Assembly (NCBI RefSeq): GCF_030758935.1
Contig: NZ_CP132333.1
Location: 2,542,992-2,606,991 of the forward strand
Length of the DNA stretch: 64,000 nucleotides
From: Geothrix sp. PMB-07
GTDB lineage: Bacteria; Acidobacteriota; Holophagae; Holophagales; Holophagaceae
Reading direction: 5' to 3'
The position numbers and the translations under genes were made by a program. The notes under the pieces are model-generated. The model did not search any database. It worked only from the letters and a program-made list of their open reading frames with translations, and was not told the origin of the DNA. Below are positions 1 to 64,000 of the stretch, piece after piece. The stretch's first letter is position 1, and every line of letters begins with the position of its first letter.

Positions 1-486
1 GGCGATCTCTTCGCGCGAATCGCGGATTTCGATGGTCTGCTCCCACACCTTCTGCGCAAGTTCAGCCTCGCGGTCCCGGAAGGCGATCTCCAGCATGCGG
101 CGCCGCAGGGCGCCGTTCACCTGCACGAGAATCTCCCGCGGCTGGTACGGCTTCAGCACGAAGCCGAAGGCGCCATGCTGCAGGCACTCGATGGCCGTTT
201 CTGTGTCCTCCAGGGAACTCACCATGACCACGGAGGTATCGGGAATCCGCCATCGGATGGCCTTCACGAGATCGAGGCCCGAGGCCCCGGGCATCTGAAT
301 GTCGCAAAGGATCAGGTCGATGGTGTCTTCGTCCAGAATTTCGAGGGCGCCCCGCACATCCTCCGCCAACCGGATGCGGTACCCCGATTTCGCCAGGATC
401 CGCTGAAGCGACAGGCGCACGATGGCCAGATCATCCACGATGAGGATGCTGGTCTGGTCCGGCACCACCTGGTTGTCCTCGCTCAT
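1..486 (-). CDS. Response regulator, receiver domain at N terminus (3' end beyond window)
   Basis: The start ATG is at 486 and the frame stays open to base 1, so the C-terminal part is missing. The N-terminal ~125 residues form a CheY-like receiver: LIVDD near the start for the acidic pocket, the phospho-acceptor in LCDIQMPG, a VSS beta-4 end and the conserved lysine in LKPYQP. After the receiver comes a helical stretch beginning REILVQVNGALRRRM and rich in Glu and Arg, which looks like a coiled-coil linker to an output domain outside the window. It lies back to back with the histidine kinase at 662, 175 bp apart, so the two are a probable cognate pair. The output (HD-GYP, GGDEF or other) cannot be judged. 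Confidence 0.85.
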   Translation of the reverse strand, partial: MSEDNQVVPDQTSILIVDDLAIVRLSLQRILAKSGYRIRLAEDVRGALEILDEDTIDLILCDIQMPGASGLDLVKAIRWRIPDTSVVMVSSLEDTETAIECLQHGAFGFVLKPYQPREILVQVNGALRRRMLEIAFRDREAELAQKVWEQTIEIRDSREEIA

Positions 487-556
487 GCCCTTCCCTCTTC
501 CACCTCAACGACCACTTTGATGGCTTCATGAAGTCTGGCCATCGTTCCGCAAAACA

Positions 557-615
557 GGATTAATCCTCGGCGGCTCATCGTCTTGGTAATTTTTGATGTA
601 ACGTGTTTTTTTACA
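557..615. promoter_or_regulatory. Divergent control region with two small dyads
   Basis: Between the response-regulator start at 486 and the kinase start at 662 lie a perfect 10-bp palindrome, GGATTAATCC (557-566), and a TGTAA/TTACA dyad (597-601 and 611-615) around a T-rich centre. This is the only AT-rich part of the 175-bp gap. They are plausible operators or promoter parts for the divergent pair. No convincing -35/-10 pair was found, so the role is inferred from position. Confidence 0.25.
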
Positions 616-661
616 CCAGACCTGTCCCCACACCCAATGCAGTCCCCACCCCTAGGACCTG

Positions 662-2569
662 ATGCCCGCTGCGTCTTCCCGTTTCTCCCGCCGACTCTTC
701 CTCGACGTGGCCCTCCCCTCCCTTGCTGGCCTCGGGCTCCTGCTCGTGCTGGGATGGGTGGGCGCGGCCTTCCTTCGCCGCTCCCAATTAGAGAACCTGG
801 CCGCAGATCGCGTATCAGCTCTGCAGAAGAACCTGGCCACACAGGGGGAAAACCTAGACAGCCTCGGGCAAATGCTCGCCCAGTCCTGGGTTGCCCAGGG
901 CGGACATCCAACGGAGCCCGTCGCGGCCATCCAAACCGCCCTGCCGCTGCTGCGCCACCTGGACTTGGTGTCGAACCTGATCCTTTGTTCACCTGACGGC
1001 GATTTCGTCACTTTGGTCCGCACCGCGCGAGGCTGGGACCTCGTGGAAGGAGGCCGCGCCTACCCCTCCGGCGAAGGCCGCCTCACCAAACAGGTGGGCA
1101 CGGCCGTCAGCGAAGTCCAGACCATCCGCCTGCCCCCGCGCTATCCCATGGACCGGCCCTGGTTCCTGGAGGGCATGTCCCTCGACCAGGCAAGGTGGAT
1201 GAAACAGGCCTACCCCTTTGTGGAAACCGCGCAGGGGGGCCTCTCCTACCTGATGCCCGTGTTGGATCCCGATGGCCGCCGGCGGGGTCTCATCTGTATC
1301 GACAGCACCCAAGCCCGTCTCTCCGCGATCCTTGAAGCCGACCTGGGCAATCCCTTCTGCCGGGCCATGATCACCGACGCATCTCAGCGGGTGGCTGTGC
1401 CAGCGAGGTGGCCGTTGGGACCAGAAAGCGCGGATACCTTCACCAGCCCTCGCATTGAGGACATCCCTTGGGCCCAATCCCTCCTGCCTTTGCGGCCTGA
1501 AGGCCGTCCGGCCATGGCCACGGTGGCCATCGGTGGCCTCGATTTCCTCACCCTCCGCAGCAGGATGGACCTTGGCCCCGGATTTCAGGGCGACCTTTGG
1601 GTGGCCTTTCCCATCACCCATCCCCCGACTCCCCTGCGGGGCTGGGGGTTGGTGGGCACCCTCATCCTCAGCCTGCTGATGCTGGCTTGGCTGATCTACC
1701 TGCGCTGGATGAGCCACCGCTACGACCTCCCCTTGCAGGGGCTGCTCCACTCCGCAGAGGCGGCGAGAACAGGTGCTGTTGTTCCCGATCTGGACTCGAA
1801 CATCTGGGAACTCCGACAAATGGGGCACAGCCTGAAGCTGGCCGGGGAAGCCGTGCGGGAGCGGCAGGATCTGGAGGACCAGCTCATCCGGAGCCAGCGC
1901 TTCGAGATCATGTCGGCCCTTTCCGCAGGCGTGATCCATGACGCAAACAACGTGCTTTCCATCGTCATGCTCCGCATCGAGCGGGTGCTGACGCGGGGAT
2001 GGCAAACCAAGTCGGTGGAGGATCTCCAGGAAAGCATGGCGGCGGCCCGTCAATGCGCAACCATGAACCGGCAGTTGCTCAGCCTTGGGAGAACCGAGGA
2101 GGACGCAGTCCAGGTGATCGATTTAAACACCTGCGTGACTGACACGAGCCACCTGATCCGGCCCGCCATCGGTCAAACCGTATCCCTGGAGCTGGACCTT
2201 GCAGATGTGGCCCTTCCCATCGCGATCCGTCACATCGAACTCACCCAGGCCATTCTCAACCTAGCACTCAATGCCCGGGACGCCATGCCTGAAGGCGGCC
2301 TGCTTCAGATTCGCACCTTCCATGACAGCGGCGAGGTCTGCCTGGAGATCGAGGACAGCGGGGACGGCATTCCGGCGGCCATTCAGGACCGCATTTTCGA
2401 ACCCTATTTCACGACCAAGAGCAAAGAAAAAGGCACCGGACTGGGCCTGGCCGTGGTCAAGCGTGTGGTGGAGCGGCACCAGGGTCGCATTGAATTGTTC
2501 CGGCGCCCGGAACGCGGCCAGGGCTTCCGGATGGTCTTCCCATGGGCGCCTGGCGGCGAGACATCCTAG
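662..2569 (+). CDS. Membrane sensor histidine kinase
   Basis: 635 residues. A first membrane segment lies at about residues 16-35, an extracytoplasmic sensor at about 36-325 (Cache-like by layout, not proven), and a second membrane segment at about 326-348. A short linker leads to a HisKA helix with phospho-acceptor His426 in GVIHDANNVL. The ATPase domain shows the N-box (NLALNARDAMPEGG), G1 (DSGDGIP), F-box (FEPYFTTK) and G2 (GTGLGLAVVKR). There is no attached receiver, so it should phosphorylate a separate regulator, most simply the divergent one at 1-486. The stop TAG at 2567-2569 is part of a CTAG that also stops the convergent gene. The signal sensed is unknown. Confidence 0.9.
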   Translation: MPAASSRFSRRLFLDVALPSLAGLGLLLVLGWVGAAFLRRSQLENLAADRVSALQKNLATQGENLDSLGQMLAQSWVAQGGHPTEPVAAIQTALPLLRHLDLVSNLILCSPDGDFVTLVRTARGWDLVEGGRAYPSGEGRLTKQVGTAVSEVQTIRLPPRYPMDRPWFLEGMSLDQARWMKQAYPFVETAQGGLSYLMPVLDPDGRRRGLICIDSTQARLSAILEADLGNPFCRAMITDASQRVAVPARWPLGPESADTFTSPRIEDIPWAQSLLPLRPEGRPAMATVAIGGLDFLTLRSRMDLGPGFQGDLWVAFPITHPPTPLRGWGLVGTLILSLLMLAWLIYLRWMSHRYDLPLQGLLHSAEAARTGAVVPDLDSNIWELRQMGHSLKLAGEAVRERQDLEDQLIRSQRFEIMSALSAGVIHDANNVLSIVMLRIERVLTRGWQTKSVEDLQESMAAARQCATMNRQLLSLGRTEEDAVQVIDLNTCVTDTSHLIRPAIGQTVSLELDLADVALPIAIRHIELTQAILNLALNARDAMPEGGLLQIRTFHDSGEVCLEIEDSGDGIPAAIQDRIFEPYFTTKSKEKGTGLGLAVVKRVVERHQGRIELFRRPERGQGFRMVFPWAPGGETS

Positions 2570-3012
2570 CGGGCCCACTCCAGGGAATCCCGCTTGGCCG
2601 TGAAGTGCGCCCCGAGCCCCAGGGCGATGGCCTTCTCACACAGTTCCAGCGCCGCATGAAAATCGCCCAGTTCGCTGTGGGCCTGGATGCCGCGCTCAAA
2701 GCAGGTGAGGCCTTCCAGCATCCGCCGGTACTCGTGCGGGAAGGCGGCCTCCAGCTCAGGCAGGTAGCCCAGTACCTGCGCCACGGACTCCGCGCAGGCC
2801 TCCCACTGACCGCTCTGCCCCTGGGCATCGGCGCTCAGGTCGTAGGCCACGGCCTTCACCGCATTGGGCAGGCTGCCCTGAGCCTCAAAAGTGCGGCGCA
2901 GGTATTTCAATGCAGATTCGGGCCCGCTGAAGGCCGCCTCGCGGTGGCCCGCCAGCAGATCGTCCAGGACATCCTTCACCGACTTGCGGACGGGCTCGTT
3001 GCGCTTGGCCAT
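2566..3012 (-). CDS. Uncharacterised small helical protein, possibly TPR-like
   Basis: 148 residues with no signal peptide or membrane segment. The sequence is mainly alpha-helical. The C-terminal half (GDFHAALELCEKAIALGLG) resembles one tetratricopeptide unit, but a full repeat array is not visible. The N terminus is basic (MAKRNEPVRKSVKDVL). It is the last gene in the glyQ-glyS-guaA direction, separated from guaA by 144 bp that hold a repeat element, so co-transcription is uncertain. The 3' end overlaps the convergent kinase gene by four bases. I do not recognise a family. Confidence 0.6.
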   Translation of the reverse strand: MAKRNEPVRKSVKDVLDDLLAGHREAAFSGPESALKYLRRTFEAQGSLPNAVKAVAYDLSADAQGQSGQWEACAESVAQVLGYLPELEAAFPHEYRRMLEGLTCFERGIQAHSELGDFHAALELCEKAIALGLGAHFTAKRDSLEWAR

Positions 3013-3029
3013 GACGTTCCTAAGAGAAA

Positions 3030-3156
3030 AGAAGGTCCACAGATTTCACAGATGACACAGATGACACAGACAAAAAAACAACAGAGCGGCCCATCCAGAA
3101 GATACGAACCCCTGCTCTTGAATCTGTGTGGCTCTGTGAAATCTGTGGATGGATTT
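3030..3156. repeat. Intergenic inverted repeat, CACAGAT family
   Basis: A perfect 17-bp inverted repeat: TCCACAGATTTCACAGA at 3036-3052 and its reverse complement at 3133-3149, with about 80 bp between the arms. The left arm continues as tandem copies of a GATGACACA-like word. The element fills the gap between guaA and the small gene downstream and abuts the guaA stop. A related single arm lies inside glyQ at 6796-6830. Such a transcript would fold into a long-armed hairpin. The function is unknown. Confidence 0.75.
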
Positions 3157-4686
3157 CTATTCGTACTCGATGGTCGCGGGCGGCTTCGAGGTGATGTCGT
3201 AGACCACGCGGTTGATGCCCTTCACTTCGTTCACGATGCGCTGGGCGATCTTCTCCAGCAGCTCATGGGGCAGCCGCGCCCAGTCGGCGGTCATGAAATC
3301 CTCGCTGGTGACCGCCCGCAGGGCGCACATCCACTCAAAGGTGCGCTCGTCGCCCATGATGCCCACGGTCTGCACGGGCAGCAGCACGGCGAAGGCCTGG
3401 CTGGTCTTGCGGTACCAGCCGCTCTCCTTCAGTTCCTGCATGAAGATGGCATCGGCATTCTGCAGGATGGTGGCCCGCTCCCGCGTGATGGCGCCGGGCA
3501 GGCGCACGGCCAGGCCGGGGCCGGGGAACGGGTGCCGCTGGTTCATCTCCTCGGGCAGACCCAGGGCCAGCCCCGTGGCGCGCACTTCATCCTTGAACAG
3601 CTCGCGGAGGGGTTCCACCAGCTTGAGTTTCATGCGCTCCGGCAGGCCGCCCACGTTGTGGTGCGACTTCACGAGGATGGCCCCGCCGATGCCGCTGCTT
3701 TCGATCACGTCGGGATACGTGGTGCCCTGGCCCAGGAAATCGGCCTTCACCTTGCCGGCCTCGCGCTCGAAGACTTCGATGAACTTGCCGCCGATGATCT
3801 TGCGCTTCTGCTCGGGATCCGTCACGCCTGCCAAAGCCCCGAGGAACTCCTCCGAGGCGTCCACCCAGATGACGTTCAGCTCGAAGGGCGCGAAGTAGGT
3901 CTGCACCTGCTTCATCTCGTCCTTGCGCATGAGCCCGTGGTCCACGAACACGCAGGTGAGCTGCTTGCCAATGGCCTTGTGCAGCAGCAGGGCCGCCACG
4001 CTGGAATCCACGCCGCCGCTGAGGCCCAGCACCACGGTGCCACTGCCCACCTGGGCGCGGATGGCCTGCACCTTCTCGTCGATGAAGTTGCCCGCGTTCC
4101 AGTCGAGGGCCATGCCGCAGTGCTTGAGAAAGTTCAGCAGCAGGGGCGTGCCCTGGGTGCTGTGGGTGACCTCGGGGTGGAACTGGATGCCGTAGATCCG
4201 GCGCGTGGCATCCTCCATGGCCGCCACGGGCACGCTGGGGGTTTTCGCCGTCACCGTGAAGCCAGCAGGTGCGGCTTCCACATGGTCACCGTGGCTCATC
4301 CACACCTGCTGGGCGTGGGGCAGCCCCTCGAAGAGCATCGAGTCCTCGGGCGTGGCCTCGATCTCGGCCTTGCCGTATTCCCGGCTGGTGGCGCGGTGCA
4401 GCTGACCGCCCATGTTCCGGGCCATGACCTGTTGGCCGTAACAGATGCCCAGCACGGGCACCCCCAGCTCCAGGATGGCCATGTCCAGCTCAGGCGCGCC
4501 GGGCTCCAACACCGAGTTGGGGCCGCCCGACAAAATCACGCCCTTCAGGTCGGCCCCGGCGATCTCCTTCGCCGTGGCGCTGCTGTTGTAGACCAGACCG
4601 AAGGCCCCCAGCTCGCGCAGGCGCCGCGTGATGAGCCGGGTGTACTGGCTGCCGTAGTCGATGATGGCAATGCGCTCGTGGTGCAT
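3157..4686 (-). CDS. guaA: GMP synthase (glutamine-hydrolysing)
   Basis: 509 residues from ATG 4686, which has GGAG upstream. A longer in-frame start exists but would run into glyS. It converts XMP, ATP and glutamine to GMP in the cytoplasm. The N-terminal class I glutamine amidotransferase has the nucleophile in GICYGQQ and the His/Glu pair in FHPEVTH. The central ATP-pyrophosphatase has the P-loop LGLSGGVDSS. The C-terminal dimerisation domain ends PPATIEYE, the usual GuaA terminus. It starts 8 bp after the glyS stop, so it is the third gene of a glyQ-glyS-guaA operon. Length and motifs are normal. Confidence 0.97.
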   Translation of the reverse strand: MHHERIAIIDYGSQYTRLITRRLRELGAFGLVYNSSATAKEIAGADLKGVILSGGPNSVLEPGAPELDMAILELGVPVLGICYGQQVMARNMGGQLHRATSREYGKAEIEATPEDSMLFEGLPHAQQVWMSHGDHVEAAPAGFTVTAKTPSVPVAAMEDATRRIYGIQFHPEVTHSTQGTPLLLNFLKHCGMALDWNAGNFIDEKVQAIRAQVGSGTVVLGLSGGVDSSVAALLLHKAIGKQLTCVFVDHGLMRKDEMKQVQTYFAPFELNVIWVDASEEFLGALAGVTDPEQKRKIIGGKFIEVFEREAGKVKADFLGQGTTYPDVIESSGIGGAILVKSHHNVGGLPERMKLKLVEPLRELFKDEVRATGLALGLPEEMNQRHPFPGPGLAVRLPGAITRERATILQNADAIFMQELKESGWYRKTSQAFAVLLPVQTVGIMGDERTFEWMCALRAVTSEDFMTADWARLPHELLEKIAQRIVNEVKGINRVVYDITSKPPATIEYE

Positions 4687-4694
4687 GGGTGCTC

Positions 4695-6770
4695 CTACTG
4701 CCAGAGACTGAAATCGGCCAGGCGCAGGAAGGCCTGGCGCAGGCGGTGGAGCAGGCTGAGGCGCGCGGCGCGCAGGGCCGGATCCTCGCACTTCACCATG
4801 ACGGTGTTGAAGAAGGCCTCAAGGGGGCCAGCAAGATTCGCCAAGGCTGAGAGCAGTGAAGCTTGATCCGGTGCAGACTCCAGCTCCATCAGGAACTCTG
4901 CAAGCAACTTCTCTTCGGGCAGCTCCAGCAAGTTGCCATTGAAGGCGGCCTCGGGGGTCTCGTCCTTCAGGATGTTGCCGATGCGCTTGGCGCTCTGGGC
5001 CAGCGAGGCGAAGCGGGCATCCTCGGCGAAGGCCGAAAGGGCCTCGCAGCGGGCCTTGAGGTCCGCCAGGTCGGCCCAGCCGGTGGCCAGGGCCGAGCGG
5101 CGCACGGAACCGGCATAGCCAGCCAACTCCAGCTGGTAGGCCACGCGGTCCTTGAAAAAGGCCAGGAGAGCTTCCGTGGTTTCGGCCGCGGGCTTGGTGG
5201 CCTTGCTGCCCACGGCGCCCAACGCGGCGCTGATGAGGTCGGCGGGCGTCAGCGCCCAGCCTTGCTCCCACAGGATGCGCACGATGCCCTGACCGGCGCG
5301 GCGCAGGGCGAGGGGATCCTTCGAGCCCGTGGGGATGAGGCCCACGGCGAAGCAGCCCACCACCGTGTCGAGCTTGTCGCAAAGGGACAACAGGCCGCCC
5401 AGAGGTGTGCCGGGGATAGCATCGTCGGCGCCGATGGGCCGGTAGTGCTCCTTCACGGCCTTCCATACTTCCTCGTGGGCCCCCTCGTGCTTGAGGTACT
5501 CGCCGCCCATGACGCCCTGCAGCTCGGGGAACTCGCCCACCATGAGGGTGCGCAGATCGCACTTGGCCTGGCGCGCCGCTTGCACGGCGCGCCCGATGTG
5601 CGCTTCGTCGGTGGAAAATCGCTCAGCGAGGCCTTTCACCAACGTCTCAACCCGCTCTGACTTATCAAAGTAACTTCCTAGTTCCCTCTGAAAGGTCAGC
5701 GCCTTGAGCTTTTCCATTCGGGCCGAAAGCGCCAGCTTTCGGTCCTCTGCGAAGAAGAAGCGGGCATCGTACAGCCGCGCCTTCAGCACCCACTCGTTGC
5801 CGGCCTTCACGAAGCCCGCGGGATCATCCACGCGGTTGGCCGCCGTGAGGAAGAAGGGCAGCAGGTCGGTGCCATCCGGCTTCTCGATGCAGAAGCTCTT
5901 CTGGTGCTCGCGCAGGGAGGTGACCAGCACCTCCTTGGGCAGTTCCAGGAAGGCCGCCGGGAAATCGCCCCGCACGATCTTGGGGAACTCCACGATCTCG
6001 GCCAGGGTATCCAGCAGCTCCGCATCGGCCACCACGCGGCCGCCCACTTCGGCGGCCAGTTGGTCCAGCTGCTGGGCGATGCGCGTGCGGCGGGCCTCCA
6101 GGCTCACCACGACACCGGCGGCCTCCAGCGCGGCCTCATAGGCGGCGGGGTTGGCGATGGTGATCGGGGCGGCGTGCTGCCGGTGGTAAAGGCGGTGGCC
6201 CCAGGTGGTGTTGGTGGCGGTGACGCCATCCACCGTGATGGGCACCACCTGCTCCCCGAAGAGGCAGAGAATGTTGCGGATGGGGCGCACGAACTCGAAC
6301 TCTGATCGACCCCAGCGCATGGCCTTGGGCACGTGCAGCCCCGCGATGAGCCCAGGCAGGGCCTCCTGCAGCAGCTCGGCCGTGGGCCGCCCTTGCTTGG
6401 TGAGCGTCACCACCGCGCAGGGTTCCTTCTTGCCCGCGGGCTGCTCGAAGCGCACGGCGGAAAAGGGCACGCCCCACTTCTCGGCGAACTTCTCACCCTG
6501 GATGGTGGGCTTGCCCGACTCATCCACGCACATGCGCTGAGGTGGACCCACCTGGGTTTCGGTCTGGTCGGGCTGGGAGACGGGGAGGCCCGCCCCACGC
6601 CAGGCCAGCTTGCGGGGCGAGTAGAACACCTCAAGGGCCGAGGTGGCCAGGCCCTGGCCGTTGGCCCAGGCGGTGAAGGCGGTGGTGAAGTCGCGGGTGA
6701 GCGGCTCCAGGAATCGCGCCGGAATCTCTTCGCAGTGCAATTCCAAAAGGAAGGTCTGAGTGGCGCTCAC
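4695..6770 (-). CDS. glyS: Glycyl-tRNA synthetase beta subunit
   Basis: 691 residues from the GTG at 6770, chosen because GGAGGT sits just upstream and GTGA overlaps the glyQ stop. A longer open frame starting at 6863 would run through glyQ. The protein begins [19 protein letters not shown], the typical GlyS N terminus, and contains [15 protein letters not shown] and the [18 protein letters not shown] region. The C-terminal helical part corresponds to the DALR-type anticodon-binding region. With GlyQ it forms the tetrameric enzyme that charges tRNA-Gly. Confidence 0.97.
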
Positions 6771-7699
6771 TTCACACCTCCCTGCAGCTTGCTTTTTGAA
6801 TCTGTGCCATCTGTGGAGTCTGTGGATGATCCTTCCTCGTGTTCCAGGTACGCCTTCGCGCAAGCGCAGGCCAGGTCGCGCACGCGCTTGATGATGCCGG
6901 GGCGCTCGGTGGTGCTCACGGCGCCGCGGGCATCCAGCACGTTGAAGGTGTGGCTCATCTTGAGGGCCTGCTCGTAGGCGCTGAGGAAGTGACCGTGGTC
7001 CTTGAGCAGGCGCCAGCCTTCCTTCTCGAAGGCCTCGAAGAGGGTGCGGTGGAGGTCCAGGTCCGCGTGCTCGAAGCTGTAGGCGCTCAGCTCGAACTCC
7101 TCGCGCTGGCGCATCTGGCCGTAGGTGACGGGGAAGACGCCGTCGTCCGTTTTCACCTCGCCATGCACCAGGTCGAAGATGTTGTCGTAGCCGCCCAGGA
7201 ACATGCAGATGCGCTCAATGCCGTAGGTCAGCTCGGCGCTCACAGGGCGGCAGTCCAGGCCACCCACCTGCTGGAAGTAGGTGAACTGGCTGATCTCCAT
7301 GCCATCCAGCACCACCTGCCAGCCCACGCCCCAGGCGCCCAGCGACGGGGATTCCCAGTTGTCCTCCTCGAAGCGCAGGTCGTGCTTGGAGAGGTCGATG
7401 CCCAGGGCTTCGAGGCTCTCGATGTACATGTCCTGCACCTTGGCGGGGCTGGGCTTGAGGATCACCTGGAACTGCAGGTGCTTGTAGACGCGGAAGGGGT
7501 TCTCGCCGTAGCGGCCGTCCGCCGGGCGGCGGGAAGGCTCCACGTAGGCCACGTTCCAGGGCTTGGCGCCCAGGGCGCCGAAGAAGGTGAGCGGATTCAT
7601 GGTGCCCGCGCCCTTTTCCAGATCGTAGGGCTGGCCAACGAGGCAGCCCCGGTCGGCCCAGAACCGCTGCAGGCGGAGGATGAGTTCCTGGATATGCAT
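6767..7699 (-). CDS. glyQ: Glycyl-tRNA synthetase alpha subunit
   Basis: 310 residues from ATG 7699 ([19 protein letters not shown], the family start). This is the catalytic subunit that makes glycyl-adenylate. Typical motifs include [30 protein letters not shown] and a class II core ending [14 protein letters not shown]. The last ~20 residues after LEHEEG are an unusual Ser/Thr/Asp-rich tail ([13 protein letters not shown]). The tail is encoded by a copy of the CACAGAT repeat found downstream of guaA, then QGGVK and a TGA overlapping glyS. The body is normal and only the tail is odd. Confidence 0.97.
6796..6830 (-). repeat. CACAGAT-family repeat arm inside the glyQ coding sequence
   Basis: This stretch carries the words GAATCTGTG, ATCTGTGGA and TCTGTGGATG, matching the right arm of the element at 3030-3156. 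It is read in frame as the acidic tail of GlyQ. No partner arm is visible nearby, so it appears to be a solitary half-element. Confidence 0.65.
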
Positions 7700-7719
7700 G
7701 GGGGCTCGCCAAAACGAGT

Positions 7720-7748
7720 ATTCTAGCGGGTTTTCAGGGCTTTGATAA
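7720..7748 (-). promoter_or_regulatory. Candidate sigma70 promoter for glyQ-glyS-guaA
   Basis: On the minus strand, TTATCA (7748-7743) is followed after 17 bp by TAGAAT (7725-7720), about 20 bp before the glyQ start codon. The -10 matches consensus at 5 of 6 bases and the -35 at 4 of 6. The spacing is ideal. The implied leader is very short. It also lies just upstream of the divergent acetyltransferase gene. Confidence 0.4.
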
Positions 7749-7757
7749 GCTGAGGAC

Positions 7758-8291
7758 ATGCAGATACGGCCTGCCCTTCCCACGGATGCCCAGGAGCTGG
7801 CGCTGCTGGGTGAGCGCCTCTGGCGCGAGACATACACCGGGCTCATCCCCGCCTCCAACCTGGAACTTCACCTGGCCGCCACCTTCGGCCCGGCCCAGCA
7901 GGCCGTGGAATTGGCGGAGCCGATCAACCTCACCTTGGCCCTTGAGGTCGATGGAAGGCTCCTGGGCTATGCCCTGCTCCGGGCTCACGGACCTGAACCC
8001 GATCATCCGGGCTGCTCCTTCTCCCGGCCCCTGGAGGTGGCCCGTTTCTACGTCGACAAGTCCCTGCATGGCAGTGGGGCTGCCGCGCAGCTCATGGCCG
8101 CAGTGTTCGCCCATGCCGCCACCGCAGGCCACGACGGCGTGTGGCTGCAGGTCTGGGAGCAGAACCCCCGGGCCATCCGCTTCTATGCCAAGGCGGGCTT
8201 CCTCGATGCCGGGGATGCCACCTACCGCATTGGCAAGCAGGTGGACCGGGATCGCCTGCTGGTGCACGCCCTGATGGTGCGGGAGCTCTGA
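7758..8291 (+). CDS. GNAT-family N-acetyltransferase
   Basis: 177 residues covering one complete GNAT domain. The N terminus ([18 protein letters not shown]) is the usual beta1-alpha1. The central strand [20 protein letters not shown] carries an acetyl-CoA pyrophosphate loop of the Q/RxxGxG/A type, here in the form HGSGAA. It continues with [21 protein letters not shown], the standard late motif where Asn and Tyr contact acetyl-CoA. The substrate cannot be told from sequence. It is a single gene, divergent from glyQ with 58 bp between starts and convergent with the RDD gene. Confidence 0.9.
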
Positions 8292-8301
8292 CCAGCGGAG
8301 A

Positions 8302-8787
8302 TCAGGCCTTGATCACGTGCGTGTCGGCGAAGAGGTCGTGCAGGCAGCGGCGGGTGGGCTGGAAGATGAACACCACGTCCAGCAGGTGGATGAGCCCCCC
8401 GCTGCCCTGCACTTTCAGCACCAGCTGCACCACGGCGGCCACCACCGCAAAGGGGAGCCAGCGGAGGAAGAAGACCCGCCAAATGCTGGGGGTGCTGCCA
8501 TCGCTGGTGATCATGCGGATGCCCAGCACCTTCTTGCCGATGGTTTGGCCGTGGCCCGCCAGCAGCACGATCTGGGTGATCAGCACGCCCAGGGCAACGA
8601 CGGCGGCCACCACCAGCACGCCCAACAGGGCGCCCAGTTTCCCACCCAGCAAGGCAACGGGCAGCAGGACGGCCACGGCCCCCACGGGCGCGAAGGACAC
8701 CAGCCCATCGATGAGGGCAGCGCCAAGGCGGCTCAGGCGGGTCGCCGCCTCGACGTCATAGGTCTGTTGATCGGAATGGGGGTCCAT
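8302..8787 (-). CDS. RDD-family membrane protein
   Basis: 161 residues from ATG 8787 (MDPHSDQQTYDVE). The RDD signature shows as RLSRLGAALIDGLV near residue 20, in a slightly altered form. Two or three membrane segments follow (about 28-50, 55-80 and 112-130). The conserved GQTIGKKVLGIRMITSDGSTPS loop lies between them. RDD proteins are small inner-membrane proteins, and some have been linked to ion transport. No function is assigned here. It is convergent with the acetyltransferase and divergent from arcC. Confidence 0.85.
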   Translation of the reverse strand: MDPHSDQQTYDVEAATRLSRLGAALIDGLVSFAPVGAVAVLLPVALLGGKLGALLGVLVVAAVVALGVLITQIVLLAGHGQTIGKKVLGIRMITSDGSTPSIWRVFFLRWLPFAVVAAVVQLVLKVQGSGGLIHLLDVVFIFQPTRRCLHDLFADTHVIKA

Positions 8788-8876
8788 GGCCAACGCTCCA
8801 CCTTGACAGGGTGCAAAGGTTCGGGCGCCGGAACAAGGGTTCTGTGGCCTCCCGGGGACTCTGTGACTTCGATCCT

Positions 8877-8904
8877 TTGATCCGTCCGGGCGACCCTGTA
8901 TGCT
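8877..8904 (+). promoter_or_regulatory. Candidate promoter for carbamate kinase
   Basis: TTGATC (8877-8882), a 16-bp spacer and TATGCT (8899-8904) lie 21 bp before the arcC start codon. Each hexamer matches consensus at 4 of 6 bases. Support is modest and comes mainly from the spacing and position in the divergent gap. Confidence 0.3.
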
Positions 8905-8925
8905 CCTCGTTTTGCGGGGTACGGC

Positions 8926-9873
8926 ATGACCCGAAAAATCGCACTTCTCGCCATCGGCGGCAACGCGCTGCTGAAGGAAAAAGAACGCGGGCTCCAAGAG
9001 GAGCAACTGGAAAACGCCCGGGAAACCTCCGAGATGCTGGCCAAGGTGGTGGCCGAAGGCTACTCCCTGTGCGTGGTGCACGGCAACGGCCCCCAGGTGG
9101 GCAACCTGCTCATCCAGCAGGAAGCGGCCTCGGGCCAGATCCCGCCCTACAGCCTGGATATCTGCGGCGCCATGACCCAGGGCTCCATGGGCTACATGAT
9201 CGAGCGGATGCTCATCAACCGCCTGCGCTTCCTCAAGATTGATGCCCCCGTCACCTCCGTCCTCACGGAAGTGGTGGTGGACAAGGAGGACAAGGGCTTC
9301 CAGGACCCCACCAAGCCCGTGGGCCCCTTCTTCCCCGAATTCCGCGCCCTGGAGCTGATGCGCACCAAGAAGTGGAAGATGAAGGAGGATTCGGGCCGCG
9401 GCTGGCGCAAGGTGGTCCCCTCGCCCAATCCCATCGAGATCGTGCAGCTCGACGCCATCAAGACCCTGCTGGAATCCGGCAGTTCGGTCATCGCCGGCGG
9501 CGGCGGCGGCATCCCCGTCATCCGCGATGCCAGCGGCTTTCTGGTGGGTGTGGAAGCGGTCATCGACAAGGATCGGCTCAGCGCCCTGCTGGCCACCCAG
9601 CTGCAGGCGGATCTCTTCATCATCCTCACGGGTGTCGCCAAGGTGGCCCTCGACTTCGGCAAGCCCACCCAGCGCTGGGTGGACCGTCTTACCGCCAGCG
9701 AGGCCCGGAAGCACCTGGCCGAAGGCCAGTTCCCGCCCGGCAGCATGGGGCCCAAAATCGAAAGCGCCCTGGGTTTCCTGGACGGCGGCGGTCACGAGGT
9801 GCTCATCACCACGGCCGAGGCTCTGGCCACCGAGGATCCCGCCACCGTGGGCACGCGCATTGTGAGGGACTGA
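8926..9873 (+). CDS. arcC: Carbamate kinase
   Basis: 315 residues of the amino-acid kinase fold. It catalyses reversible transfer of phosphate between carbamoyl phosphate and ADP, usually yielding ATP at the end of arginine deiminase or purine/agmatine breakdown. Seen: the N-terminal KIALLAIGGNALL, HGNGPQVGNLL, the CK-specific subdomain containing KPVGPFF, VPSPNPIEIVQ, AGGGGGIPV, VEAVIDKDRLSALLA, and the C terminus GPKIESALGFL...TAEAL. No arginine deiminase or ornithine/carbamoyl transferase gene lies in this window, so its pathway partner is elsewhere or it works alone. Confidence 0.95.
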   Translation: MTRKIALLAIGGNALLKEKERGLQEEQLENARETSEMLAKVVAEGYSLCVVHGNGPQVGNLLIQQEAASGQIPPYSLDICGAMTQGSMGYMIERMLINRLRFLKIDAPVTSVLTEVVVDKEDKGFQDPTKPVGPFFPEFRALELMRTKKWKMKEDSGRGWRKVVPSPNPIEIVQLDAIKTLLESGSSVIAGGGGGIPVIRDASGFLVGVEAVIDKDRLSALLATQLQADLFIILTGVAKVALDFGKPTQRWVDRLTASEARKHLAEGQFPPGSMGPKIESALGFLDGGGHEVLITTAEALATEDPATVGTRIVRD

Positions 9874-9949
9874 CCCGCGCCACAAGGCTTTTCATCGCCC
9901 CTCTTTCATGTTCACCTGGGGGCGCACCGGAGGGCCCATGTACGCCATG

Positions 9950-9963
9950 ATCATTGATCATTG
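9950..9963 (+). repeat. 7-bp tandem duplication ATCATTG x2
   Basis: Two adjacent copies of ATCATTG sit 9 bases after the A of the expected YciI-family start codon ATG 9947 (12 bases after ATG 9938). The extra copy shifts the reading frame. A 7-base gain is a typical slippage product and could revert. Confidence 0.85.
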
Positions 9964-10238
9964 TCCGCTACCGCAAGCCGCTGGCCGAAGTCGAAGCGGT
10001 CACCGAGGCCCACCGAGCCTACCTGCGCGACCTGCAGGCCAAGGGCGTCCTGGTGGCTTCCGGGCCGCTGGAACCCCGCTTCGGCGGCATGTGGATGGTG
10101 CGGGTGCAGGACGAGAATCCCCTGGCGGATCTGGATGCCCTGCGCGATGGCGACCCCTTCTACCAGCACGGCTTGGCCAACTACGAACTGCTGCCCTGGA
10201 AGGTGATGCAAGGCAAGGATGGCCTCGACGCCATCTGA
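9954..10238 (+). CDS. YciI-family protein with 5' end broken by a 7-bp duplication
   Basis: The body (VRYRKPLAEVEAVTEAHRAYLRDLQ... to DGDPFYQHGLANYELLPWKVM) is a full YciI-like domain, with the conserved His in EAHRAYL and the SGPL turn. The natural start should be ATG 9938, behind a GGAGGG ribosome site. From there the frame reads MYAMII and then goes out of frame because ATCATTG is present twice (9950-9956 and 9957-9963). Removing one copy restores MYAMIIVRYRKPL. As it stands only a TTG at 9954 opens the right frame, so expression may be lost or low. Family members are small, dimeric and mostly of unknown substrate. Confidence 0.75.
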   Translation: MIIVRYRKPLAEVEAVTEAHRAYLRDLQAKGVLVASGPLEPRFGGMWMVRVQDENPLADLDALRDGDPFYQHGLANYELLPWKVMQGKDGLDAI

Positions 10239-10249
10239 GCGCGGTACCG

Positions 10250-10654
10250 TTATCGCCGCGGCTGATCTTTCAAGAAGGCCACGAAGCGCATATCGGCATC
10301 ACAGATGTGCTGTTTCAGCCACTCCAGGAGAAAGATCGCCACGTCCATGGTCACCACCTTGCCGCTGGCTTCTTTATCCTGGAACGCCCTCAACCGTGAA
10401 ACCAGGTTGGCGTGGTCGGAGGCGTGGGCCGCGAAGGCTGGGTATGTCGCTTCGCGCATGAAGCGCTCTTCAGCCTGGAAATGCTCGACGGTGTACCGCG
10501 CCAGAAAGGCGAGGGATTCCCGTGCCTGGGCCTGCGAAGAGCCCCCCTTGAAGGACTCTGCCAGGTCGTTGATGGCCGCGAAGAGGCCCTTGTGCTGGGT
10601 GTCGATGGCCTCAATGCCGGTCTCGAACCGGCTGCTCCAGATGGCAATGCTCAT
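10250..10654 (-). CDS. Bacteriohemerythrin
   Basis: 134 residues covering one hemerythrin domain. The diiron ligands are in place: His in FETGIEAIDTQHKGLF, the HFQAEERFM motif, His residues in HASDHANL, and WLKQHICDADMRF near the end. It reversibly binds O2 in the cytoplasm and may store, deliver or sense oxygen. It starts 40 bp after the stop of the large hybrid kinase on the same strand, so the two are probably one transcript. That would fit an oxygen or redox theme for the kinase, but this is inference. Confidence 0.93.
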   Translation of the reverse strand: MSIAIWSSRFETGIEAIDTQHKGLFAAINDLAESFKGGSSQAQARESLAFLARYTVEHFQAEERFMREATYPAFAAHASDHANLVSRLRAFQDKEASGKVVTMDVAIFLLEWLKQHICDADMRFVAFLKDQPRR

Positions 10655-10694
10655 GTGGCGCCTCAGGAAAGGCCAGCCTCGGGCTGGTAGGGAG

Positions 10695-13600
10695 TCACAG
10701 GGAAGGCTCGGGATCGCGGATGGGCCGGATGTTTAGATCTGCAATGGCCCGCTGGATTTCCTTCAGGCTGAAGGGCTTCCGCAGGCTGGATACGCCTGAA
10801 TGCGCCTCCAGCAACGGCGCCACTTCCTGGTCGCTGTAGCCCGTGGCCATGAGCACCCGTAGTTCCGGGCGAAGCGCCAGGATCCTCGGCAGAGCCTCAG
10901 CCCCGCTCATGCCCGGCATGTTCATGTCGAGCACCACCAGATCCGCCTTCTGGCCTGACTCCAGCCAGCGGATGGCGTATTCGGCACCGGGAGCCGTGGC
11001 CACGGTGTGCCCAAGCACCTCCAGCAAGGGTGCGACCGATTCGCGGATCAACTCATCGTCATCCACCAGGAGGATCCGCAGGCGTTCCGGCTCATCCGGA
11101 GCCCCGGCGGAGGGGGCTTCGATCACCGGGGCCATGGCCTCCACCCGCGCCGCAGGGAAGGTCAGGATGGCCTCCGTTCCCTGCCCTGGCTGGCTCTCCA
11201 GACGGAAGGCCCCGTCGTGGGCCTTCATGGTGCCATAGACCATGGACAACCCCAGCCCTGTGCCCTTGCCCAGGGGCTTGGTGGTGAAAAAGGGCTCCAT
11301 GGCCTTGGCCAGCACCTCGGGCGGCATCCCTTCTCCGGTGTCGCGCACACTTAGTCTCAGCCCGCCATCCTCGCTGGGGGCGGTGCGAATGCAGAGGGTT
11401 CCACCGCCGGGCATCGCATCCATGGCGTTCACGCAGAGGTTCATGAGGGCGTGGCTGAGCGCGCCCGGGTCCCCGCGCAACAGCCCAAGGCCCTCCTGCA
11501 GATCCAGTTTGAGGAGGACGCGCTTCAGCGTGGTGTGGCTCAGCAGCTGGCTCATCTCCCGGACCAGGTCATTGAGGTCGATGGGCCTTTCCTCCTGCAA
11601 ATCCTTTTTCGCGAAATAGAGCAGGCTCTTCACCACGCCTCGTCCGCGCATGCAGGCCGTCATGATGGTGTCCAGGCTCTTCACCTCCGGGGCAAAGGGC
11701 TCGGCCTTTTCACGCAGCGCGGAGGCCAAGCCCAGGATGGCGCCCAGCACATTGTTCATATCATGGGCCACGCCACCGGCCAGGCTGCCGAGGCTTTCAA
11801 GCTTCTGGGATTGGTGCAGCTGGAACTCCAGCGAACGGCGTTCCGCCTCCTGGTGCTTCTCGCGAGTGATGTCTTCCTTGATGGCGATGTAGCTCACCAA
11901 CGCCCCGGATTCGTCCCGCACTGGAGCGATGGTGGCGCGTTCGTAAAGGGGTTCGCCGCCCTTCCGGAGGTTCTCGAACTCGCCCACCCAGGTTTCGCCC
12001 CGGGTGAGGGTTGCCCACATCGTGCGATAGGCGGTCTGAGGCGTCCTGCCGGATTTCAGGATCCGCGGATTCCGGCCAATGGCCTCCTCTGCCGAGTACC
12101 CCGTCACCGTGGTGAAGGCAGGATTGACGTACTCGATGATGCCTTCAGGATTCGTAATGATGATGGACAGAGGGCTCTGCTCGAGGGCCACCGAGATTTT
12201 CCGCAGGGACTGCTCTGCCGCTTTCCGCTCCGTGATGTCCTGGATGATGCCCACCATGACCGTGGGCTGCCCCAGGCTGTCCCGGTGGATGTCACCCTGC
12301 CCGTGGACCCAGCGTCTCAAGCCATCCGAGGCTCGCACGATGGGATAATCCAGGTCGAAGCGCTCGTGCCGCTGAATGATTCCGGCCACGTAGGCGCCCA
12401 GCTCATGGCGGAACTCGGGAGCGACGATGCCGATCCAGCCCGCCATGTCCCGCGGATAGTCGGGGCCGATGCCAAAAATCTGCTCAAGGAAGGGGCTGCA
12501 CTGCCAGTGGTCCTCCTGAATGAGCCAGGTATAGGTCCCCACGCGGCCCGCCTCCTGGGCTTCCATGAGCAGCCGTTCACTCTCCAGGAGCGCCACTTCC
12601 GTGTTGCGCCGGTCATCTTCCAGGGCCAGGTGGTCGATGGCGAAGGAGATGTCCATGGCTGCTTCTTCCAGCAGCGCCACTTCGGCCGCCCCGAAAAACC
12701 CCACTTGCTTGGAATAGACTGCGATGGCCCCGATGACGGCTCCAGCGCGGCGGATGGGGAAGGCCGCCACGGATTGGAAGCCGGAGGCGTTCGCCTCATC
12801 CCACCAGGCTTCGCAACCTTCCGCGGTGAGAAAGCCATTCTCCACATAGGCCGTTTCGAGCTGAATGGCCCGCCCCATGGGGCCTGCGCCCAGCGGTGAA
12901 TCGCCGCATTCCACACGGATGCGGTCGAGGTAGCCCGTCTGGTCGCCATGGCGGGCCGCCACCATCACCCGTTGCGAATGGGCCTCCCGCAGGCCGATCC
13001 AAGCCATGTCGAACTGGCCGAAAACCACCATGACTTCACAGATCTTGTCGAACAGCGCCTCCTGGTTGGGTGACCACACGATGGCCTGGTTCACCTGGCT
13101 CAGGGCCGCGTAGAGCTGGGACATCTTGCGGAGTTCCGCCTCCTGGGCACGGCGCTCGGTGATGTCACGGATGAACGCGATGACGCACAGTTGCCCATCC
13201 AGGTCACGCGCCCGTGCGCTGACCTCCACTGGGAAGGGGCTGCCGTCCTTCCGGCAATGGATCGATTCAAACCGGAGGGAACGGTGGGCCTTGGTCATGT
13301 CGAACAAATCGATACCCGCCTGCCGCGATTCCGGCACACGCAGGTCCAGCACGTTCATCTGCAGCCATTCCCCACGGCTGTAGCCGTAGCAGGCCTCGGC
13401 CTGGAGGTTGGCATCGAGGACGCGGCCTTCGCTGTCCGTGAGGAGGATGCTGTCGTTGGCTTCGCGCATCAACCACTCGAAGCGCTGGGAGAGATCCAGC
13501 TGCTTGCGCACCATGCGGGCCTCGTGGCGCCAGATCAGCAGCCCCAGGCCCACTCCGAGCAGCATGAGGGCGCCCACGAGCCCCAGACCGCCCGCCCAGA

Positions 13601-15209
13601 CCCGCTGGCGGAGGGGCCCGTAGACCTCGGCCGTATCCACTTTGGCCACCATGTGCCAATCAGTGCCCGGCACCCGCTTGAGCACAGAGAGAACAGGTAT
13701 GCCCCGGTAGTCGATGCCATCCAACAGGCCCTCCCGCCCCTGGATGGCCAGCGCGGCGGGCAACTTGGGATGGGCCGCCAGGGGAAAACGGAGCTTCAGG
13801 GCTGTGCCGGTCTGATGGCGCAGTTCGCTCAGAAAGAGGACATCGCCGCCATCCTGTCGGACCAGCAATGTCTCGGCCGTGCGGCTGCGGGTAGGCCAGG
13901 ACTGGATCAACGGGTACAGGAAATGCCGGGGATCAATCCGAAGGGCCAGCATGCCTTCGGCCCTGGAACCGGTGGACCCGCTCCTGATGGGGATCCAGAG
14001 GCTCATGTGGACTTCCCCCTGGCCATCATCGCGGTGCAGGTCCTGCAGGACCACCTTCCGTTCGGAATAGGCCTGCTTCATGGCGGCGACGTCCCGATCG
14101 AGTTGCGGCGGCTCCAGGCGCGCCTGGGCAGAGGGATCTAACCCAGCGGGTGCAGATGACCGCACCTGCCCCTTGGCATCGTAGAGCACCACCTGAGCGT
14201 AGGTGTCGTGCTGAAGCAGACCTTGCATCCAGCCCACGACCTCCCGCTCGGATGGCGCTGCGGGCGAGTGCGACAAGTAGCGGTGCAGCTGCTCCTGCAT
14301 CATGGCGTTTCTGTGAATCTGCTCGGCGTCGGCCCGCCGTTCCTCCATCCACTCGGCGATCTGGCGGGATTTCAGTTCGGCGATGGTGGCCAATTCCTCC
14401 CGGGCCCGCCCCCGGGCCTCCTCCACCTGCCAACGCATGATGTAGGAGCCCGCGAACAAAACCAGAGTGCTGATCGCCAAGAAGAGCAGCAACCCCATGG
14501 CCGAAAGCCCGAACACCGTCCAGGTGGGATCCCGACGTCCTCCGGGATGGAAGGCGGCCAGCGGCCAAGTGTCCCGGCCGCAATTGGAGAGCAGCGCAAG
14601 GCCCAGGAACATCCCGCACAAGGCCATCGGAAGGGACATGGGAATGCTGTCCGTCCCATAAAGGAGCGGCACACCCACTGCATAGCTGATCAAGACCAGC
14701 AACCCCATGCCCAGAGGCACCAACGCCACCAAGGCCGAGACCTGCCGGGCGCCCCGGGAGGGGAAAGCTGCGGTCCATCTTCCGAGATGGGACAGGGCTG
14801 CCGCAAATAGCGCGACCTCTGTCAGCGGCGAGGACATTTGCACGCCCGGTCGGTTGAGCGCCAGCCAGCGCTCGAGGGGAAAGGCGCCTCCGGCCGGGTG
14901 ACCCACGATAAGACCGAGGTTTATGGCAGCCACGAAGCCAGCCATCCAGCAGGAGAGGCGGCGAATGATCGGCACGGGGGGCTTGCAGTCCAGGATGAGC
15001 AGCGCGACGGCAAGGAGAAGCACGAGAACCACCGCTGCCGGAGCCATGGGGACCGCGTCCCGGCTCAGCGCGGCAAGGGTGGACCTGCCGATCACCGTGC
15101 CCAGAAGTGACAGCAAGGCCACGAAGCCGGCAATCAGACAAAGCACCACCCTCAGACGAAGGGCTGAAGGAAGCGGTGGTGTTCCCTCGCGGGTGGGCGA
15201 TTCATGCAT
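10695..15209 (-). CDS. Multi-PAS/GAF hybrid sensor histidine kinase
   Basis: 1504 residues. About seven membrane segments lie in residues 20-280, followed by an extracytoplasmic sensor-like region (about 285-540) and an eighth membrane segment (about 545-570). The cytoplasmic part holds PAS (about 585-700), GAF (about 720-870), PAS (about 885-1010) and PAS (about 1015-1135), the last two followed by PAC-like motifs (GIIQDITERKAA, AIKEDITREK). HisKA has His1149 in GVAHDMNNVLG. The ATPase domain has NLCVNAMDAMPGGG, DTGEGMP, FFTTKPLGKGTGLGLSMV. A C-terminal receiver has Asp1428 in VVLDMNMPG and the lysine in LRKPFS. The terminal receiver suggests a phosphorelay or self-control. Bacteriohemerythrin follows at once. 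Confidence 0.93.
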   Translation of the reverse strand: MHESPTREGTPPLPSALRLRVVLCLIAGFVALLSLLGTVIGRSTLAALSRDAVPMAPAAVVLVLLLAVALLILDCKPPVPIIRRLSCWMAGFVAAINLGLIVGHPAGGAFPLERWLALNRPGVQMSSPLTEVALFAAALSHLGRWTAAFPSRGARQVSALVALVPLGMGLLVLISYAVGVPLLYGTDSIPMSLPMALCGMFLGLALLSNCGRDTWPLAAFHPGGRRDPTWTVFGLSAMGLLLFLAISTLVLFAGSYIMRWQVEEARGRAREELATIAELKSRQIAEWMEERRADAEQIHRNAMMQEQLHRYLSHSPAAPSEREVVGWMQGLLQHDTYAQVVLYDAKGQVRSSAPAGLDPSAQARLEPPQLDRDVAAMKQAYSERKVVLQDLHRDDGQGEVHMSLWIPIRSGSTGSRAEGMLALRIDPRHFLYPLIQSWPTRSRTAETLLVRQDGGDVLFLSELRHQTGTALKLRFPLAAHPKLPAALAIQGREGLLDGIDYRGIPVLSVLKRVPGTDWHMVAKVDTAEVYGPLRQRVWAGGLGLVGALMLLGVGLGLLIWRHEARMVRKQLDLSQRFEWLMREANDSILLTDSEGRVLDANLQAEACYGYSRGEWLQMNVLDLRVPESRQAGIDLFDMTKAHRSLRFESIHCRKDGSPFPVEVSARARDLDGQLCVIAFIRDITERRAQEAELRKMSQLYAALSQVNQAIVWSPNQEALFDKICEVMVVFGQFDMAWIGLREAHSQRVMVAARHGDQTGYLDRIRVECGDSPLGAGPMGRAIQLETAYVENGFLTAEGCEAWWDEANASGFQSVAAFPIRRAGAVIGAIAVYSKQVGFFGAAEVALLEEAAMDISFAIDHLALEDDRRNTEVALLESERLLMEAQEAGRVGTYTWLIQEDHWQCSPFLEQIFGIGPDYPRDMAGWIGIVAPEFRHELGAYVAGIIQRHERFDLDYPIVRASDGLRRWVHGQGDIHRDSLGQPTVMVGIIQDITERKAAEQSLRKISVALEQSPLSIIITNPEGIIEYVNPAFTTVTGYSAEEAIGRNPRILKSGRTPQTAYRTMWATLTRGETWVGEFENLRKGGEPLYERATIAPVRDESGALVSYIAIKEDITREKHQEAERRSLEFQLHQSQKLESLGSLAGGVAHDMNNVLGAILGLASALREKAEPFAPEVKSLDTIMTACMRGRGVVKSLLYFAKKDLQEERPIDLNDLVREMSQLLSHTTLKRVLLKLDLQEGLGLLRGDPGALSHALMNLCVNAMDAMPGGGTLCIRTAPSEDGGLRLSVRDTGEGMPPEVLAKAMEPFFTTKPLGKGTGLGLSMVYGTMKAHDGAFRLESQPGQGTEAILTFPAARVEAMAPVIEAPSAGAPDEPERLRILLVDDDELIRESVAPLLEVLGHTVATAPGAEYAIRWLESGQKADLVVLDMNMPGMSGAEALPRILALRPELRVLMATGYSDQEVAPLLEAHSGVSSLRKPFSLKEIQRAIADLNIRPIRDPEPSL

Positions 15210-15613
15210 CGGTTGCGGTCCACCCAGTCTTTCGGACGAAAATTCTGAACACTGAACCTTGGTTAACTTGGATTTTTCTCAAGTTTCATTCATTAACCAC
15301 CACATTGAAGGGACTGGGCATCTCAGCTGTGACTGCCATCACACCTGGGGCAGCCATTGCTTAGTCCCCTCCCTGCTGCGCCGATGAAGGTTGAGCTGTG
15401 ATTGATGCAAGTGATGGTGATTTTCCAGCCTAGCCTCATCGACGAAGGTAAATTTTCGATAAAGAATAATGAAAAATACTCGCACTCATACCCCACCCAC
15501 AGGTCGTATAAATTGAACCACCTCCACTTCCGGCATCAAATGGCAAAGGTTGCTCAACTGCAAAATTAGCCCAGTTATCCCTCCCACAGGATGAAATCAC
15601 GGCGAGGTTCTCC
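15210..15613. other. 404-bp divergent intergenic region, no gene seen
   Basis: It separates the hybrid kinase (minus) from the carbonic anhydrase (plus) and must hold both promoters. It is clearly more AT-rich than its surroundings, especially 15235-15310 and 15440-15490. No credible ORF or terminator was found, nor an RNA structure I recognise. TGGCAAAGGTTGCT near 15540 resembles a sigma54 site but has the wrong spacing. Confidence 0.5.
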
Positions 15614-16540
15614 ATGACATCCACGACCTCTCTCCTGGCACTGCTGCTCACAGCCACGCCCTTCCTTGCCGCGCACCAGGAGGAGCCGCGGAGCGCCTTC
15701 AAGGAGGATCACGCCAAGCCGCGAGCTGGGCGACTGGAAGCCAAGGAGGCGAAGAAGAAGACGGCTCATGGCAGCGAGGCCAAGACTGCCCAGGATCCAG
15801 CGGCACGGTTGAAAGCCCTCGAACAGGAGAATCAGCGGCTGCGGCAGGAACTCGCCGCGAAGAATGGCGCGGCTGGATCCCAACCCGGGGCGGAATCGGC
15901 CTCGCCCGAGGGCGCGCTTGCGGAGCTCAAGGCGGGCAACGCGCGTTTTGCCGCAGGCACCCGCACCCGCACCCAGATGGGTTACAACGATGCGGCCTTG
16001 CGAGCCACCCTTGCCAAGGGCCAGGCGCCTTTCGCCGTCATCGTCACCTGCAGCGACAGCCGCCTGGGCGACAACTTCATCTTCGATCAGGAACTGGGGC
16101 GCCTCTTCACGGTGCGCGAAGCCGGCAACTGTCCCGATACCCAGAGCCTGGCCAGCATCGAGTACGCCGTGGAGCACCTGGGCTCCAAGGTGGTGGTGGT
16201 GATGGGCCACGAATCCTGCGGCGCCGTGAAGGCGGTCCTGGAATCGGGCCCCACCCCCCTTCCCGGCAACCTCTGGAGCCTGCAGGCCGCCATGTCGGGC
16301 CTGGTGGAAAGCGTTCCCCATGCAGCCAATGAACCCGCCAGCGCGCACATGGCCCACCTGGTGGAAGCCAATGCCCGGCGCCAGGCCAAGGTGGTGCTGA
16401 GCCGCAGCGCCATCGTCCAACACCTGTGCGAGACCGGGAAGCTCAACGTCGTGCCTGCCGTCTACGAATTGGCCAGCGGCCAGGTGCGCTTCCTTCCGGC
16501 GGTGTCCCTGGATGCCCCCAACACCGAAACCCATCACTGA
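15614..16540 (+). CDS. Exported beta-class carbonic anhydrase
   Basis: 308 residues. A signal peptide occupies about residues 1-20 (LLALLLTATPFLAA). Then comes a charged Lys/Glu-rich linker with a short coiled coil (ARLKALEQENQRLRQELA, about 75-95), and a beta-carbonic anhydrase domain from about 105. Zinc ligands are visible: Cys and Asp in VTCSDSRLGDN, His and Cys in MGHESCGAV. The enzyme interconverts CO2 and bicarbonate, here in the periplasm. The coiled coil suggests oligomerisation or anchoring. It lies 15 bp upstream of the first chemoreceptor gene, so it may be co-transcribed with the chemotaxis genes. Confidence 0.92.
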   Translation: MTSTTSLLALLLTATPFLAAHQEEPRSAFKEDHAKPRAGRLEAKEAKKKTAHGSEAKTAQDPAARLKALEQENQRLRQELAAKNGAAGSQPGAESASPEGALAELKAGNARFAAGTRTRTQMGYNDAALRATLAKGQAPFAVIVTCSDSRLGDNFIFDQELGRLFTVREAGNCPDTQSLASIEYAVEHLGSKVVVVMGHESCGAVKAVLESGPTPLPGNLWSLQAAMSGLVESVPHAANEPASAHMAHLVEANARRQAKVVLSRSAIVQHLCETGKLNVVPAVYELASGQVRFLPAVSLDAPNTETHH

Positions 16541-16555
16541 TCCTGGAGATCCGCC

Positions 16556-18277
16556 ATGCTGACCAACCTCAAGATCGGTGCCCGCCTCGGCCTCGGTTTC
16601 GGCCTCATTCTCGCCCTGCTCATGGTGGTCATGGGCGTGGGCCTTAACCGCATGGGCGTCATCGGCGAGAACACGAAGGAGATTGTCGAGCACTACAACA
16701 TGCAGGAACGGCTGGCCTACGACATGGCCGAGCAGCAGCACATCGTTTCCCGTGTCATGCGCACCATCATCCTGGAAGCCGATTCGGCGGAAAAAAAGAA
16801 ATACGACTCAAAGCTGGAGGAAGCCCGAAAAGCCTACGACGAATCCGCCTCCAAATTGCAGGCCAGCCTGCGCTCGGAGGAATCCAAGAAGCTGTTCAGC
16901 GCCGTCCAGTCCGCCCGGGAAAAGGTCCGCCCCTCCAACAACAAGGTGCTCGATCTTTCCCTCAAGGGTGGCCGGGACAAGGAGGCTGCGGCCGTCCTGA
17001 TCGATGAGGTGCAGCCCCAGGCCAACGCCTTGCAGAAAGACATCGATGATCTGGTTGCCTACCTCAAGGCGGCCACGGCCAAACGCTACGGCGAAGCCAA
17101 GGCCGCCGAGTCGCAGGCCACCACGTACATGATCACCATTTCCGTGGCAGCCCTTCTCGCCGGCATCGTTCTGGCCTTGTTCATCACCCGCAGCGTGACC
17201 AAGCCCTTGGCGGCCATGGGCGCGGTCATCGAAACCGTGGCCCAGGGTGACCTCACCCAGCGTGTGGAGATCGACTCCAAGGACGAACTGGGCGAACTGG
17301 GCCGCATCCTCAACAGCACCAACGAAGGGCTGCGGGAGATGGTGCTGCAGATCCAGGAAAGCGCCCTCGCCATCAGCACCGCCTCGGGCGAGATCTCCAT
17401 GGGCAACACCGATCTCAGCCGCCGCACCGAAGAGCAGGCCGCCAGCCTGGAAGAAACGGCCAGCAGCATGGAGCAGATCACCAGCAACGTGAACCAGACC
17501 GCCGACAACGCCCGTTCAGCCAACACCGAATCCAACAAGGCGCGCCAGATCGCCCAGGATGGTGGCGCCGCCGTCACCCAGGTCATCGCCGCCATGGAGG
17601 CCATCAACCAGTCCTCGGCCAAGATCAACGAGATCATCGGCGTGGTCGATGAAATCGCCTTCCAGACCAACCTGCTGGCCCTGAACGCGGCCGTGGAAGC
17701 GGCGCGAGCCGGGGAGCAGGGCCGCGGCTTTGCCGTGGTGGCCGCGGAAGTACGCAACCTGGCCAAGCGCAGCGCCGACGCGGCCAAGGAGATCAAAGGC
17801 CTCATCCGCGAAAGCGTGGCCAAATCCATGGATGGCAACAAGGTGGCGGCCCATGCGGGTGACACCATCCAGGAGGTGGTAACCAACGTGCAGCGCGTCA
17901 CCTCGCTGGTGAGCGAGATCGCCAATGCCACTCAGGAACAGAGCACGGGCCTCAACGAGATCAACAAGGCCGTGGTTTCCATGGATGAAGTGACGCAGCA
18001 GAACGCGGCCCTGGTGGAAGAATCCGCCGCGGCGGCCGAATCCATGGATGCCCAGGCCCATGCCCTGACGGAAATCGTGGCCCGTTTCAAAACCGGCGTC
18101 GAAGTCCGCCGCACCCAGGCGGCCCGGCCCAAACCCCAGGGGCCCGCAGCCCAAAGCGCTGCCAAACCCGCCAGAGCTGCGGTGAAGCGCGGCCCTGCCC
18201 GCCCTGAAATCGCCCATGCCAGGCCCACGGTCGCCACACCGAAAAGCGACGAGGACGGCTCCTGGGAAGCCTTCTGA
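16556..18277 (+). CDS. Methyl-accepting chemotaxis protein with 4HB-type sensor and CheR-tethering tail
   Basis: 573 residues. The first membrane segment is at about 10-32, a four-helix-bundle-like periplasmic sensor at about 33-187, and the second membrane segment at about 190-210 ([20 protein letters not shown]). HAMP follows (about 211-265), then a cytoplasmic signalling hairpin whose tip reads [21 protein letters not shown] Pro/Ala/Lys-rich linker leads to the C-terminal SWEAF, a match to the xWxxF pentapeptide that tethers CheR and CheB. It couples ligand sensing to CheA through CheW. The ligand is unknown. The signalling half is nearly identical to the next gene. Confidence 0.95.
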
Positions 18278-18351
18278 AACCCGCCTTCACCGCCAGTCCA
18301 CCCCCAAGGGAGCAAGGTCAACCCCTAACCCGGAAGCATCAGGAGGCTCGC

Positions 18352-20079
18352 ATGTCCTTCCTCGACAACTTCAAGATGGGCCCGAAGCTCATCGGCTCGT
18401 ACCTGGTTCTCGCGGCCCTCGCTGCCCTGGTGGGTACCGTGGGCATCAAACAGATTCGTGTCATCGATGCTGCCGACACCAAGCTCTACGAAAAGATGAC
18501 CGTGCCGCTGGGCGAAATGGGCGACATGATGCAGCTCTTCCAGCGGCAGCGGGTGAACCTGCGCGACGCCATCATGACCGGCGACGTCGAACGCTATGGA
18601 GGCCGCATCAAGGAGCTCGAAGGCCAGCTGAACAAAATTGAGGAATCCTTCCAGAAGACCCTCCTCACAGACAAGGGCAAGACGGCCTTCAGGATCTATA
18701 AAGATGCCAACAGCAAATACGACGAGGTAACAGCACGGTGCCTGACCCTCGTCCAGGCAGGCAAGAGCCGCGAGGCCGAGGCCCTCATGCGGGGGGAGGG
18801 GGCCAAGGATCAAGCGGCTGTCATCGAAGCCCTCGACAACATCCAGAACATGAAATTGGAACTGGCCAAGGCGACTTCGGATGGCAACACCGCCATCGCC
18901 AATGGCGCCGTCAACCTGATGCTGGCCATCATGGGACTCAGCGTGGCCCTGGGCGTGGTGACCGGCATCATCATGACCCGCGGCATCACCCGGCCTCTCA
19001 ATCAGTTCGGCGAAGTGCTGCACGCCGTGGCCGAGGGCGACCTGAGCATCCATTCCGACCTGTCCTCCAAGGATGAACTGGGCGTCATGAGCGAGCAGCT
19101 CAATGCCACCATCACCCAGCTGAAGGAAGCCATGCTGCAGGTGCAGGAGAGCGCCCTGGCGATCAGTACCGCCTCGGGCGAGATCTCCATGGGCAACACC
19201 GATCTCAGCCGACGCACCGAAGAACAAGCCGCCAGTCTGGAAGAGACCGCCAGCAGCATGGAGCAGATCACGAGCAACGTGAACCAGACCGCCGACAACG
19301 CCCGTTCGGCCAACACCGAATCCAACAAGGCGCGCCAGATCGCGCAAGATGGCGGCGCCGCCGTCACCCAGGTCATCGCCGCCATGGAGGCCATCAACCA
19401 GTCCTCGGCCAAGATCAACGAGATCATCGGCGTGGTGGATGAGATCGCCTTCCAGACCAACCTGCTGGCCCTCAACGCCGCCGTGGAAGCGGCGCGAGCC
19501 GGGGAGCAGGGCCGCGGCTTTGCCGTGGTGGCCGCGGAAGTTCGAAACCTGGCCAAGCGCAGCGCCGACGCCGCCAAGGAGATCAAGGGCCTCATCCGCG
19601 AAAGCGTGGCCAAGTCCGTGGATGGCAACAAGGTGGCCGCCCACGCCGGTGACACCATCAAAGAGGTGGTGGCCAACGTGCAGCGCGTCACGTCCCTGGT
19701 GAGCGAGATCGCCAACGCCACCCAGGAGCAGAGCACCGGCTTGAATGAAATCAACAAGGCCGTGGTGCAGATGGACGAGGTGACCCAGCAGAACGCGGCC
19801 CTGGTGGAGGAATCCGCCGCCGCGGCGGAATCGCTCGATGCCCAGGCCCATGCCCTGACGGAAATCGTGGGCCGTTTCAAGACCGGCGTCGAAGTACGCC
19901 GAAGCCAGGCAGCCAAGCCCCACACCACCATCACTTCTCAGCCCGCCAGCCCAAAAACAGCCGCCAAGCCCACCCGGTCCGCCCTGAAGCGGCCACCGGC
20001 CCGCCCCGAACTGGCCGCCGCCAAGCAGCCTGTTCCCATGCCCAAAGGCGACGATGACGGGCAGTGGGAATCCTTCTGA
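18352..20079 (+). CDS. Methyl-accepting chemotaxis protein, tandem paralogue
   Basis: 575 residues, with AGGAGG before the ATG. The plan matches its upstream neighbour: membrane segment about 12-30, periplasmic helical sensor about 31-185, membrane segment about 187-207, HAMP, signalling hairpin with the same tip, proline-rich linker and C-terminal QWESF. The sensor domains of the two differ markedly ([19 protein letters not shown] here), while about 250 residues of the signalling domain are nearly identical even at DNA level. This points to duplication, or gene conversion that keeps the CheA-facing part alike while the input differs. It sits 100 bp upstream of cheW. Confidence 0.95.
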
Positions 20080-20179
20080 CCTACCTTGTGAACCGGAACC
20101 AAACTCACACCCAGGCCCCGCCCTTCCGAGACAGTAATCAGCCCTGTCCTGCACGGCGGATCCGATGACGGAGAACACC

Positions 20180-20680
20180 ATGGCTACCACAGACGCCAGT
20201 TCCCAGGGGCTCCAACAAGTGCTTTGCTTCGCCCTGGCCGGTGAAGCCTATGCCCTGCCCATCCTGAAGGTCCGTGAGATCCAGGCCCAGGCCACCATCA
20301 CGCGCATCCCCAAGGCCCCGCCCTACATGCCGGGCGTCATCAACCTGCGGGGCGCCATTGTGCCCATCCTGGAGCTGCGCCAACGATTCTCCCTCGGCGA
20401 GGCCCCCGAAGATACCCGCCCGGTCATCGTCATCGTGGAGGTTCAGGGCCGCACCTTGGGCATCCGCGTGGATTCAGTATCAGACGTCCTGGATCTGGAT
20501 CCCTCCGCCATCCGGCCGGCCCCCGAACTGGGCACCCAAACGGCTTTGGGCCGCGAATTCATCGCAGGCCTGGCCAGCCTTCCAGGCGCCAGTGGCAACG
20601 ATTCCATGCTGATCCTGCTGGATCTGGACCGCCTGCTTTCCGACGGGGAGCTGCTGGCCCTCGAGAACGCCACGGTCTGA
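20180..20680 (+). CDS. cheW: Chemotaxis adaptor CheW
   Basis: 166 residues from ATG 20180, which has GGAG six bases upstream. An ATG at 20165 is in frame but overlaps that site. CheW links receptors to CheA. Seen: VLCFALAGEAYALPILKVREI, ITRIPKAPPYMPGVINLRGAIVPILELRQRF (the central CheW signature) and VDSVSDVLDL. It heads the compact set cheW-STAS-receptor-like-cheY-cheA-cheR-cheD-cheB, most of which overlap by four bases or are a few bases apart. Confidence 0.95.
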   Translation: MATTDASSQGLQQVLCFALAGEAYALPILKVREIQAQATITRIPKAPPYMPGVINLRGAIVPILELRQRFSLGEAPEDTRPVIVIVEVQGRTLGIRVDSVSDVLDLDPSAIRPAPELGTQTALGREFIAGLASLPGASGNDSMLILLDLDRLLSDGELLALENATV

Positions 20681-20684
20681 TCCC

Positions 20685-20987
20685 ATGGCACGGAAGTCCA
20701 CTCCCCCCCTCCCATCCCACGCCCTCGAGGGCGATCTGGATGTCTTTTCGATCCACCTTCAATGGGAACGCCTGTTGCCCCTGCTGGGTGATGCGAGGGG
20801 AACCCTCCAGCTCGATCTGACCGCGATCAGCGATCTGGATCTGTCCGGCCTCCAGTTGCTTTGCGTCCTGGAACACGACTTGAAGGCCAAAGGGATTCCC
20901 CTTTCCATCCTGGGCGTGAAGCCGGAATGGCAGTCCCGCTTCGCGTCCCTGGGACTGGGCGCCCTGTTCGGGGGGGGCCCTTCATGA
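20685..20987 (+). CDS. STAS-domain protein
   Basis: 100 residues, a single STAS domain. The core is TLQLDLTAISDLDLSGLQLLCVLEHDL, with Ser in the DLSG position used for phosphorylation in SpoIIAA-type antagonists, then KGIPLSILGVKPEWQSRFASLGLG. Such proteins act as phospho-switches or binding modules. Here it lies between cheW and the soluble receptor-like gene, overlapping the latter by ATGA. It may regulate the chemosensory array or pair with that protein. The partner kinase, if any, is not obvious, though the REC-HATPase protein at 51647-52558 has an anti-sigma-type ATPase domain. Confidence 0.85.
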   Translation: MARKSTPPLPSHALEGDLDVFSIHLQWERLLPLLGDARGTLQLDLTAISDLDLSGLQLLCVLEHDLKAKGIPLSILGVKPEWQSRFASLGLGALFGGGPS

Positions 20988-22057
20988 ATCGTTGGTTCCG
21001 GGGCGCCCCGGCAGCGGGGCCCGAGCCCATCCTTGAACCGCCACCACCGGCAGCTCCGGATGGACTGTTGCGGGCGAACCTCCTCCGCGTGGCCGCCCAT
21101 GAAGCCAGCATGCTGGAGGGGCGGGTGAATTTCCTCACCCCGGAGCTGATGCAGGTGGACAGCCTGGTGCGAGAAGCGGCGGGCACCCTCCAAGACGCCT
21201 TGAAAACCCTGGACCGCAGCGTTCAGCACCAGCACAGCCTGGCCAGCGACGTGCAGGCCACCATGCGCACCTCCCTCGAGGGCTCTTCAGAATCCGAGGG
21301 CTTCGATGCCATGAGCGCCACCATCATGGGCACCCTCGATGGCTTCGTGAACCACATGCTGGAGATCTCCCAATCCACCGTGCAGTTGGCGGAGCAAGTG
21401 GACGACATCCGTGATCGCTCCGGGCGCATGGAAGGCATGCTGGTCGAGCTGACCGAGATCGCCGGCCGCACCCACCTGCTCTCCCTGAATGCCAGCATCG
21501 AGGCGGCCCACGCCCGCCAGTTCGGCGCAGGCTTCGCGGTGGTGGCGGGCGAGGTATCCAAGCTGGCGGACCGCAGCACGGCCCTCAGCGGCATCATCCA
21601 AGAGCAGGTTCTCGGCACCCGGGCCGCCCTGGACCGCACGGATGCCCAGGTTCAGGCCATCGCCAGCAAAGACATGAACGTGGCTTTGCGCTCCAAGGGC
21701 GAATCCGAAGCCCTGGTGCATTCGCTGCAGACCACCAATTGGCTGGTGAAGGATCTGGTGGGCCAACTGGAGGACAACGCCCGGACCATTTCCTCCCAGG
21801 TGGGCCACGTGGTGCGTTGCCTCCAGTTCGAAGATCTGGTGCACCAGACCCTCATGGCCTGCCTCCAGGATCTGGGCAACTTGCTCGATCAGGCCCAGGC
21901 CTGGAAGGCCTTCGAGGCCAGCCTGCAAGAGGGCGGACCCGAGGCCGAGGCCCTCGCCACCCTTGATGAAGCGCTTCGCGGCATCGAGGAAGCCCGGGTG
22001 CAGTTCCGCGCGGTGAAGAGCGGTTCGCTCAACGCTGGCGATGTCGACCTTTTCTGA
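20984..22057 (+). CDS. Soluble chemoreceptor-like signalling protein with altered hairpin tip
   Basis: 357 residues from ATG 20984, overlapping the STAS stop. There is no signal peptide, membrane segment or HAMP. Heptad-rich helices from about residue 35 onward include a receptor-like segment (MLVELTEIAGRTHLLSLNASIEAA, then GFAVVAGEVSKLADRS). Compared with the two receptors upstream, the tip changes QTNLLALN to RTHLLSLN and [10 protein letters not shown] to AHARQFGAG, in the region where receptors contact CheA and CheW. It has no xWxxF tail. It may be a cytoplasmic receptor, or an adaptor that works with the STAS protein. Confidence 0.85.
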   Translation: MNRWFRGAPAAGPEPILEPPPPAAPDGLLRANLLRVAAHEASMLEGRVNFLTPELMQVDSLVREAAGTLQDALKTLDRSVQHQHSLASDVQATMRTSLEGSSESEGFDAMSATIMGTLDGFVNHMLEISQSTVQLAEQVDDIRDRSGRMEGMLVELTEIAGRTHLLSLNASIEAAHARQFGAGFAVVAGEVSKLADRSTALSGIIQEQVLGTRAALDRTDAQVQAIASKDMNVALRSKGESEALVHSLQTTNWLVKDLVGQLEDNARTISSQVGHVVRCLQFEDLVHQTLMACLQDLGNLLDQAQAWKAFEASLQEGGPEAEALATLDEALRGIEEARVQFRAVKSGSLNAGDVDLF

Positions 22058-22071
22058 CCAGGAGCCTCCCG

Positions 22072-22434
22072 ATGGGCCATTGCATTCTCACCGTCGATGA
22101 CTCGAGCACCATGCGCCAGATGATCACCTTCACCTTGAAGGGCGCGGGCTACGACGTTCTGGAAGCCGCGGACGGCGTGGAAGGGCTGGAGATGGCCAAA
22201 GGCAAAAAGCTGTCCCTGATCATCACCGACGTGAACATGCCGCGCATGGATGGCATCACGCTCGTGCAGCGCCTGCGGGCCCTTCCGGAGTTCAAGTTCA
22301 CACCCATCCTCGTGCTCACCACCGAATCCGATGCCTCCATGAAGCAGAAGGGCAAGGATGCAGGTGCCACGGGATGGATCGTCAAACCCTTCAGCCCCGA
22401 GAAACTCCTGGAAGTGGTGAACAAAGTCCTCTGA
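22072..22434 (+). CDS. cheY: Chemotaxis response regulator CheY
   Basis: 120 residues, a lone receiver domain. Acidic pocket residues are Asp9 and Asp10 (TVDDSS). The phospho-acceptor is Asp53 (ITDVNMPRMDG). The switch Thr lies in VLTTESD and the conserved Lys in GWIVKPFSPEKL. Phosphorylated by CheA, it would bind the flagellar motor switch. The sequence is close to the CheY type that accompanies CheA in non-enteric operons. AGGAG lies upstream, and cheA starts 7 bases after its stop. Confidence 0.95.
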   Translation: MGHCILTVDDSSTMRQMITFTLKGAGYDVLEAADGVEGLEMAKGKKLSLIITDVNMPRMDGITLVQRLRALPEFKFTPILVLTTESDASMKQKGKDAGATGWIVKPFSPEKLLEVVNKVL

Positions 22435-22441
22435 GGTTCCC

Positions 22442-24535
22442 ATGTCCGACCCCATGGCCCAATTCCGCGAAGCCTTTTTCGAGGAGGCCGCCGAGCTCGC
22501 CAACGGCATGGAGGCCACCCTCCTGTCCCTGGATCTGGACGCGCTGGAGGTGGAAGACCTCCACTCGCTCTTCCGCGCCGCCCACTCCATCAAGGGCAAT
22601 GCCGGCACCTTCGGCTTTCCCGCGGTCGCCGCGTTCACCCACCAATTGGAAAGCACGCTCGAGCCCGTGCGCCAGGGCACCCGCCCCATGACTTCAGACC
22701 TGCGCGAACTCCTGCTCCAGGGCGTCGATCTCATCCGCAGCCACCTGCACCATGCCCGCCGCGATGAGGCCCTCCCGCCCAGGGACCAGCAGGCCCAGGA
22801 TGCCCTGGTGGCGCGGCTGCAGGAGGATGGCGGAAGGCCCGGGTCGGCCCCGGCCGAGTCCGCCCCGAACCGCATCCAGGTCACCCAGAGCGGCACGGGC
22901 TTTGCCATCCGCTTCGAGGCGCCGAGGGATGCCTTCCGTCGGGGCGTGAACCTGGAGCGGATCTTCCGCGATCTGGCCAGGCTGGGCACGCTGCGCAGCT
23001 GGCCCGATCTGGCTGCGCTCCCGGCCATGGAGGCCCTGGATCCCGAGGATTGCCACCTCGCCTGGGATTTGCGCCTGGAAACCGAGCGGCCCCTGGCCGA
23101 TGTGGAAGAAGTCTTCGAGTTCGTGGCAGAGGGGGACAACCTCCGCATCCAGGCCCTGACCCCGGCGGGAGCCGTGCCTCCCTTGGGCGACTTCCTGCTG
23201 GCCGACACCGATGTCAGCCCCGCGGACATCCGCGAGGCGCTGGCCCTGCAGAAGCCCCTGGGCGAACTGCTGGTGGACATGGGCAAGGTGAAACCCGAAG
23301 CCGTCAGCAAGGCTCTGGACCAGCAGCAGAAGAAACGGAACCAGGCTGAAGCCTCCACCGTGCGGGTGGCCACGGAGAAGATCGACCGCCTGGTGAACCT
23401 GGTGGGTGAGCTGGTCATCACCCAGGCCATGCTCGCGCAGGCTTCTCAACAATCCAACAGCCTGCAGGGCGAAGAGCAGATGAGCGCCGCCCTGCTGCAG
23501 CTGGACCGGCAGACGCGCGAACTGCAGGAGCGGGTCATGGGCATCCGCATGGTGCCCGTGGAAATGGTGTTCTCCCGGTTCCCCCGCATGGTCCACGAGC
23601 TGGGCAAGCAGTTGGGCAAGGATGTGGAACTGGTCATGGAGGGCCAAGCCACCGAGTTGGACAAGACCTTCATCGAGATGCTGGTGGATCCCCTCACCCA
23701 CCTGGTGCGCAACGCCGTGGACCACGGCATGGAGACCAAGGAGGAGCGCCTGGCCTCGGGCAAGCCCGGCATGGGCACCATCGCCCTGCGGGCTTCCAGC
23801 CGGGGTGGCCACATCCACATCGAGGTGAAGGATGACGGCAAGGGCCTGAACCGTGACCGCATCTACCAGAAAGCCCTGGCCCTGGGCCTTCTCCAGCCCG
23901 GCAACCGTCCCGCCGACGAAGAACTGAACCTGCTCATCTTCGAGCCGGGTTTCTCCACGGTGGAGCAGATCTCGGATCTCTCCGGGCGGGGCGTGGGCAT
24001 GGACGTGGTGCGCCAGAATGTACGCAGCCTGGGCGGGCGCATTGAAGTGGAAAGCCAGAGCGGGCGCGGCACCCTGATCCGCCTGGTGCTGCCCCTCACG
24101 CTGGCGATCCTGGATGGGCTCACGGTGAGGGTGGCTGACGAGACCTTCGTGTTCCCCCTGGCCTCGGTGCTGGAGAGCTTCCAGCGACAAGCCCAGGATG
24201 TGCAGACCGTGAAGGGCGACCGGGAAGTCATCAGCCTGCGCGGGGAGTTCATCCCCGTGGTGCGGCTTCAGAAACTGCTGGCGGTGGGCGCAGAGCAGGA
24301 AGGAACGGAGCGCACCCTCCTGGTGCTGGTGGAATCCGAGGGCCGCCGTGCCGCCATGGCTGTGGATGAGCTGCTGGGCCAGCAGCAGGTGGTCATCAAG
24401 AGCCTGGAGACCCACTACCGGCGGGTGGAGGGCATTTCTGGCGCCACCATTCTCGGCGATGGCCGCGTGGCCCTGATCCTCGATGTGCCCGGGCTCATGC
24501 GCCTGGAGGCCGGGACCGCTGCGGTCGGAGCATGA
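22442..24535 (+). CDS. cheA: Chemotaxis histidine kinase CheA
   Basis: 697 residues. P1 has phospho-acceptor His48 (FRAAHSIKGNAGTFGF). Instead of a recognisable P2, a long region (about 135-300) ends in a helical module, LGELLVDMGKVKPEAVSKAL. P3 begins near 305 (VRVATEKIDRLVNLVGELVITQA). P4 has HLVRNAVDHGME, DDGKGLNRD and FEPGFSTVEQISDLSGRGVGMDVV. P5 is CheW-like to the end. It autophosphorylates in response to receptors and passes phosphate to CheY and CheB. The stop overlaps the cheR start (ATGA). There is no attached receiver. Confidence 0.96.
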   Translation: MSDPMAQFREAFFEEAAELANGMEATLLSLDLDALEVEDLHSLFRAAHSIKGNAGTFGFPAVAAFTHQLESTLEPVRQGTRPMTSDLRELLLQGVDLIRSHLHHARRDEALPPRDQQAQDALVARLQEDGGRPGSAPAESAPNRIQVTQSGTGFAIRFEAPRDAFRRGVNLERIFRDLARLGTLRSWPDLAALPAMEALDPEDCHLAWDLRLETERPLADVEEVFEFVAEGDNLRIQALTPAGAVPPLGDFLLADTDVSPADIREALALQKPLGELLVDMGKVKPEAVSKALDQQQKKRNQAEASTVRVATEKIDRLVNLVGELVITQAMLAQASQQSNSLQGEEQMSAALLQLDRQTRELQERVMGIRMVPVEMVFSRFPRMVHELGKQLGKDVELVMEGQATELDKTFIEMLVDPLTHLVRNAVDHGMETKEERLASGKPGMGTIALRASSRGGHIHIEVKDDGKGLNRDRIYQKALALGLLQPGNRPADEELNLLIFEPGFSTVEQISDLSGRGVGMDVVRQNVRSLGGRIEVESQSGRGTLIRLVLPLTLAILDGLTVRVADETFVFPLASVLESFQRQAQDVQTVKGDREVISLRGEFIPVVRLQKLLAVGAEQEGTERTLLVLVESEGRRAAMAVDELLGQQQVVIKSLETHYRRVEGISGATILGDGRVALILDVPGLMRLEAGTAAVGA

Positions 24536-25392
24536 GCGGACCACGCGGAACCGGGCCCGATCCCCTGGCTTCGGACCGGGAGGCCCTGACCGTCGACACC
24601 TTCAAGGCCCTCCGGGAGCGGCTCTACAACCACTCCGGCATCGCCCTGGCTCCCCACAAGATCACCATGGTGCAGTCCCGCCTGGCCAAGCGCCTGCGGA
24701 GCCTGGGACTGCGCACCTATGAAGAATACCTCCGCCGCCTGGAAACCCCGGACGACTCCGAGTGGTCCGAGTTCATCAACGCCCTCACCACCAACCTCAC
24801 CAGCTTCTTCCGGGAGGGGCACCACTTCACCCAGTTGGTGGAGCTGCTGAAAGCCTCCCCCGCCCCGCCCCGTCGCCTGCGCATCTGGAGCGCTGGCTGT
24901 TCCACCGGCGAGGAGCCCTACACCTTGGCCATGACCCTGCTGAAGGCCTTCGGCCAGAGCGCCGCCATCCACATCCTGGCCACCGATTTGGACACGGCCG
25001 TGCTGGAAACCGCGGCCCGGGGCGTCTATCCCGAAGCCCGGATCGAGGGCGTGGAAGAGGCCTGGAAACGGTTCGCCTTCCTGCGCGGCACCGGTGATCG
25101 CAAGGGCATGGTCCGCCTGCGCCCCGAGGTGCGCCAGCTGATCACCTTCCAGCAGCTGAACCTGCTCGATGAGCGCTGGGACATCGACCGGGAACCCTTC
25201 CAGGCGATCTTCTGCCGGAACGTCATGATCTATTTCGACAAGCCCACACAGCGCAGGCTGCTCAAGCGTTTCCACGACGCCCTCGCCCCCGATGGCCTGC
25301 TCTTCGTGGGCCATTCCGAAGCCCTGCTGGACACCACCCTGGGCTTCCAATCCCTGGGTCAGACCATGTACCGGCGCAGGACGGCCCCATGA
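24532..25392 (+). CDS. cheR: Chemoreceptor methyltransferase CheR
   Basis: 286 residues. The N-terminal helical domain is at about 15-85 and the SAM-binding domain runs from about 90. It includes RLRIWSAGCSTGEEPYTLAM (SAM motif I), ILATDLDTAVLETAARGVY and the FQAIFCRNVMIYFDKPTQ segment. It methylates receptor glutamates. The two receptors upstream carry xWxxF tails of the kind that dock this class of enzyme, which fits a tethered CheR. There is no TPR extension. It overlaps cheA and cheD by four bases each. Confidence 0.96.
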   Translation: MSGPRGTGPDPLASDREALTVDTFKALRERLYNHSGIALAPHKITMVQSRLAKRLRSLGLRTYEEYLRRLETPDDSEWSEFINALTTNLTSFFREGHHFTQLVELLKASPAPPRRLRIWSAGCSTGEEPYTLAMTLLKAFGQSAAIHILATDLDTAVLETAARGVYPEARIEGVEEAWKRFAFLRGTGDRKGMVRLRPEVRQLITFQQLNLLDERWDIDREPFQAIFCRNVMIYFDKPTQRRLLKRFHDALAPDGLLFVGHSEALLDTTLGFQSLGQTMYRRRTAP

Positions 25393-26003
25393 CCCCACCT
25401 CCCGCCTCTCTGGTCCACGGTCGCGCGTCGAAATACCTCGACCGCAACTTCAACCGCCTGGCCATGAAGATCCTGCCTGGCGAATTCTACGCCACGGCCC
25501 AGGACGAGGTGATCGTCACCGTGCTCGGCAGCTGCGTGGCCGCCTGCATCATGGATCCCATCGCCATGGTGGGCGGCATGAACCATTTCATGCTCCCGAC
25601 GAAGCCAGGAGAGCGCGACAAGGACGTGTTCTTCGCCGCCCGCTATGGCGCCGCCGCCATGGAATTCCTCATCAACGACCTGATGCACCTCGGCGCGCAG
25701 CGGGACCGCCTGGTGGCCAAAGCCTTCGGCGGCGGCAAGGTGATGCGGGGCATGACCACCGATGTGGGAAACCAGAACGTGGAATTCGTCCGGCAGTTCC
25801 TCCGCAACGAGGACATCCCTCTCTGGAGTGAGGACATGGGCGGGCCGCACCCCCGCAAGGTCTATTTCTTCCCCCACACCGGACAGGTGCTGGTGAAGCG
25901 CATGGAGCGCACCCACAACGAGACGGTCCTGAACCGCGAGCTGAGTTACATCCAGGAAGTCTCCCGATCCTCGTCGGGCGGTGATGTGGAGCTGTTCACA
26001 TGA
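25389..26003 (+). CDS. cheD: Chemoreceptor glutamine deamidase CheD
   Basis: 204 residues. The catalytic Cys is in VLGSCVAACI, with His in GGMNHFMLP and Thr expected further on. The family stretch VAKAFGGGKVM follows. It deamidates receptor glutamines to glutamate before CheR can methylate them, and in other species also works with CheC. No cheC or cheX gene is in this window. The N-terminal ~20 residues before RNFNRLAMKILPGE are variable. Four-base overlaps join it to cheR and cheB. Confidence 0.93.
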   Translation: MTPPPASLVHGRASKYLDRNFNRLAMKILPGEFYATAQDEVIVTVLGSCVAACIMDPIAMVGGMNHFMLPTKPGERDKDVFFAARYGAAAMEFLINDLMHLGAQRDRLVAKAFGGGKVMRGMTTDVGNQNVEFVRQFLRNEDIPLWSEDMGGPHPRKVYFFPHTGQVLVKRMERTHNETVLNRELSYIQEVSRSSSGGDVELFT

Positions 26004-27058
26004 ATGCGGAACGGAAACGCCGGGTTCTGGTGGTCGATGACAGCGCCCTGGTGCGCCAGGTGCTCGTCAGCATCCTTTCCCGGCATCCCCTGCTGGATGT
26101 TGTGGGCACCGCCAAGGATCCCTACGATGCCCGGGAGCGCATCAAAGAACTGGATCCAGATGTTTTGACACTGGATGTCGAAATGCCCCGCATGGATGGC
26201 CTCACCTTCCTGGGCAAGCTCATGAAGGCCCACCCCATGCCCGCGGTGATGCTGTCCAGCCTCACCGCCAAGGGCACCGCCACCGCCCTGGACGCACTGG
26301 ACCTGGGCGCGGTGGATGTCATCGGCAAACCCGCCATGAATCAGGCCTCTGGCCTGGAGGCCATGGGCACTGAAATTGCCGAAACGGTGTACGCCGCCTC
26401 CCTGGCCCGGGTCGCGGGCCGCCGTGCGCCCACGCCCCTGCCCCATGCTTCGCTGGCTCCCCTGGCCCAGCGGGCCAAGGCGGGCCGCGCCCTCATCGCC
26501 ATCGGCTCCAGCACAGGCGGCACCGAAGCCCTGCGCCAGATCTTCGAGGCCATTCCCGAGAACCTGCCGCCCATCGCCGTGGTGCAGCACATGCTGCCGG
26601 GCTTCACCGCCGCCTTTGCCGAGCGCCTGGACCGCAGCTGCCGGGCCCGGGTGAAGGTGGCTGAGGATGGCGAAGCCTTGAAACCCGGCACCGTCTACCT
26701 CGCCCCCAACGAGGCTCACCTGACCGTGGGCCGGCACAGCGTAGGGCTGGTGGCCATGCTCGAGGTGGGCGACCGCGTTTCCCGCCACCTGCCCTCGGTG
26801 GACGTGCTCTTCCAGTCCGCCGCCGAGGCCTGCGGCCACCACGCCCTGGGTGTCATCCTCACCGGCATGGGTGACGACGGCGCCCGCGGGCTGCTGCAGA
26901 TGCGCCAGAAGGGCGCCCGCACCCTGGGCCAGGACGAGGCCACCTGCGTGGTCTATGGCATGCCCCGGGCCGCCTTCCTGCGCGGCGCAGTGGAGGAGCA
27001 GGCGCCCCTCCACACCATCGCCGGACGCCTGGTGGCCTGGTGCGAGCGGGATAGCTAG
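26000..27058 (+). CDS. cheB: Chemotaxis methylesterase CheB
   Basis: 352 residues. The receiver domain has DD in LVVDDSALVRQ and phospho-acceptor Asp59 (LTLDVEMPRMDG). A short linker leads to the methylesterase domain. Its catalytic residues are Ser in AIGSSTGGTEAL, His in VVQHMLPGFTAAF and Asp in TGMGDDGARGL. It removes methyl groups from receptors to give adaptation. It is the last gene of the che operon, and the next genes are convergent. Confidence 0.96.
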   Translation: MNAERKRRVLVVDDSALVRQVLVSILSRHPLLDVVGTAKDPYDARERIKELDPDVLTLDVEMPRMDGLTFLGKLMKAHPMPAVMLSSLTAKGTATALDALDLGAVDVIGKPAMNQASGLEAMGTEIAETVYAASLARVAGRRAPTPLPHASLAPLAQRAKAGRALIAIGSSTGGTEALRQIFEAIPENLPPIAVVQHMLPGFTAAFAERLDRSCRARVKVAEDGEALKPGTVYLAPNEAHLTVGRHSVGLVAMLEVGDRVSRHLPSVDVLFQSAAEACGHHALGVILTGMGDDGARGLLQMRQKGARTLGQDEATCVVYGMPRAAFLRGAVEEQAPLHTIAGRLVAWCERDS

Positions 27059-27146
27059 CCAGAGTCCATCGGGGCCAGTCTGCAAGAAAAGCACCGGGGT
27101 CGCCGGCCCACACAGAACCCTGGTGGGTGGCGCGATATCCGACGTC

Positions 27147-28109
27147 TCAGGGTTTGGGGGGCGCCTGCTTGGCCTCCAGGGCCTTCCGCGCCCGCTCGCG
27201 CTCAGTCTCGCTGGGGGTGCCCCACACCACGCGGTTGGGTTTCTGCTTGAGGAGTTCGAGCAGCTCCTCCACCGAGGCCAGGGACCGGCGCAGGCTCTTG
27301 AGGCTCTGCTCCAGTTCCGGTTGGTCCTCTGTAGCAAAGCGGCCCATGAAGGCATCGGCCTGCTTGAGGCTGGCGGCCAGGCTCACAAGGATCTGATCCA
27401 GCTCGGGGCCGCGCTTCTCCAACAGGGTGCGCACGCCTGCGAGGCTCTTGTCCAGATCAGCCAGGGCCTTGTCGGCCTCAGCCATGCTGTGATCGGCATG
27501 GCCCACGAGGCCTCGGCTGTCCTTGGCCAGAGCCTGGAACTCGCGGAGGGTGCCATCCAGCGAGTGCAGGGTCTGGCGCACGGCCGGATGCTCCAGCACA
27601 TCACCGAGGCCCTTCTTCTCGATGCGCGTCCGCAGGGCATCCACCCCCGCCTGCAGACTGGCCATGAGGTGGTCGGCCCGGTCCAGCACACCCGCGATGG
27701 AGGTGCCGCTGTCCCCGGGAATCTCGTCGCCCGCGGCCAGCGGCACCGTGCGCTCCGCCAGGTCCGGCAGCCGCAGATCCAGCATGACGCTGCCCACGCC
27801 CTTGGGGGCAAGGCTCGCCCGTGTGCCGCGCCAGAGCTTGATGTCCTCCTTCACAGCGATGCGCGCCAGGAAGTGGTAATCCTTTCCTTCCTGCCGCAGG
27901 TCGACCCGCTCCACGGAACCCACGCGGTAGCCCTTGAGCTGAACGTCCGCCCCCGCCGCCAGGCCTTCCATCTGGTCCAGGCGCACCACCAGGGGATAGC
28001 TGCGCTCCGTCACCGCCCCCGCGTTCTTGTAGGCCAACAAACCCAGGAACAAGCCCAAGGCGGCCAGCACCAGCAGGCCGAGACGGGCATCCTGTTTCTC
28101 GAATTTCAT
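27147..28109 (-). CDS. mlaD: MlaD-like MCE-domain protein
   Basis: 320 residues. A single N-terminal membrane anchor at about 8-27 (LGLLVLAALGLFLGLLAY) is followed by an MCE domain (about 35-115; YPLVVRLDQMEGLAAGADVQLKGYRVGSVERVDL). A long helical tail rich in Leu, Lys and Glu runs to the end (LKSLRRSLASVEELLELL). MCE proteins form hexameric rings in the periplasm that carry lipids between membranes. The helical tail is longer than in E. coli MlaD and may form a tube or needle, as in PqiB/YebT-type proteins. Its start overlaps the ATPase stop (ATGA). Confidence 0.88.
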   Translation of the reverse strand: MKFEKQDARLGLLVLAALGLFLGLLAYKNAGAVTERSYPLVVRLDQMEGLAAGADVQLKGYRVGSVERVDLRQEGKDYHFLARIAVKEDIKLWRGTRASLAPKGVGSVMLDLRLPDLAERTVPLAAGDEIPGDSGTSIAGVLDRADHLMASLQAGVDALRTRIEKKGLGDVLEHPAVRQTLHSLDGTLREFQALAKDSRGLVGHADHSMAEADKALADLDKSLAGVRTLLEKRGPELDQILVSLAASLKQADAFMGRFATEDQPELEQSLKSLRRSLASVEELLELLKQKPNRVVWGTPSETERERARKALEAKQAPPKP

Positions 28110-28768
28110 GGCGTCCCCCAGGGGATGAGATGGGCATGCAGATCCAACCGCTCCGTGGCCAGAGCCGCCAGGGCCCCCGGCTCTTCCTGGGCCACCAGCA
28201 GCGTCTTGCCCCGGGAGACCCAGCCGTGGATCACCTCCAGGGCCACGCTGTGATCCGCGGCGTCGAGTCCTTCCAGGGGATCATCCAGCAGGATCAGGTC
28301 GGGATCCAGGGCCAGCACCCGGGCCAGGTTCGCATGCTTGCGGGCGGCCGCGCTAACGGCGTGGGGACGCAGCCCTGCCACCGCCTGCAGCCCAAGACGA
28401 TGAAGGGCCGCATCGGTGCGGGCCGCCCAATCCTGACCCGCGGTACCGCGCATCCTCAGGGGCAACGCGACGTTCTCCCGCAGGCTCAGGTTCGACAGCA
28501 GCCCGCCCGTGGCGAAAGCCAGCCCCAGGCTCAGCCGCCCCATGTGCGCGAAGGCCCCTTCCCCCGGCCACAGGTCGCGCCCATCCACCGTGACACGGCC
28601 CCGGGCAGGCCGTTCCGTGCCAGCCACCACCCGCAACAACCGGCTCTTCCCACTGCCACTGGGGCCAGTGACAAGCTGTCGGCCGCCTCGTGCCACCGAC
28701 AGGCGCACTCCCTCCAGCAGGAGGTTGCCATCAGCGGCATCCAGAGCGAGATCGTGGATCTGGATCAT
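28106..28768 (-). CDS. MlaF-like ABC transporter ATPase with degenerate motifs
   Basis: 220 residues. Walker A is intact (GPSGSGKSRLL). The signature LSGGx is replaced by VSAAA (in HAVSAAARKHANLARVL). Walker B reads LILLDDP, with Asp where the catalytic Glu usually lies. The switch His is replaced by Gln (LLVAQEEPGAL). D-loop-like EGLDAAD is present. Position between permease and MCE protein makes it the ATPase of the lipid transporter, but catalysis may be slow or altered. The frame is intact and the overlap with the MCE gene is kept, arguing against decay. Confidence 0.85.
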   Translation of the reverse strand: MIQIHDLALDAADGNLLLEGVRLSVARGGRQLVTGPSGSGKSRLLRVVAGTERPARGRVTVDGRDLWPGEGAFAHMGRLSLGLAFATGGLLSNLSLRENVALPLRMRGTAGQDWAARTDAALHRLGLQAVAGLRPHAVSAAARKHANLARVLALDPDLILLDDPLEGLDAADHSVALEVIHGWVSRGKTLLVAQEEPGALAALATERLDLHAHLIPWGTP

Positions 28769-28777
28769 CGGCGCCGC

Positions 28778-29566
28778 TCAGAAATAAAACAGGGCGGCGA
28801 TGAGGCCGTCCAGGGCGAAGACCGCCACCAACGCCGTGACCACGGTTTTGGTGACGGCCTGAGGGATTTCGGTCTGGCTGCGCTGAATGCGCAGGCCGAA
28901 GTGGCAGGCGTGAAAGGTGATCGCCCCTGAGAACATCAGCACCTTGAGCAGGGTGGCGAAGAAATCCCGATTGGACAAAGCCTGTCGCACGGAATCCATG
29001 AAGAAGCCGAAGGTGACGCCGTATTTCAGCTTCGCCACGAGGAATCCGCCGGCCAGGGCCGTGGCATCGAAGAACACCACCAGGGCGAACAGGGCGATCA
29101 CCGCGCCCAGCCAGCGGGGCAGCAGGAGGTACTGGTAGGGGTTGATCCCGTGGGCGGCGAGGGCATCCACTTCGCCGTTCAACTGCATGGCGCCCAGCTC
29201 CGCCGCGATGGCCGTCGAGCTGCGGCCGATGACCAGCACGGCCGTCAGCAGGGGCCCCAGTTCCCGCAGGATGATGAGCGCCATGAGCACGCCGATGTAG
29301 TTCTCCGCGCCCAGCCCCGAGAGCTGGCTGAAGGCCTGGATGAGGGTCACGGCCCCAAGCAGCAGGGCCGTACCGCAGATGAGCAGCAGGGCATCGAGCC
29401 CCGTGAAGCGGACCTGCAATTTGAGCTGTCCGGCCACCACCCCAAGCTGATCCATGCGCAGCAGCAGCGCGTGGCGGAGGGTCCGCAGCACCAGGTGGGC
29501 CTGATCGCCCAGGAACTCGAGGAAGCCGCGCACCGGCGCGCCGAGTCGGGCAAGGAATACCGTCAC
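28778..29566 (-). CDS. mlaE: MlaE-like lipid transporter permease
   Basis: 262 residues from GTG 29566. About five or six membrane segments are visible, starting near residue 58 (LLLICGTALLLGAVTLI). The MlaE-family core shows as ILRELGPLLTAVLVIGRSSTAIAAELG and MQLNGEVDALAAHGINPYQYLLLPRW, then FHACHFGLRIQRSQTEIPQAVTKTVV. It forms the membrane part of the MCE lipid transporter. The ATPase gene starts 9 bases downstream. Genes for MlaC and MlaB are not in the window. Confidence 0.92.
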   Translation of the reverse strand: MTVFLARLGAPVRGFLEFLGDQAHLVLRTLRHALLLRMDQLGVVAGQLKLQVRFTGLDALLLICGTALLLGAVTLIQAFSQLSGLGAENYIGVLMALIILRELGPLLTAVLVIGRSSTAIAAELGAMQLNGEVDALAAHGINPYQYLLLPRWLGAVIALFALVVFFDATALAGGFLVAKLKYGVTFGFFMDSVRQALSNRDFFATLLKVLMFSGAITFHACHFGLRIQRSQTEIPQAVTKTVVTALVAVFALDGLIAALFYF

Positions 29567-29613
29567 GAATCACCCAGGAAGCGTGCCCCAGGCTAGCAGG
29601 AAAACGGCTCTAT

Positions 29614-30261
29614 TCAGGGGCCGAGAACGAAACCATCCGCGTAGTCGATGACCGTCACCACGCGGTACTCCCGGTGCGGGGCCGTGCCGGCGCCAGCCTG
29701 GTGGAGATCTGCATTGAAAATGTTCCCCCGATGCCCGCGACTCGCGACGCCATCATCAACCAGCAGCTGGATGACCACCTGGCGGGGATCCTCCTCCAGG
29801 GTGCCGATGTTTTCCGCGATGAGGCCGTGCCAGGTTCCCAGGCGGTTGAGCCGCTCGGACAGCCGCGCGCCATCTGCGCCCACATGGTCCAGCACACCGC
29901 GGGGTCCGATGTCCCGGGCATGACGGCGCGCCGCCAGAGCCAAGCCCTCATTGAAACGAAGGGGCCCCATGGGCCGCTGCGCCTCCAGGAAGGCGATGGC
30001 CTCGTCCAGGGCCTTCACGCCTTCCTCCGTGCGCAGGGGCGTGCGCCCGGGGCGGTTCCACAGGGTGCCCTCGAAATAGGGCCTCAGTTCCCGGAGGTGC
30101 CGGGCATAGACCTTGGGCTGCACCCGGGCATCACTCATCTCCTGAACCACAGCGCGCTCGAAGGCCGAGGCCTTCTCCAGGACCAGAGCCCGGCCTGGGA
30201 CCTGCCCAAGCCCGGTGGACCATCCGGCGAACAGGCAAAAGAACAGCGCGACAATCCTCAT
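29614..30261 (-). CDS. Secreted CAP (SCP/PR1)-domain protein
   Basis: 215 residues from ATG 30261, with GAGG five bases upstream. A GTG two codons earlier is also in frame. A signal peptide covers about 1-20 (RIVALFFCLFAGWSTGLG). The CAP domain spans about 100-215, with His in RRHARDIG, LDHVGADGARLSERLNRLG, the AENIG motif, a late His region (SRGHRGNIFNADLHQAGAG) and YRVVTVIDYADG at the end. CAP proteins are extracytoplasmic and often bind lipids or peptides. The activity here is unknown. It follows cysK with 54 bp between, on the same strand. Confidence 0.88.
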   Translation of the reverse strand: MRIVALFFCLFAGWSTGLGQVPGRALVLEKASAFERAVVQEMSDARVQPKVYARHLRELRPYFEGTLWNRPGRTPLRTEEGVKALDEAIAFLEAQRPMGPLRFNEGLALAARRHARDIGPRGVLDHVGADGARLSERLNRLGTWHGLIAENIGTLEEDPRQVVIQLLVDDGVASRGHRGNIFNADLHQAGAGTAPHREYRVVTVIDYADGFVLGP

Positions 30262-30315
30262 GGGCACCTCGGGGGCGGTGGTCCCAGGATAGTCGCGCTG
30301 CGAGGACGTGCCGGA

Positions 30316-31272
<957 letters not shown>

Positions 31273-31312
31273 CGGCATCTCCTCATGTGACCCGGACGGG
31301 ACCGGAAGTGTC

Positions 31313-31363
31313 ATGATGGAAAGGAACGAGGTTGTTGTCAAGTTTGTTAATTTATTTTATTAT
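31313..31363. promoter_or_regulatory. Overlapping divergent promoters of cysK and the Rrf2 regulator
   Basis: Plus strand: TTGTCA (31335-31340), 17 bp, TATTAT (31358-31363), directed at the regulator. Minus strand: TTGACA (31341-31336), 17 bp, CATCAT (31318-31313), directed at cysK. The two -35 boxes overlap by five bases, so RNA polymerase cannot occupy both at once. The surrounding sequence is unusually AT-rich for this genome. A regulator bound here could control both genes. Confidence 0.55.
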
Positions 31364-31398
31364 ATATCTGGTGATCAGGAATTTCTGGAGGTTCCACC

Positions 31399-31827
31399 AT
31401 GAAGGGATCGGCGAAGGGCCGCTACGGATTGCAGTTCATGGTGGAGCTGGCCCTGCAGGCCGGACGCGGACCGGTGCTGGTGGATGTCGTGGCTGAGCGC
31501 CAGGGCCTGCCCGCCAAGTTTCTGCGGGTGCTCTTGGGCAGCTTGAAGAGTGCAGGTCTGGTGAAAGTGCAGCGGGGCCCCAGCGGTGGCTGCGAACTGG
31601 CCAAGCACCCCAGCCACATCACCGTGCTGGAAATCCTGGAAACGCTGGAAGGGCGCCTGGGCACCTCGGATCTGCCCGAGGAGGCCACCTATGGGGCCCG
31701 CGCCGTACGGGAATTGTGGAACCGCAGCACCGACGCCGCCCGGGCCGTGCTGCAAAGCACTTCCCTGGCCGATCTGGCGGACCGCCAGCGGGCCCTGGAA
31801 CTGGACAGCCAGGGCTACTCCATCTGA
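31399..31827 (+). CDS. Rrf2-family transcriptional regulator
   Basis: 142 residues with GGAGG before the ATG. A winged helix-turn-helix lies at about 8-70 (GRYGLQFMVELAL, LPAKFLRVLLGSLKSAGLVKVQRGPSGG). The long dimer helix follows. The three clustered Cys that hold the Fe-S cluster in IscR/NsrR/RsrR are absent; only one Cys is present (GGCELAK). It therefore resembles the CymR type, which controls cysteine metabolism with CysK as partner in Bacillus. Divergence from cysK supports that role, by inference. Confidence 0.88.
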   Translation: MKGSAKGRYGLQFMVELALQAGRGPVLVDVVAERQGLPAKFLRVLLGSLKSAGLVKVQRGPSGGCELAKHPSHITVLEILETLEGRLGTSDLPEEATYGARAVRELWNRSTDAARAVLQSTSLADLADRQRALELDSQGYSI

Positions 31828-31973
31828 GCAGCCCTCCGCCCACGGAGGTCAGGGGACAGGTCAGGCTTCAGCCTTCGGCAAAGGGTCGCTAACCCGACTC
31901 GGTGCCCTGGCGTAGTTCAAGTTCACCCTCGACTCCGCCCGCCTCGTCGCCGCCCAGCTCAAGGAACGTTCCC

Positions 31974-33485
31974 ATGATTGGACGCCTTCCCCTCGCGCTC
32001 TGTCTGTTGAGCCTTATCAGCGCGACAACCGGCATGGCTGGCGTCAGGGCTGGCCTGCCCGCTGCTCCACCACAGACCGGAGACGTGGAGGATCCGCTTT
32101 TCAAAACGATCAGCGCCCTGGACAGCGCGGTGTTCGAGGCTTTCAACCACTGCGACGACCCCGCGCAGCTGAAGAAGTATGGCGACTACTTCGCCCCGGA
32201 CCTCGAGTTCTACCACGACAACGGCGGTGTCACCTGGACCCGCCAGGAGATGGTCGCGAACACCGCCAGGAATGTCGCCGGGAAGTACCGGCGGAGGCTG
32301 GTGCCGGGAAGCCTCCGGGTCTACCCCATCAAGGGGTTCGGCGCCATCGCCACCGGCGTGCATCGCTTCTGCCAGATCGGCACCGGCGACTGCGAGGGCT
32401 TGGCGGATTTCACCATGGTGTGGCGGTTACAGGGGGGCCAGTGGCAAATCACGCACGCCCTCAGCTATGGGCACCGCGCCAATGATGCCACCCCCTCGCC
32501 GGGGCTCGATCCCATGAAGGATGAAGGCGCTCTGGGGGCCTGGCTGAAGGAGCAGGGCATCCCGGTGCTGGGCCTTGGACTGATCCGGGATGGCAAGCTG
32601 AAGGAAGTGCGGGTCTTCGGCAACCTGACCGGAGGTGGCACAGCGCCCTTGGACACCCTGTTCAATGTGGCCTCGCTGACCAAGCCTGTCACCGCCATGG
32701 TCGCCCTCCGCCTGGCCAGCGAAGGACGCTGGGATCTGGATGAGCCCTTATCCCATTTCTGGGTGGATCCCGATCTGAAGGGCGATCCACGGTTGCCGGA
32801 ACTCACCACCCGCATCGTCCTCAGCCATCGAACAGGTTTTCTGAACTGGCGCTGGATGGCCCCTTCCAAAAAACTCGCCTTCATCTTTGAACCCGGAACG
32901 AAGTACCAGTATTCGGGTGAGGGTTTTGAATACCTTCGGCGAGCCCTGGAAGCGAAGTTCGGAACCTCGCTGGAAGACCTGGCCGCCCGTACCGTCTTCG
33001 GGCCCCTCGGCATGCGGGACACGCACTTCACTTGGGGGAAGGATGTGGATGAAGCGCGCTTCGCCCTTGGATACGACGCGAAAGGCTCTCCCTACAAACT
33101 GGAGAAATGGAGCCAGGCCAATGGCGCCGACCTGCTCCTCACCACCGTGGAGGATTACGGGAAGTTCCTCGCGGCCGTCATGAGCGGAAAGCTGCTCACC
33201 GAGGCCATCCACAAGGACATGCTGCGGGCCCATGTGGACGTGAAAGCAGGCAAGGCCTTCGCTTTGGGCTGGGAGCGCTACGACCTCGGCGGCGGGGATT
33301 TCGCCTTGGCCCATGGTGGGGCCGACGAGGGTGTGCAAACCCAAGTCTTCCTGTTTCCCAAAACCGGGCAGGCGCTGATCCTGATCACCAATGTCGATGA
33401 TGGCTACAAAACCTACGGGCCGCTGCTGAAGCACTTCATGGGAGCACAGGGACAGAAGGTCTTCGAGATCGAAACGGCCAAATAA
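31974..33485 (+). CDS. Secreted beta-lactamase-fold hydrolase with N-terminal SnoaL-like domain
   Basis: 503 residues from ATG 31974. A signal peptide covers about 1-22 (LPLALCLLSLISATTGMAG). An NTF2/DUF4440-like domain lies at about 35-170 (VFEAFNHCDDPAQLKKYGDYFAPDLEFYHD...). A class C beta-lactamase-like domain spans about 185-500 with SxxK in FNVASLTKPVTAM, a YSG motif in place of YxN (YQYSGEGFEYL) and HGG near the end (ALAHGGADEG). Relatives are esterases and peptidases rather than resistance enzymes. The substrate is unknown. A hairpin terminator follows at 33500. Confidence 0.85.
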   Translation: MIGRLPLALCLLSLISATTGMAGVRAGLPAAPPQTGDVEDPLFKTISALDSAVFEAFNHCDDPAQLKKYGDYFAPDLEFYHDNGGVTWTRQEMVANTARNVAGKYRRRLVPGSLRVYPIKGFGAIATGVHRFCQIGTGDCEGLADFTMVWRLQGGQWQITHALSYGHRANDATPSPGLDPMKDEGALGAWLKEQGIPVLGLGLIRDGKLKEVRVFGNLTGGGTAPLDTLFNVASLTKPVTAMVALRLASEGRWDLDEPLSHFWVDPDLKGDPRLPELTTRIVLSHRTGFLNWRWMAPSKKLAFIFEPGTKYQYSGEGFEYLRRALEAKFGTSLEDLAARTVFGPLGMRDTHFTWGKDVDEARFALGYDAKGSPYKLEKWSQANGADLLLTTVEDYGKFLAAVMSGKLLTEAIHKDMLRAHVDVKAGKAFALGWERYDLGGGDFALAHGGADEGVQTQVFLFPKTGQALILITNVDDGYKTYGPLLKHFMGAQGQKVFEIETAK

Positions 33486-33499
33486 GCCTTTGCCACGCA

Positions 33500-33525
33500 A
33501 AGAAGCCGCCCAAGGGCGGCTTCTT
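33500..33525. terminator. Hairpin terminator between convergent genes
   Basis: AAGAAGCCGCCC (33500-33511) pairs with GGGCGGCTTCTT (33514-33525) around a tiny loop. It lies between the convergent hydrolase (stop 33485) and the C45-type gene (stop 33544). It can serve both strands, as each side ends in a short T run. Confidence 0.75.
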
Positions 33526-33543
33526 CGTGAACCCCGACCTTGC

Positions 33544-36500
33544 TCAGGGCTTGAAGGCCTGCACCAATCCTTCAGGCATGGCGTGTCCCTTCACCTGCAC
33601 CTCGCTGCCGCGGTAGATCGCCCAGCCTGGCAGGCCCCGGGGAATGGCCTTGGTCATGGCCCATTCCTGGGTGCGGCTGTTGGAGAGCACCAGCACCAGC
33701 ATGCGCTTGGGATTCCAGGGATTGGGGAGCGCCAGGAACAGCCCATCGTCGGGCCGTCCGTAGGTGCGGCCCTGCCACTTGAACCAGCCGGAACCCCCTT
33801 CGGCGGGCAGCTTACCTTCGGCCTGAAGCCGGGCGCTGAGGCCGTTTTCAGCAGGCCCGCCGAAGACCACCAGATCGCTGGCCGCGAGATCCGTGTCGCT
33901 CAACTCGGCATCGGCTTCCACGGGCAGCAGCACTTCCGTCATGCCGTCGGCCAAAGCATCGCGGTAAGCCAGGGCCAGGGTGCGCTGGGCTTCGACTTCG
34001 CGGCCGGTGCCGTAAACCAATCGCGTGGCGCTCCAATCATCGAGCACGTTGCCCGGAATCCAGAAGTTGACGCGGGAAACGGGGATGTCGTTCCCGGCAT
34101 TGAACGCCACCCGGGTGGGCGCGGCCTCGCTGGCGAAGGTGAAGGAACCGGTGCTACCGGCCATTTCCAGGCGCTCCAGCTTCGCACCCTTTTCCGTCTC
34201 CACGGCCACGAAGGCCACGAAGGGATAGGGGAAACCGGACTGCTCCACGGCGAGTTTCACGCCGTAGCCCTTCTCGGCCTTGACCACCTCGGCCCGGATC
34301 TTGGGCGCGGGCAGATCCGCGCGCTCCAGCCAGGGTTTCAGGATGGGCGCCACGTCCTTTCCGGCCGCATCGGAAAGAGCCTTCAGGATCTCGGCAGTGC
34401 TGGCGGGCTTACCGCTGAAGCGGGTGTGCACGGCCTTCATGGCCTTGGCGAAGGCCGCATTGCCCAGGTGCAGCCGCAGCTGGTGCAGCGCGAAGAGACC
34501 CCGGATGCGGGGGATCTGGTAGGCCCCGTAGCGGTCGTACTCGGTCTTCGTGGCCAGGGGCGCCTTCACGCCCTCCTTGGCTTCCAGCCAGAGGTGACGG
34601 GTGTTCAGATCCCCCAAGGTCGCGCTCTGGGTTTCAAAGGCCTTGGCGGGGGCCGCAGGCAGGTTCTTCAGCTGCTGCCAGTAGGCGGCCGAGGCGCTGA
34701 CGAACCAGTTCTCGGCATCCGAGGTGGGCTTGACAGTCCCTGTCCAAAGCCCCTTGGCATCGAAGCTGAAGGCCTCCTTCACACCCGCGACTTCGGGCGC
34801 GGGCATAGCCTTCGCCTGCTTTTCCTCTCTCCAGGCTGCCTTCGCAGCCTGGAGTTTCTCGGTGATCCAGATGGGGCTGAAGGCGGTGTAGCCGTGGGTC
34901 AGGTGGGGTGTGGCGCCAGGAAGATCGGGGATCCACCGTCCGCCGACCATCTTCTCGCGCAGCGTGGTCTTGCCCTGGTGGGCGATGAACACGAGCTTTT
35001 CCGCCATCTCGGAGGTGGTGAGCTTGGCGTCACAGGCGTGGGGCCGGTTGATGGGGCTGGTGGCCATCACGCGCGTGGCGATGTCAATGTCGAAGCCCTT
35101 CTGGCCATAAGCCTTGAACACCTCCTGGAAGGCGATGTCGCGGTTCCAGGTATTGAAGGCCAGATCCGCAGGCGCGTTCTCGGGGTTGGCCCCGTACTCG
35201 CCGCGCACCTCGAGATCGCGGTTGTTGTTGTTGGCCCAGATGAAATCGCGGTGGTTGCCCGGCGTATCCGCAGGCTTGCCCTTAGCGCCCGTGCGCCACA
35301 TGCGCGTTTTCTCGGTGCCCAGCAGGAAGCAGGCGCCTTCATCGGTCTTGGTGTCGGCCATGGTCCAGTCGTTGGTGTAGAGGCCGTTGTTCTGCTTGAA
35401 GAGAATGGCGGCGGCCTCGTCGATATTCGCCGCGTATTGGGCGGCCTTGCGGATGCGGTTGCTCTGGGGTGTGCCATCCGCATTGAAGGGCGTCTGGCCC
35501 ACGGTGGTTTCGCCCATCACCAGGCCCGAGGCATTCAGGTACCAATCGGTACCGCTGTGGATGCCGCCCGCGAAGGTCTGCAGCACCAGGCGGTGGCCCT
35601 TCTCCGGCACGATGTCCAGCATCACGTTCCATTCGGTGCCCGTGTAACCGTTCCACATGAACATCTGGGTGAGGATGAAGCGGCCGCTCTTGGTGGCGCC
35701 CTTGGTGGCCACGAAGGAGGAGCAGTGGTCGCCCTTCCCGCCCTTCTCCATCTCGTCGTCACCGCTCATGAAGGTGCGCCCCGTGAGCGGATTCGGCGCG
35801 TGGGTCAGGCCCTCCTGCAGGGAGCTCATGTCCACGGCGCTGTTGAGCGTCACGATGTCCAGCAGGTCGACGGGGCGGCCCTTGAAGCTGGCGCCCGCCT
35901 TGACGGCGCCATCGGCGATGCCCTTCATCTCCTCCAGGAATTCCACGTCGTACTTGCGGAAGAACAGCGCATCGGCCATCTGCCGCTGATCGGCCCAGCC
36001 ACGCACCGGATCGGCCGCGTTTTTCTGCACGCCCAGCTTGGTGATGTAGCGGACGATCTCGTCGGCCATGAGCTCGCCGTGCTGGCGGCCCCGCGCGTAG
36101 GGGGCGCCCTCGATGTGCAGGAAGGTCCAGCCGCCCATCTCATAGCGGAAGCCCTTCCCCGCCCAGCGAACGGTCTCCATGGGAATGAAGGCAGTGACAT
36201 CCTCCACCTTTTCCAGCTTCACGTCGCTGAAGGTGGCCGCGCCCGTGGCCTTGCCGTTGCGGCCCAGGTGCAGCTGCACGCGGTCGCTGGGGCTGGTGGC
36301 CAGGAACAGCGTCGAGACTTTGCGCTCCGAGGTGCCCGCCACGCTCTGCGAGGCGTTGGTGAAGGGGAAGCTCTCCATGGAGAGGCAGGCCCCCAGGGCC
36401 GTGGGATAGCGGGCCAGCGCGTCGGCCTTCACCCTGTCGGTGCGGACGGTGGCGCTGAGGCGGTAGAGCTCGCCCACCTTCAGGCTCAAGGACGCCGAAG

Positions 36501-36660
36501 CCAAAGTGGCTTCCGATCCTTCCGCCGCCGCTTCCAGGCGCAGGCCCGAAGCCTTGGCCGTCGAGCCAGGTTTCAGCGTCCAGCCGGACACGGGAAGGTC
36601 GGCCGCGGCGGCGATCACCGCCAGGGCCAGGAACAGGCCGGCGCGAAGCATTCGGATCAT
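33544..36660 (-). CDS. Giant exported C45-type NTN hydrolase with M1-peptidase-like tail
   Basis: 1038 residues with GGAGG before ATG 36660. A signal peptide covers about 1-20. A beta-sandwich-like region lies at about 20-165. A C45/acyltransferase-type NTN hydrolase domain spans about 170-620. The likely self-cleaved nucleophile is Cys313 in KGDHCSSFVAT, preceded by YARGRQHGELMADEI and followed by TFAGGIHSGTDWYLNASGL. From about 715 to 855 the sequence resembles the C-terminal helical and beta domains of M1 aminopeptidases (LGNAAFAKAMKAVHTRFSGK ... PILKPWLERADLP), but no HExxH is present. The last ~180 residues are unknown. It is probably a periplasmic amide hydrolase. Confidence 0.8.
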   Translation of the reverse strand: MIRMLRAGLFLALAVIAAAADLPVSGWTLKPGSTAKASGLRLEAAAEGSEATLASASLSLKVGELYRLSATVRTDRVKADALARYPTALGACLSMESFPFTNASQSVAGTSERKVSTLFLATSPSDRVQLHLGRNGKATGAATFSDVKLEKVEDVTAFIPMETVRWAGKGFRYEMGGWTFLHIEGAPYARGRQHGELMADEIVRYITKLGVQKNAADPVRGWADQRQMADALFFRKYDVEFLEEMKGIADGAVKAGASFKGRPVDLLDIVTLNSAVDMSSLQEGLTHAPNPLTGRTFMSGDDEMEKGGKGDHCSSFVATKGATKSGRFILTQMFMWNGYTGTEWNVMLDIVPEKGHRLVLQTFAGGIHSGTDWYLNASGLVMGETTVGQTPFNADGTPQSNRIRKAAQYAANIDEAAAILFKQNNGLYTNDWTMADTKTDEGACFLLGTEKTRMWRTGAKGKPADTPGNHRDFIWANNNNRDLEVRGEYGANPENAPADLAFNTWNRDIAFQEVFKAYGQKGFDIDIATRVMATSPINRPHACDAKLTTSEMAEKLVFIAHQGKTTLREKMVGGRWIPDLPGATPHLTHGYTAFSPIWITEKLQAAKAAWREEKQAKAMPAPEVAGVKEAFSFDAKGLWTGTVKPTSDAENWFVSASAAYWQQLKNLPAAPAKAFETQSATLGDLNTRHLWLEAKEGVKAPLATKTEYDRYGAYQIPRIRGLFALHQLRLHLGNAAFAKAMKAVHTRFSGKPASTAEILKALSDAAGKDVAPILKPWLERADLPAPKIRAEVVKAEKGYGVKLAVEQSGFPYPFVAFVAVETEKGAKLERLEMAGSTGSFTFASEAAPTRVAFNAGNDIPVSRVNFWIPGNVLDDWSATRLVYGTGREVEAQRTLALAYRDALADGMTEVLLPVEADAELSDTDLAASDLVVFGGPAENGLSARLQAEGKLPAEGGSGWFKWQGRTYGRPDDGLFLALPNPWNPKRMLVLVLSNSRTQEWAMTKAIPRGLPGWAIYRGSEVQVKGHAMPEGLVQAFKP

Positions 36661-36695
36661 GGGAGCCTCCGCCTAACAGCATGCCAAAGCCCCGC

Positions 36696-36726
36696 GGGAA
36701 CTGCCTCGTTTTTTGAGGCAATTCCC
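36696..36726. repeat. 12-bp inverted repeat in a divergent gap
   Basis: GGGAACTGCCTC and GAGGCAATTCCC flank GTTTTTT, with one mismatch. The hairpin has its T run in the loop, so it is not a standard terminator. It sits between the start of the C45-type gene (36660) and the start of the pseudouridine synthase (36748), where promoters for both should lie, and could be an operator. Confidence 0.55.
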
Positions 36727-36747
36727 GTCACCAGTTAGTCTGGAGCC

Positions 36748-37617
36748 ATGACGCTTCGCAAATGGACCTTCACCGTGGACCCCGAAGACGCCGAGTTGCG
36801 TCTTGATCAGCTCATCGCCAAGCGCACGGAGCTGTCGCGCCGCTCGGCTCGGGAGGCCCTGAAGCTGGGCGGGGTGCAGGTGGATCGCAAGCGGGTCAAG
36901 GTGGCGGGCAAGGTGGTGAAGCCCGGCACGGAGGTGCGGGTGGCCTTCGATCCGGATCTGCCGCCGGTGCCCGATACCGCCATCCCCGTGGTCTTCGAGG
37001 ATGCATGGATCCTGGCCGTGGACAAGCCCGCGGGCATCGCCACCCAGGGCACCTGGGCCTCGGACCGCCACGACCTGCTGGCCCTGCTGAAGACCCAGCG
37101 CCCAGACCTGAAGCTGGCCCTGCACCATCGCCTGGATCAGGGCACCTCGGGCCTGCTGGTGCTGGCCAAGGACCCCAAGGCCAACGCGGGCCTCGCGGCG
37201 GCCTTCGCCTCACGGGATCTGGTGAAGCTCTACCTGGCGCGGATCTCGGAACCCCTGGAAGCCTGCACGGTGGAGGAAGCCATTGGCCGGATTCGCGGTG
37301 CCGATCCAGGCCGCTTCGGTTGCCGGGGCGATCTCATGGACCCCAAGTCCGCCCGCACGGATTTCCGGCCTGCCACCGCTGAAGAAACCGCCGGGCTCGT
37401 GCCCGGTCACTGGATCGTCGCCCGCATCCACACGGGCCGTACGCACCAGATCCGCGTCCACCTGCAGCACCTGGGCCGGCCCATCCTGGGCGATGCGCTC
37501 TACGGCGGCGCTGCCTCTGATCGCCTCTGGCTTCACGCCTGGCGCCTGGGTCTGAAACATCCCGTCACCCAGGAAGCCCTGCTGCTGGAGGCGCCGCCGA
37601 TTCGCTTCCGGCGCTGA
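36748..37617 (+). CDS. RluA-family rRNA/tRNA pseudouridine synthase
   Basis: 289 residues. An S4 RNA-binding domain lies at about 15-70 (RLDQLIAKRTELSRRSAREALKLGGVQVD). The catalytic RluA domain follows, with Asp130 in LHHRLDQGTSGLLVLAK and VDKPAGIATQG just before. ARIHTGRTHQIRVHLQHLG and PILGDALYGG complete the signature. It isomerises uridine to pseudouridine in structured RNA. Which RNA (RluC, RluD or another) cannot be told from this sequence alone. The C terminus abuts the convergent unknown gene. Confidence 0.93.
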   Translation: MTLRKWTFTVDPEDAELRLDQLIAKRTELSRRSAREALKLGGVQVDRKRVKVAGKVVKPGTEVRVAFDPDLPPVPDTAIPVVFEDAWILAVDKPAGIATQGTWASDRHDLLALLKTQRPDLKLALHHRLDQGTSGLLVLAKDPKANAGLAAAFASRDLVKLYLARISEPLEACTVEEAIGRIRGADPGRFGCRGDLMDPKSARTDFRPATAEETAGLVPGHWIVARIHTGRTHQIRVHLQHLGRPILGDALYGGAASDRLWLHAWRLGLKHPVTQEALLLEAPPIRFRR

Positions 37618-37633
37618 GGGCCAGCCTTCCGGC

Positions 37634-38323
37634 CTAGAGGCCGGATTCCAGTGAACGCTTCATCGAGGCCCGATCAAGGTTCTCAAAGCCCTTGGCCAGG
37701 ACGATCCGGAAGGCATCCCCCTTCATTCGGGCGCCCGCTTCGGTCCCCACGCCAATCCGCACATGCTTCAGCTGGCTGCGCAGGGCAGCCAGTGCCAGCG
37801 TGTCGCGCGCCATCTCCTCGAAAATCGATTCGAGGTCATCCAAGGCATTGGCCAGACGATGGCGGATGCCAGGAAGGTCCGCCAAATCCTGCCAGGCCGC
37901 TTCGAGGGATATGGGCAGCCCGATGTGGCGTACGAGCTGCTCTTCCAGCCTCGCCACGCGGCGTTCCAGTTCCAGCAGGGTGGGCGCCTCGGTTTCAGGC
38001 GCGTACGCAGGAGCGTCATGCAGAATCACAGCGCTGATGGAGGCCAGAGACAGGTGCATGACGTCGTACCGGAGGTTCTGAAGGTCTGGCCCGGGAACAT
38101 GGAAGAGAAGCACCCAATGGCCATCTTCCTCTGCGGCCATGCGCAACGCGTACCCGGAAGTGCTTTGTCCGGAGTGCAGATGCAAAGTCAGCCGAGGAAG
38201 GTTGAACTCCGGTTCCCATTCGCGCCGGGCCGCCAGCGCGCACATGTCGGCCAGAAGCCTGTGGCAGGATTTGGCCTCGAGCCTCAGAAGAGACCGGCCT
38301 TTGGAAGAGATCCATTCAGCCAT
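37634..38323 (-). CDS. Uncharacterised protein, 229 residues
   Basis: ATG 38323 gives MAEWISSKGRSLLRLEAKSC. The N-terminal half looks beta-rich (LTLHLHSGQSTSGYALRM, HWVLLFHVPGPDLQNLRYDVMHLSLASISAVIL). The C-terminal half is helical (LLELERRVARLEEQLV, then ALDDLESIFEEMARDTLALAALRSQLKHV). There is no signal peptide or membrane segment, so it is probably cytoplasmic. No strong ribosome site is seen. I do not recognise a family. Coding is supported by length and amino-acid balance. Confidence 0.6.
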   Translation of the reverse strand: MAEWISSKGRSLLRLEAKSCHRLLADMCALAARREWEPEFNLPRLTLHLHSGQSTSGYALRMAAEEDGHWVLLFHVPGPDLQNLRYDVMHLSLASISAVILHDAPAYAPETEAPTLLELERRVARLEEQLVRHIGLPISLEAAWQDLADLPGIRHRLANALDDLESIFEEMARDTLALAALRSQLKHVRIGVGTEAGARMKGDAFRIVLAKGFENLDRASMKRSLESGL

Positions 38324-38696
38324 TACAGGAGCGACCCCAGGGCCTTCCCAGCGGAAGTGCCTCCCGCCGGGAGGCTGATCGCGACCGCCCGCTCAGCGTG
38401 AATCCGGGGGCATGGCCGGTCCTTGGGACCTGCACTTGGTCTGCGTCCTTCCCGTCCCATGGCGGCCTCCTGCAACTGGTTGGTGAAAGTCACTGACGGG
38501 GCGAAACCGGAGGCATGCGCCGAAGCCGATGAAATCCATCATTCCGAAGGGCGGGCCTCCAGCCCAGGTCCACTTGGGACAAATCTGGCTGGTCCACTTT
38601 TCCGACACCCCGTGCCCAACCCGAAGGGCAAGCAGGACCCGCCACCCTGTCGAGGCAGAGGCCGTTCCAGATGGGCCCTCCCTCGGAACAGAAACA
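38324..38696. other. Gap of about 370 bp, no gene seen
   Basis: This lies upstream of the unknown gene at 38323 and downstream of the gene ending at 38752, both minus strand. ORFs here (38393-38800 minus, 38423-38782 plus) have shadow-like composition and run through the terminator hairpin. A stretch near 38490-38560 carries GAAACC and GAAGCC words that recall c-di-GMP riboswitches, but no complete fold could be built. Confidence 0.4.
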
Positions 38697-38730
38697 CCAA
38701 GGGCGGGGCCCCGTTCAGCCCCGCCCTTGG
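38697..38730 (-). terminator. Strong hairpin terminator
   Basis: CCAAGGGCGGGGC (38697-38709) and GCCCCGCCCTTGG (38718-38730) form a perfect 13-bp stem with an eight-base loop, about 20 bp past the stop of the minus-strand gene at 38752. On that strand it is followed by TGTTTCTGTT, a moderate T-rich tail. Confidence 0.75.
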
Positions 38731-38751
38731 TATTACCTCGAAGGCTGGCGG

Positions 38752-39588
38752 CTACTCGGCCTTGTCCCAGGAACGGGGGTGAGTGGCCGGCAGCTTCCAA
38801 AGAACGATGTGCTCACGATCCGCCATGTAGAGGCCCCCTTCAGCGCCGCCCGCATAGCCCACCCAGGACTGGTAGGGCACCCGATTCAGAGAGCCGCCGG
38901 TATAGACGGTCTTGGTTTTCTTGGTGGGATCGGCCGTGAGCTCCGCCACCGCCGATTCATAAACCGTGTCGGCCACCAGGCCGCGGCCGCTGGGTTCCAG
39001 CTCCGTGAACATCACCTGACGGAACACCTTGCCGGGGCGGTGGGTGGCGTACCAGGCGTACTCGGCTGGCGTGAGGTTGGAGAGCACCACCAGTTCCACG
39101 GGGGCCAGCACCATGTAGAGACGCGGCTTGCGCGCGGCGGGCTTGGCGGATCCCGCCAGTTCGGCAATGTCGTCGGGACGCAGGGTCTGGCCCCAGGCGT
39201 AGGTGTGGGCCTTGGTGCGGGCCAGCTCAACCTTGGCTTCCAGAGACAGGGTCTGGCCACCCGTCTTCGCGAGGGTCACACCGTTGTAGGCCTCGATGGG
39301 GGTGATGCTGAAACCGTTGTTGGACAGGGCCGTCTTCGTCCGCTTCTTGCCGTCTTTGCAGGCATCCAGGGCCACCGCGGTGTCGCCCGCGGCATCGCGC
39401 CAGCCGCCTTCTTCCTGGTAGGTGAAGCCGGGCTTGCCACCCGAAACCGCCAGATCCACATAGACTTCACGGCCCTGGAAGTAGCGCCCGGCACCGGGGC
39501 TGCGATGAAGGGCCAGGCCCTCCACACCGAGGGAGGTCGCGATCACCGAACCCTGGGGGATGGCCAGGACCAGATTGAGCTGGGACAT
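38752..39588 (-). CDS. Uncharacterised cytoplasmic protein, 278 residues
   Basis: Start ATG 39588 behind GGAG (MSQLNLVLAIPQGSVIATSLG). There is no signal peptide or membrane segment. The sequence reads as beta-rich (YFQGREVYVDLAVSGGKPGF, LYMVLAPVELVVLSNLTPAEY), with several GG turns toward the end (VGYAGGAEGGLYMADREHIVLW). It stands alone between a terminator and a divergent kinase-like gene. No family recognised. A role in binding or scaffolding is as likely as catalysis. Confidence 0.65.
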   Translation of the reverse strand: MSQLNLVLAIPQGSVIATSLGVEGLALHRSPGAGRYFQGREVYVDLAVSGGKPGFTYQEEGGWRDAAGDTAVALDACKDGKKRTKTALSNNGFSITPIEAYNGVTLAKTGGQTLSLEAKVELARTKAHTYAWGQTLRPDDIAELAGSAKPAARKPRLYMVLAPVELVVLSNLTPAEYAWYATHRPGKVFRQVMFTELEPSGRGLVADTVYESAVAELTADPTKKTKTVYTGGSLNRVPYQSWVGYAGGAEGGLYMADREHIVLWKLPATHPRSWDKAE

Positions 39589-39710
39589 GGGGTGGTCTCC
39601 GTGATGAAAGCAGCGTCTGTGCGGAAAGAATGCCAGCCCGCGCCAATCCTGGGAAGCCGTTAAAGCTGACAACCGGATCTCCGCTGCACCTGATGGGGTA
39701 TCCTCGCCAG

Positions 39711-40658
39711 ATGAAGGCGCCACTCCTCTTCAACGCTGCTTCGGGAAGTTCGCCCAAGGATCCGGATGCGCTGCTCCGGGCCCTTCCGAAGGTGCTCCGC
39801 GAGCAGGTGGAACCCCTCGCCTTCGGCCCACCCTGGGATTTCGAACCGGCCATCGCCCAGGCCCAAGCGGCCGGACTGCCCCTGTTTGTCTGGGGGGGTG
39901 ACGGCACCCTCCACCACGCAGCCAAGGCGCTCATCCAGCGCGGCAACCCGGTGCCCCTCGCGGCCATCCCCGGCGGCAGTGGCAACGGGCTGGTGCGGGG
40001 GCTTCGCACGCCCCTGCAGCCTTCGGGAGCGCTTCAGCGCCTGCTGGAGGGCCGGGAACTGCGCATGGATCTTCCCCGCCTGGATGGCGAGCCCTTTCTG
40101 AACCTTTGCGGCACGGGCTTCGAGGCCGCCGTGGCCCATCGCTTCGCCGCCCTGCCCGGGCGCGGTTTCTCTCGGTACGCCCGGGCCTGTCTGTCCCTGT
40201 GGCGTTCCTGGCCCAGCGTGCCGCTTGCCTGGGAGGCCGAGACGAGCCCCATGCCGACGGACCCGGGACGGTTGGCCCGCATCAAGGCCGCCTTCCAGGC
40301 CCCGCCACCAGACCTGCCGGAATCCGCCTGGAGCCTGTGCTTCGCCAACCTGCCCCAGTATGGCTCGGGCCTCTGGATCGCCCCCGGGGCCGATCCCACG
40401 GACGGCGCCCTGCAGTGGGCGACCCTGGCCAGGCCCTCCCTGCTGGACCTCATGACCGAGGGGCCCAGCCTGTTCCGGGAGGGAGGCCGCTCCTCGCTGC
40501 GCCGGGAAGGGCGTTTCCTTCGGGCCACCTTGCGCCTGGACCACCCCCTGCCCTGGCATCTGGATGGTGAACCCGCGGCGGAGCGGGACCGCGCCGAGCT
40601 CAGCGTTGAAAGCCGAACCTTCCGCATGCAGGTGACCCAAGCCTGCCCTTGGGAATAG
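39711..40658 (+). CDS. Diacylglycerol/sphingosine kinase-like protein
   Basis: 315 residues from ATG 39711 (MKAPLLFNAASGSSPKDPD). An in-frame ATG at 39693 would add six residues. The DAGK catalytic core has GGDGT (FVWGGDGTLHHAAKAL) and the IPGGSGNGLVRGL loop, where GTxND is more usual. FLNLCGTGFEAAVAHRFA matches the family's nucleotide/metal region. The C-terminal beta domain ends LDGEPAAERDRAELSVES. It would phosphorylate a lipid such as diacylglycerol or undecaprenol. The true substrate is not determinable here. Confidence 0.85.
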   Translation: MKAPLLFNAASGSSPKDPDALLRALPKVLREQVEPLAFGPPWDFEPAIAQAQAAGLPLFVWGGDGTLHHAAKALIQRGNPVPLAAIPGGSGNGLVRGLRTPLQPSGALQRLLEGRELRMDLPRLDGEPFLNLCGTGFEAAVAHRFAALPGRGFSRYARACLSLWRSWPSVPLAWEAETSPMPTDPGRLARIKAAFQAPPPDLPESAWSLCFANLPQYGSGLWIAPGADPTDGALQWATLARPSLLDLMTEGPSLFREGGRSSLRREGRFLRATLRLDHPLPWHLDGEPAAERDRAELSVESRTFRMQVTQACPWE

Positions 40659-40692
40659 GCCGCAACGGAACGGCCTTCCTTGCACAGACAAA

Positions 40693-40721
40693 GCAAAGAC
40701 CCGGCTCAGCCGGGCCTTTGC
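40693..40721. terminator. Bidirectional hairpin terminator
   Basis: GCAAAG-A-CCCGGCT-C-AGCCGGG-C-CTTTGC forms a near-perfect stem between the convergent kinase-like gene (stop 40658) and the secreted protein gene (stop 40740). The A-rich and T-rich ends of the stem serve either strand. Confidence 0.75.
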
Positions 40722-40739
40722 ATGCGCCTGCGGAGAGGA

Positions 40740-41606
40740 CTACCGCGGATAGACCGCAGGGCCTGAGAGGCTGGGGCCACGGAATTCTGCACTGACGCTG
40801 GGCATGGCACCCCAGAGACCGGCCACCATCTTGACCTGGCTGAGGTCGGTTTTTGCCGGGTCCCAATCACGGCGGATCAGCAGGGTGTAGGGGTCCTTCG
40901 CATCGGACCACCAGCCGGGGTCGTCGACGATGACATAGACGGCGCGGGCTTCCTTGTCGGGATTCTTGTAGAACACCTGGATGGGCCGGTAGGCGATGGC
41001 GGACTCGAGCATGCCGGGCCCGGGTTGGCCCCATTTATCCATGAGCATGAGCCGGAACCAGGCGGATTTCGGGTGCTGCACCTCCAGCACCACGGTGCCG
41101 CCCGCGGGAACAGAGACGCCATAGGCCCGCCAGCCGGCCGGCTGCTGAGAGTAATCCGTGAGCATGTCCACAGAATCGCCAATGGGGCTGACCGGAATGA
41201 ACCCAGAACGGGCCATCCACTTGATTTCCGCCGTGAGATCCCGACCATGCCAAAACGCGGGGGTCGGGAAGAAGACCGCCCGGTCCAACTGTCGGGGGAT
41301 GACGGTTCTGGAGCCGGGATAGAACCGCGGACGAATCACCGCAGCGGAACCATTGTTTCCAATGCGGCGAGGGGAAGAAACGCCGCGATCATTCTGACCC
41401 CGAAGGGGGCGCGGCCCAGGATCAGGGGCGGTTCCGAGGGATTCCCGGGTCTGGGTCGCCGTGGGGGGTGGCGTCAGGGGCCTCTGGGCATTGGGCGCTG
41501 GACGTTGCACGATGCGCTCCTGAGGCACTTCGCCACACAAACGGGACCCACCGGCCAGGGTCGCGATCAGAACCAGACTGAGCAGAGACGGGGCAGTTCG
41601 ACTCAT
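40740..41606 (-). CDS. Uncharacterised secreted protein
   Basis: 288 residues from ATG 41606 with AGGAGG upstream. A signal peptide covers about 1-24 (LLSLVLIATLAGGSRLCG). A Pro/Thr-rich low-complexity stretch (about 30-70) leads into a folded domain from about 85 (RAVFFPTPAFWHGRDLTAEIKW ... AYGVSVPAGGTVVLEVQH ... FRLMLMDKWGQPGP), beta-rich in character. It is probably periplasmic or on the surface. The Cys at about residue 24 is within reach of a lipobox-like position but does not fit the consensus well. No family recognised. Confidence 0.65.
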   Translation of the reverse strand: MSRTAPSLLSLVLIATLAGGSRLCGEVPQERIVQRPAPNAQRPLTPPPTATQTRESLGTAPDPGPRPLRGQNDRGVSSPRRIGNNGSAAVIRPRFYPGSRTVIPRQLDRAVFFPTPAFWHGRDLTAEIKWMARSGFIPVSPIGDSVDMLTDYSQQPAGWRAYGVSVPAGGTVVLEVQHPKSAWFRLMLMDKWGQPGPGMLESAIAYRPIQVFYKNPDKEARAVYVIVDDPGWWSDAKDPYTLLIRRDWDPAKTDLSQVKMVAGLWGAMPSVSAEFRGPSLSGPAVYPR

Positions 41607-41707
41607 GATTCCCTCCTTGATCCGTGGGCTGGAAGGCTTATTGCGAGAGGCATGCCAGGAGTGTGACACAGGGGTATCCTGGCAGATTCAATGATGGGGG
41701 CCTTCAG

Positions 41708-43075
41708 GTGTTCGGCAAGATCCAGCACATCCATTTCGTGGGCATCGGCGGCATCGGCATGTCGGGCATCGCCGAGGTGCTCGCCAACCTGGGCTACCAG
41801 GTCTCCGGTTCCGATCTCAAGGAAAGCTCCGTCACCCAACGGTTGCGCAGCCTGGGCATCACGGTGCACCTGGGCCACCACGGCCGAGCCATCGAGGGCG
41901 CCCAGGTGGTGGTGATCAGTTCCGCCGTGAAGGGAGACAACCCCGAGGTGGTGGCGGCCCATGCGGCGAAGGTGCCCGTCATTCCCCGCGGAGAGATGCT
42001 GTCGGAACTGATGCGCATGAAGTACGGCATCGCCATGGCGGGCTCCCACGGGAAGACCACCACCACCAGCATGGTGGCCCAGGTGCTCAGCCAGGGCGGC
42101 ATCGATCCCACCATCGTCATCGGCGGCAAGCTCGGCACCATCGGCAGCAACGCCAAGCTGGGCAAGGGCCCCTTCCTGGTGGCTGAGGCCGACGAAAGCG
42201 ACGGCAGCTTCCTCATGCTCAATCCCACGCTGGCGGTCATCACCAACATCGATCGTGAGCACCTCGATCACTACAAGGATCTGGACGAAATCCAGGAGGC
42301 CTTCGTGGCCTTCGCCAACAAGGTGCCCTTCTATGGCTCGGTGTTCCTCTGCATGGACGACGCCAACGCCGCCGCCGTGCGCCCCCGCCTGAAGCGCCAG
42401 GTGCGCACCTACGGCACCCATCCCCAGGTGGACATCCGCGCCCGCGAGATCCGCCAGGAGGGCTTCCGCACCCACTTCAAGGTCACGGCCCATGGCGCGG
42501 ACCTGGGCGCCTTCAGCCTGGGCGTGCCGGGGCATCACATGGTGCTGAATGCCCTCGCCGCCATCGGCATCGCCTTGGAGCTGGATGTGGAACCCGAGGT
42601 CATCCGCGCCAGCCTCTCCAGTTTCACGGGCGCCGACCGCCGCTTCCACCTCAAGGGCGAAAAGGGCGGCGTGCTGGTGGTGGACGACTACGGCCACCAT
42701 CCCACGGAGATCGCCGCCACCCTGGATGCCGCCCGTGCGGGCTTCCCGGACCGGCGCCTCGTGGCCGCCTTCCAGCCCCACCGCTACAGCCGGACCAAGG
42801 CCCTGCTCGAAGAATTCGGCACCGCGTTCTTCCAGGCGGATTCCGTCATCGTCACGGATATCTACGCCGCCGGAGAGCAACCCATCCAGGGCGTGGATGG
42901 CGCGGCCGTGGCCGAGGCCCTGCGCGCCCACGGCCAGAAGGACGTCCACCTGGTGGGCCGCGTGGAGGATTTGCCCGAGGCCATGAAGCGCCTCACCCGC
43001 AGCGGGGATCTGGTCATCACCTTCGGGGCCGGATCCATCACCCATGCCGGTCCGGCCTTCCTGGAACTGGCTTGA
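41708..43075 (+). CDS. murC: UDP-N-acetylmuramate--L-alanine ligase
   Basis: 455 residues from GTG 41708 (VFGKIQHIHFVGIGGIGMSGIAEVL); upstream in-frame starts lie in the non-coding leader. It adds L-Ala to UDP-MurNAc in peptidoglycan synthesis. Seen: the N-terminal Rossmann GIGGIGMSG, ATP P-loop GSHGKTTTTSM, EADESDGSFL, HHPTEIAATLDAA, FQPHRYSRTKAL and the C-terminal FGAGSIT. Normal length. Other mur genes are not in the window, which is unusual, as murC often lies in the dcw cluster. The stop is two bases before the next start. Confidence 0.96.
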   Translation: MFGKIQHIHFVGIGGIGMSGIAEVLANLGYQVSGSDLKESSVTQRLRSLGITVHLGHHGRAIEGAQVVVISSAVKGDNPEVVAAHAAKVPVIPRGEMLSELMRMKYGIAMAGSHGKTTTTSMVAQVLSQGGIDPTIVIGGKLGTIGSNAKLGKGPFLVAEADESDGSFLMLNPTLAVITNIDREHLDHYKDLDEIQEAFVAFANKVPFYGSVFLCMDDANAAAVRPRLKRQVRTYGTHPQVDIRAREIRQEGFRTHFKVTAHGADLGAFSLGVPGHHMVLNALAAIGIALELDVEPEVIRASLSSFTGADRRFHLKGEKGGVLVVDDYGHHPTEIAATLDAARAGFPDRRLVAAFQPHRYSRTKALLEEFGTAFFQADSVIVTDIYAAGEQPIQGVDGAAVAEALRAHGQKDVHLVGRVEDLPEAMKRLTRSGDLVITFGAGSITHAGPAFLELA

Positions 43076-43077
43076 CC

Positions 43078-45696
43078 ATGCGGCATGTCCGCCTGGCCCT
43101 TCCCGCCCTGCTCTGCACCACCCCGCTGCTGGCTGGGCTGCCTGCGGGACTGCTGCCCGCCTCGGATCATCGGCCGGACGTCCCCCAGCCCAGCCTGGGA
43201 GCCCGCTACACGCCCCACGCCGAGTTGATGGCCTATGCCCGCGCCCTGGCCGCAGCGGCTCCAGACCGCGTACGCCTGTCGACGCTGAACACCACGGAGG
43301 AAGGCCTCGAACAGCCCTTCCTCGTGATTACCTCGCCGGAGAACTTGAAACGCCTCGAGGAATCGAAAGCCCGCAACGCCAAGCTGGCGGATCCCCGGGG
43401 TTGTTCCGAGGGCGAGGCTCAGCGCATCGCGGAGAACAACCCGGTCTTCGTGTGGCTGGGCTATTCCGTGCATGGTTCAGAAGCCTCAGGCTCGGAGGCG
43501 GCCTTGGCCGTGGCCTACCACTTTGCTTCGGCCCGCAATCCCGAAGTGCTCAAGCAGTTGGAGCGGGTGGTGATCCTGATGGACCTCACCCAGAACCCCG
43601 ATGGCCGCGCCCGGCACATCCAGTCCGTGGCCGAGACCGCCGTGCCCTTCGTGGTGGACGATCCCATGGATGCCCAGAATGCGCCCCGCTGGCCCAGCGG
43701 CCGTTTCAACCACCGGCTCTTCGATTTGAACCGCGACTGGGCCTGGCAGACCCAGGCGGAAACCCGCGCGAAAACGGCGGCCTTCCTCCAGTGGAATCCC
43801 CAGGTGGCCGCGGATGTCCACGAGATGTGGGCCGAGGCCTCGTACTACTTCCCGCCCACCATGCAGCCCATCCACGAGGCCCTGCCTGAATCGTTCTCGG
43901 GCCGCTGGCAGACGGCCTTCGGCAAAGGCATCGCCCGCGCCTTCGACGCCCAGGGCTGGGCCTATTTCAGCCGCGATGTCTTCGATCTGTTCTACCCCGG
44001 CTACGGCGATTCCTGGCCCACCTTCCAGGGGGCCGTGGGCATGACCTTCGAGGCGGGTGGCCAAGGCGGTCTCGCCTACAAGCGGCTGGATGGCGAGGTG
44101 CTCACCCTGGAATTCCGCATCCGCCGCCATACCGCGGCCAGCCTCGCCACCGTGGCCACCGCCGCCAGTGAGCGGCAGGCCCTGCTCTGGGATTTCCAGC
44201 GCGCTCGGCGCGAACGGGTGGCCCTCGGGGAGAAGGCTGGCGCCTTCCTGCTGGCGGAGGGCGATGATCCGGCGCGCACCCGCGCCCTGGTGGCCGTCCT
44301 GCGGCGCAACGGCATCGAGGTGCAGCGCACCGGCGCTGACCTGACCACCACGGGGCTGGAGCCCATCGGCCTGGCCCAGGCCAAAACGCTTCCCGCAGGC
44401 AGCTTCCTGGTGCCCCTGGATCAGCCCCGGGGCGCCCTGGCCCAGGCCCTGCTCGAAGGCGAAGCCCGCATGGGCCCCAAGCCCACCTACGACACCACGG
44501 CCTGGAGCCTGCCCCTGGCCTTCCACACCCCGGCTTGGCGCGCTAAGACCCGGCCCAAGGTCAGCGTCATCGCGGAGGAGGCCAAGCCCAGCGCCATCGA
44601 ACTCGCCGAAGCCGCCTGGGGCTACCTCGTTCCCGCCGGTCACGAAGGCGTGGAGCGCACCCTGGCCGCCCTGCTGCAGGAAGGCTACAAGGCCTCGGCC
44701 CTGGCTGAACCGGCCACGCACCTGGGCCAGCGTTTGGAGGCCGGCACCCTGGTGCTGCCCCGCCGGGGAAATCCGCCCACCCTCCGGATGCGGCTGCAGG
44801 CCCTGGCCCATCAGAACCAGCACCCGGTGCTCCCCACGGACACCGCCCAGATGGCCGCAGGCCCCGACCTCGGCTCGAACCGAACGCTCATCCTGAAGGC
44901 TCCGCGCATCGCCCTGCTCATGGACCGCCCGGCCAACCCCACCGCTTTCGGCGCGCTGGCCCACACGCTCACGGAAGCCGGCCTGCCCTTCGTGCAGCTG
45001 CGCACCGAGCGCCTGGGCGCGGCCACGCTGAGCCGCTACACCCACCTGATCCTGGTGGATGATGGCGGTGAAGGCCGGGGCTGGCAGCAGGTGCTGGGCG
45101 AAGGTGGTGCGGCCAAGCTGAAGGCCTGGGTCGCAGGCGGTGGCAGCCTCCTCGCTTTCCAGGGCGGGGCCGCTTATACCTCTCGGGCAGGTCTCACTTC
45201 AACGGGTTACCACCTGCTGGGCAAGGCCGCCGAGGAAGCCCATCTGAAGGAGAAGGATCCCAAGCGGGAAGCGCCCAAGACCGACCCCGCCGACCTCCTG
45301 CGCCCCTGGGACCAGCGCGAGGAACGGGCCCTGGAGGAGAGCATTCCCGGTGCGTTCCTGAAGGTCCGCGTGGATGGCAGCCATCCCCTGGCCTGGGGGC
45401 TGCACGCAGAACAAGGCGCCGCCGTGCTGAACACCAGCGATCCCATCCTGGAACTGAGCCCGGGCGGGGAAAACCCACTCTTCTACGTCAAGGAGGGGCT
45501 GAAGGTCTCCGGGCTGGTACCCAAGGGGCTGGAGGCCAAGCTGCAGCAGACGGCCTACGCGATTCGCGAACACTCGGGCCTCGGGACCCTCATCCTGGTG
45601 GCGGGCGATCCTGTCTTCCGGGCCCAGACACCCTTCACCCGCCGCCTCCTCTTCAACGCCATCTTCTTCGGTGCCTACCGGCCCGCCGGGGACTAG
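43078..45696 (+). CDS. Exported M14-family zinc carboxypeptidase-like protein
   Basis: 872 residues from ATG 43078, just after murC. A signal peptide covers about 1-25 (LALPALLCTTPLLAGLPAG). The M14 metallopeptidase domain shows zinc ligands His and Glu in WLGYSVHGSEASGSEAAL, substrate Asn/Arg in FDLNRDWAWQTQAET, and the third ligand His in VAADVHEMW. The remaining ~550 residues are a mixed domain with a glutaminase-like fold region (LILVDDGGEGRGWQQVLG, AGGGSLLAFQGGAAYTS), as seen in large M14 proteins. It is probably periplasmic and may act on peptides or wall fragments. It reads on from murC. Confidence 0.88.
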   Translation: MRHVRLALPALLCTTPLLAGLPAGLLPASDHRPDVPQPSLGARYTPHAELMAYARALAAAAPDRVRLSTLNTTEEGLEQPFLVITSPENLKRLEESKARNAKLADPRGCSEGEAQRIAENNPVFVWLGYSVHGSEASGSEAALAVAYHFASARNPEVLKQLERVVILMDLTQNPDGRARHIQSVAETAVPFVVDDPMDAQNAPRWPSGRFNHRLFDLNRDWAWQTQAETRAKTAAFLQWNPQVAADVHEMWAEASYYFPPTMQPIHEALPESFSGRWQTAFGKGIARAFDAQGWAYFSRDVFDLFYPGYGDSWPTFQGAVGMTFEAGGQGGLAYKRLDGEVLTLEFRIRRHTAASLATVATAASERQALLWDFQRARRERVALGEKAGAFLLAEGDDPARTRALVAVLRRNGIEVQRTGADLTTTGLEPIGLAQAKTLPAGSFLVPLDQPRGALAQALLEGEARMGPKPTYDTTAWSLPLAFHTPAWRAKTRPKVSVIAEEAKPSAIELAEAAWGYLVPAGHEGVERTLAALLQEGYKASALAEPATHLGQRLEAGTLVLPRRGNPPTLRMRLQALAHQNQHPVLPTDTAQMAAGPDLGSNRTLILKAPRIALLMDRPANPTAFGALAHTLTEAGLPFVQLRTERLGAATLSRYTHLILVDDGGEGRGWQQVLGEGGAAKLKAWVAGGGSLLAFQGGAAYTSRAGLTSTGYHLLGKAAEEAHLKEKDPKREAPKTDPADLLRPWDQREERALEESIPGAFLKVRVDGSHPLAWGLHAEQGAAVLNTSDPILELSPGGENPLFYVKEGLKVSGLVPKGLEAKLQQTAYAIREHSGLGTLILVAGDPVFRAQTPFTRRLLFNAIFFGAYRPAGD

Positions 45697-45715
45697 GAAC
45701 TGATTGGGAGCCAAC

Positions 45716-46285
45716 ATGGGCCTCCGCTTCACCCTCGCCATCACCGGTGCTTCCGGCTCCGCCTTCGGGGTGGCGGCGCTGCGGCGCCTCTCCGCCAGTC
45801 CGCTGGTGGAGCAGGTGGCGCTGCTGCTCTCGCCCACGGGGAAGCGCTGCCTCCTGGATGAAACAGGCCTGACGCCCAAGGAACTGGCGGCCCTCCCCAA
45901 GGTGAGCCTGCGGGACGAGCGCGACCTCGGCGCCGATATCTCGTCTGGCTCCCACCGCCACGACGGCATGGCCATCGTGCCCTGCAGCGCGGGCGCCATG
46001 GGGCGCATCGCCTCGGGCGTGAGCGAATCCCTGGTGAGCCGCGCCGCGGATGTGTGCCTCAAAGAGCGCCGCCCCCTCGTGATCTGCCTGCGCGAAACGC
46101 CGCTCAATCGCATCCACCTGGAGAACATGCTGCGCCTCCACGATGCCGGCGCTGTGGTGATGCCCATCATGCCGGGCTTCTACAGCGGCCCGAAATCGCT
46201 GGAGGACCTCTTCGACACCTTCGCCACCCGCGTGCTGGATCAGCTGGGGCTTTCAGAGGCCGATCCGCGGCGCTGGAAAAACTGA
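45716..46285 (+). CDS. ubiX: UbiX-family flavin prenyltransferase
   Basis: 189 residues from ATG 45716. It is a flavoprotein of the UbiX/Pad1 type that makes prenylated FMN for UbiD-type decarboxylases. Seen: the N-terminal AITGASGSAFGVAALRRL, SSGSHRHDGMAIVPCSAGAMGRIASGVS, ERRPLVICLRETPLNRIHLENML and MPIMPGFYSGPKSLEDL. No ubiD is in the window. It probably serves quinone synthesis elsewhere. It is convergent with ftsX, and a repeat element fills the gap. Confidence 0.93.
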   Translation: MGLRFTLAITGASGSAFGVAALRRLSASPLVEQVALLLSPTGKRCLLDETGLTPKELAALPKVSLRDERDLGADISSGSHRHDGMAIVPCSAGAMGRIASGVSESLVSRAADVCLKERRPLVICLRETPLNRIHLENMLRLHDAGAVVMPIMPGFYSGPKSLEDLFDTFATRVLDQLGLSEADPRRWKN

Positions 46286-46382
46286 TTCACCACGGAGGCA
46301 CACCGAGCACCGAGGGCCGTGGAGAATTGAAGCTCCCTTCACTCCGTGTTTTCCTCCGTGACCTCAGTGGCTCGGTGGTGAA
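46286..46382. repeat. Intergenic inverted repeat, CACGGAG family
   Basis: TTCACCAC (46286-46293) and GTGGTGAA (46375-46382) form the outer arms. Inside are CACGGAG (46291-46297) and its complement CTCCGTG twice (46342-46348 and 46354-46360). It lies exactly between the stops of ubiX and ftsX. The plan is like the CACAGAT element at 3030, but the words differ. Confidence 0.7.
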
Positions 46383-46391
46383 GCGTTCTGA

Positions 46392-47321
46392 TCAGCCCGC
46401 ACTCTCCATGAGCGCGGCTTCTTCGCGCTGGGCCTTGCGGGTGGTCCAGAAGGCCCACAGGGCGCCCAGGGCGCCCGTGGCCGCCCCAACAAACGTGAGC
46501 AGGAACATGCTGATCCAGGAGAAGAACCCGAGCCGCGCCAGTTCCACCAGCATGGGCGAGAGGCCGCCCACGCCGCGGGACAGGGGAAGCCAAAGGGCGA
46601 AGAGCCCCAGCAGCGCGATGAGGCTGCCACCGACGCCCAGGAACGCGCCCTCCAGCAGCAGCGGCGTGCGGATGAAGGATTCGGAAGCGCCCACGAGCCG
46701 CATGATGGTGATCTCTTCTTCCCGGGCGAGGATGCTCATGCGGATGACGTTGCCCGTGGCGAAGCCCGCGGCCAGCAGCAGCAGCACGCCCAGGGTGGTG
46801 AGGGCCGAACGCAGCATGCGCGCCATGCGCTGCAGGTTCTCCAGACGCTCCTGATCGGCCAGGACATCCCCCACGCCGGGCAAGCTGCGCAGGCTTTCAG
46901 CCACTTCCACGGCCCGGGCCCCCGTAGCCAGATCCGGGCGAAGGCTCAGCTCGATGCTTTCGGGAAGGGCGTCCTTGCCCGCGCTTTCCAGCAGCAGCCC
47001 TGCTTCGCGGGTGGCCGCCATGAACCGCTGCCGGTTTTCCTCGGCGGTCATGCGCCGCACCTCGCGAAAGCGCGGATCCCGCTTCAGCTTCGCCGCCGTT
47101 TCATCCAGGGTGCGGCCTTCGGCGGCGTAGACCACCACCTTGGCCATGCCCTCCAGGCGGCCCACGAAACGGTCGAGGCTCTCCACCAACAGCAGGCCAC
47201 CGCCCGCCAGCAGCAGGCCGGAGGCCAGGGTGAGCACGGCGAGCACGTACTGGCCGCGGTGCCGGAAGAGATCCCGGAGCACATCCTGCAGCAGCAGCCC
47301 CAGCAGGCGCAGGCTCGTCAC
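46392..47321 (-). CDS. ftsX: Cell division ABC-transporter-like protein FtsX
   Basis: 309 residues from GTG 47321; GTGA overlaps the stop of the lipoprotein gene. A first membrane segment lies at about 20-45 (YVLAVLTLASGLLLAGGGLLL). A periplasmic loop runs to about 170. Three further segments follow (LTTLGVLLLLAAGFATGNVI, FLGVGGSLIALLGLFALWL, ISMFLLTFVGAATGALGALW). EEEITIMRLVGASESFIRTPLLLEG is the family's cytoplasmic motif. FtsX with FtsE controls wall hydrolases at division. No ftsE lies next to it here; instead it is coupled to a lipoprotein gene. Confidence 0.9.
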   Translation of the reverse strand: MTSLRLLGLLLQDVLRDLFRHRGQYVLAVLTLASGLLLAGGGLLLVESLDRFVGRLEGMAKVVVYAAEGRTLDETAAKLKRDPRFREVRRMTAEENRQRFMAATREAGLLLESAGKDALPESIELSLRPDLATGARAVEVAESLRSLPGVGDVLADQERLENLQRMARMLRSALTTLGVLLLLAAGFATGNVIRMSILAREEEITIMRLVGASESFIRTPLLLEGAFLGVGGSLIALLGLFALWLPLSRGVGGLSPMLVELARLGFFSWISMFLLTFVGAATGALGALWAFWTTRKAQREEAALMESAG

Positions 47322-48391
47322 GAGGCGTTCCCATCCACGGCAACGCCCTTGAACACGCTGCCACTGGCAGCGGTGGCCACCTTGGCCGCCGTCCCGCCCA
47401 GAGGCGATTTCCAGAGGTAGATGGTGTTGTAGCCGGTGGTGCCGTTGCCGCGCAGACCCACCAGCCAATCCTTGGTGCCCGGATGGGAAAGCACGCGCAG
47501 GTCCGGCTGGCCCGCAGCGGTGCCCACGGTGAGCGCGGGTGCCTGGTTATAGGAGAGTCCGAACTGGCCTGTGCGGAAGGCCTGGATGGGCGCCGCCGTG
47601 CTGGCGGCATCGGTGTTGTGGCGGGCCACGAAGAGGTAGCCATTGCCCGTGTCCAGGGCCAGACTGCCGTAGATGCCCAAGGTGGTTGAGCTGCCCAGGA
47701 TCACCTGGGAGGCGTCGAAGGAGACCGCGTTGCCCTTGCGGAGGCGGGGTCCGGTGAGCGCATCGGTGCCCACAGTGCCGCCATCCTTCATGAAGGCATA
47801 GACCGTCCCACTGGCAGCGGCCACGCCGGTGCCGCCCGAATCGCCGCTCATCTGCAAGGCCTGCAGGGCGACGGTGGCATCCTGGATCTGGGCGCTGGCG
47901 CTGGCCACCACCCAGATCTGCGTGTTGCTGTCTCCGGTTTCGGTGATGAAGAGGGTGTCGTTCTGAGGATCCAGAGCGATCTGTCCGAACTTCCCATTGG
48001 TGAGTCGACCCGTGCTAGCGAGGCTGAAGGAGTAGACCTCGCCATTGGGCACGGCGCCCGACTGGGAGCGGATGTTGTTCACCCGCACGATGGTGCCGGT
48101 ATCGGACACCAGGTAGAGGATGCCCCGCTGCCGATCAAAGGCGAGGCCACCCCAGGCCAGGCTGGACACCTTGCTGAAGAGGCTGGAGGTGATCTGAAAG
48201 CTGGGAGAGGGCGTGGTCGTGGCGTCATAGACCGCGCTCACGTCCTTCCAGATGAACACCGCGTTGGTGGTGGAATCGAAGGCGTACAGGGCCGCGCCGC
48301 TGGTGCCCCCCGAAGAGCCATCCGGCTCCTTGCATCCCGCAGTCAACAACAACAAGGTGGCCGCGAGGCCGAGGAACAGACGGGATGTCAT
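47318..48391 (-). CDS. Lipoprotein with beta-propeller-like repeats
   Basis: 357 residues. Lipobox LTAGC with Cys20. The mature part is Gly/Ser/Thr-rich with repeated strand patterns (ALYAFDSTTNAVFIW, GGLAFDRQRGILYLVS, GQIALDPQNDTLFITE, GSLALDTGNGYLFVAR), spaced about 50-60 residues apart like propeller blades. It probably lies on the outer membrane or in the periplasm. Its stop overlaps the ftsX start, which implies coupled translation and may link it to division. No enzyme motif is seen. Confidence 0.8.
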   Translation of the reverse strand: MTSRLFLGLAATLLLLTAGCKEPDGSSGGTSGAALYAFDSTTNAVFIWKDVSAVYDATTTPSPSFQITSSLFSKVSSLAWGGLAFDRQRGILYLVSDTGTIVRVNNIRSQSGAVPNGEVYSFSLASTGRLTNGKFGQIALDPQNDTLFITETGDSNTQIWVVASASAQIQDATVALQALQMSGDSGGTGVAAASGTVYAFMKDGGTVGTDALTGPRLRKGNAVSFDASQVILGSSTTLGIYGSLALDTGNGYLFVARHNTDAASTAAPIQAFRTGQFGLSYNQAPALTVGTAAGQPDLRVLSHPGTKDWLVGLRGNGTTGYNTIYLWKSPLGGTAAKVATAASGSVFKGVAVDGNAS

Positions 48392-48398
48392 CGGGAAC

Positions 48399-49496
48399 CT
48401 ATTTGGTGGAGAAGAGGGCCTTGAGGTGGGTGTTCAAGGTGCGAACCATGTCCGCGTCGCAGCCCGCATCCACCGCGCCCCGGCTGATGGCCAGGGCCAA
48501 GCCCTTGACGGCCTCGGGGCCATCTCCGGAAATGATCTGCTGGGTGGCCTTGGCCTGGAGCCGGTTCACCATTTCATGCTGCGCTTCGGGCAGCACCATC
48601 TTGGCGGCCTGGGCGATGCGCTGGGTGAAGTTCATGAGCTTGACCATGCGCTGGGGATCGTCCATGGGCGCAGGCTTGGGAGCCGTCCCTTGCGCCTGGG
48701 AGGGAGGAGGAGGGGTCAGGGGCACCCCTCCAGCCACGCCGCCGCCCACCGTTTCCGGCAACGGCTCCTCGTTCTCGGGAAAGCCACCCATCCGGGGCAG
48801 CGGAGGCGGCGCCTGGATGCGGACAATGGCTGTTTCCTCTTCCGGGAACTGGGGAGTCACGGGCCCGGAGGCGGCGAACATCGCCGAGGCCGGCACCAAT
48901 TCCCTTGCCGGGGCTTCCACGGGGGCTTCCACCTTCGGAGCCTTGCCGGAGCGGATGCCCTTCATCACCAGGTGGCCGGCCATGACCAGGCCATAGAGAT
49001 CCTTGGCCACATTGAGCACGGGTTTCTGCAGGACTTCAGCCAGCTCCGCCACGGTGTAATAGCCTGTGGCCAGGCCCAGCAGCTTGGCTTCGCGGGGATT
49101 CACCCCCTGCGCCGTTTCCCCGGGCAGAAGGGTGGAGGCGGGGTAGAGCTCCACCGAAGGGACTTTCTGGCTGATGACGCGCCATTCATCCATCCGGCGT
49201 CCCAACTCCATCAGGATGGAGGCGTTGGGCTTGGTGATGGTGGCAGTCACTTCAGCCGCCTCCTCCTCGAAACGGTAGGTGCCATCCAGCCACAGGGCCA
49301 CTTCCATGAGGGCCTCGAATCCCTCCCCGGCATGGGTGACCGCGTGGATGATGCGTCCGTCCTTCAGGTAGATGCGGGCCCGTGAGGCCTCCTGCTGCAC
49401 ATGGAAACAACCGGACTTCCCGCCCTGGCTGACAAGCTGGATGATGTCGGGCAGCGGCGCCTCGCGCATGGAGCCTTGGATCACACCCTGGGACAT
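48399..49496 (-). CDS. DUF4388-domain protein
   Basis: 365 residues from ATG 49496 behind AGAGGA. The N-terminal domain (about 1-100; LPDIIQLVSQGGKSGCFHVQQ ... RIYLKDGRIIHAVTHAGEGFEALMEVALW) is a DUF4388/PatA-like module, common in gliding and signalling proteins. A winged-helix-like segment follows (about 125-175; EAKLLGLATGYYTVAELAEVL). After a Pro-rich linker, the C-terminal helices carry MVKLMNFTQRIAQAAKMVL. It is probably cytoplasmic. It starts 8 bases upstream of the lipoprotein gene and is likely co-transcribed with it and ftsX. Confidence 0.82.
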   Translation of the reverse strand: MSQGVIQGSMREAPLPDIIQLVSQGGKSGCFHVQQEASRARIYLKDGRIIHAVTHAGEGFEALMEVALWLDGTYRFEEEAAEVTATITKPNASILMELGRRMDEWRVISQKVPSVELYPASTLLPGETAQGVNPREAKLLGLATGYYTVAELAEVLQKPVLNVAKDLYGLVMAGHLVMKGIRSGKAPKVEAPVEAPARELVPASAMFAASGPVTPQFPEEETAIVRIQAPPPLPRMGGFPENEEPLPETVGGGVAGGVPLTPPPPSQAQGTAPKPAPMDDPQRMVKLMNFTQRIAQAAKMVLPEAQHEMVNRLQAKATQQIISGDGPEAVKGLALAISRGAVDAGCDADMVRTLNTHLKALFSTK

Positions 49497-49589
49497 GGGT
49501 TGTTCCTCTCGGGGAAGATGAATCGGATGCCCAACCATACCACGGAGTGCGTCCACACCTCGTAGTGCGCACTTCCCCAGGAAGGTCTC

Positions 49590-50747
49590 ATGAGCGATGC
49601 TGGATGTCCTATGAGCGCCCGCCCCGACTCCCCTTTCGCTTCCATTGAGGAAGCCATCGAAGCCATCCGCCAGGGCCGCATGGTCGTGGTGGTGGATGAC
49701 GAGGACCGGGAAAACGAAGGTGATCTCACCCTGGCGGCCGAGCATGTGAGCCCGGAAGCCATCGCCTTCATGGCCACCCATGGCCGCGGCCTCATCTGCG
49801 CCGCCTTCGAGGGGCCCCTCCTGGACAAGCTCCAGATCCCCCTCATGGTCCGAGACAACACCAGCCCCTTCGAGACCGCTTTCTGCGTCTCCGTGGAAGC
49901 CCGGGAGGGCACCACCACGGGCATCAGCGCCCAGGACCGCTCCCGGACCATCGAGGCCCTCATTGCCCCGGACGCCAAACCCCAGCATTTTGTGAAGCCC
50001 GGCCACGTCTTCCCCCTGCGCGCCCGTCCCGGCGGCGTGCTCACCCGCACTGGGCAGACCGAGGCCAGCGTGGATCTGGCGCGCCTGGCGGGCCTCCACC
50101 CCAGCGGCGTCATCTGCGAAATCATGAAGGATGACGGCACCATGGCCCGGGTGCCGGACCTCGTGCCCTTCTGCCAGAAGCACGGCCTGCCCCTGGTCAC
50201 CGTGGCCGATCTGGTGGCCTACCGCCTGCGCCAGGAGCCCCTGGTGAAGCCCCTGGAAACCCGCACCATGACCAGCATCTGGGGCGAGTTGAAGGTCCAC
50301 CGCTTCCAGAGCCTGCTGGATGGCGGCAGCCACCTGGCCTTCGTGCTCGGCGATCTGGCCGCGGGCGGCGAGCCGCCCCTGGTGCGGGTGCATGTGGAAA
50401 CCCTGCCCGACGACCTCCACGGCTTCGAATCCGGCCTGTTCCAGAAGGCCATGGGCGTGCTGGCCAAGGAGGGTCGCGGAGCACTGGTCTACCTGCGCCG
50501 CCATGCCCACACGCCCGGTGTGGCCGACGAGGGCCCGGTGCAGGCCCAGGCCATGAGCGACCGGGATTTCGGCGTGGGCGCCCAGATTCTGAGGCAGATC
50601 GGCATCGGGAAAATGCGCCTCCTCAGCCGCCATGAAACCAAGTACATTGGCCTCCGTGGCTTCGGCCTCGACCTTTGCGCCCACGTGCCATTGGAACCCG
50701 CCGCAGCTCATTCCTCCCCGGATAAGCCCACTCTGGATAAGCGTTGA
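49590..50747 (+). CDS. ribBA: RibBA-type protein: active-looking RibB half, degenerate RibA half
   Basis: 385 residues from ATG 49590 behind AGGAAGG. The RibB half (about 10-210) is complete: VVVVDDEDRENEGDL, FMATHGRGLIC, HVFPLRARPGGVLTRTGQTEASVDLARLAG and VICEIMKDDGTMARVPDL. It makes the 4-carbon precursor of riboflavin from ribulose 5-phosphate. The RibA half (about 215-375) keeps the fold (DRDFGVGAQILRQIGIGKMRLLS). It lacks the Cys residues of the CLTGD...RCDCG zinc site and has RRHAHTPG where HRQEGRNIG carries catalytic residues. GTP cyclohydrolase II activity is therefore unlikely. Confidence 0.88.
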   Translation: MSDAGCPMSARPDSPFASIEEAIEAIRQGRMVVVVDDEDRENEGDLTLAAEHVSPEAIAFMATHGRGLICAAFEGPLLDKLQIPLMVRDNTSPFETAFCVSVEAREGTTTGISAQDRSRTIEALIAPDAKPQHFVKPGHVFPLRARPGGVLTRTGQTEASVDLARLAGLHPSGVICEIMKDDGTMARVPDLVPFCQKHGLPLVTVADLVAYRLRQEPLVKPLETRTMTSIWGELKVHRFQSLLDGGSHLAFVLGDLAAGGEPPLVRVHVETLPDDLHGFESGLFQKAMGVLAKEGRGALVYLRRHAHTPGVADEGPVQAQAMSDRDFGVGAQILRQIGIGKMRLLSRHETKYIGLRGFGLDLCAHVPLEPAAAHSSPDKPTLDKR

Positions 50748-51238
50748 TCGACGCCACCTTCCTGACCCAGTCTCCCCTGTTCAGGAACCTGGACGAGACG
50801 GAGCGCGCCCAGATCCTCTTCATCGGCCAAAGGCGTTCCTGCCAGGCCGGTGAGGTGCTGTTCCGGGAAGGGGATGCAGGCGATGGCCTCTACATCGTGG
50901 TGAAGGGCTCGGTGCGCATCTCCAAGCAGAGCGCCACGGGCGAGGAGGCCCTGGCCGTGCTGGAACCGCCGGCCTTTTTCGGCGAGATGGCCCTCATCGA
51001 TGTCTCCGCCCGGGCCGCAGATGCCATCGCCAATGAGGCCACCGAGCTGTTCTTCATCCCGCTGCAGGATCTGCGGGCCCTCATCGAAGTGCAGCACCAC
51101 ATCGCGCTGAAGATCCTCTATGCCCTATGCGAAGTCCTCGCCCAGCGCCTGCGCGAAACCAACGAACGCTACATGAGCATTTTCACCATCGCCCAATGGG
51201 GGGGCTCCAATCCCGACGGCCCCCTTCCCGTACCCTGA
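50744..51238 (+). CDS. Cyclic-nucleotide-binding (CNMP) domain protein
   Basis: 164 residues starting at TTG 50744, which overlaps the ribBA stop (TTGA). A single Crp-like sensor domain (about 20-125) shows CQAGEVLFREGDAGDGLYIVVKGSVRIS and the phosphate-binding cassette FFGEMALIDVSARAADAIA, where Glu and Arg bind the cyclic nucleotide in relatives. A helix follows (IEVQHHIALKILYALCEVLAQRLRETNERY), but there is no DNA-binding domain. It probably works by binding a partner. Translation appears coupled to ribBA. Confidence 0.85.
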   Translation: MIDATFLTQSPLFRNLDETERAQILFIGQRRSCQAGEVLFREGDAGDGLYIVVKGSVRISKQSATGEEALAVLEPPAFFGEMALIDVSARAADAIANEATELFFIPLQDLRALIEVQHHIALKILYALCEVLAQRLRETNERYMSIFTIAQWGGSNPDGPLPVP

Positions 51239-51259
51239 CCGAACTTGAAAGGAGTTCCC

Positions 51260-51580
51260 ATGTCCGACCTCGTTGCGCACATCACCGACGCCGAGTTCCC
51301 CCAGGCGGTTGCCCAGGGGGTGACCCTGGTGGATTTCTGGGCCCCCTGGTGCGGCCCCTGCAAGATGATCGCCCCCGTCCTCGATGAGCTGGCCGCTGAA
51401 ATGCAGGGCAAGGCCAAGTTCGTGAAGATGAACGTGGACGACAACCCGCAGGTGGCCGGCCAGTTCGGCATCATGAGCATCCCCACCCTCATCGTGTTCA
51501 AGGACGGCAAGCCTGTGAACAAGCTCGTGGGTGGCCAGCCCAAGCCCCAGCTCAAGGCCTTCGTGGAAGGCGCGTTCTAA
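51260..51580 (+). CDS. trxA: Thioredoxin
   Basis: 106 residues from ATG 51260 behind AAAGGAG; a start at 51245 would overlap that site. Active site WCGPC in LVDFWAPWCGPCKMIAPVL. cis-Pro is in MSIPTLIVF, and VDDNPQVAGQFGIMS is typical. It is a cytoplasmic disulfide reductase that supports ribonucleotide reductase and other enzymes. A perfect terminator follows 20 bases after the stop. Confidence 0.97.
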   Translation: MSDLVAHITDAEFPQAVAQGVTLVDFWAPWCGPCKMIAPVLDELAAEMQGKAKFVKMNVDDNPQVAGQFGIMSIPTLIVFKDGKPVNKLVGGQPKPQLKAFVEGAF

Positions 51581-51600
51581 GAACCGGCTTTTCACCCTGC

Positions 51601-51628
51601 AAAAAACGCGGCCAGGGCCGCGTTTTTT
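51601..51628. terminator. Bidirectional hairpin terminator
   Basis: AAAAAACGCGGC and GCCGCGTTTTTT flank CAGG. The stem is perfect and U-tailed in both directions. It lies between the convergent thioredoxin gene (stop 51580) and the REC-HATPase gene (stop 51647). Confidence 0.9.
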
Positions 51629-51646
51629 GTTGTCGCGCGAAGTGCC

Positions 51647-52558
51647 TTACTTCCTCCGCAGCACCAGCCGGATCTGATTGCCCTTGTCACTGAAATGGAC
51701 TTCATCCATCACCAGCATGATCAATGGCAGGCCGCGCCCACAGTGAGGTGCCATTTCGGAATCGCCGCGCAGGGGCGACAGCTTGCTGGCATCGAAGCCC
51801 TTGCCTTCGTCGCTGATCTCCACTTCGAAGCGCTCGGTGTCCATGGCCAGGCGCACCTCGATGAGGCGGCCTGCGTAGGCCTGATCGGCCATGCGCTGGT
51901 CCCGCAGAAGCCCATAGGGATCCTCCTTTGCGAAGAGGTCGCCCTTGAGGCTGGAATCCAGTTCCAGGTTGCCATGCTCCAGAGCGTTCACCAGGGCTTC
52001 GTGAAAGGCCATGGCGATGACATCCAGGTTGCTGGTGGAGGCGAAACCCATGGGCACCAGGCGGTCCGTGAGGTGCCGCACGAGGCTGGGCACGTTGAGC
52101 TCGTCGGATCGAAAGAGGAAGTGGCGCCGCTCGTTCACCAGGCCCCGCAGTCCGTCATCGGCCAGGCGGAAGTCCCGGTGCAGATCCACCAGGTGGAAGA
52201 CGCTCTGCACCAGGTCGCGGATGGCAATGGGCTTCATGAACAGGTTCGCGGCGCCCAGGCGCATGGCCCGGATGGCGTAGTCCACGGAGGCCTGGCCCGT
52301 CATCAGCACCACCGGCAGGCGCGGATGGGTGGACTTCACCTTGTGGATGACGTCGAACCCATCCAGCCCCTCCATGTTGATGTCCGAAATCACCAGATCG
52401 AATTCCGGCGCGGCGGGATTCTGGATGAGTTCCAGCGCCTGGGCCGCCTCTGAGTAGGCATGCACCTCCATGCCGTAGTGGGCCAGGGCTGACTGGACCA
52501 TGTCCAGCACCGCCACATCGTCATCAATGAGGAGGATATGCGTGGCCTTGCGATTCAT
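51647..52558 (-). CDS. Response regulator with RsbW-like ATPase output
   Basis: 303 residues. The receiver is at about 1-125: LLIDDDVAVLDM, phospho-acceptor Asp59 (VISDINMEGLDG), switch Thr in VLMTGQAS, Lys in LFMKPIAI. An anti-sigma-type HATPase domain follows at about 150-300: FHEALVNALEHGNLEL is the N-box, DEGKGFDASKL the G1 box, HCGRGLPLIMLVMDEV the G2 region. Such proteins usually bind or phosphorylate STAS-type antagonists, so the STAS protein at 20685 is one candidate partner, though distant. No signal for membrane attachment. Confidence 0.88.
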   Translation of the reverse strand: MNRKATHILLIDDDVAVLDMVQSALAHYGMEVHAYSEAAQALELIQNPAAPEFDLVISDINMEGLDGFDVIHKVKSTHPRLPVVLMTGQASVDYAIRAMRLGAANLFMKPIAIRDLVQSVFHLVDLHRDFRLADDGLRGLVNERRHFLFRSDELNVPSLVRHLTDRLVPMGFASTSNLDVIAMAFHEALVNALEHGNLELDSSLKGDLFAKEDPYGLLRDQRMADQAYAGRLIEVRLAMDTERFEVEISDEGKGFDASKLSPLRGDSEMAPHCGRGLPLIMLVMDEVHFSDKGNQIRLVLRRK

Positions 52559-52579
52559 GACGGCTCCGTTGGAGCGATT

Positions 52580-53830
52580 CTATCCAAGCCGGGGCAAATG
52601 AGGCTCGATCAATGCCCAGGTTCGATCCAAAGCCCCAACCAGGCCCTCCGGCAGGGATGGGGCCGGGCCCGGCCTCAGAGGCGCTCTCTGCAGGGCGGCC
52701 AGAACACGCTCCTCGATCGCGCCACTTTCCACCACCTCCAGCCTTCCGGCCGCCAACAGCGGCGGCACCAGATCCTCGAAATTCGTAAACCCAGGGCCCA
52801 ACAGGGTGGGAACGCCTGCCCGCACGGGTTCCAGCGGGTTGTGCCCTCCGGCTGTGGTCCAGCCCCCAGCCACCAGGGCCACGGTGCCCTCCGCGTAGAC
52901 CGCAGACAACTCGCCCAGGGTGTCGAGCAGCAGAACGTCGGTGGCGGCGAAGGCGGCGGCATCGGGCCAGGGGTCAGAGGCCCGGCGGAAGGCCAACCCA
53001 CGGGCGGCAAAGGCCTGTGCCACGCCCTCGAAACGGCGAGGCTGGCGGGGCGCCAGGATCAGACGCAGCCCGGGAACCTGGGCACGAGCAGCCTCCCAGG
53101 CCTTGAGGAGGATGGCCTCCTCGCCTTCCACGGTATTGCCCGCGACCAGAATGGGGTGCTCCGCCCATGCCGCGCGCAGGGCATTCCATCCAGGGTGCAG
53201 GGGATTGGGCGGCGGCAGATCCGCCTTCAGGTTTCCACCCAGGGCCACTTGGGGTGCGCCCAGCCGCCGAAAAGCCTCAGCGCTGGCCTCATCCCGGGCC
53301 GCCACTTGGGTAAGCCGCGAGGCCGCCCGGCGCAACCAGGCGCCACCCCGGTCCATGGATTTATCTGTCAGCCTGCCATTGACCACCAGGCGCGGCACGC
53401 CCTGTGTTTCCAGGGCCTGCAGCAGGCCCGGCCAAAGTTCGGTTTCCAGGGCGATGAAGACTCCCGGGGGGCGAAGCAGGAAAGGCTCCAGCCCCGCGGC
53501 ATCATCCAAGGGAAAGGCCCCGCCCGTGATGAGGCCCGTATCGGCGTTCCATCGTGGCAGGCGTCGTGCCAACAACTCCAACCCCGCGGGTGTACCCGTG
53601 CTCAGGTGAACACGGTGCCCGGCCTCCCGCAGCCGCAACAGCAGACCATCCGCCAGCAGCAGTTCGCCCACACTGACCGCGTGCAGCCAAACCCACCGGC
53701 CCGCCGAAAGATCCGGGCACTGCGCCTCCAGGCGCACACGCCAGCCCGGGGGCAGGCCCCGGACGCAGGCCCGGGCGACGGCGCCGGCCAGGGACACCGC
53801 CAGTCGGTAGCTGAGGTCGAGAGCATCCAC
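52580..53830 (-). CDS. waaA: 3-deoxy-D-manno-octulosonic acid transferase
   Basis: 416 residues of the GT30 family. It adds Kdo to lipid A precursor at the inner membrane, which shows the cell makes LPS. Seen: WLHAVSVGELLLA (catalytic Glu), FIALETELWPGLLQAL, RLVVNGRLTDKS, VAGNTVEGEEAILLKAW, LRLILAPRQPRRF and TTAGGHNPLEPVRAGVPTLLGP. A hydrophobic helix near the N terminus (RLAVSLAGAVARAC) may hold it at the membrane. It is divergent from the CobW-type gene, 45 bp apart. Confidence 0.94.
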   Translation of the reverse strand: MDALDLSYRLAVSLAGAVARACVRGLPPGWRVRLEAQCPDLSAGRWVWLHAVSVGELLLADGLLLRLREAGHRVHLSTGTPAGLELLARRLPRWNADTGLITGGAFPLDDAAGLEPFLLRPPGVFIALETELWPGLLQALETQGVPRLVVNGRLTDKSMDRGGAWLRRAASRLTQVAARDEASAEAFRRLGAPQVALGGNLKADLPPPNPLHPGWNALRAAWAEHPILVAGNTVEGEEAILLKAWEAARAQVPGLRLILAPRQPRRFEGVAQAFAARGLAFRRASDPWPDAAAFAATDVLLLDTLGELSAVYAEGTVALVAGGWTTAGGHNPLEPVRAGVPTLLGPGFTNFEDLVPPLLAAGRLEVVESGAIEERVLAALQRAPLRPGPAPSLPEGLVGALDRTWALIEPHLPRLG

Positions 53831-53875
53831 GCATCCACGCTCTCACATTTCGCATTCGAGCGGCATCATGGATGG

Positions 53876-54904
53876 ATGGACGCGACCCACCCTCTGAACA
53901 CCCTCTTGGACATCCTCATCGTCACCGGCCCCCTGGGCGCCGGAAAAACCACCTTGGTGAACCGCCTGCTGAAGGCCGAAGTCGCAGCTGGCCGCCGGGT
54001 GGCGGTGCTCATCAACGAATTCGGCGCCATCAGCGTGGACGGCACCCTGGTCGATGCGGAACGCCCAGAGCTAGCCGGTGTGGAAAATCTGGTGAACGGC
54101 TGTGTCTGCTGCAGCCTGAGGGATGACGTCGTGGCCACGCTCCGGGCCTGGTGCGACCAGCCCCAGGGCCAGCGACCCGAGCGGGTGGTGCTGGAAACCA
54201 CGGGGCTGGCCGATCCCACCGACCTGCTCGACCTGGAGCAGGAGCCCGACCTGGCGGGTCGCCTCCGGCTGGCGGGCCTGCTCACGGTGGTCTCCTGCCT
54301 GGCCCCGGTGGACCACCTGAAGACCAAGCCGCTGCTGCACCGCCAGGCTGCCCTGGCCAGCCTCATTCACCTCAGCAAGGCCGATCTGGATCCATCCGGC
54401 GCCGTGGCCTGGGAAAGCGAGCTGCGCGCAGCCTTCAAGCAGATCCCCATGGTGGCGACCCGTCAGGGCCTGGCCCCGGAAGGCAGCCCAGATCCCTGGC
54501 TGGGAGACGTCCAGCCCCTGCCCGAAGGCTGGGAGGCCTCGGCTGGCACCAGCTTCGCGGAGGCACGGGCCTTCCATTTGGCCTTCGACCATCCCGTGGA
54601 CCCGGCGGCACTGGAGGCCTTGCTGCTGGCCCCGGCAACCCAGGGTGGGCTGCTTCGCGCCAAGGGCGTATGCGCCTTCGCCGGGTGGGCGCGGCGCAAC
54701 GACGGCAGCGACCGCTGGGCCTTCCAGCTGGCGGACGGCCGGCTGGAGATCTCCCCACTTCCCCTGAAGGGGGACGGAACGGCCCCTGATTGCGTGGCCG
54801 TGGTCATCGGCACGGGGCTGGATCAGGTCCGCTGGAAAAAGGATTTGCGTGCTCTGGAAGTGGTTCCAGAAGGCGCCCGGCGGAAAGTCATTCTCGATCA
54901 CTAA
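53876..54904 (+). CDS. CobW/COG0523-family GTPase (metal chaperone type)
   Basis: 342 residues from ATG 53876; nearby ATGs at 53868 and 53872 are out of frame. The P-loop GPLGAGKTTLVNRLL is followed by the CxCC metal-binding motif in NGCVCCSLRDDV, Walker B-type ETTGLADPTDLLDL and LSKADLD in the NKxD position. The C-terminal CobW_C-like domain spans about 230-340 (FHLAFDHPVDPAALEALL). Family members insert or traffic Zn, Co or Ni. Which metal is unknown, as no Zur box or cobalt riboswitch was seen upstream. Confidence 0.92.
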   Translation: MDATHPLNTLLDILIVTGPLGAGKTTLVNRLLKAEVAAGRRVAVLINEFGAISVDGTLVDAERPELAGVENLVNGCVCCSLRDDVVATLRAWCDQPQGQRPERVVLETTGLADPTDLLDLEQEPDLAGRLRLAGLLTVVSCLAPVDHLKTKPLLHRQAALASLIHLSKADLDPSGAVAWESELRAAFKQIPMVATRQGLAPEGSPDPWLGDVQPLPEGWEASAGTSFAEARAFHLAFDHPVDPAALEALLLAPATQGGLLRAKGVCAFAGWARRNDGSDRWAFQLADGRLEISPLPLKGDGTAPDCVAVVIGTGLDQVRWKKDLRALEVVPEGARRKVILDH

Positions 54905-54914
54905 GGTGCTTTTC

Positions 54915-54940
54915 GCCTTCTGGCAGAAGGCTTTCATTTC
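54915..54940 (+). terminator. Weak hairpin terminator
   Basis: GCCTTCT and AGAAGGC form a 7-bp stem with a three-base loop, followed by CTTTCATTTC, ten bases after the CobW-type gene. The T tail is broken, so termination may be partial. Confidence 0.45.
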
Positions 54941-54974
54941 CCTTGGAGCCCCGTTAGTGTGGTGGTCTCCAAGG
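54941..54974 (+). promoter_or_regulatory. 8-bp inverted repeat over the ribosome site of the PilZ-REC gene
   Basis: CCTTGGAG (54941-54948) and CTCCAAGG (54967-54974) are perfect complements 18 bp apart. The right arm includes the AAGGA ribosome site, eight bases from the ATG at 54982. In RNA the pairing would hide that site. In DNA it could be an operator. Confidence 0.5.
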
Positions 54975-54981
54975 ACAATTC

Positions 54982-56328
54982 ATGTTGAAGCGTTTTGGCT
55001 TCGCAAAGAGCGATCATATAGATCGTGAGCCCGTCCAGATGGACGTACAGCAGATTCTTGCTTATCTGGAGGAGCTGGCCCGCCTGCGGACCCTCCTGCA
55101 GGTCCACGTGCCTTCGGACCCTCCAGCCTTGCTGAGCGCCCGGGTGGAGCTCGTGAACGATCAGGATTTCCTCTTTTCCCTCAGTTTTCCCCACCAAGTG
55201 CCCCGCCTGAAACCAGGTGAATCCGTTGAGCTGAACTTCCCCCTGGCGGGCATGAGATTCAAGGCCCAGGCCACCTACCATGATCGCGGCCGCTACATGG
55301 AGAGCCTGTTCAAGGTCCCCCGGGCCGTCCATTTCGCAGACCGGCGCAGCGCCATGCGAACCCGGATCGGATCCCGGGAGAAGGCGAGCGCGGCGGTATT
55401 CGAGAGTTTCTTCGAGGGTGTGGCGGCCTCCGGCCGGCTGCTGAACATCAGCATGGAGGGCCTGTGCCTCCGCATGGAAAAGGCCATCCAGGTGCAGGGC
55501 AGCAAGCGCCTCGCGCTGCACCCGGAACTGTTCCCGCCCGGAAAAGAACTGCAGATCGTGCGGATCATGAACCTGCCACACCTGCCCACCATCGAATGCT
55601 CCGGAGAAGTCCGCTACTGTGCCTCCACGGCCGGCGGGCCGGTGCTCATGGGCATCCGCCTCGAAGGCATCGGCAGCCTCGATCACGGCAACCTCCACAA
55701 GTTCATGCTCCGCCGCCTGCCCACCTTCGGGCGGGCCTTCCCTTCCCGGCAGCGGCGGGGCAGCGAGGAGGAGGCTCCCGAAGAGGAACCGGATGCCTCC
55801 GATCAGGAGACCGAAACCTCCACGGAGCCTGCGGTCATCGATCCGGCCTTCGGAGACGAAGTGGATGCCCCTGGAGACCCGGTGTTCGACGCGCTGGAAT
55901 CTCCCAGCGCCCCCAGCGAGGACCGTCTCCTCCGCCTGCGCCGCCGGGGCAAGCGGTTCCTGGTGATCATGCCCGATGACCTCGACCGCAGCATCTTCGT
56001 CTGCACGCTCCACGTGGGGGGGTACACCTGCTTTTTTGAATCCCGGAACCTCGTCCACGGGCTTGAACTGTCCAAGAAGGCCAAACTCGACGCCATCTTC
56101 CTGGACCAGCAGATCGGGCCGCTCACCGGGAACGAAGTGGCCCAGCGGCTGAGGAAGATGGGACGACTGGAAGGCGTTCCCATTTTCCAGCTCATGCAGG
56201 CGCCGGATGTGCGCGCCGTGCTTTCCGCCAAGGCTGCGGGCGTCAACCACGTGGTGAAGGTTCCTGTGGATTTCGACGGGGAATTGAAGCATCTCCTAGA
56301 CCGCACTTTGGGCCTGACCAAGCAGTAG
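54982..56328 (+). CDS. PilZ-domain protein fused to a receiver domain
   Basis: 448 residues. The N-terminal YcgR-like domain is at about 15-115 and the PilZ domain at about 115-245, with the c-di-GMP motifs RxxxR (DRRSAMRTRIG) and N-x-S-xx-G (LNISMEGLCL). An acidic linker (about 258-305; SEEEAPEEEPDASDQETET) leads to a receiver (about 328-440) with DD (MPDDLDRS), a phospho-acceptor candidate in AIFLDQQIGPLTG and the Lys in HVVKVPVD. It probably joins c-di-GMP and phosphorelay input, perhaps to adjust flagellar motility, in line with the che operon in this window. Confidence 0.87.
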   Translation: MLKRFGFAKSDHIDREPVQMDVQQILAYLEELARLRTLLQVHVPSDPPALLSARVELVNDQDFLFSLSFPHQVPRLKPGESVELNFPLAGMRFKAQATYHDRGRYMESLFKVPRAVHFADRRSAMRTRIGSREKASAAVFESFFEGVAASGRLLNISMEGLCLRMEKAIQVQGSKRLALHPELFPPGKELQIVRIMNLPHLPTIECSGEVRYCASTAGGPVLMGIRLEGIGSLDHGNLHKFMLRRLPTFGRAFPSRQRRGSEEEAPEEEPDASDQETETSTEPAVIDPAFGDEVDAPGDPVFDALESPSAPSEDRLLRLRRRGKRFLVIMPDDLDRSIFVCTLHVGGYTCFFESRNLVHGLELSKKAKLDAIFLDQQIGPLTGNEVAQRLRKMGRLEGVPIFQLMQAPDVRAVLSAKAAGVNHVVKVPVDFDGELKHLLDRTLGLTKQ

Positions 56329-56339
56329 CGGCCTGTCCT

Positions 56340-56348
56340 TGGTATGAT
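56340..56348 (+). promoter_or_regulatory. Candidate extended -10 promoter for tex
   Basis: TGGTATGAT lies 37 bases before the tex start: a TGn extension followed by TATGAT, which matches the -10 consensus at 5 of 6 bases. A matching -35 is not evident. Confidence 0.4.
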
Positions 56349-56384
56349 CACCCTTCCCGCTGGGAAAGATCGCAAGGAGCAAGT

Positions 56385-58886
56385 GTGGATCAGGTGCTGG
56401 ACCTCATGGCCAAGGAGCTCAAGCTCCCCCGCGCGGGCGTGGCCGCCATCGTGGCGCTGCTGGATGAAGGCAACACCGTTCCCTTCATCGCCCGGTACCG
56501 CAAGGAAGCCACAGGCTCGCTCGATGAAGTGGCCATCCGCAATGTGGAGGATCGGCATGCCTACTACAAGGACCTGCTGGACCGCCGCAAGACCGTGCTC
56601 AAGTCCATCGACGAGCAGGGCAAGCTGACCCCGGAACTGAAGGCCAAGATCGAGACCACCTGGGTGAAGGCCGAGTTGGAAGATCTCTACCTGCCCTACA
56701 AGCCCAAGAAGCGCACCAAGGCCACCGTGGCCCGCGAGCGCGGCCTGGAGCCCCTGCTGGATTCCCTGCTGGCCGATGCCACTGGCGCTGATCCTTTCAT
56801 CATCAGCGAGCCCTTCATCAAGGATGAGGATGGGCTGCGTTCCCCTTCGGAATGCCTTGAGGGCGCTGGCCACATCCTGGCTGAGCGCCTGGCCGAGGAT
56901 GCCGCCATCCGCGCCTGGCTGCGCCTGGAATTCCACGAGCAGGGCGTCATGCACTCCGTCATCCGGGAAGAGCGCAAGGCCGATCAGGCCGCGCTGCGCT
57001 TCAAGCCCTACTTTGAATTCTCCGAGCCCATCCGCAAGATCCCCAGCCACCGTCTGCTGGCGCTGCGCCGCGGCGAGAAGGAGGAGATCCTCACGGTGAA
57101 GCTCCTGGTGGAACGCGAGAACCTTGTCAGCCAGCTGGTCTCCAAGGTCGAGGTCAACCCCGCCAGCGGTTATCGCCGCTGCCTCAACGAAGTCTGCGGC
57201 GATGCCTTCGACCGGCTGCTGGCCCCCACCATCGAATCCGAAGTGCGGTACGAGGCCAAGAAGAAGGCCGACCTCGAGGCCATCAAGGTCTTCCAGACCA
57301 ACCTGGACCACCTGCTGCTGGCGCCCCCCGCGGGCCAGCGCTGCACCCTTGGCGTGGACCCCGGCATCCGCACCGGCTGCAAGCTGGTGGTCATCAACCG
57401 CCTGGGCCAGCTCGTGCAGAACGACGTGATCTACCCCCTGGAGCCCAAGCGCGACCTGGAGGGCAGCCGCGCCATCCTCGAGAAGCTCTGCACCGGCAAC
57501 CCCGTCGAAGCCATCGCCATCGGCAACGGCACCGGCGGCCGCGAGGTGGAAGCCTTCATCCGCGAGTGGCTGCGGGAGACCAACCGCACCAACCTCATCT
57601 GCGTGAGCGTGAGCGAGGCGGGCGCTTCCGTCTACTCCGCCAGTGACATCGCCCGCGAGGAATTCCCCGAGCATGACGTCACCGTGCGCGGCGCCGTGAG
57701 CATCGCCCGCCGCTTCCAGGATCCCCTGGCCGAGCTGGTGAAGGTGGATCCCAAGAGCATCGGCGTGGGCCAGTACCAACACGATGTGAACCAGACCTCC
57801 CTCAAGAAGGGCCTGGATGACGTGGTGGAAAGCTGCGTGAACCGCGTCGGTGTCGATCTCAACAGCGCCTCTTACAAGCTGCTGGCCTACGTGGCGGGCA
57901 TCGGCGAAGGCCTGGCCAAGAGCATCGTGTCGCACCGCTTCGAACACGGCGCCTTCAAGCGCCGCGAGCAGCTTCTGGAAGTAAGTCGCTTCGGCGCCAA
58001 GGCCTTCCAGCAGTCCGCAGGCTTCCTGCGCATCCGTGATGGCGAGGATCCGCTGGATGCCTCCGCCGTCCACCCGGAAAGCTACCCTGTGGTGCAGCGC
58101 ATCTGCCAGCTGGCGGGCAAGACCGTGCCCGAGCTCCTGGGCAACGATGCGGTGCTGGATGCCCTGGACCCCAAACTGCTCGTCGATGAGAAATTCGGCA
58201 TCGAAACGGTGAAAGACATCCTGGGCGAGCTGAAGAAGCCCGGCCGCGATCCCCGCCACCAGTTCGAGATCGTCCAGTTCCGCGAGGGCGTCAACAAGCC
58301 CAGCGACCTGGAAGTGGGGATGGAGCTGCAGGGCATCGTCACCAACGTCACGGATTTCGGCGCCTTCGTCGACATCGGCGTCCACCAGGATGGCCTGGTG
58401 CACCTCTCCGAAATCGCCCACCGCTATGTGAAGAACCCCGCCGATGCCCTCAGCGTGGGTCAGGCCGTGAAGGTGAAGGTGCTGGCCGTCGATCTGGAGG
58501 CCAAGCGCATCGCCCTGTCCATCAAGGCCACCCTGGCCGCACCCGAAGGTGCTGGACAGCCCCAGCAGCACCGCCGTCGTCCGCCCCGATCTGAGGGCCA
58601 GCAAGGTCGCCCCCAGGGCGCCCCCCGGCCACCCCGTCCCGAAGGACCAAGGCCTCCGCGCCCCGAAGGTCAGCGCCCCCAAGGCGCCCGACCCCAGGGC
58701 TTCCGGCCTGAAGGCCCCCGGCCGCCCAGGCCCGAGGGCCCACGTCCGCCGCGGCCCCAGGATGCCCGGCCTCCGCGACCCGAGCGGGACTCCCGTCCGC
58801 CCCAGACCAACCGCGAACCCGCCGTGGCCGCTTCGGGCGCCTCGCTGACCGATCTGATGGCCAAATTCAACAAGGGCCACCGCTGA
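56385..58886 (+). CDS. tex: Tex-family RNA-binding transcription accessory protein
   Basis: 833 residues from GTG 56385 behind AAGGAG. The N-terminal helical Tex domain begins LDLMAKELKLPRAGVAAIVALLDEGNTVPFIARYRKE. The YqgF/RuvC-like domain is at about 315-450 (LGVDPGIRTGCKLVV), then helix-hairpin-helix motifs (VAGIGEGLAKSIVSHR). The S1 RNA-binding domain is at about 640-716 (GIVTNVTDFGAFVDIGVHQDGLVHLSE). The last ~110 residues form a tail of repeated Arg-Pro-Pro-Arg-Pro-Glu-Gly, longer and more regular than usual. It binds nucleic acid and affects transcription or RNA turnover. Confidence 0.95.
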   Translation: MDQVLDLMAKELKLPRAGVAAIVALLDEGNTVPFIARYRKEATGSLDEVAIRNVEDRHAYYKDLLDRRKTVLKSIDEQGKLTPELKAKIETTWVKAELEDLYLPYKPKKRTKATVARERGLEPLLDSLLADATGADPFIISEPFIKDEDGLRSPSECLEGAGHILAERLAEDAAIRAWLRLEFHEQGVMHSVIREERKADQAALRFKPYFEFSEPIRKIPSHRLLALRRGEKEEILTVKLLVERENLVSQLVSKVEVNPASGYRRCLNEVCGDAFDRLLAPTIESEVRYEAKKKADLEAIKVFQTNLDHLLLAPPAGQRCTLGVDPGIRTGCKLVVINRLGQLVQNDVIYPLEPKRDLEGSRAILEKLCTGNPVEAIAIGNGTGGREVEAFIREWLRETNRTNLICVSVSEAGASVYSASDIAREEFPEHDVTVRGAVSIARRFQDPLAELVKVDPKSIGVGQYQHDVNQTSLKKGLDDVVESCVNRVGVDLNSASYKLLAYVAGIGEGLAKSIVSHRFEHGAFKRREQLLEVSRFGAKAFQQSAGFLRIRDGEDPLDASAVHPESYPVVQRICQLAGKTVPELLGNDAVLDALDPKLLVDEKFGIETVKDILGELKKPGRDPRHQFEIVQFREGVNKPSDLEVGMELQGIVTNVTDFGAFVDIGVHQDGLVHLSEIAHRYVKNPADALSVGQAVKVKVLAVDLEAKRIALSIKATLAAPEGAGQPQQHRRRPPRSEGQQGRPQGAPRPPRPEGPRPPRPEGQRPQGARPQGFRPEGPRPPRPEGPRPPRPQDARPPRPERDSRPPQTNREPAVAASGASLTDLMAKFNKGHR

Positions 58887-59488
58887 TGCGCTCGCGCCTG
58901 GCCCGCCTGGCGCCTGCGGCCCTCCTTCTGCTGCTGGCCTGCCAGCCGCGGACGGCGGCGCCGGTCTTCGGTCCCTGGGAAGAAGGCCTCACCCTCAACT
59001 ACGAGGATCCCTCCGCGCCTCAGCCAAAGCGCTCGGCTGAGCGCCTGCAGGTGCGGGTCGCCAAGGCGACCTTCACACCTGGCAGCCCCTCCCTCATCCA
59101 GGTGGATATGGCCAGCAGCCAGGGCCAACTGCCCCTGACCTTCAAATACGATCGGGGCGGCATCGCCCTGGTCGACGGCCAAGGCGAGGTTGTTCGGCAA
59201 ATCCTTCCCGCCGGTTTCCCTGCCGTCGATCAGTGGACGGATCACGGCATTCAATTTCGCCTGATGGGTCGAGCCACCTGGGAGGGCGCCACGATCCTCC
59301 CCGCCACGGCTGATCCCGTGGGCTACTGGGTGGAGGCACGCACACCCAAGGGGTTGGTACGGAGAACCCTCTACCTGCCCAACCTCGGCGAAGTGGAATC
59401 GCGTGAACAGCGCGATGGCGCCTGGGTGACCATCAGCCGCCTCGTGGCCCGCGGCTTCACCGACATTCCCGCCATCAAACGCTCCTGA
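58886..59488 (+). CDS. Uncharacterised lipoprotein
   Basis: 200 residues starting one base inside the tex stop (TGATG). Signal sequence with lipobox LLAC (Cys19) in ALLLLLACQPRT. The mature part is beta-rich (LQVRVAKATFTPGSPSLIQVDMAS, LPLTFKYDRGGIALVDGQGEVV). It has no known motif. It is probably attached to the outer membrane. It lies between tex and lepB in a tight operon. Confidence 0.78.
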   Translation: MRSRLARLAPAALLLLLACQPRTAAPVFGPWEEGLTLNYEDPSAPQPKRSAERLQVRVAKATFTPGSPSLIQVDMASSQGQLPLTFKYDRGGIALVDGQGEVVRQILPAGFPAVDQWTDHGIQFRLMGRATWEGATILPATADPVGYWVEARTPKGLVRRTLYLPNLGEVESREQRDGAWVTISRLVARGFTDIPAIKRS

Positions 59489-59508
59489 GAGCCTCCACCG
59501 GAGCCCCC

Positions 59509-60387
59509 GTGACCGAATCCCCAAAGAATGCCAGCCAGGAAGAGCTTGAGATTGTCCTGCCCCCCGGGGCCGAAAAGGGCGCGGTCCGCGACAACCTCGA
59601 AGTGATCTGCTTCGCCATGGTGCTGATCCTGTTCTTCAAGGCCTTCGTCGGCCAGCAGTTCAAGATCCCCTCGGCTTCCATGCGCAACACGCTCATGATC
59701 GGCGACCACCTGCTGGCCAACAAGTTCATCTTCGCCCAGCCCCAGTGGGCCTGGGAGGAGAAGCTCTTCCCCATGCGCGCCGTAAAGCGCGGCGACATCA
59801 TCGTGTTCCGCTACCCCATCGACCGCGACCAGGACTACGTCAAACGCTGCGTGGCCCTGGCGGGCGATACGGTGGAGATGCGCAACAAACGCCTCTACGT
59901 GAACGGCAAGCAGGTCACGGGCCCCTTTGAGCATCAGTTTGGCCAGAGCCCCGAGGGCCCCACCCCGGGCCCGTGGCCGCCCCAGCGCTACGCCGGGGAA
60001 GCCGAACATCCGCTGGGGCTGTGGCGCCACACCGACGCGGAGGTGCTCGCGCTCCACGACCACAACCAGATACAGGGGATGAACAGCCTCATCCAGAACG
60101 GGTTCAAGGACCAGCTGGGTCCCATCACCGTGCCGCCGGGGCATGTCTTCGCCATGGGTGACAACCGCGACAACAGCATGGACAGCCGCTATTGGGGCTT
60201 CCTGCCCATGGATCATCTGCGGGGTCGGCCCTTCATCGTGTGGTGGAGTTTCCGCGAAGGCGATACGGACAACGACAACGGCCATGTGCCCGAAGGCCCG
60301 GTGGACGTGGCCTCGGATTTCATCGACGCCGCCCGCCACTTCTTCACCCGCACCCGCTGGGACCGCACGGGGACCATCCCTGAGTAG
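59509..60387 (+). CDS. lepB: Signal peptidase I
   Basis: 292 residues from GTG 59509. A membrane anchor lies at about 30-47 (EVICFAMVLILFFKAFV). The catalytic Ser is in KIPSASMRNTLMIGDHLL and the Lys in DYVKRCVALAGDTVEM. The GDNRDNSMDSRYWGFLP box is intact. A 60-residue insert between the Lys region and the GDNRD box (about 140-195) is Pro/His-rich and longer than in E. coli. It cleaves signal peptides on the outer face of the inner membrane. Other signal-bearing proteins nearby are potential substrates. Confidence 0.95.
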   Translation: MTESPKNASQEELEIVLPPGAEKGAVRDNLEVICFAMVLILFFKAFVGQQFKIPSASMRNTLMIGDHLLANKFIFAQPQWAWEEKLFPMRAVKRGDIIVFRYPIDRDQDYVKRCVALAGDTVEMRNKRLYVNGKQVTGPFEHQFGQSPEGPTPGPWPPQRYAGEAEHPLGLWRHTDAEVLALHDHNQIQGMNSLIQNGFKDQLGPITVPPGHVFAMGDNRDNSMDSRYWGFLPMDHLRGRPFIVWWSFREGDTDNDNGHVPEGPVDVASDFIDAARHFFTRTRWDRTGTIPE

Positions 60388-60391
60388 GCCC

Positions 60392-61225
60392 TTGAGTCGT
60401 CCCCTGCTGAAGGCATCGCTGATGGCCGCCTGCCTGGTCGCTCTGCCCCTGGGGGCCTGGGGCGACAAGGGGCATCGCGTCGTGTCGATCCTGGCCCTGC
60501 GCTCCCTGCCCAAGGAGCCCGGCGACTGGTTCCGCGGGCGCGAGGCCGAGGTGGCCGACCATGCCTCGGACCCAGATCACTGGAAGCAGGATCGCAAAGA
60601 AGGCCCCCGCCACTTCCTGGACATGGAGCCCTACGGCGGCCCTGACCATCTGCCCCACGGCCAGGAGGAGGCTCAAGCCCTGCTGGGCGGTGACTATGCC
60701 CGCCGCGGCACCGTGCCCTGGATCATCCAGGACCGGTGGCGGGATCTGGTGGCGGCGTTCAAGGAGGGCGACCCGGCCAAAGTGGCCCTGGCCACGGCCA
60801 TCCTCGGCCACTACATCGGCGATGCTCATGTGCCCCTGCACACCACCATGAATCACGATGGCCAGCTCACCGACCAGAAGGGCATCCACAGCCGCTGGGA
60901 AAGCGGCCTGGTGGAGCGCTACATCTCGGTGGAATCCCTTTCCGTTCCCACGGCCCAGCCGGATCCCGCCTTCCTGAAGCGCCCCTGGGAGTGGCTGCGG
61001 GCCTCGTACGGCCTGGTGCCGCAGCTGCTGGCCGACGACCAGGAGGCCGATCGCACCACGCCCGCAGGCAATCGCGGCCCCCTGCGCGGCCAGGCCTACT
61101 GGACGATCCTCTGGGACAAGCAGGGCCCCGTGGTGAGGCAGCAGCTCCAACTCGCGGGACAGCATCTGGGCGAAGCGGTTCTCAGCGCCTGGATCGCGGC
61201 AGGCAAGCCCGCCGCCCCGAAATAG
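60392..61225 (+). CDS. Secreted S1/P1-type zinc nuclease
   Basis: 277 residues if started at TTG 60392 (MSRPLLKASLMAACLV...); ATG 60422 would drop the basic n-region. A signal peptide ends before the mature WGDKGHRVVSI, where the terminal Trp and His are zinc ligands in this family. Further ligands lie in ASDPDHW, RHFLDMEPYGG, LGHYIGDAHVPLH (His, Asp, His) and IHSRWESGLVE. It degrades single-stranded DNA or RNA, or acts as a phosphoesterase, in the periplasm. It starts 4 bases after lepB and is probably co-transcribed. Confidence 0.85.
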   Translation: MSRPLLKASLMAACLVALPLGAWGDKGHRVVSILALRSLPKEPGDWFRGREAEVADHASDPDHWKQDRKEGPRHFLDMEPYGGPDHLPHGQEEAQALLGGDYARRGTVPWIIQDRWRDLVAAFKEGDPAKVALATAILGHYIGDAHVPLHTTMNHDGQLTDQKGIHSRWESGLVERYISVESLSVPTAQPDPAFLKRPWEWLRASYGLVPQLLADDQEADRTTPAGNRGPLRGQAYWTILWDKQGPVVRQQLQLAGQHLGEAVLSAWIAAGKPAAPK

Positions 61226-61327
61226 CATCCTCCGTCCGTCGCCAGGAGATCACCGGACCGTCACACCGGTCGAACCTGGCTGTTCCAGGCGCGGTGCAGG
61301 CTGGTGGGATTCCCCCCGGGAGATCCC

Positions 61328-62740
61328 ATGACCCCACGGTCCCTGCTGCCCCTCCTCCTGGTCGCCCTGGCCGCCGCCCAGGCTCAGGCCCAAGTCAAGC
61401 TCATCGCCATTGGCAGCCTGAGCGGCCAGTACGAAGATCTGGCCCACGTCACTGCCCCGGCCCTTGAGAATGGCATCCCCGGCAACCGCCTCGGCGGGCT
61501 TGGTTCAGGCCTGGCCTACGCCGGTGGCACCACCTTCCTGGCCCTGCCCGATCGCGGGCCCAACGCGAAGGCCTACAACAGCGCCGTCGATGACACCGCT
61601 TCCTACATCCCCCGCTTCCACACGCTGGATCTGAGCCTGGCGCCCAGCGACCCCGGCTCGCCTCTGCCCTTCGTGCTCACGCCCTCGCTGCGGGACACGA
61701 CGCTGCTCTCCAGCTCCCAGCCACTGGTCTATGGAACGGGCAAGGCCTACGGCCTGCCCGGTGGCGCGCCCGCCCTGAACACCCGCCACACCTTCTATTT
61801 CTCGGGCCGCTCGGACAACTTCGATGCCACCCGGCCCTCCACCCATCCCCTGAACGGCCGCCTCGATCCCGAAGGCATCCGTGTCTCCCGCGATGGCCGC
61901 AGCGTGTTCATTTCGGATGAGTACGGCCCCTTCCTCTACCAGTTTGACCGCCACAGCGGCCGACGGGTGCGCGCCTTCCAGTTGCCCGCCAAGTTCGCCG
62001 TGCACAACCTGAGCCCCAGGGGCGACGTCGAGATCAGCGGCAACACCGCTGGCCGGGTCGCCAACAAGGGCATGGAGGGCCTGGCCATCACCCCGGACGG
62101 ACGGACCCTGGTCGGCGCCATGCAGAGCCCCCTGCTTCAGGATGGCGGCACCAACGCCCCCTTCATCCGCCTCGTGGCGGTGAACCTCCGCACCGGCGCC
62201 ACCCGGGAGTACGCCTACGAGCTCACCAACATCGGCACTGCCGCCAAACCCAAATACCCCACCGTGAGCGAACTGCTCGCCATCAACGAGCACGAATTCC
62301 TGGTTGATGAACGGGATGGCAAGGGACTCGGCGACGGCTCCGCCGCAGGCTACAAGCGCATCTACCGCATCGACCTGAACGGAGCCCAGGACGTGAGCGG
62401 CCTGATCGGCGCCGCCAACCTCGCGGGCAAGGCTGTGACCAAGAGCCTGTTCCTGGATGTGGTGGCCGCCTTGGGCGCCCAGGGGTACTCCCCCGAGCAG
62501 ATCCCCGCCAAACTGGAGGGCCTCGCCTTCGGCCCGGATGTGCAGGTGGATGGCACCTCAAAGCACACCCTCTTCCTGGCCAACGACAACGATTTCAGCG
62601 CCGTGATCACGGACAGCCTGCATCCCACGGGCGCTGCGAATCCCAATCAGTTCTTCGTGTTCGCCTTCAGCGACAACGAGCTGCCGGGCTTCGCACCCCA
62701 AAGGTTCTGCGGCGAGGAAGCAGACCGCGACGAGGACTGA
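61328..62740 (+). CDS. Secreted phytase-like esterase (beta-propeller type)
   Basis: 470 residues from ATG 61328. A signal peptide covers about 1-21 (LLPLLLVALAAAQAQAQ). The mature domain matches the 'esterase-like activity of phytase' group. It has VKLIAIGSLSGQYED, LALPDRGPNAKAY, the repeated GLAITPDGRTLVGAMQSPL, LLAINEHEFLVDERDGKG and TLFLANDNDFSA near the end. Its fold should be a propeller that binds metal with Asp and Glu loops. The actual substrate is unknown. A repeat element follows the stop. Confidence 0.85.
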   Translation: MTPRSLLPLLLVALAAAQAQAQVKLIAIGSLSGQYEDLAHVTAPALENGIPGNRLGGLGSGLAYAGGTTFLALPDRGPNAKAYNSAVDDTASYIPRFHTLDLSLAPSDPGSPLPFVLTPSLRDTTLLSSSQPLVYGTGKAYGLPGGAPALNTRHTFYFSGRSDNFDATRPSTHPLNGRLDPEGIRVSRDGRSVFISDEYGPFLYQFDRHSGRRVRAFQLPAKFAVHNLSPRGDVEISGNTAGRVANKGMEGLAITPDGRTLVGAMQSPLLQDGGTNAPFIRLVAVNLRTGATREYAYELTNIGTAAKPKYPTVSELLAINEHEFLVDERDGKGLGDGSAAGYKRIYRIDLNGAQDVSGLIGAANLAGKAVTKSLFLDVVAALGAQGYSPEQIPAKLEGLAFGPDVQVDGTSKHTLFLANDNDFSAVITDSLHPTGAANPNQFFVFAFSDNELPGFAPQRFCGEEADRDED

Positions 62741-62770
62741 AGCCGTTTGCCTTCAAGCGCATCAACAGCA

Positions 62771-62887
62771 GGAACCGCGAATGGCATGAATGGGCGCGAA
62801 TGAAAGGATCCTTGGCCGCATTGAACTGACCTTGGCTTCTTCATTCGCGCGCCCGCCTGGCGATTCGCGCCATTCGTGGTTTCATCT
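62771..62887. repeat. Intergenic inverted repeat, GCGAATG family
   Basis: Outer arms AACCGCGAATGGC (62773-62785) and GCCATTCGTGGTT match with one difference. Inner arms GCGCGAATGAA (62794-62804) and TTCATTCGCGC (62840-62850) are perfect complements. It fills the gap between two convergent genes. The plan is like the elements at 3030 and 46286 but with a third set of words. Confidence 0.75.
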
Positions 62888-62908
62888 TTTCGCGGGCGGG
62901 TGAGCGCT

Positions 62909-63388
62909 CTACTTCGCCTCATCCCACCGCTTGCGGTCGAGCCACACCTGCTCGTCCTTGCCCCGCGCATCCTTGCCGCGCCAGTGCAGCTTCAACGGGC
63001 CCTGGGCATCCTTCTTCTGCACGGAGAGACCAGCGCCTTCCCCGGTGCGAAGCAGCCGCAACAGGCCTTCCACGCTCTGCACCTGGGGCAGGAAGGGCAG
63101 CGGCAGTTGAGCCAGAGAGGCGGCGCGTTGATCCACCTTCTGCCGCGGCACCTGCAGGCGGTAGCCCGAGGCCTTGTCGCCTTCCAGCAGCATGAGCCGC
63201 TCTCCGGGTGCGTGCAGTTCCAGCACCAGGCGACCGGTGGCAGCCTCCAGCAGCAGGCTGAGGGTGCCTACGCCCTCGCCATCGGGGCCTGCGTAGCCCC
63301 AGCCGTACTGGGCCCGAACAGGAACGGCGGCCTGCGCCGGGGTGATGATGCTGGGCGGAGTGGTGGCGGGTGGGGCTTGCAGGGGCAT
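62909..63388 (-). CDS. Possible LolB-like protein, 159 residues
   Basis: Start at ATG 63388, which overlaps the TPR gene stop (TGATG); a GTG at 63391 is one codon earlier. No signal peptide or lipobox is evident, which is unusual for LolB. The core (GWGYAGPDGEGVGTLSLLLEAATGRLVLELHA ... LMLLEGDKASGYRLQVP ... FLPQVQSVEGLLRLL) resembles the LolB/DUF4292 lipid-binding barrel. The C-terminal end is basic (LKLHWRGKDARGKDEQVWLDRKRW). The family call is tentative. Co-transcribed with the TPR gene. Confidence 0.5.
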   Translation of the reverse strand: MPLQAPPATTPPSIITPAQAAVPVRAQYGWGYAGPDGEGVGTLSLLLEAATGRLVLELHAPGERLMLLEGDKASGYRLQVPRQKVDQRAASLAQLPLPFLPQVQSVEGLLRLLRTGEGAGLSVQKKDAQGPLKLHWRGKDARGKDEQVWLDRKRWDEAK

Positions 63389-64000
63389 CACTGGTCGTCC
63401 TCGTCATCCTCGTCAGGTTTGGCGGCAGGCGCCACGGGCGGGGCAACGGGAGCGTCCAGCTTGGCCGCCTGCTCCTTGGCGATGCGAATCCGGAGATCGC
63501 CCAGGCGCTTCTCGAGGGCAGCCCGCTCGGGAAAGACAAAGGCGAGGGCGCGGTCCCATTGTTCGGCGGCCTCGGTCAGCTTGCCCTGCTTCACCAGCAC
63601 CTCGCCCAGGTGCTTGCGCACCTCGGGACTGAAGGGGTTCAGCTCGGCGGCGCGGCGCAGCGTGGTTTCCGCTTCATCGACGCGCCCCAGCTTGAACTGG
63701 GCCCAGCCCAGGCTGTCCACCACATTGCCGTTATCCGGCGTGGCCTTGGCGCTGGTCTGGATCAGCGAGGCCGCCTCCTCGAGGTTCTGCTCCTGTTCCA
63801 GCAGCAGGTAGCCGAGGTTGTTCTGCACCAGCGGATTGTCGGGTTCCAGGGCCTGAGCCTCCCGCATGGCCGCCAGGGACTCCGCGTGTCGGCCCAGCTG
63901 GTCGTAGGCCTGGCTTTCCATGATGAGCATGTCCACATGTCGCACGGGCGACACCTTGCCTGCGCGCTCCAGGGCCTCCAGGCATTTGTCCCAGCGCTGA
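63388..64000 (-). CDS. Tetratricopeptide-repeat protein (5' end beyond window)
   Basis: The frame is open to the edge of the window, so the N terminus is missing. About four to five TPR units are seen: AESLAAMREAQALEPDNPLVQNNLGYLLLE, LEEAASLIQTSAKATPDNGNVVDSLGWAQF, VDEAETTLRRAAELNPFSPEVRKHLGEVLV, LTEAAEQWDRALAF. The C terminus is rich in Pro, Ala and Asp (PVAPPVAPAAKPDEDDEDDQ). TPR arrays bind proteins and often assemble machines at membranes. It is followed without gap by the LolB-like gene. Confidence 0.88.
   Translation of the reverse strand, partial: QRWDKCLEALERAGKVSPVRHVDMLIMESQAYDQLGRHAESLAAMREAQALEPDNPLVQNNLGYLLLEQEQNLEEAASLIQTSAKATPDNGNVVDSLGWAQFKLGRVDEAETTLRRAAELNPFSPEVRKHLGEVLVKQGKLTEAAEQWDRALAFVFPERAALEKRLGDLRIRIAKEQAAKLDAPVAPPVAPAAKPDEDDEDDQ

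Follow-up and report, generated by a model that had tools for sequence, protein, structure and literature searches.

A soluble receptor-like protein with a CheZ-type DxxxQ motif in a che operon of Geothrix sp. PMB-07: a candidate CheY-P phosphatase

Introduction

By gene order and tail, the protein family analysed here resembles the McpA-like receptors of F7 chemosensory clusters. In the available parts of Ortega et al. (PMC7184735), mcpA-like genes are placed in ancestral F7 clusters with the order cheB, mcpA-like, STAS, serine phosphatase, and the encoded receptors are described as fitting no heptad class and as possessing a highly conserved C-terminus of unclear role. The same extracts state that the F7 arrays of Pseudomonas aeruginosa and Vibrio cholerae form without McpA-like proteins and that cheZ is missing from stage 1 and stage 2 F7 clusters. 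As far as the accessible sections of a V. cholerae review (PMC7534058) extend, the experiments on VCA1088 are confined to an array-neutral deletion. For S. oneidensis McpA, the available text of PMC9855816 reports clustering with CheA3 and a polar clustering that needs CheA3/CheW3; deletion of mcpA left swimming unchanged, and overproduction of McpA increased swimming, as it did with other receptors. A link between REC-PP2C, STAS and chemoreceptor proteins has been proposed for Campylobacterota (PMC9239204, in extract).

V. cholerae CheY4 (structures 4h60 and 4hnr) is encoded in a cluster without cheZ, and in the accessible part of Biswas et al. (PMC3774744) efficient interaction with CheZ is not expected and VcCheY4 is proposed as a possible phosphate sink. 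CheZ itself uses DXXXQ as its phosphatase motif, with the C-terminal region as the CheY-binding part (PMC7750401, in extract). Within the accessible portions of the literature searched, McpA-like proteins were nowhere assigned a function as phosphatases, and a DxxxQ motif in receptors was not mentioned. Here we describe a receptor-like protein that bears such a motif and propose, on the basis of sequence comparison and a structural model, that it is probably a CheZ-like CheY-P phosphatase built on a receptor scaffold.

Results and discussion

An overlapping STAS and receptor-like gene pair in a che operon

The window, i.e., the whole stretch of 64,000 nucleotides analysed (Geothrix sp. PMB-07, NZ_CP132333.1, positions 2,542,992 to 2,606,991), contains a che operon in the order mcp, mcp, cheW, STAS, receptor-like, cheY, cheA, cheR, cheD, cheB, with the following features:

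16556..18277, + strand: canonical chemoreceptor 1 (4HB sensor, HAMP, canonical tip, WEAF tail)
18352..20079, + strand: canonical chemoreceptor 2 (4HB sensor, HAMP, canonical tip, WESF tail)
20165..20680, + strand: CheW (Pfam CheW 2.7e-38)
20685..20987, + strand: STAS protein, 100 aa (Pfam STAS_2 2.1e-11; family comparison)
20984..22057, + strand: soluble receptor-like protein P0001, 357 aa, predicted long antiparallel helical hairpin
21464..21541, + strand: hairpin tip, residues 161-186, altered at receptor positions 373, 376, 388, 390-392 and 394
21824..21847, + strand: QFEDLVHQ, residues 281-288, CheZ-type DxxxQ motif (D284, Q288) on the returning helix
22037..22054, + strand: C-terminal tail GDVDLF, residues 352-357, family-conserved
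22072..22434, + strand: CheY, proposed substrate (Pfam; closest solved sequences 4h60 and 4hnr)
22442..24535, + strand: CheA (Pfam Hpt, H-kinase_dim, HATPase_c, CheW)
24532..25392, + strand: CheR (Pfam)
25389..26003, + strand: CheD (Pfam CheD 7.6e-31)
25980..26000, + strand: last seven residues of CheD, GDVELFT, resembling the tail of the receptor-like protein
26000..27058, + strand: CheB (Pfam)

The original prediction had described a STAS gene and a receptor-like gene overlapping by ATGA within the che operon, and the coordinates of the two coding sequences (20685-20987 and 20984-22057) confirm this. The conservation of the pair was likewise borne out by a search of other che operons: 20 of the 22 Holophagaceae che-operon members had a STAS gene no more than 1.5 kb away; the two remaining cases are a merged open reading frame (L041) and a contig cut (L043). 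In L041 (3639-5939, the same region as L012), the STAS and receptor-like coding sequences lie in one open frame with ambiguous residues, which probably reflects an assembly error and not a fusion. Across the genus, the receptor-like protein and the operon cheA (E<=1e-100) were present in the same 13 of 25 genomes, so that the protein can be assigned to the operon in the sense of membership, not of function. The two tandem receptors (16556-20079) have near-identical signalling domains and different sensor parts. Residues 247-295 of CheA, which follow the Hpt part and precede the dimerisation domain, gave 35.7 bits (cut-off 38) with an MshE-related c-di-GMP-binding motif model.

Distribution of the family

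A scan of the genome collection returned 36 loci, of which 32 were family members; among these are records under the names Nitrospira, Manganitrophaceae, Chitinimonas, Rhodocyclaceae and Sedimenticola. Neither score nor motif placed L055-L058 in the family. Motif and tail were both retained in seven members from outside the Holophagaceae that were inspected by eye. Of 276 genomes from the class to which Chitinimonas belongs, 78 gave a match at E<=1e-30, and some of the weakest of these matches may be ordinary receptors. Plasmids searched by tblastn with the L052 relative as query gave nothing at E<=1e-30. A lineage-specific oddity was ruled out by the relatives in Nitrospira/Manganitrophaceae, Chitinimonas, Rhodocyclaceae and gammaproteobacterial records.

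Rows were assigned to the family if they exceeded 110 bits against the A3 profile, and they fell into two subfamilies: A, with QFEDxxxQ and, as a rule, a tail [DE][VI][DE]LF, and B, with a tail ending in FF and, as a rule, QFQDRxxQ. One row, L123 (score 119, unrelated tail), was kept in the motif counts and left out of the neighbour, tip and anchor counts. A receiver gene (CheY, another REC protein or REC-PP2C, with CheB and CheA excluded) was found in the same orientation and no more than 1.5 kb away in at least 75 of 85 distinct members and a STAS gene in at least 62 of 85, both counts being lower bounds because in 25 of the 85 loci the sequence available on one side falls short of 2.5 kb. 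The gene order of B was receptor-like, cheY, STAS, cheA in 12 of 14 cases, and this QFQDRxxQ set beside cheY-STAS-cheA we take to be F8-like.

The proteobacterial relatives share the neighbourhood cheR-cheD-cheB-(receptor-like)-STAS-PP2C with the McpA-like F7 receptors PA0180/CttP, VCA1088 and SO_2117 (PMC7184735, in extract). Further points of likeness are the receptor signalling domain common to the family and a conserved C-terminus in which valine replaces the pentapeptide aromatic, a definition (PMC7184735, in extract) that GDVDLF fits; the likeness to PA0180, VCA1088 and SO_2117 is thus one of gene order, described features and tail, and homology to them is only presumed. In contrast, the Holophagaceae form has the gene order STAS-(receptor-like)-cheY-cheA, an altered tip and no membrane segment. 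Since a transmembrane region was found in 0 of 22 Holophagaceae che-operon members, we filed the protein as a soluble relative of the McpA-like group, not as a member. Among solved sequences, the window CheY is closest to VcCheY4 of an F7 cluster; this and the gene order of the relatives suggest, but no more than suggest, a che cluster of the F7 type.

A CheZ-type motif on the returning helix

The receptor-like protein carries QFEDLVHQ in its returning helix; the CheZ counterpart aligned to E. coli 1kmi, DFQDLTGQ, contains D143 and Q147 (D143xxxQ147). All 15 sequences of the first family alignment read QFED[LM]V[HR]Q. Among the aligned family rows, with the window counted twice, D was kept in 85 of 86 and Q in 86 of 86, the sole D exception being L123, whose unrelated tail marks it as no true member. 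The pattern xF[EQ]DxxxQ was present in 68/70 A tails and 13/15 B tails, compared with 0/52 ordinary MCP tails (tails differing by one residue were counted separately); three of the four exceptions retain D and Q (FGDLVGQ, FDDIVSQ, YQDVVRQ), and the fourth is L123. In a six-frame translation of loci L001-L134, [LIMV]QF[EQ]DxxxQ occurred in 113 of 7650 segments, every one a family member. After the tip, the DxxxQ stretch is the best-conserved part of the protein. The original prediction overlooked this CheZ-type motif.

The spacing of the motif is constant as well. From the tip asparagine to the motif D we counted 115 residues in A and 115-116 in B (two outlying A values stem from the pattern matching elsewhere; L123 was left out), and the median distance from the motif D to the C-terminus was 75 residues in A and 74 in B. 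In the CheZ set, the latter distance is mostly about 70-83 residues (27 CheZ; four unparsed, one misplaced). D and Q point ~165 (A) and ~156 (B) degrees away from the hydrophobic face, the value for CheZ being ~165, which places DxxxQ on a helix face whose exposure is a hydropathy prediction. The family therefore resembles CheZ (1kmi, PF04344) in the predicted exposed DxxxQ, in its F[EQ]D context and in an acidic-hydrophobic tail with a final F that closes the protein ~70-75 residues further on. It differs from CheZ in its scaffold, a receptor hairpin with a tip, and in not reaching the Pfam CheZ profile.

Profile comparison with CheZ

A first CheZ alignment scored 43.5 against A and 51.8 against B, with 40 shuffles each yielding at most 20.6 and 20.8; ordinary MCPs scored 24.1 and aligned at another place. 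These scores are flattering, as the 26 rows had been picked by the motif itself, with four loci dropped, and included a spurious ORF row (L145) and the genome's own divergent CheZ-like proteins. With a cleaner set of 27 proteobacterial CheZ chosen regardless of motif, the scores were 33.1 (A) and 37.6 (B), with 20 shuffles at or below 19.3 and 17.1 and MCPs at 19.9, and the HHalign probability was 25.6% (A) and 53.0% (B) compared to 81.7 and 92.6 for the first set. Masking of the motif in the first set reduced the scores from 43.5 to 25.7 (A) and from 51.8 to 31.1 (B), i.e., towards the MCP value of 24.1, indicating that most of the CheZ likeness is the motif itself. The firm part is that the active-site helix is CheZ-like; a relation to CheZ by descent is no more than possible, and convergence or a short chance similarity on a helix may account for the likeness.

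Single-sequence searches returned family members almost exclusively: 36 of 37 matches at E<=1 for the first CheZ HMM (best 2.4e-7; the other match 0.98) and all eight matches at E<=1 for the cleaner HMM (best 2.2e-6), with some proteins present under two locus names. The CheZ profile had no match at E<=10 in the window, the receptor-like protein included, and Pfam CheZ (PF04344) likewise gave no match to this protein at E<=10. Of eight relatives scanned with Pfam CheZ, three gave matches, at 3.7e-4, 6.6e-4 and 0.42, all below the cut-off. CheC/CheX/FliY phosphatases with CheD would fill the same role, and no Pfam match to CheC, CheX or FliY was found in the receptor-like protein. We count the failure of both CheZ profiles to find the window protein by itself, the weak HHalign result with the cleaner set, the dominance of the motif in the signal and the missing structural match to CheZ (see below) against the phosphatase reading.

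Receptor fold, altered tip and missing anchor

The AlphaFold2 model (13-row alignment; pLDDT 77.3, pTM 0.40) predicts one long hairpin with helices 28-97 and 105-176, a turn, and helices 181-315 and then 320-346. Among solved structures, it was best matched by 2ch7, the cytoplasmic domain of a chemoreceptor (Z 14.3; 295 residues at rmsd 8.7); the solved matches listed were receptors, and CheZ was not among them, an absence that rules out no relation to CheZ. As the structure-comparison tool warns that helical bundles reach high scores by chance, the predicted fold says receptor-like and nothing more. MCPsignal (1.9e-17, residues 133-270) was the sole Pfam match above cut-off. The absence of a membrane part and of HAMP, claimed at the outset, was upheld: the best 19-residue hydropathy mean was 0.89, giving no membrane segment, and neither a HAMP nor a sensor domain was found above the Pfam cut-offs.

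The receptor tip of 6s1k (an E. coli chain that we take to be Tsr) matched the model over 102 residues gap-free at 1.2 A, model residues 128-229 corresponding to chain residues 340-441 (offset 212). In this register, G161 stands at F373, H164 at N376, H176 at R388, R178 at G390, Q179 at E391 and A182 at R394; Q392 is also changed, and E385, F396 and V398 are kept. The changed positions normally contact CheA, CheW or neighbouring dimers. The structural register thus substantiates the altered tip, with changes at 373, 376, 388, 390-392 and 394. The protein accordingly shows none of the marks of a canonical chemoreceptor, i.e., HAMP or sensor domain and a canonical CheA/CheW-binding tip.

This state is general in the Holophagaceae, in which anchor and canonical tip are absent and motif and tail are kept. 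All 22 che-operon members have H at 388, R at 390, F at 392 and A at 394, and H, R and A at 388, 390 and 394 recur in all four Holophagaceae paralogue forms; position 373 does not set the group apart, F being missing there from relatives whose tip is otherwise canonical as well. No membrane segment was found in 26/26 Holophagaceae forms (22 che-operon, 4 paralogue; the cut start of L043 makes it uninformative). Parsed members outside the Holophagaceae keep R388 (36/38 A, 13/13 B), E391 (36/38 A, 12/13 B) and R394 (51/51), and hydropathy indicates an N-terminal hydrophobic segment in 36/38 A and 13/13 B (49/51 in total); these tables omit 8 of 85 members whose tip was not parsed by the pattern. 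We read the Holophagaceae state as an apparent loss.

The anchored relatives bear on a different explanation, according to which the family consists of genuine accessory chemoreceptors of the McpA type that join arrays and modulate CheA, the DxxxQ helix being a structural or adaptation element. The retained R388 and N-terminal segment outside the Holophagaceae agree with it, as does the presence of S. oneidensis McpA with CheA3 and its CheA3/CheW3-dependent polar clustering (PMC9855816, in extract); the clustering with CheA3, the normal swimming after mcpA deletion and the receptor-like effect of McpA overproduction count against the phosphatase reading. However, the Holophagaceae forms have kept the motif without canonical tip or anchor, the window protein has no sensor domain, and the F7 arrays of P. 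aeruginosa and V. cholerae form without McpA-like proteins according to the available parts of PMC7184735, so that we consider this explanation unlikely. The initial suggestion of an accessory array component may hold for relatives with anchor and canonical tip, but fits poorly with the Holophagaceae forms, which have neither.

A C-terminal tail shared with CheD

The family tail is of the type [DE][VI][DE]LF and lies ~74 residues past the DxxxQ motif. The receptor-like protein had been said to possess no tether tail, which is correct for the CheR-type W..F pentapeptide but misses the conserved GDVDLF. A similar tail, [DE]VELF[TS], ends 17/17 complete Holophagaceae CheD, and [DE][VI][DE]LF was found on CheD in 12/13 other A clusters read; in the odd cluster, L111, both tails deviate together (GEVVFF in the receptor-like protein, GQVSFL in CheD). 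In B clusters, CheD ends in DVEFW and DITFF in two, and a tail of this kind was absent from the third (L122). Among CheD proteins from the relatives search, 12/12 complete ones from genomes with the receptor-like protein bear the tail, and the 11 tail-less ones all come from genomes without it (G006, G008, G018, G030, G034, G036, G038); the CheD of L228, cut by a contig end, was excluded from the count. Three genomes (G051, G070, G074) have the CheD tail and no family match at E<=1e-30, absence in G074 meaning that it is missing from the list of 78 genomes with matches. A tail specific to the receptor-like protein was ruled out, as CheD bears it too, including in these three genomes.

The persistence of the tail on CheD where the family was not detected suggests that CheY or another core protein is its likely partner. 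The tail resembles the CheY-binding peptides of FliM and of CheZ. In CheZ, the CheY-binding tail VDDLLxSLGF stands at a similar distance from the motif and differs in detail from [DE][VI][DE]LF. The tail common to CheD and the receptor-like protein also recalls CheC-CheD coupling. Motif and tail could, alternatively, bind CheY-P without catalysis and make the protein a docking or sink protein; this would follow the same binding logic as the phosphatase reading, and VcCheY4, the closest solved match to the window CheY, has been proposed as a possible phosphate sink (PMC3774744, in extract). Nevertheless, both CheZ catalytic positions are kept and not merely a binding surface, and we regard docking alone as quite unlikely.

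Proposed mechanism and implications

The phosphatase reading draws on the motif, its conservation and spacing, and the gene context, including the receiver gene close to most members, together with a predicted fold and a predicted exposure of the motif. For the putative phosphatase, the tail would recruit the phosphorylated CheY encoded in its operon, on which Q288 and D284 would act in the manner of CheZ, and the reset of CheY would follow. Most relatives, with their membrane anchor and canonical tip, could sit in the array; the Holophagaceae form, having neither, would act free in the cytoplasm.

A broader and more tentative proposal, which we hold to be possible though rather doubtful, is that all McpA-like F7 receptors and the QFQDRxxQ set beside cheY-STAS-cheA are array-anchored CheY-P phosphatases and not sensors, with CheD bearing the same docking tail and CheZ possibly sharing their ancestry. 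If this were true, the phosphatase and the receptor deamidase CheD would be rivals for CheY and form a feedback loop of the CheC-CheD kind, and CheZ may be a stripped receptor hairpin, or a receptor form may have captured the CheZ helix. The accessible parts of the cited papers leave the McpA-like role and the conservation of the C-terminus unexplained (PMC7184735, PMC7534058), and the F7 stage 1/2 and cheY4 clusters without cheZ (PMC7184735, PMC3774744, both in extract) raise the question, drawn by us, of how CheY is reset there. A phosphatase on a receptor scaffold would answer all three points with one claim and would offer a possible route relating CheZ and receptors.

The STAS protein

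At the equivalent of the switch site, the window STAS protein reads DLDLSGLQLL, and it has D-[LMA]-S-G in common with its genus orthologues encoded ahead of the receptor-like gene. In the classical STAS switch, a known serine is phosphorylated. The STAS proteins of the family neighbourhoods are of two kinds, a DSSALGMLL type beside REC-PP2C genes (DSA in L114) and a type beside cheA, cheY or cheW with sites such as DLSGLQLL, DTAGLQLL and DGAGLQLL, to which the window protein belongs. No PP2C gene was found within 1.5 kb of the receptor-like gene in 22/22 Holophagaceae che-operon members. Compared with phospho-regulated STAS proteins of the SpoIIAA/RsbV type, the window STAS lacks both the Ser/Thr pair and a cognate PP2C gene within 1.5 kb, which makes a phospho-switch unlikely; a STAS partner switch as the main reading was ruled out on the same two grounds. 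L039, L040 and L042 have a second, DSA-type STAS after cheB, ~6 kb away, followed in L042 by a receiver gene.

Control of the receptor-like protein by the phosphorylation state of STAS is very unlikely, given that the directly upstream STAS reads D[LMA]SG with no PP2C nearby, even though the adjacency is conserved, the receptor-like protein is accompanied by a DSS-type STAS and a REC-PP2C(-HATPase) gene in the paralogue operon and in many relatives, the three loci above have their distant DSA-type STAS, and a REC-PP2C/STAS/chemoreceptor link has been proposed in Campylobacterota (PMC9239204, in extract). The switch controlled by STAS, as envisaged in the original prediction, is also at odds with the receiver gene being a more constant neighbour than the STAS gene (75 vs 62 of 85). 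The STAS protein may better be described as a conserved operon partner, perhaps an adaptor. The REC-HATPase protein that had been named as a possible interaction partner lies elsewhere in the window:

51647..52558, - strand: REC-HATPase protein (Response_reg 4.9e-25, HATPase_c_2 6.7e-17)

The paralogue and other CheZ-like genes of the genome

The remainder of the genome contains the following related features:

L021, 6253..9460, - strand: paralogue operon (receptor-like, DSS-type STAS, REC-SpoIIE-HATPase)
L021, 8315..9370, - strand: paralogue of the receptor-like protein, 38% identity to the window protein
L238 (G000:C1:3058000-3073000), ~5444-5467 and 6289-10992, - strand: second che cluster
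L239 (G000:C1:1783500-1795500), 5706..6671, - strand: HAMP-CheZ protein (Pfam HAMP 7.1e-9, CheZ 1.1e-8)

The paralogue has the motif QFEDMVRQ, the tail GDVELF and an altered tip as in the window protein. It differs in its surroundings: no che profile match was obtained beside it, its STAS has DSS, and the neighbouring receiver is part of a PP2C-type protein. This gene order recalls mcpA with crsA/crsR in the S. oneidensis che1 locus (PMC9855816, in extract).

The second che cluster comprises cheY, a CheZ-like protein, a triple CheW, CheA and a CheW-domain protein with a terminal QFQDIARQ helix. The CheZ-like protein reached 27.7 bits with Pfam CheZ (cut-off 30.7), and its N-terminus presumably resembles the FliM CheY-binding peptide. 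Its gene adjoins cheY, a place taken in the window by the receptor-like gene. We count this cheZ-like gene beside cheY, together with the missing CheZ-profile match in the window, in favour of the phosphatase reading. The CheW-domain protein had no Pfam CheZ match and is a possible same-genome precedent for a CheZ-type helix on an array component. In the entire 4.24-Mb genome, the coding pattern QF[QE]DxxxQ occurred five times (reversed control 0), namely in the window protein, the paralogue, the HAMP-CheZ protein, the CheZ-like protein and the CheW-domain protein.
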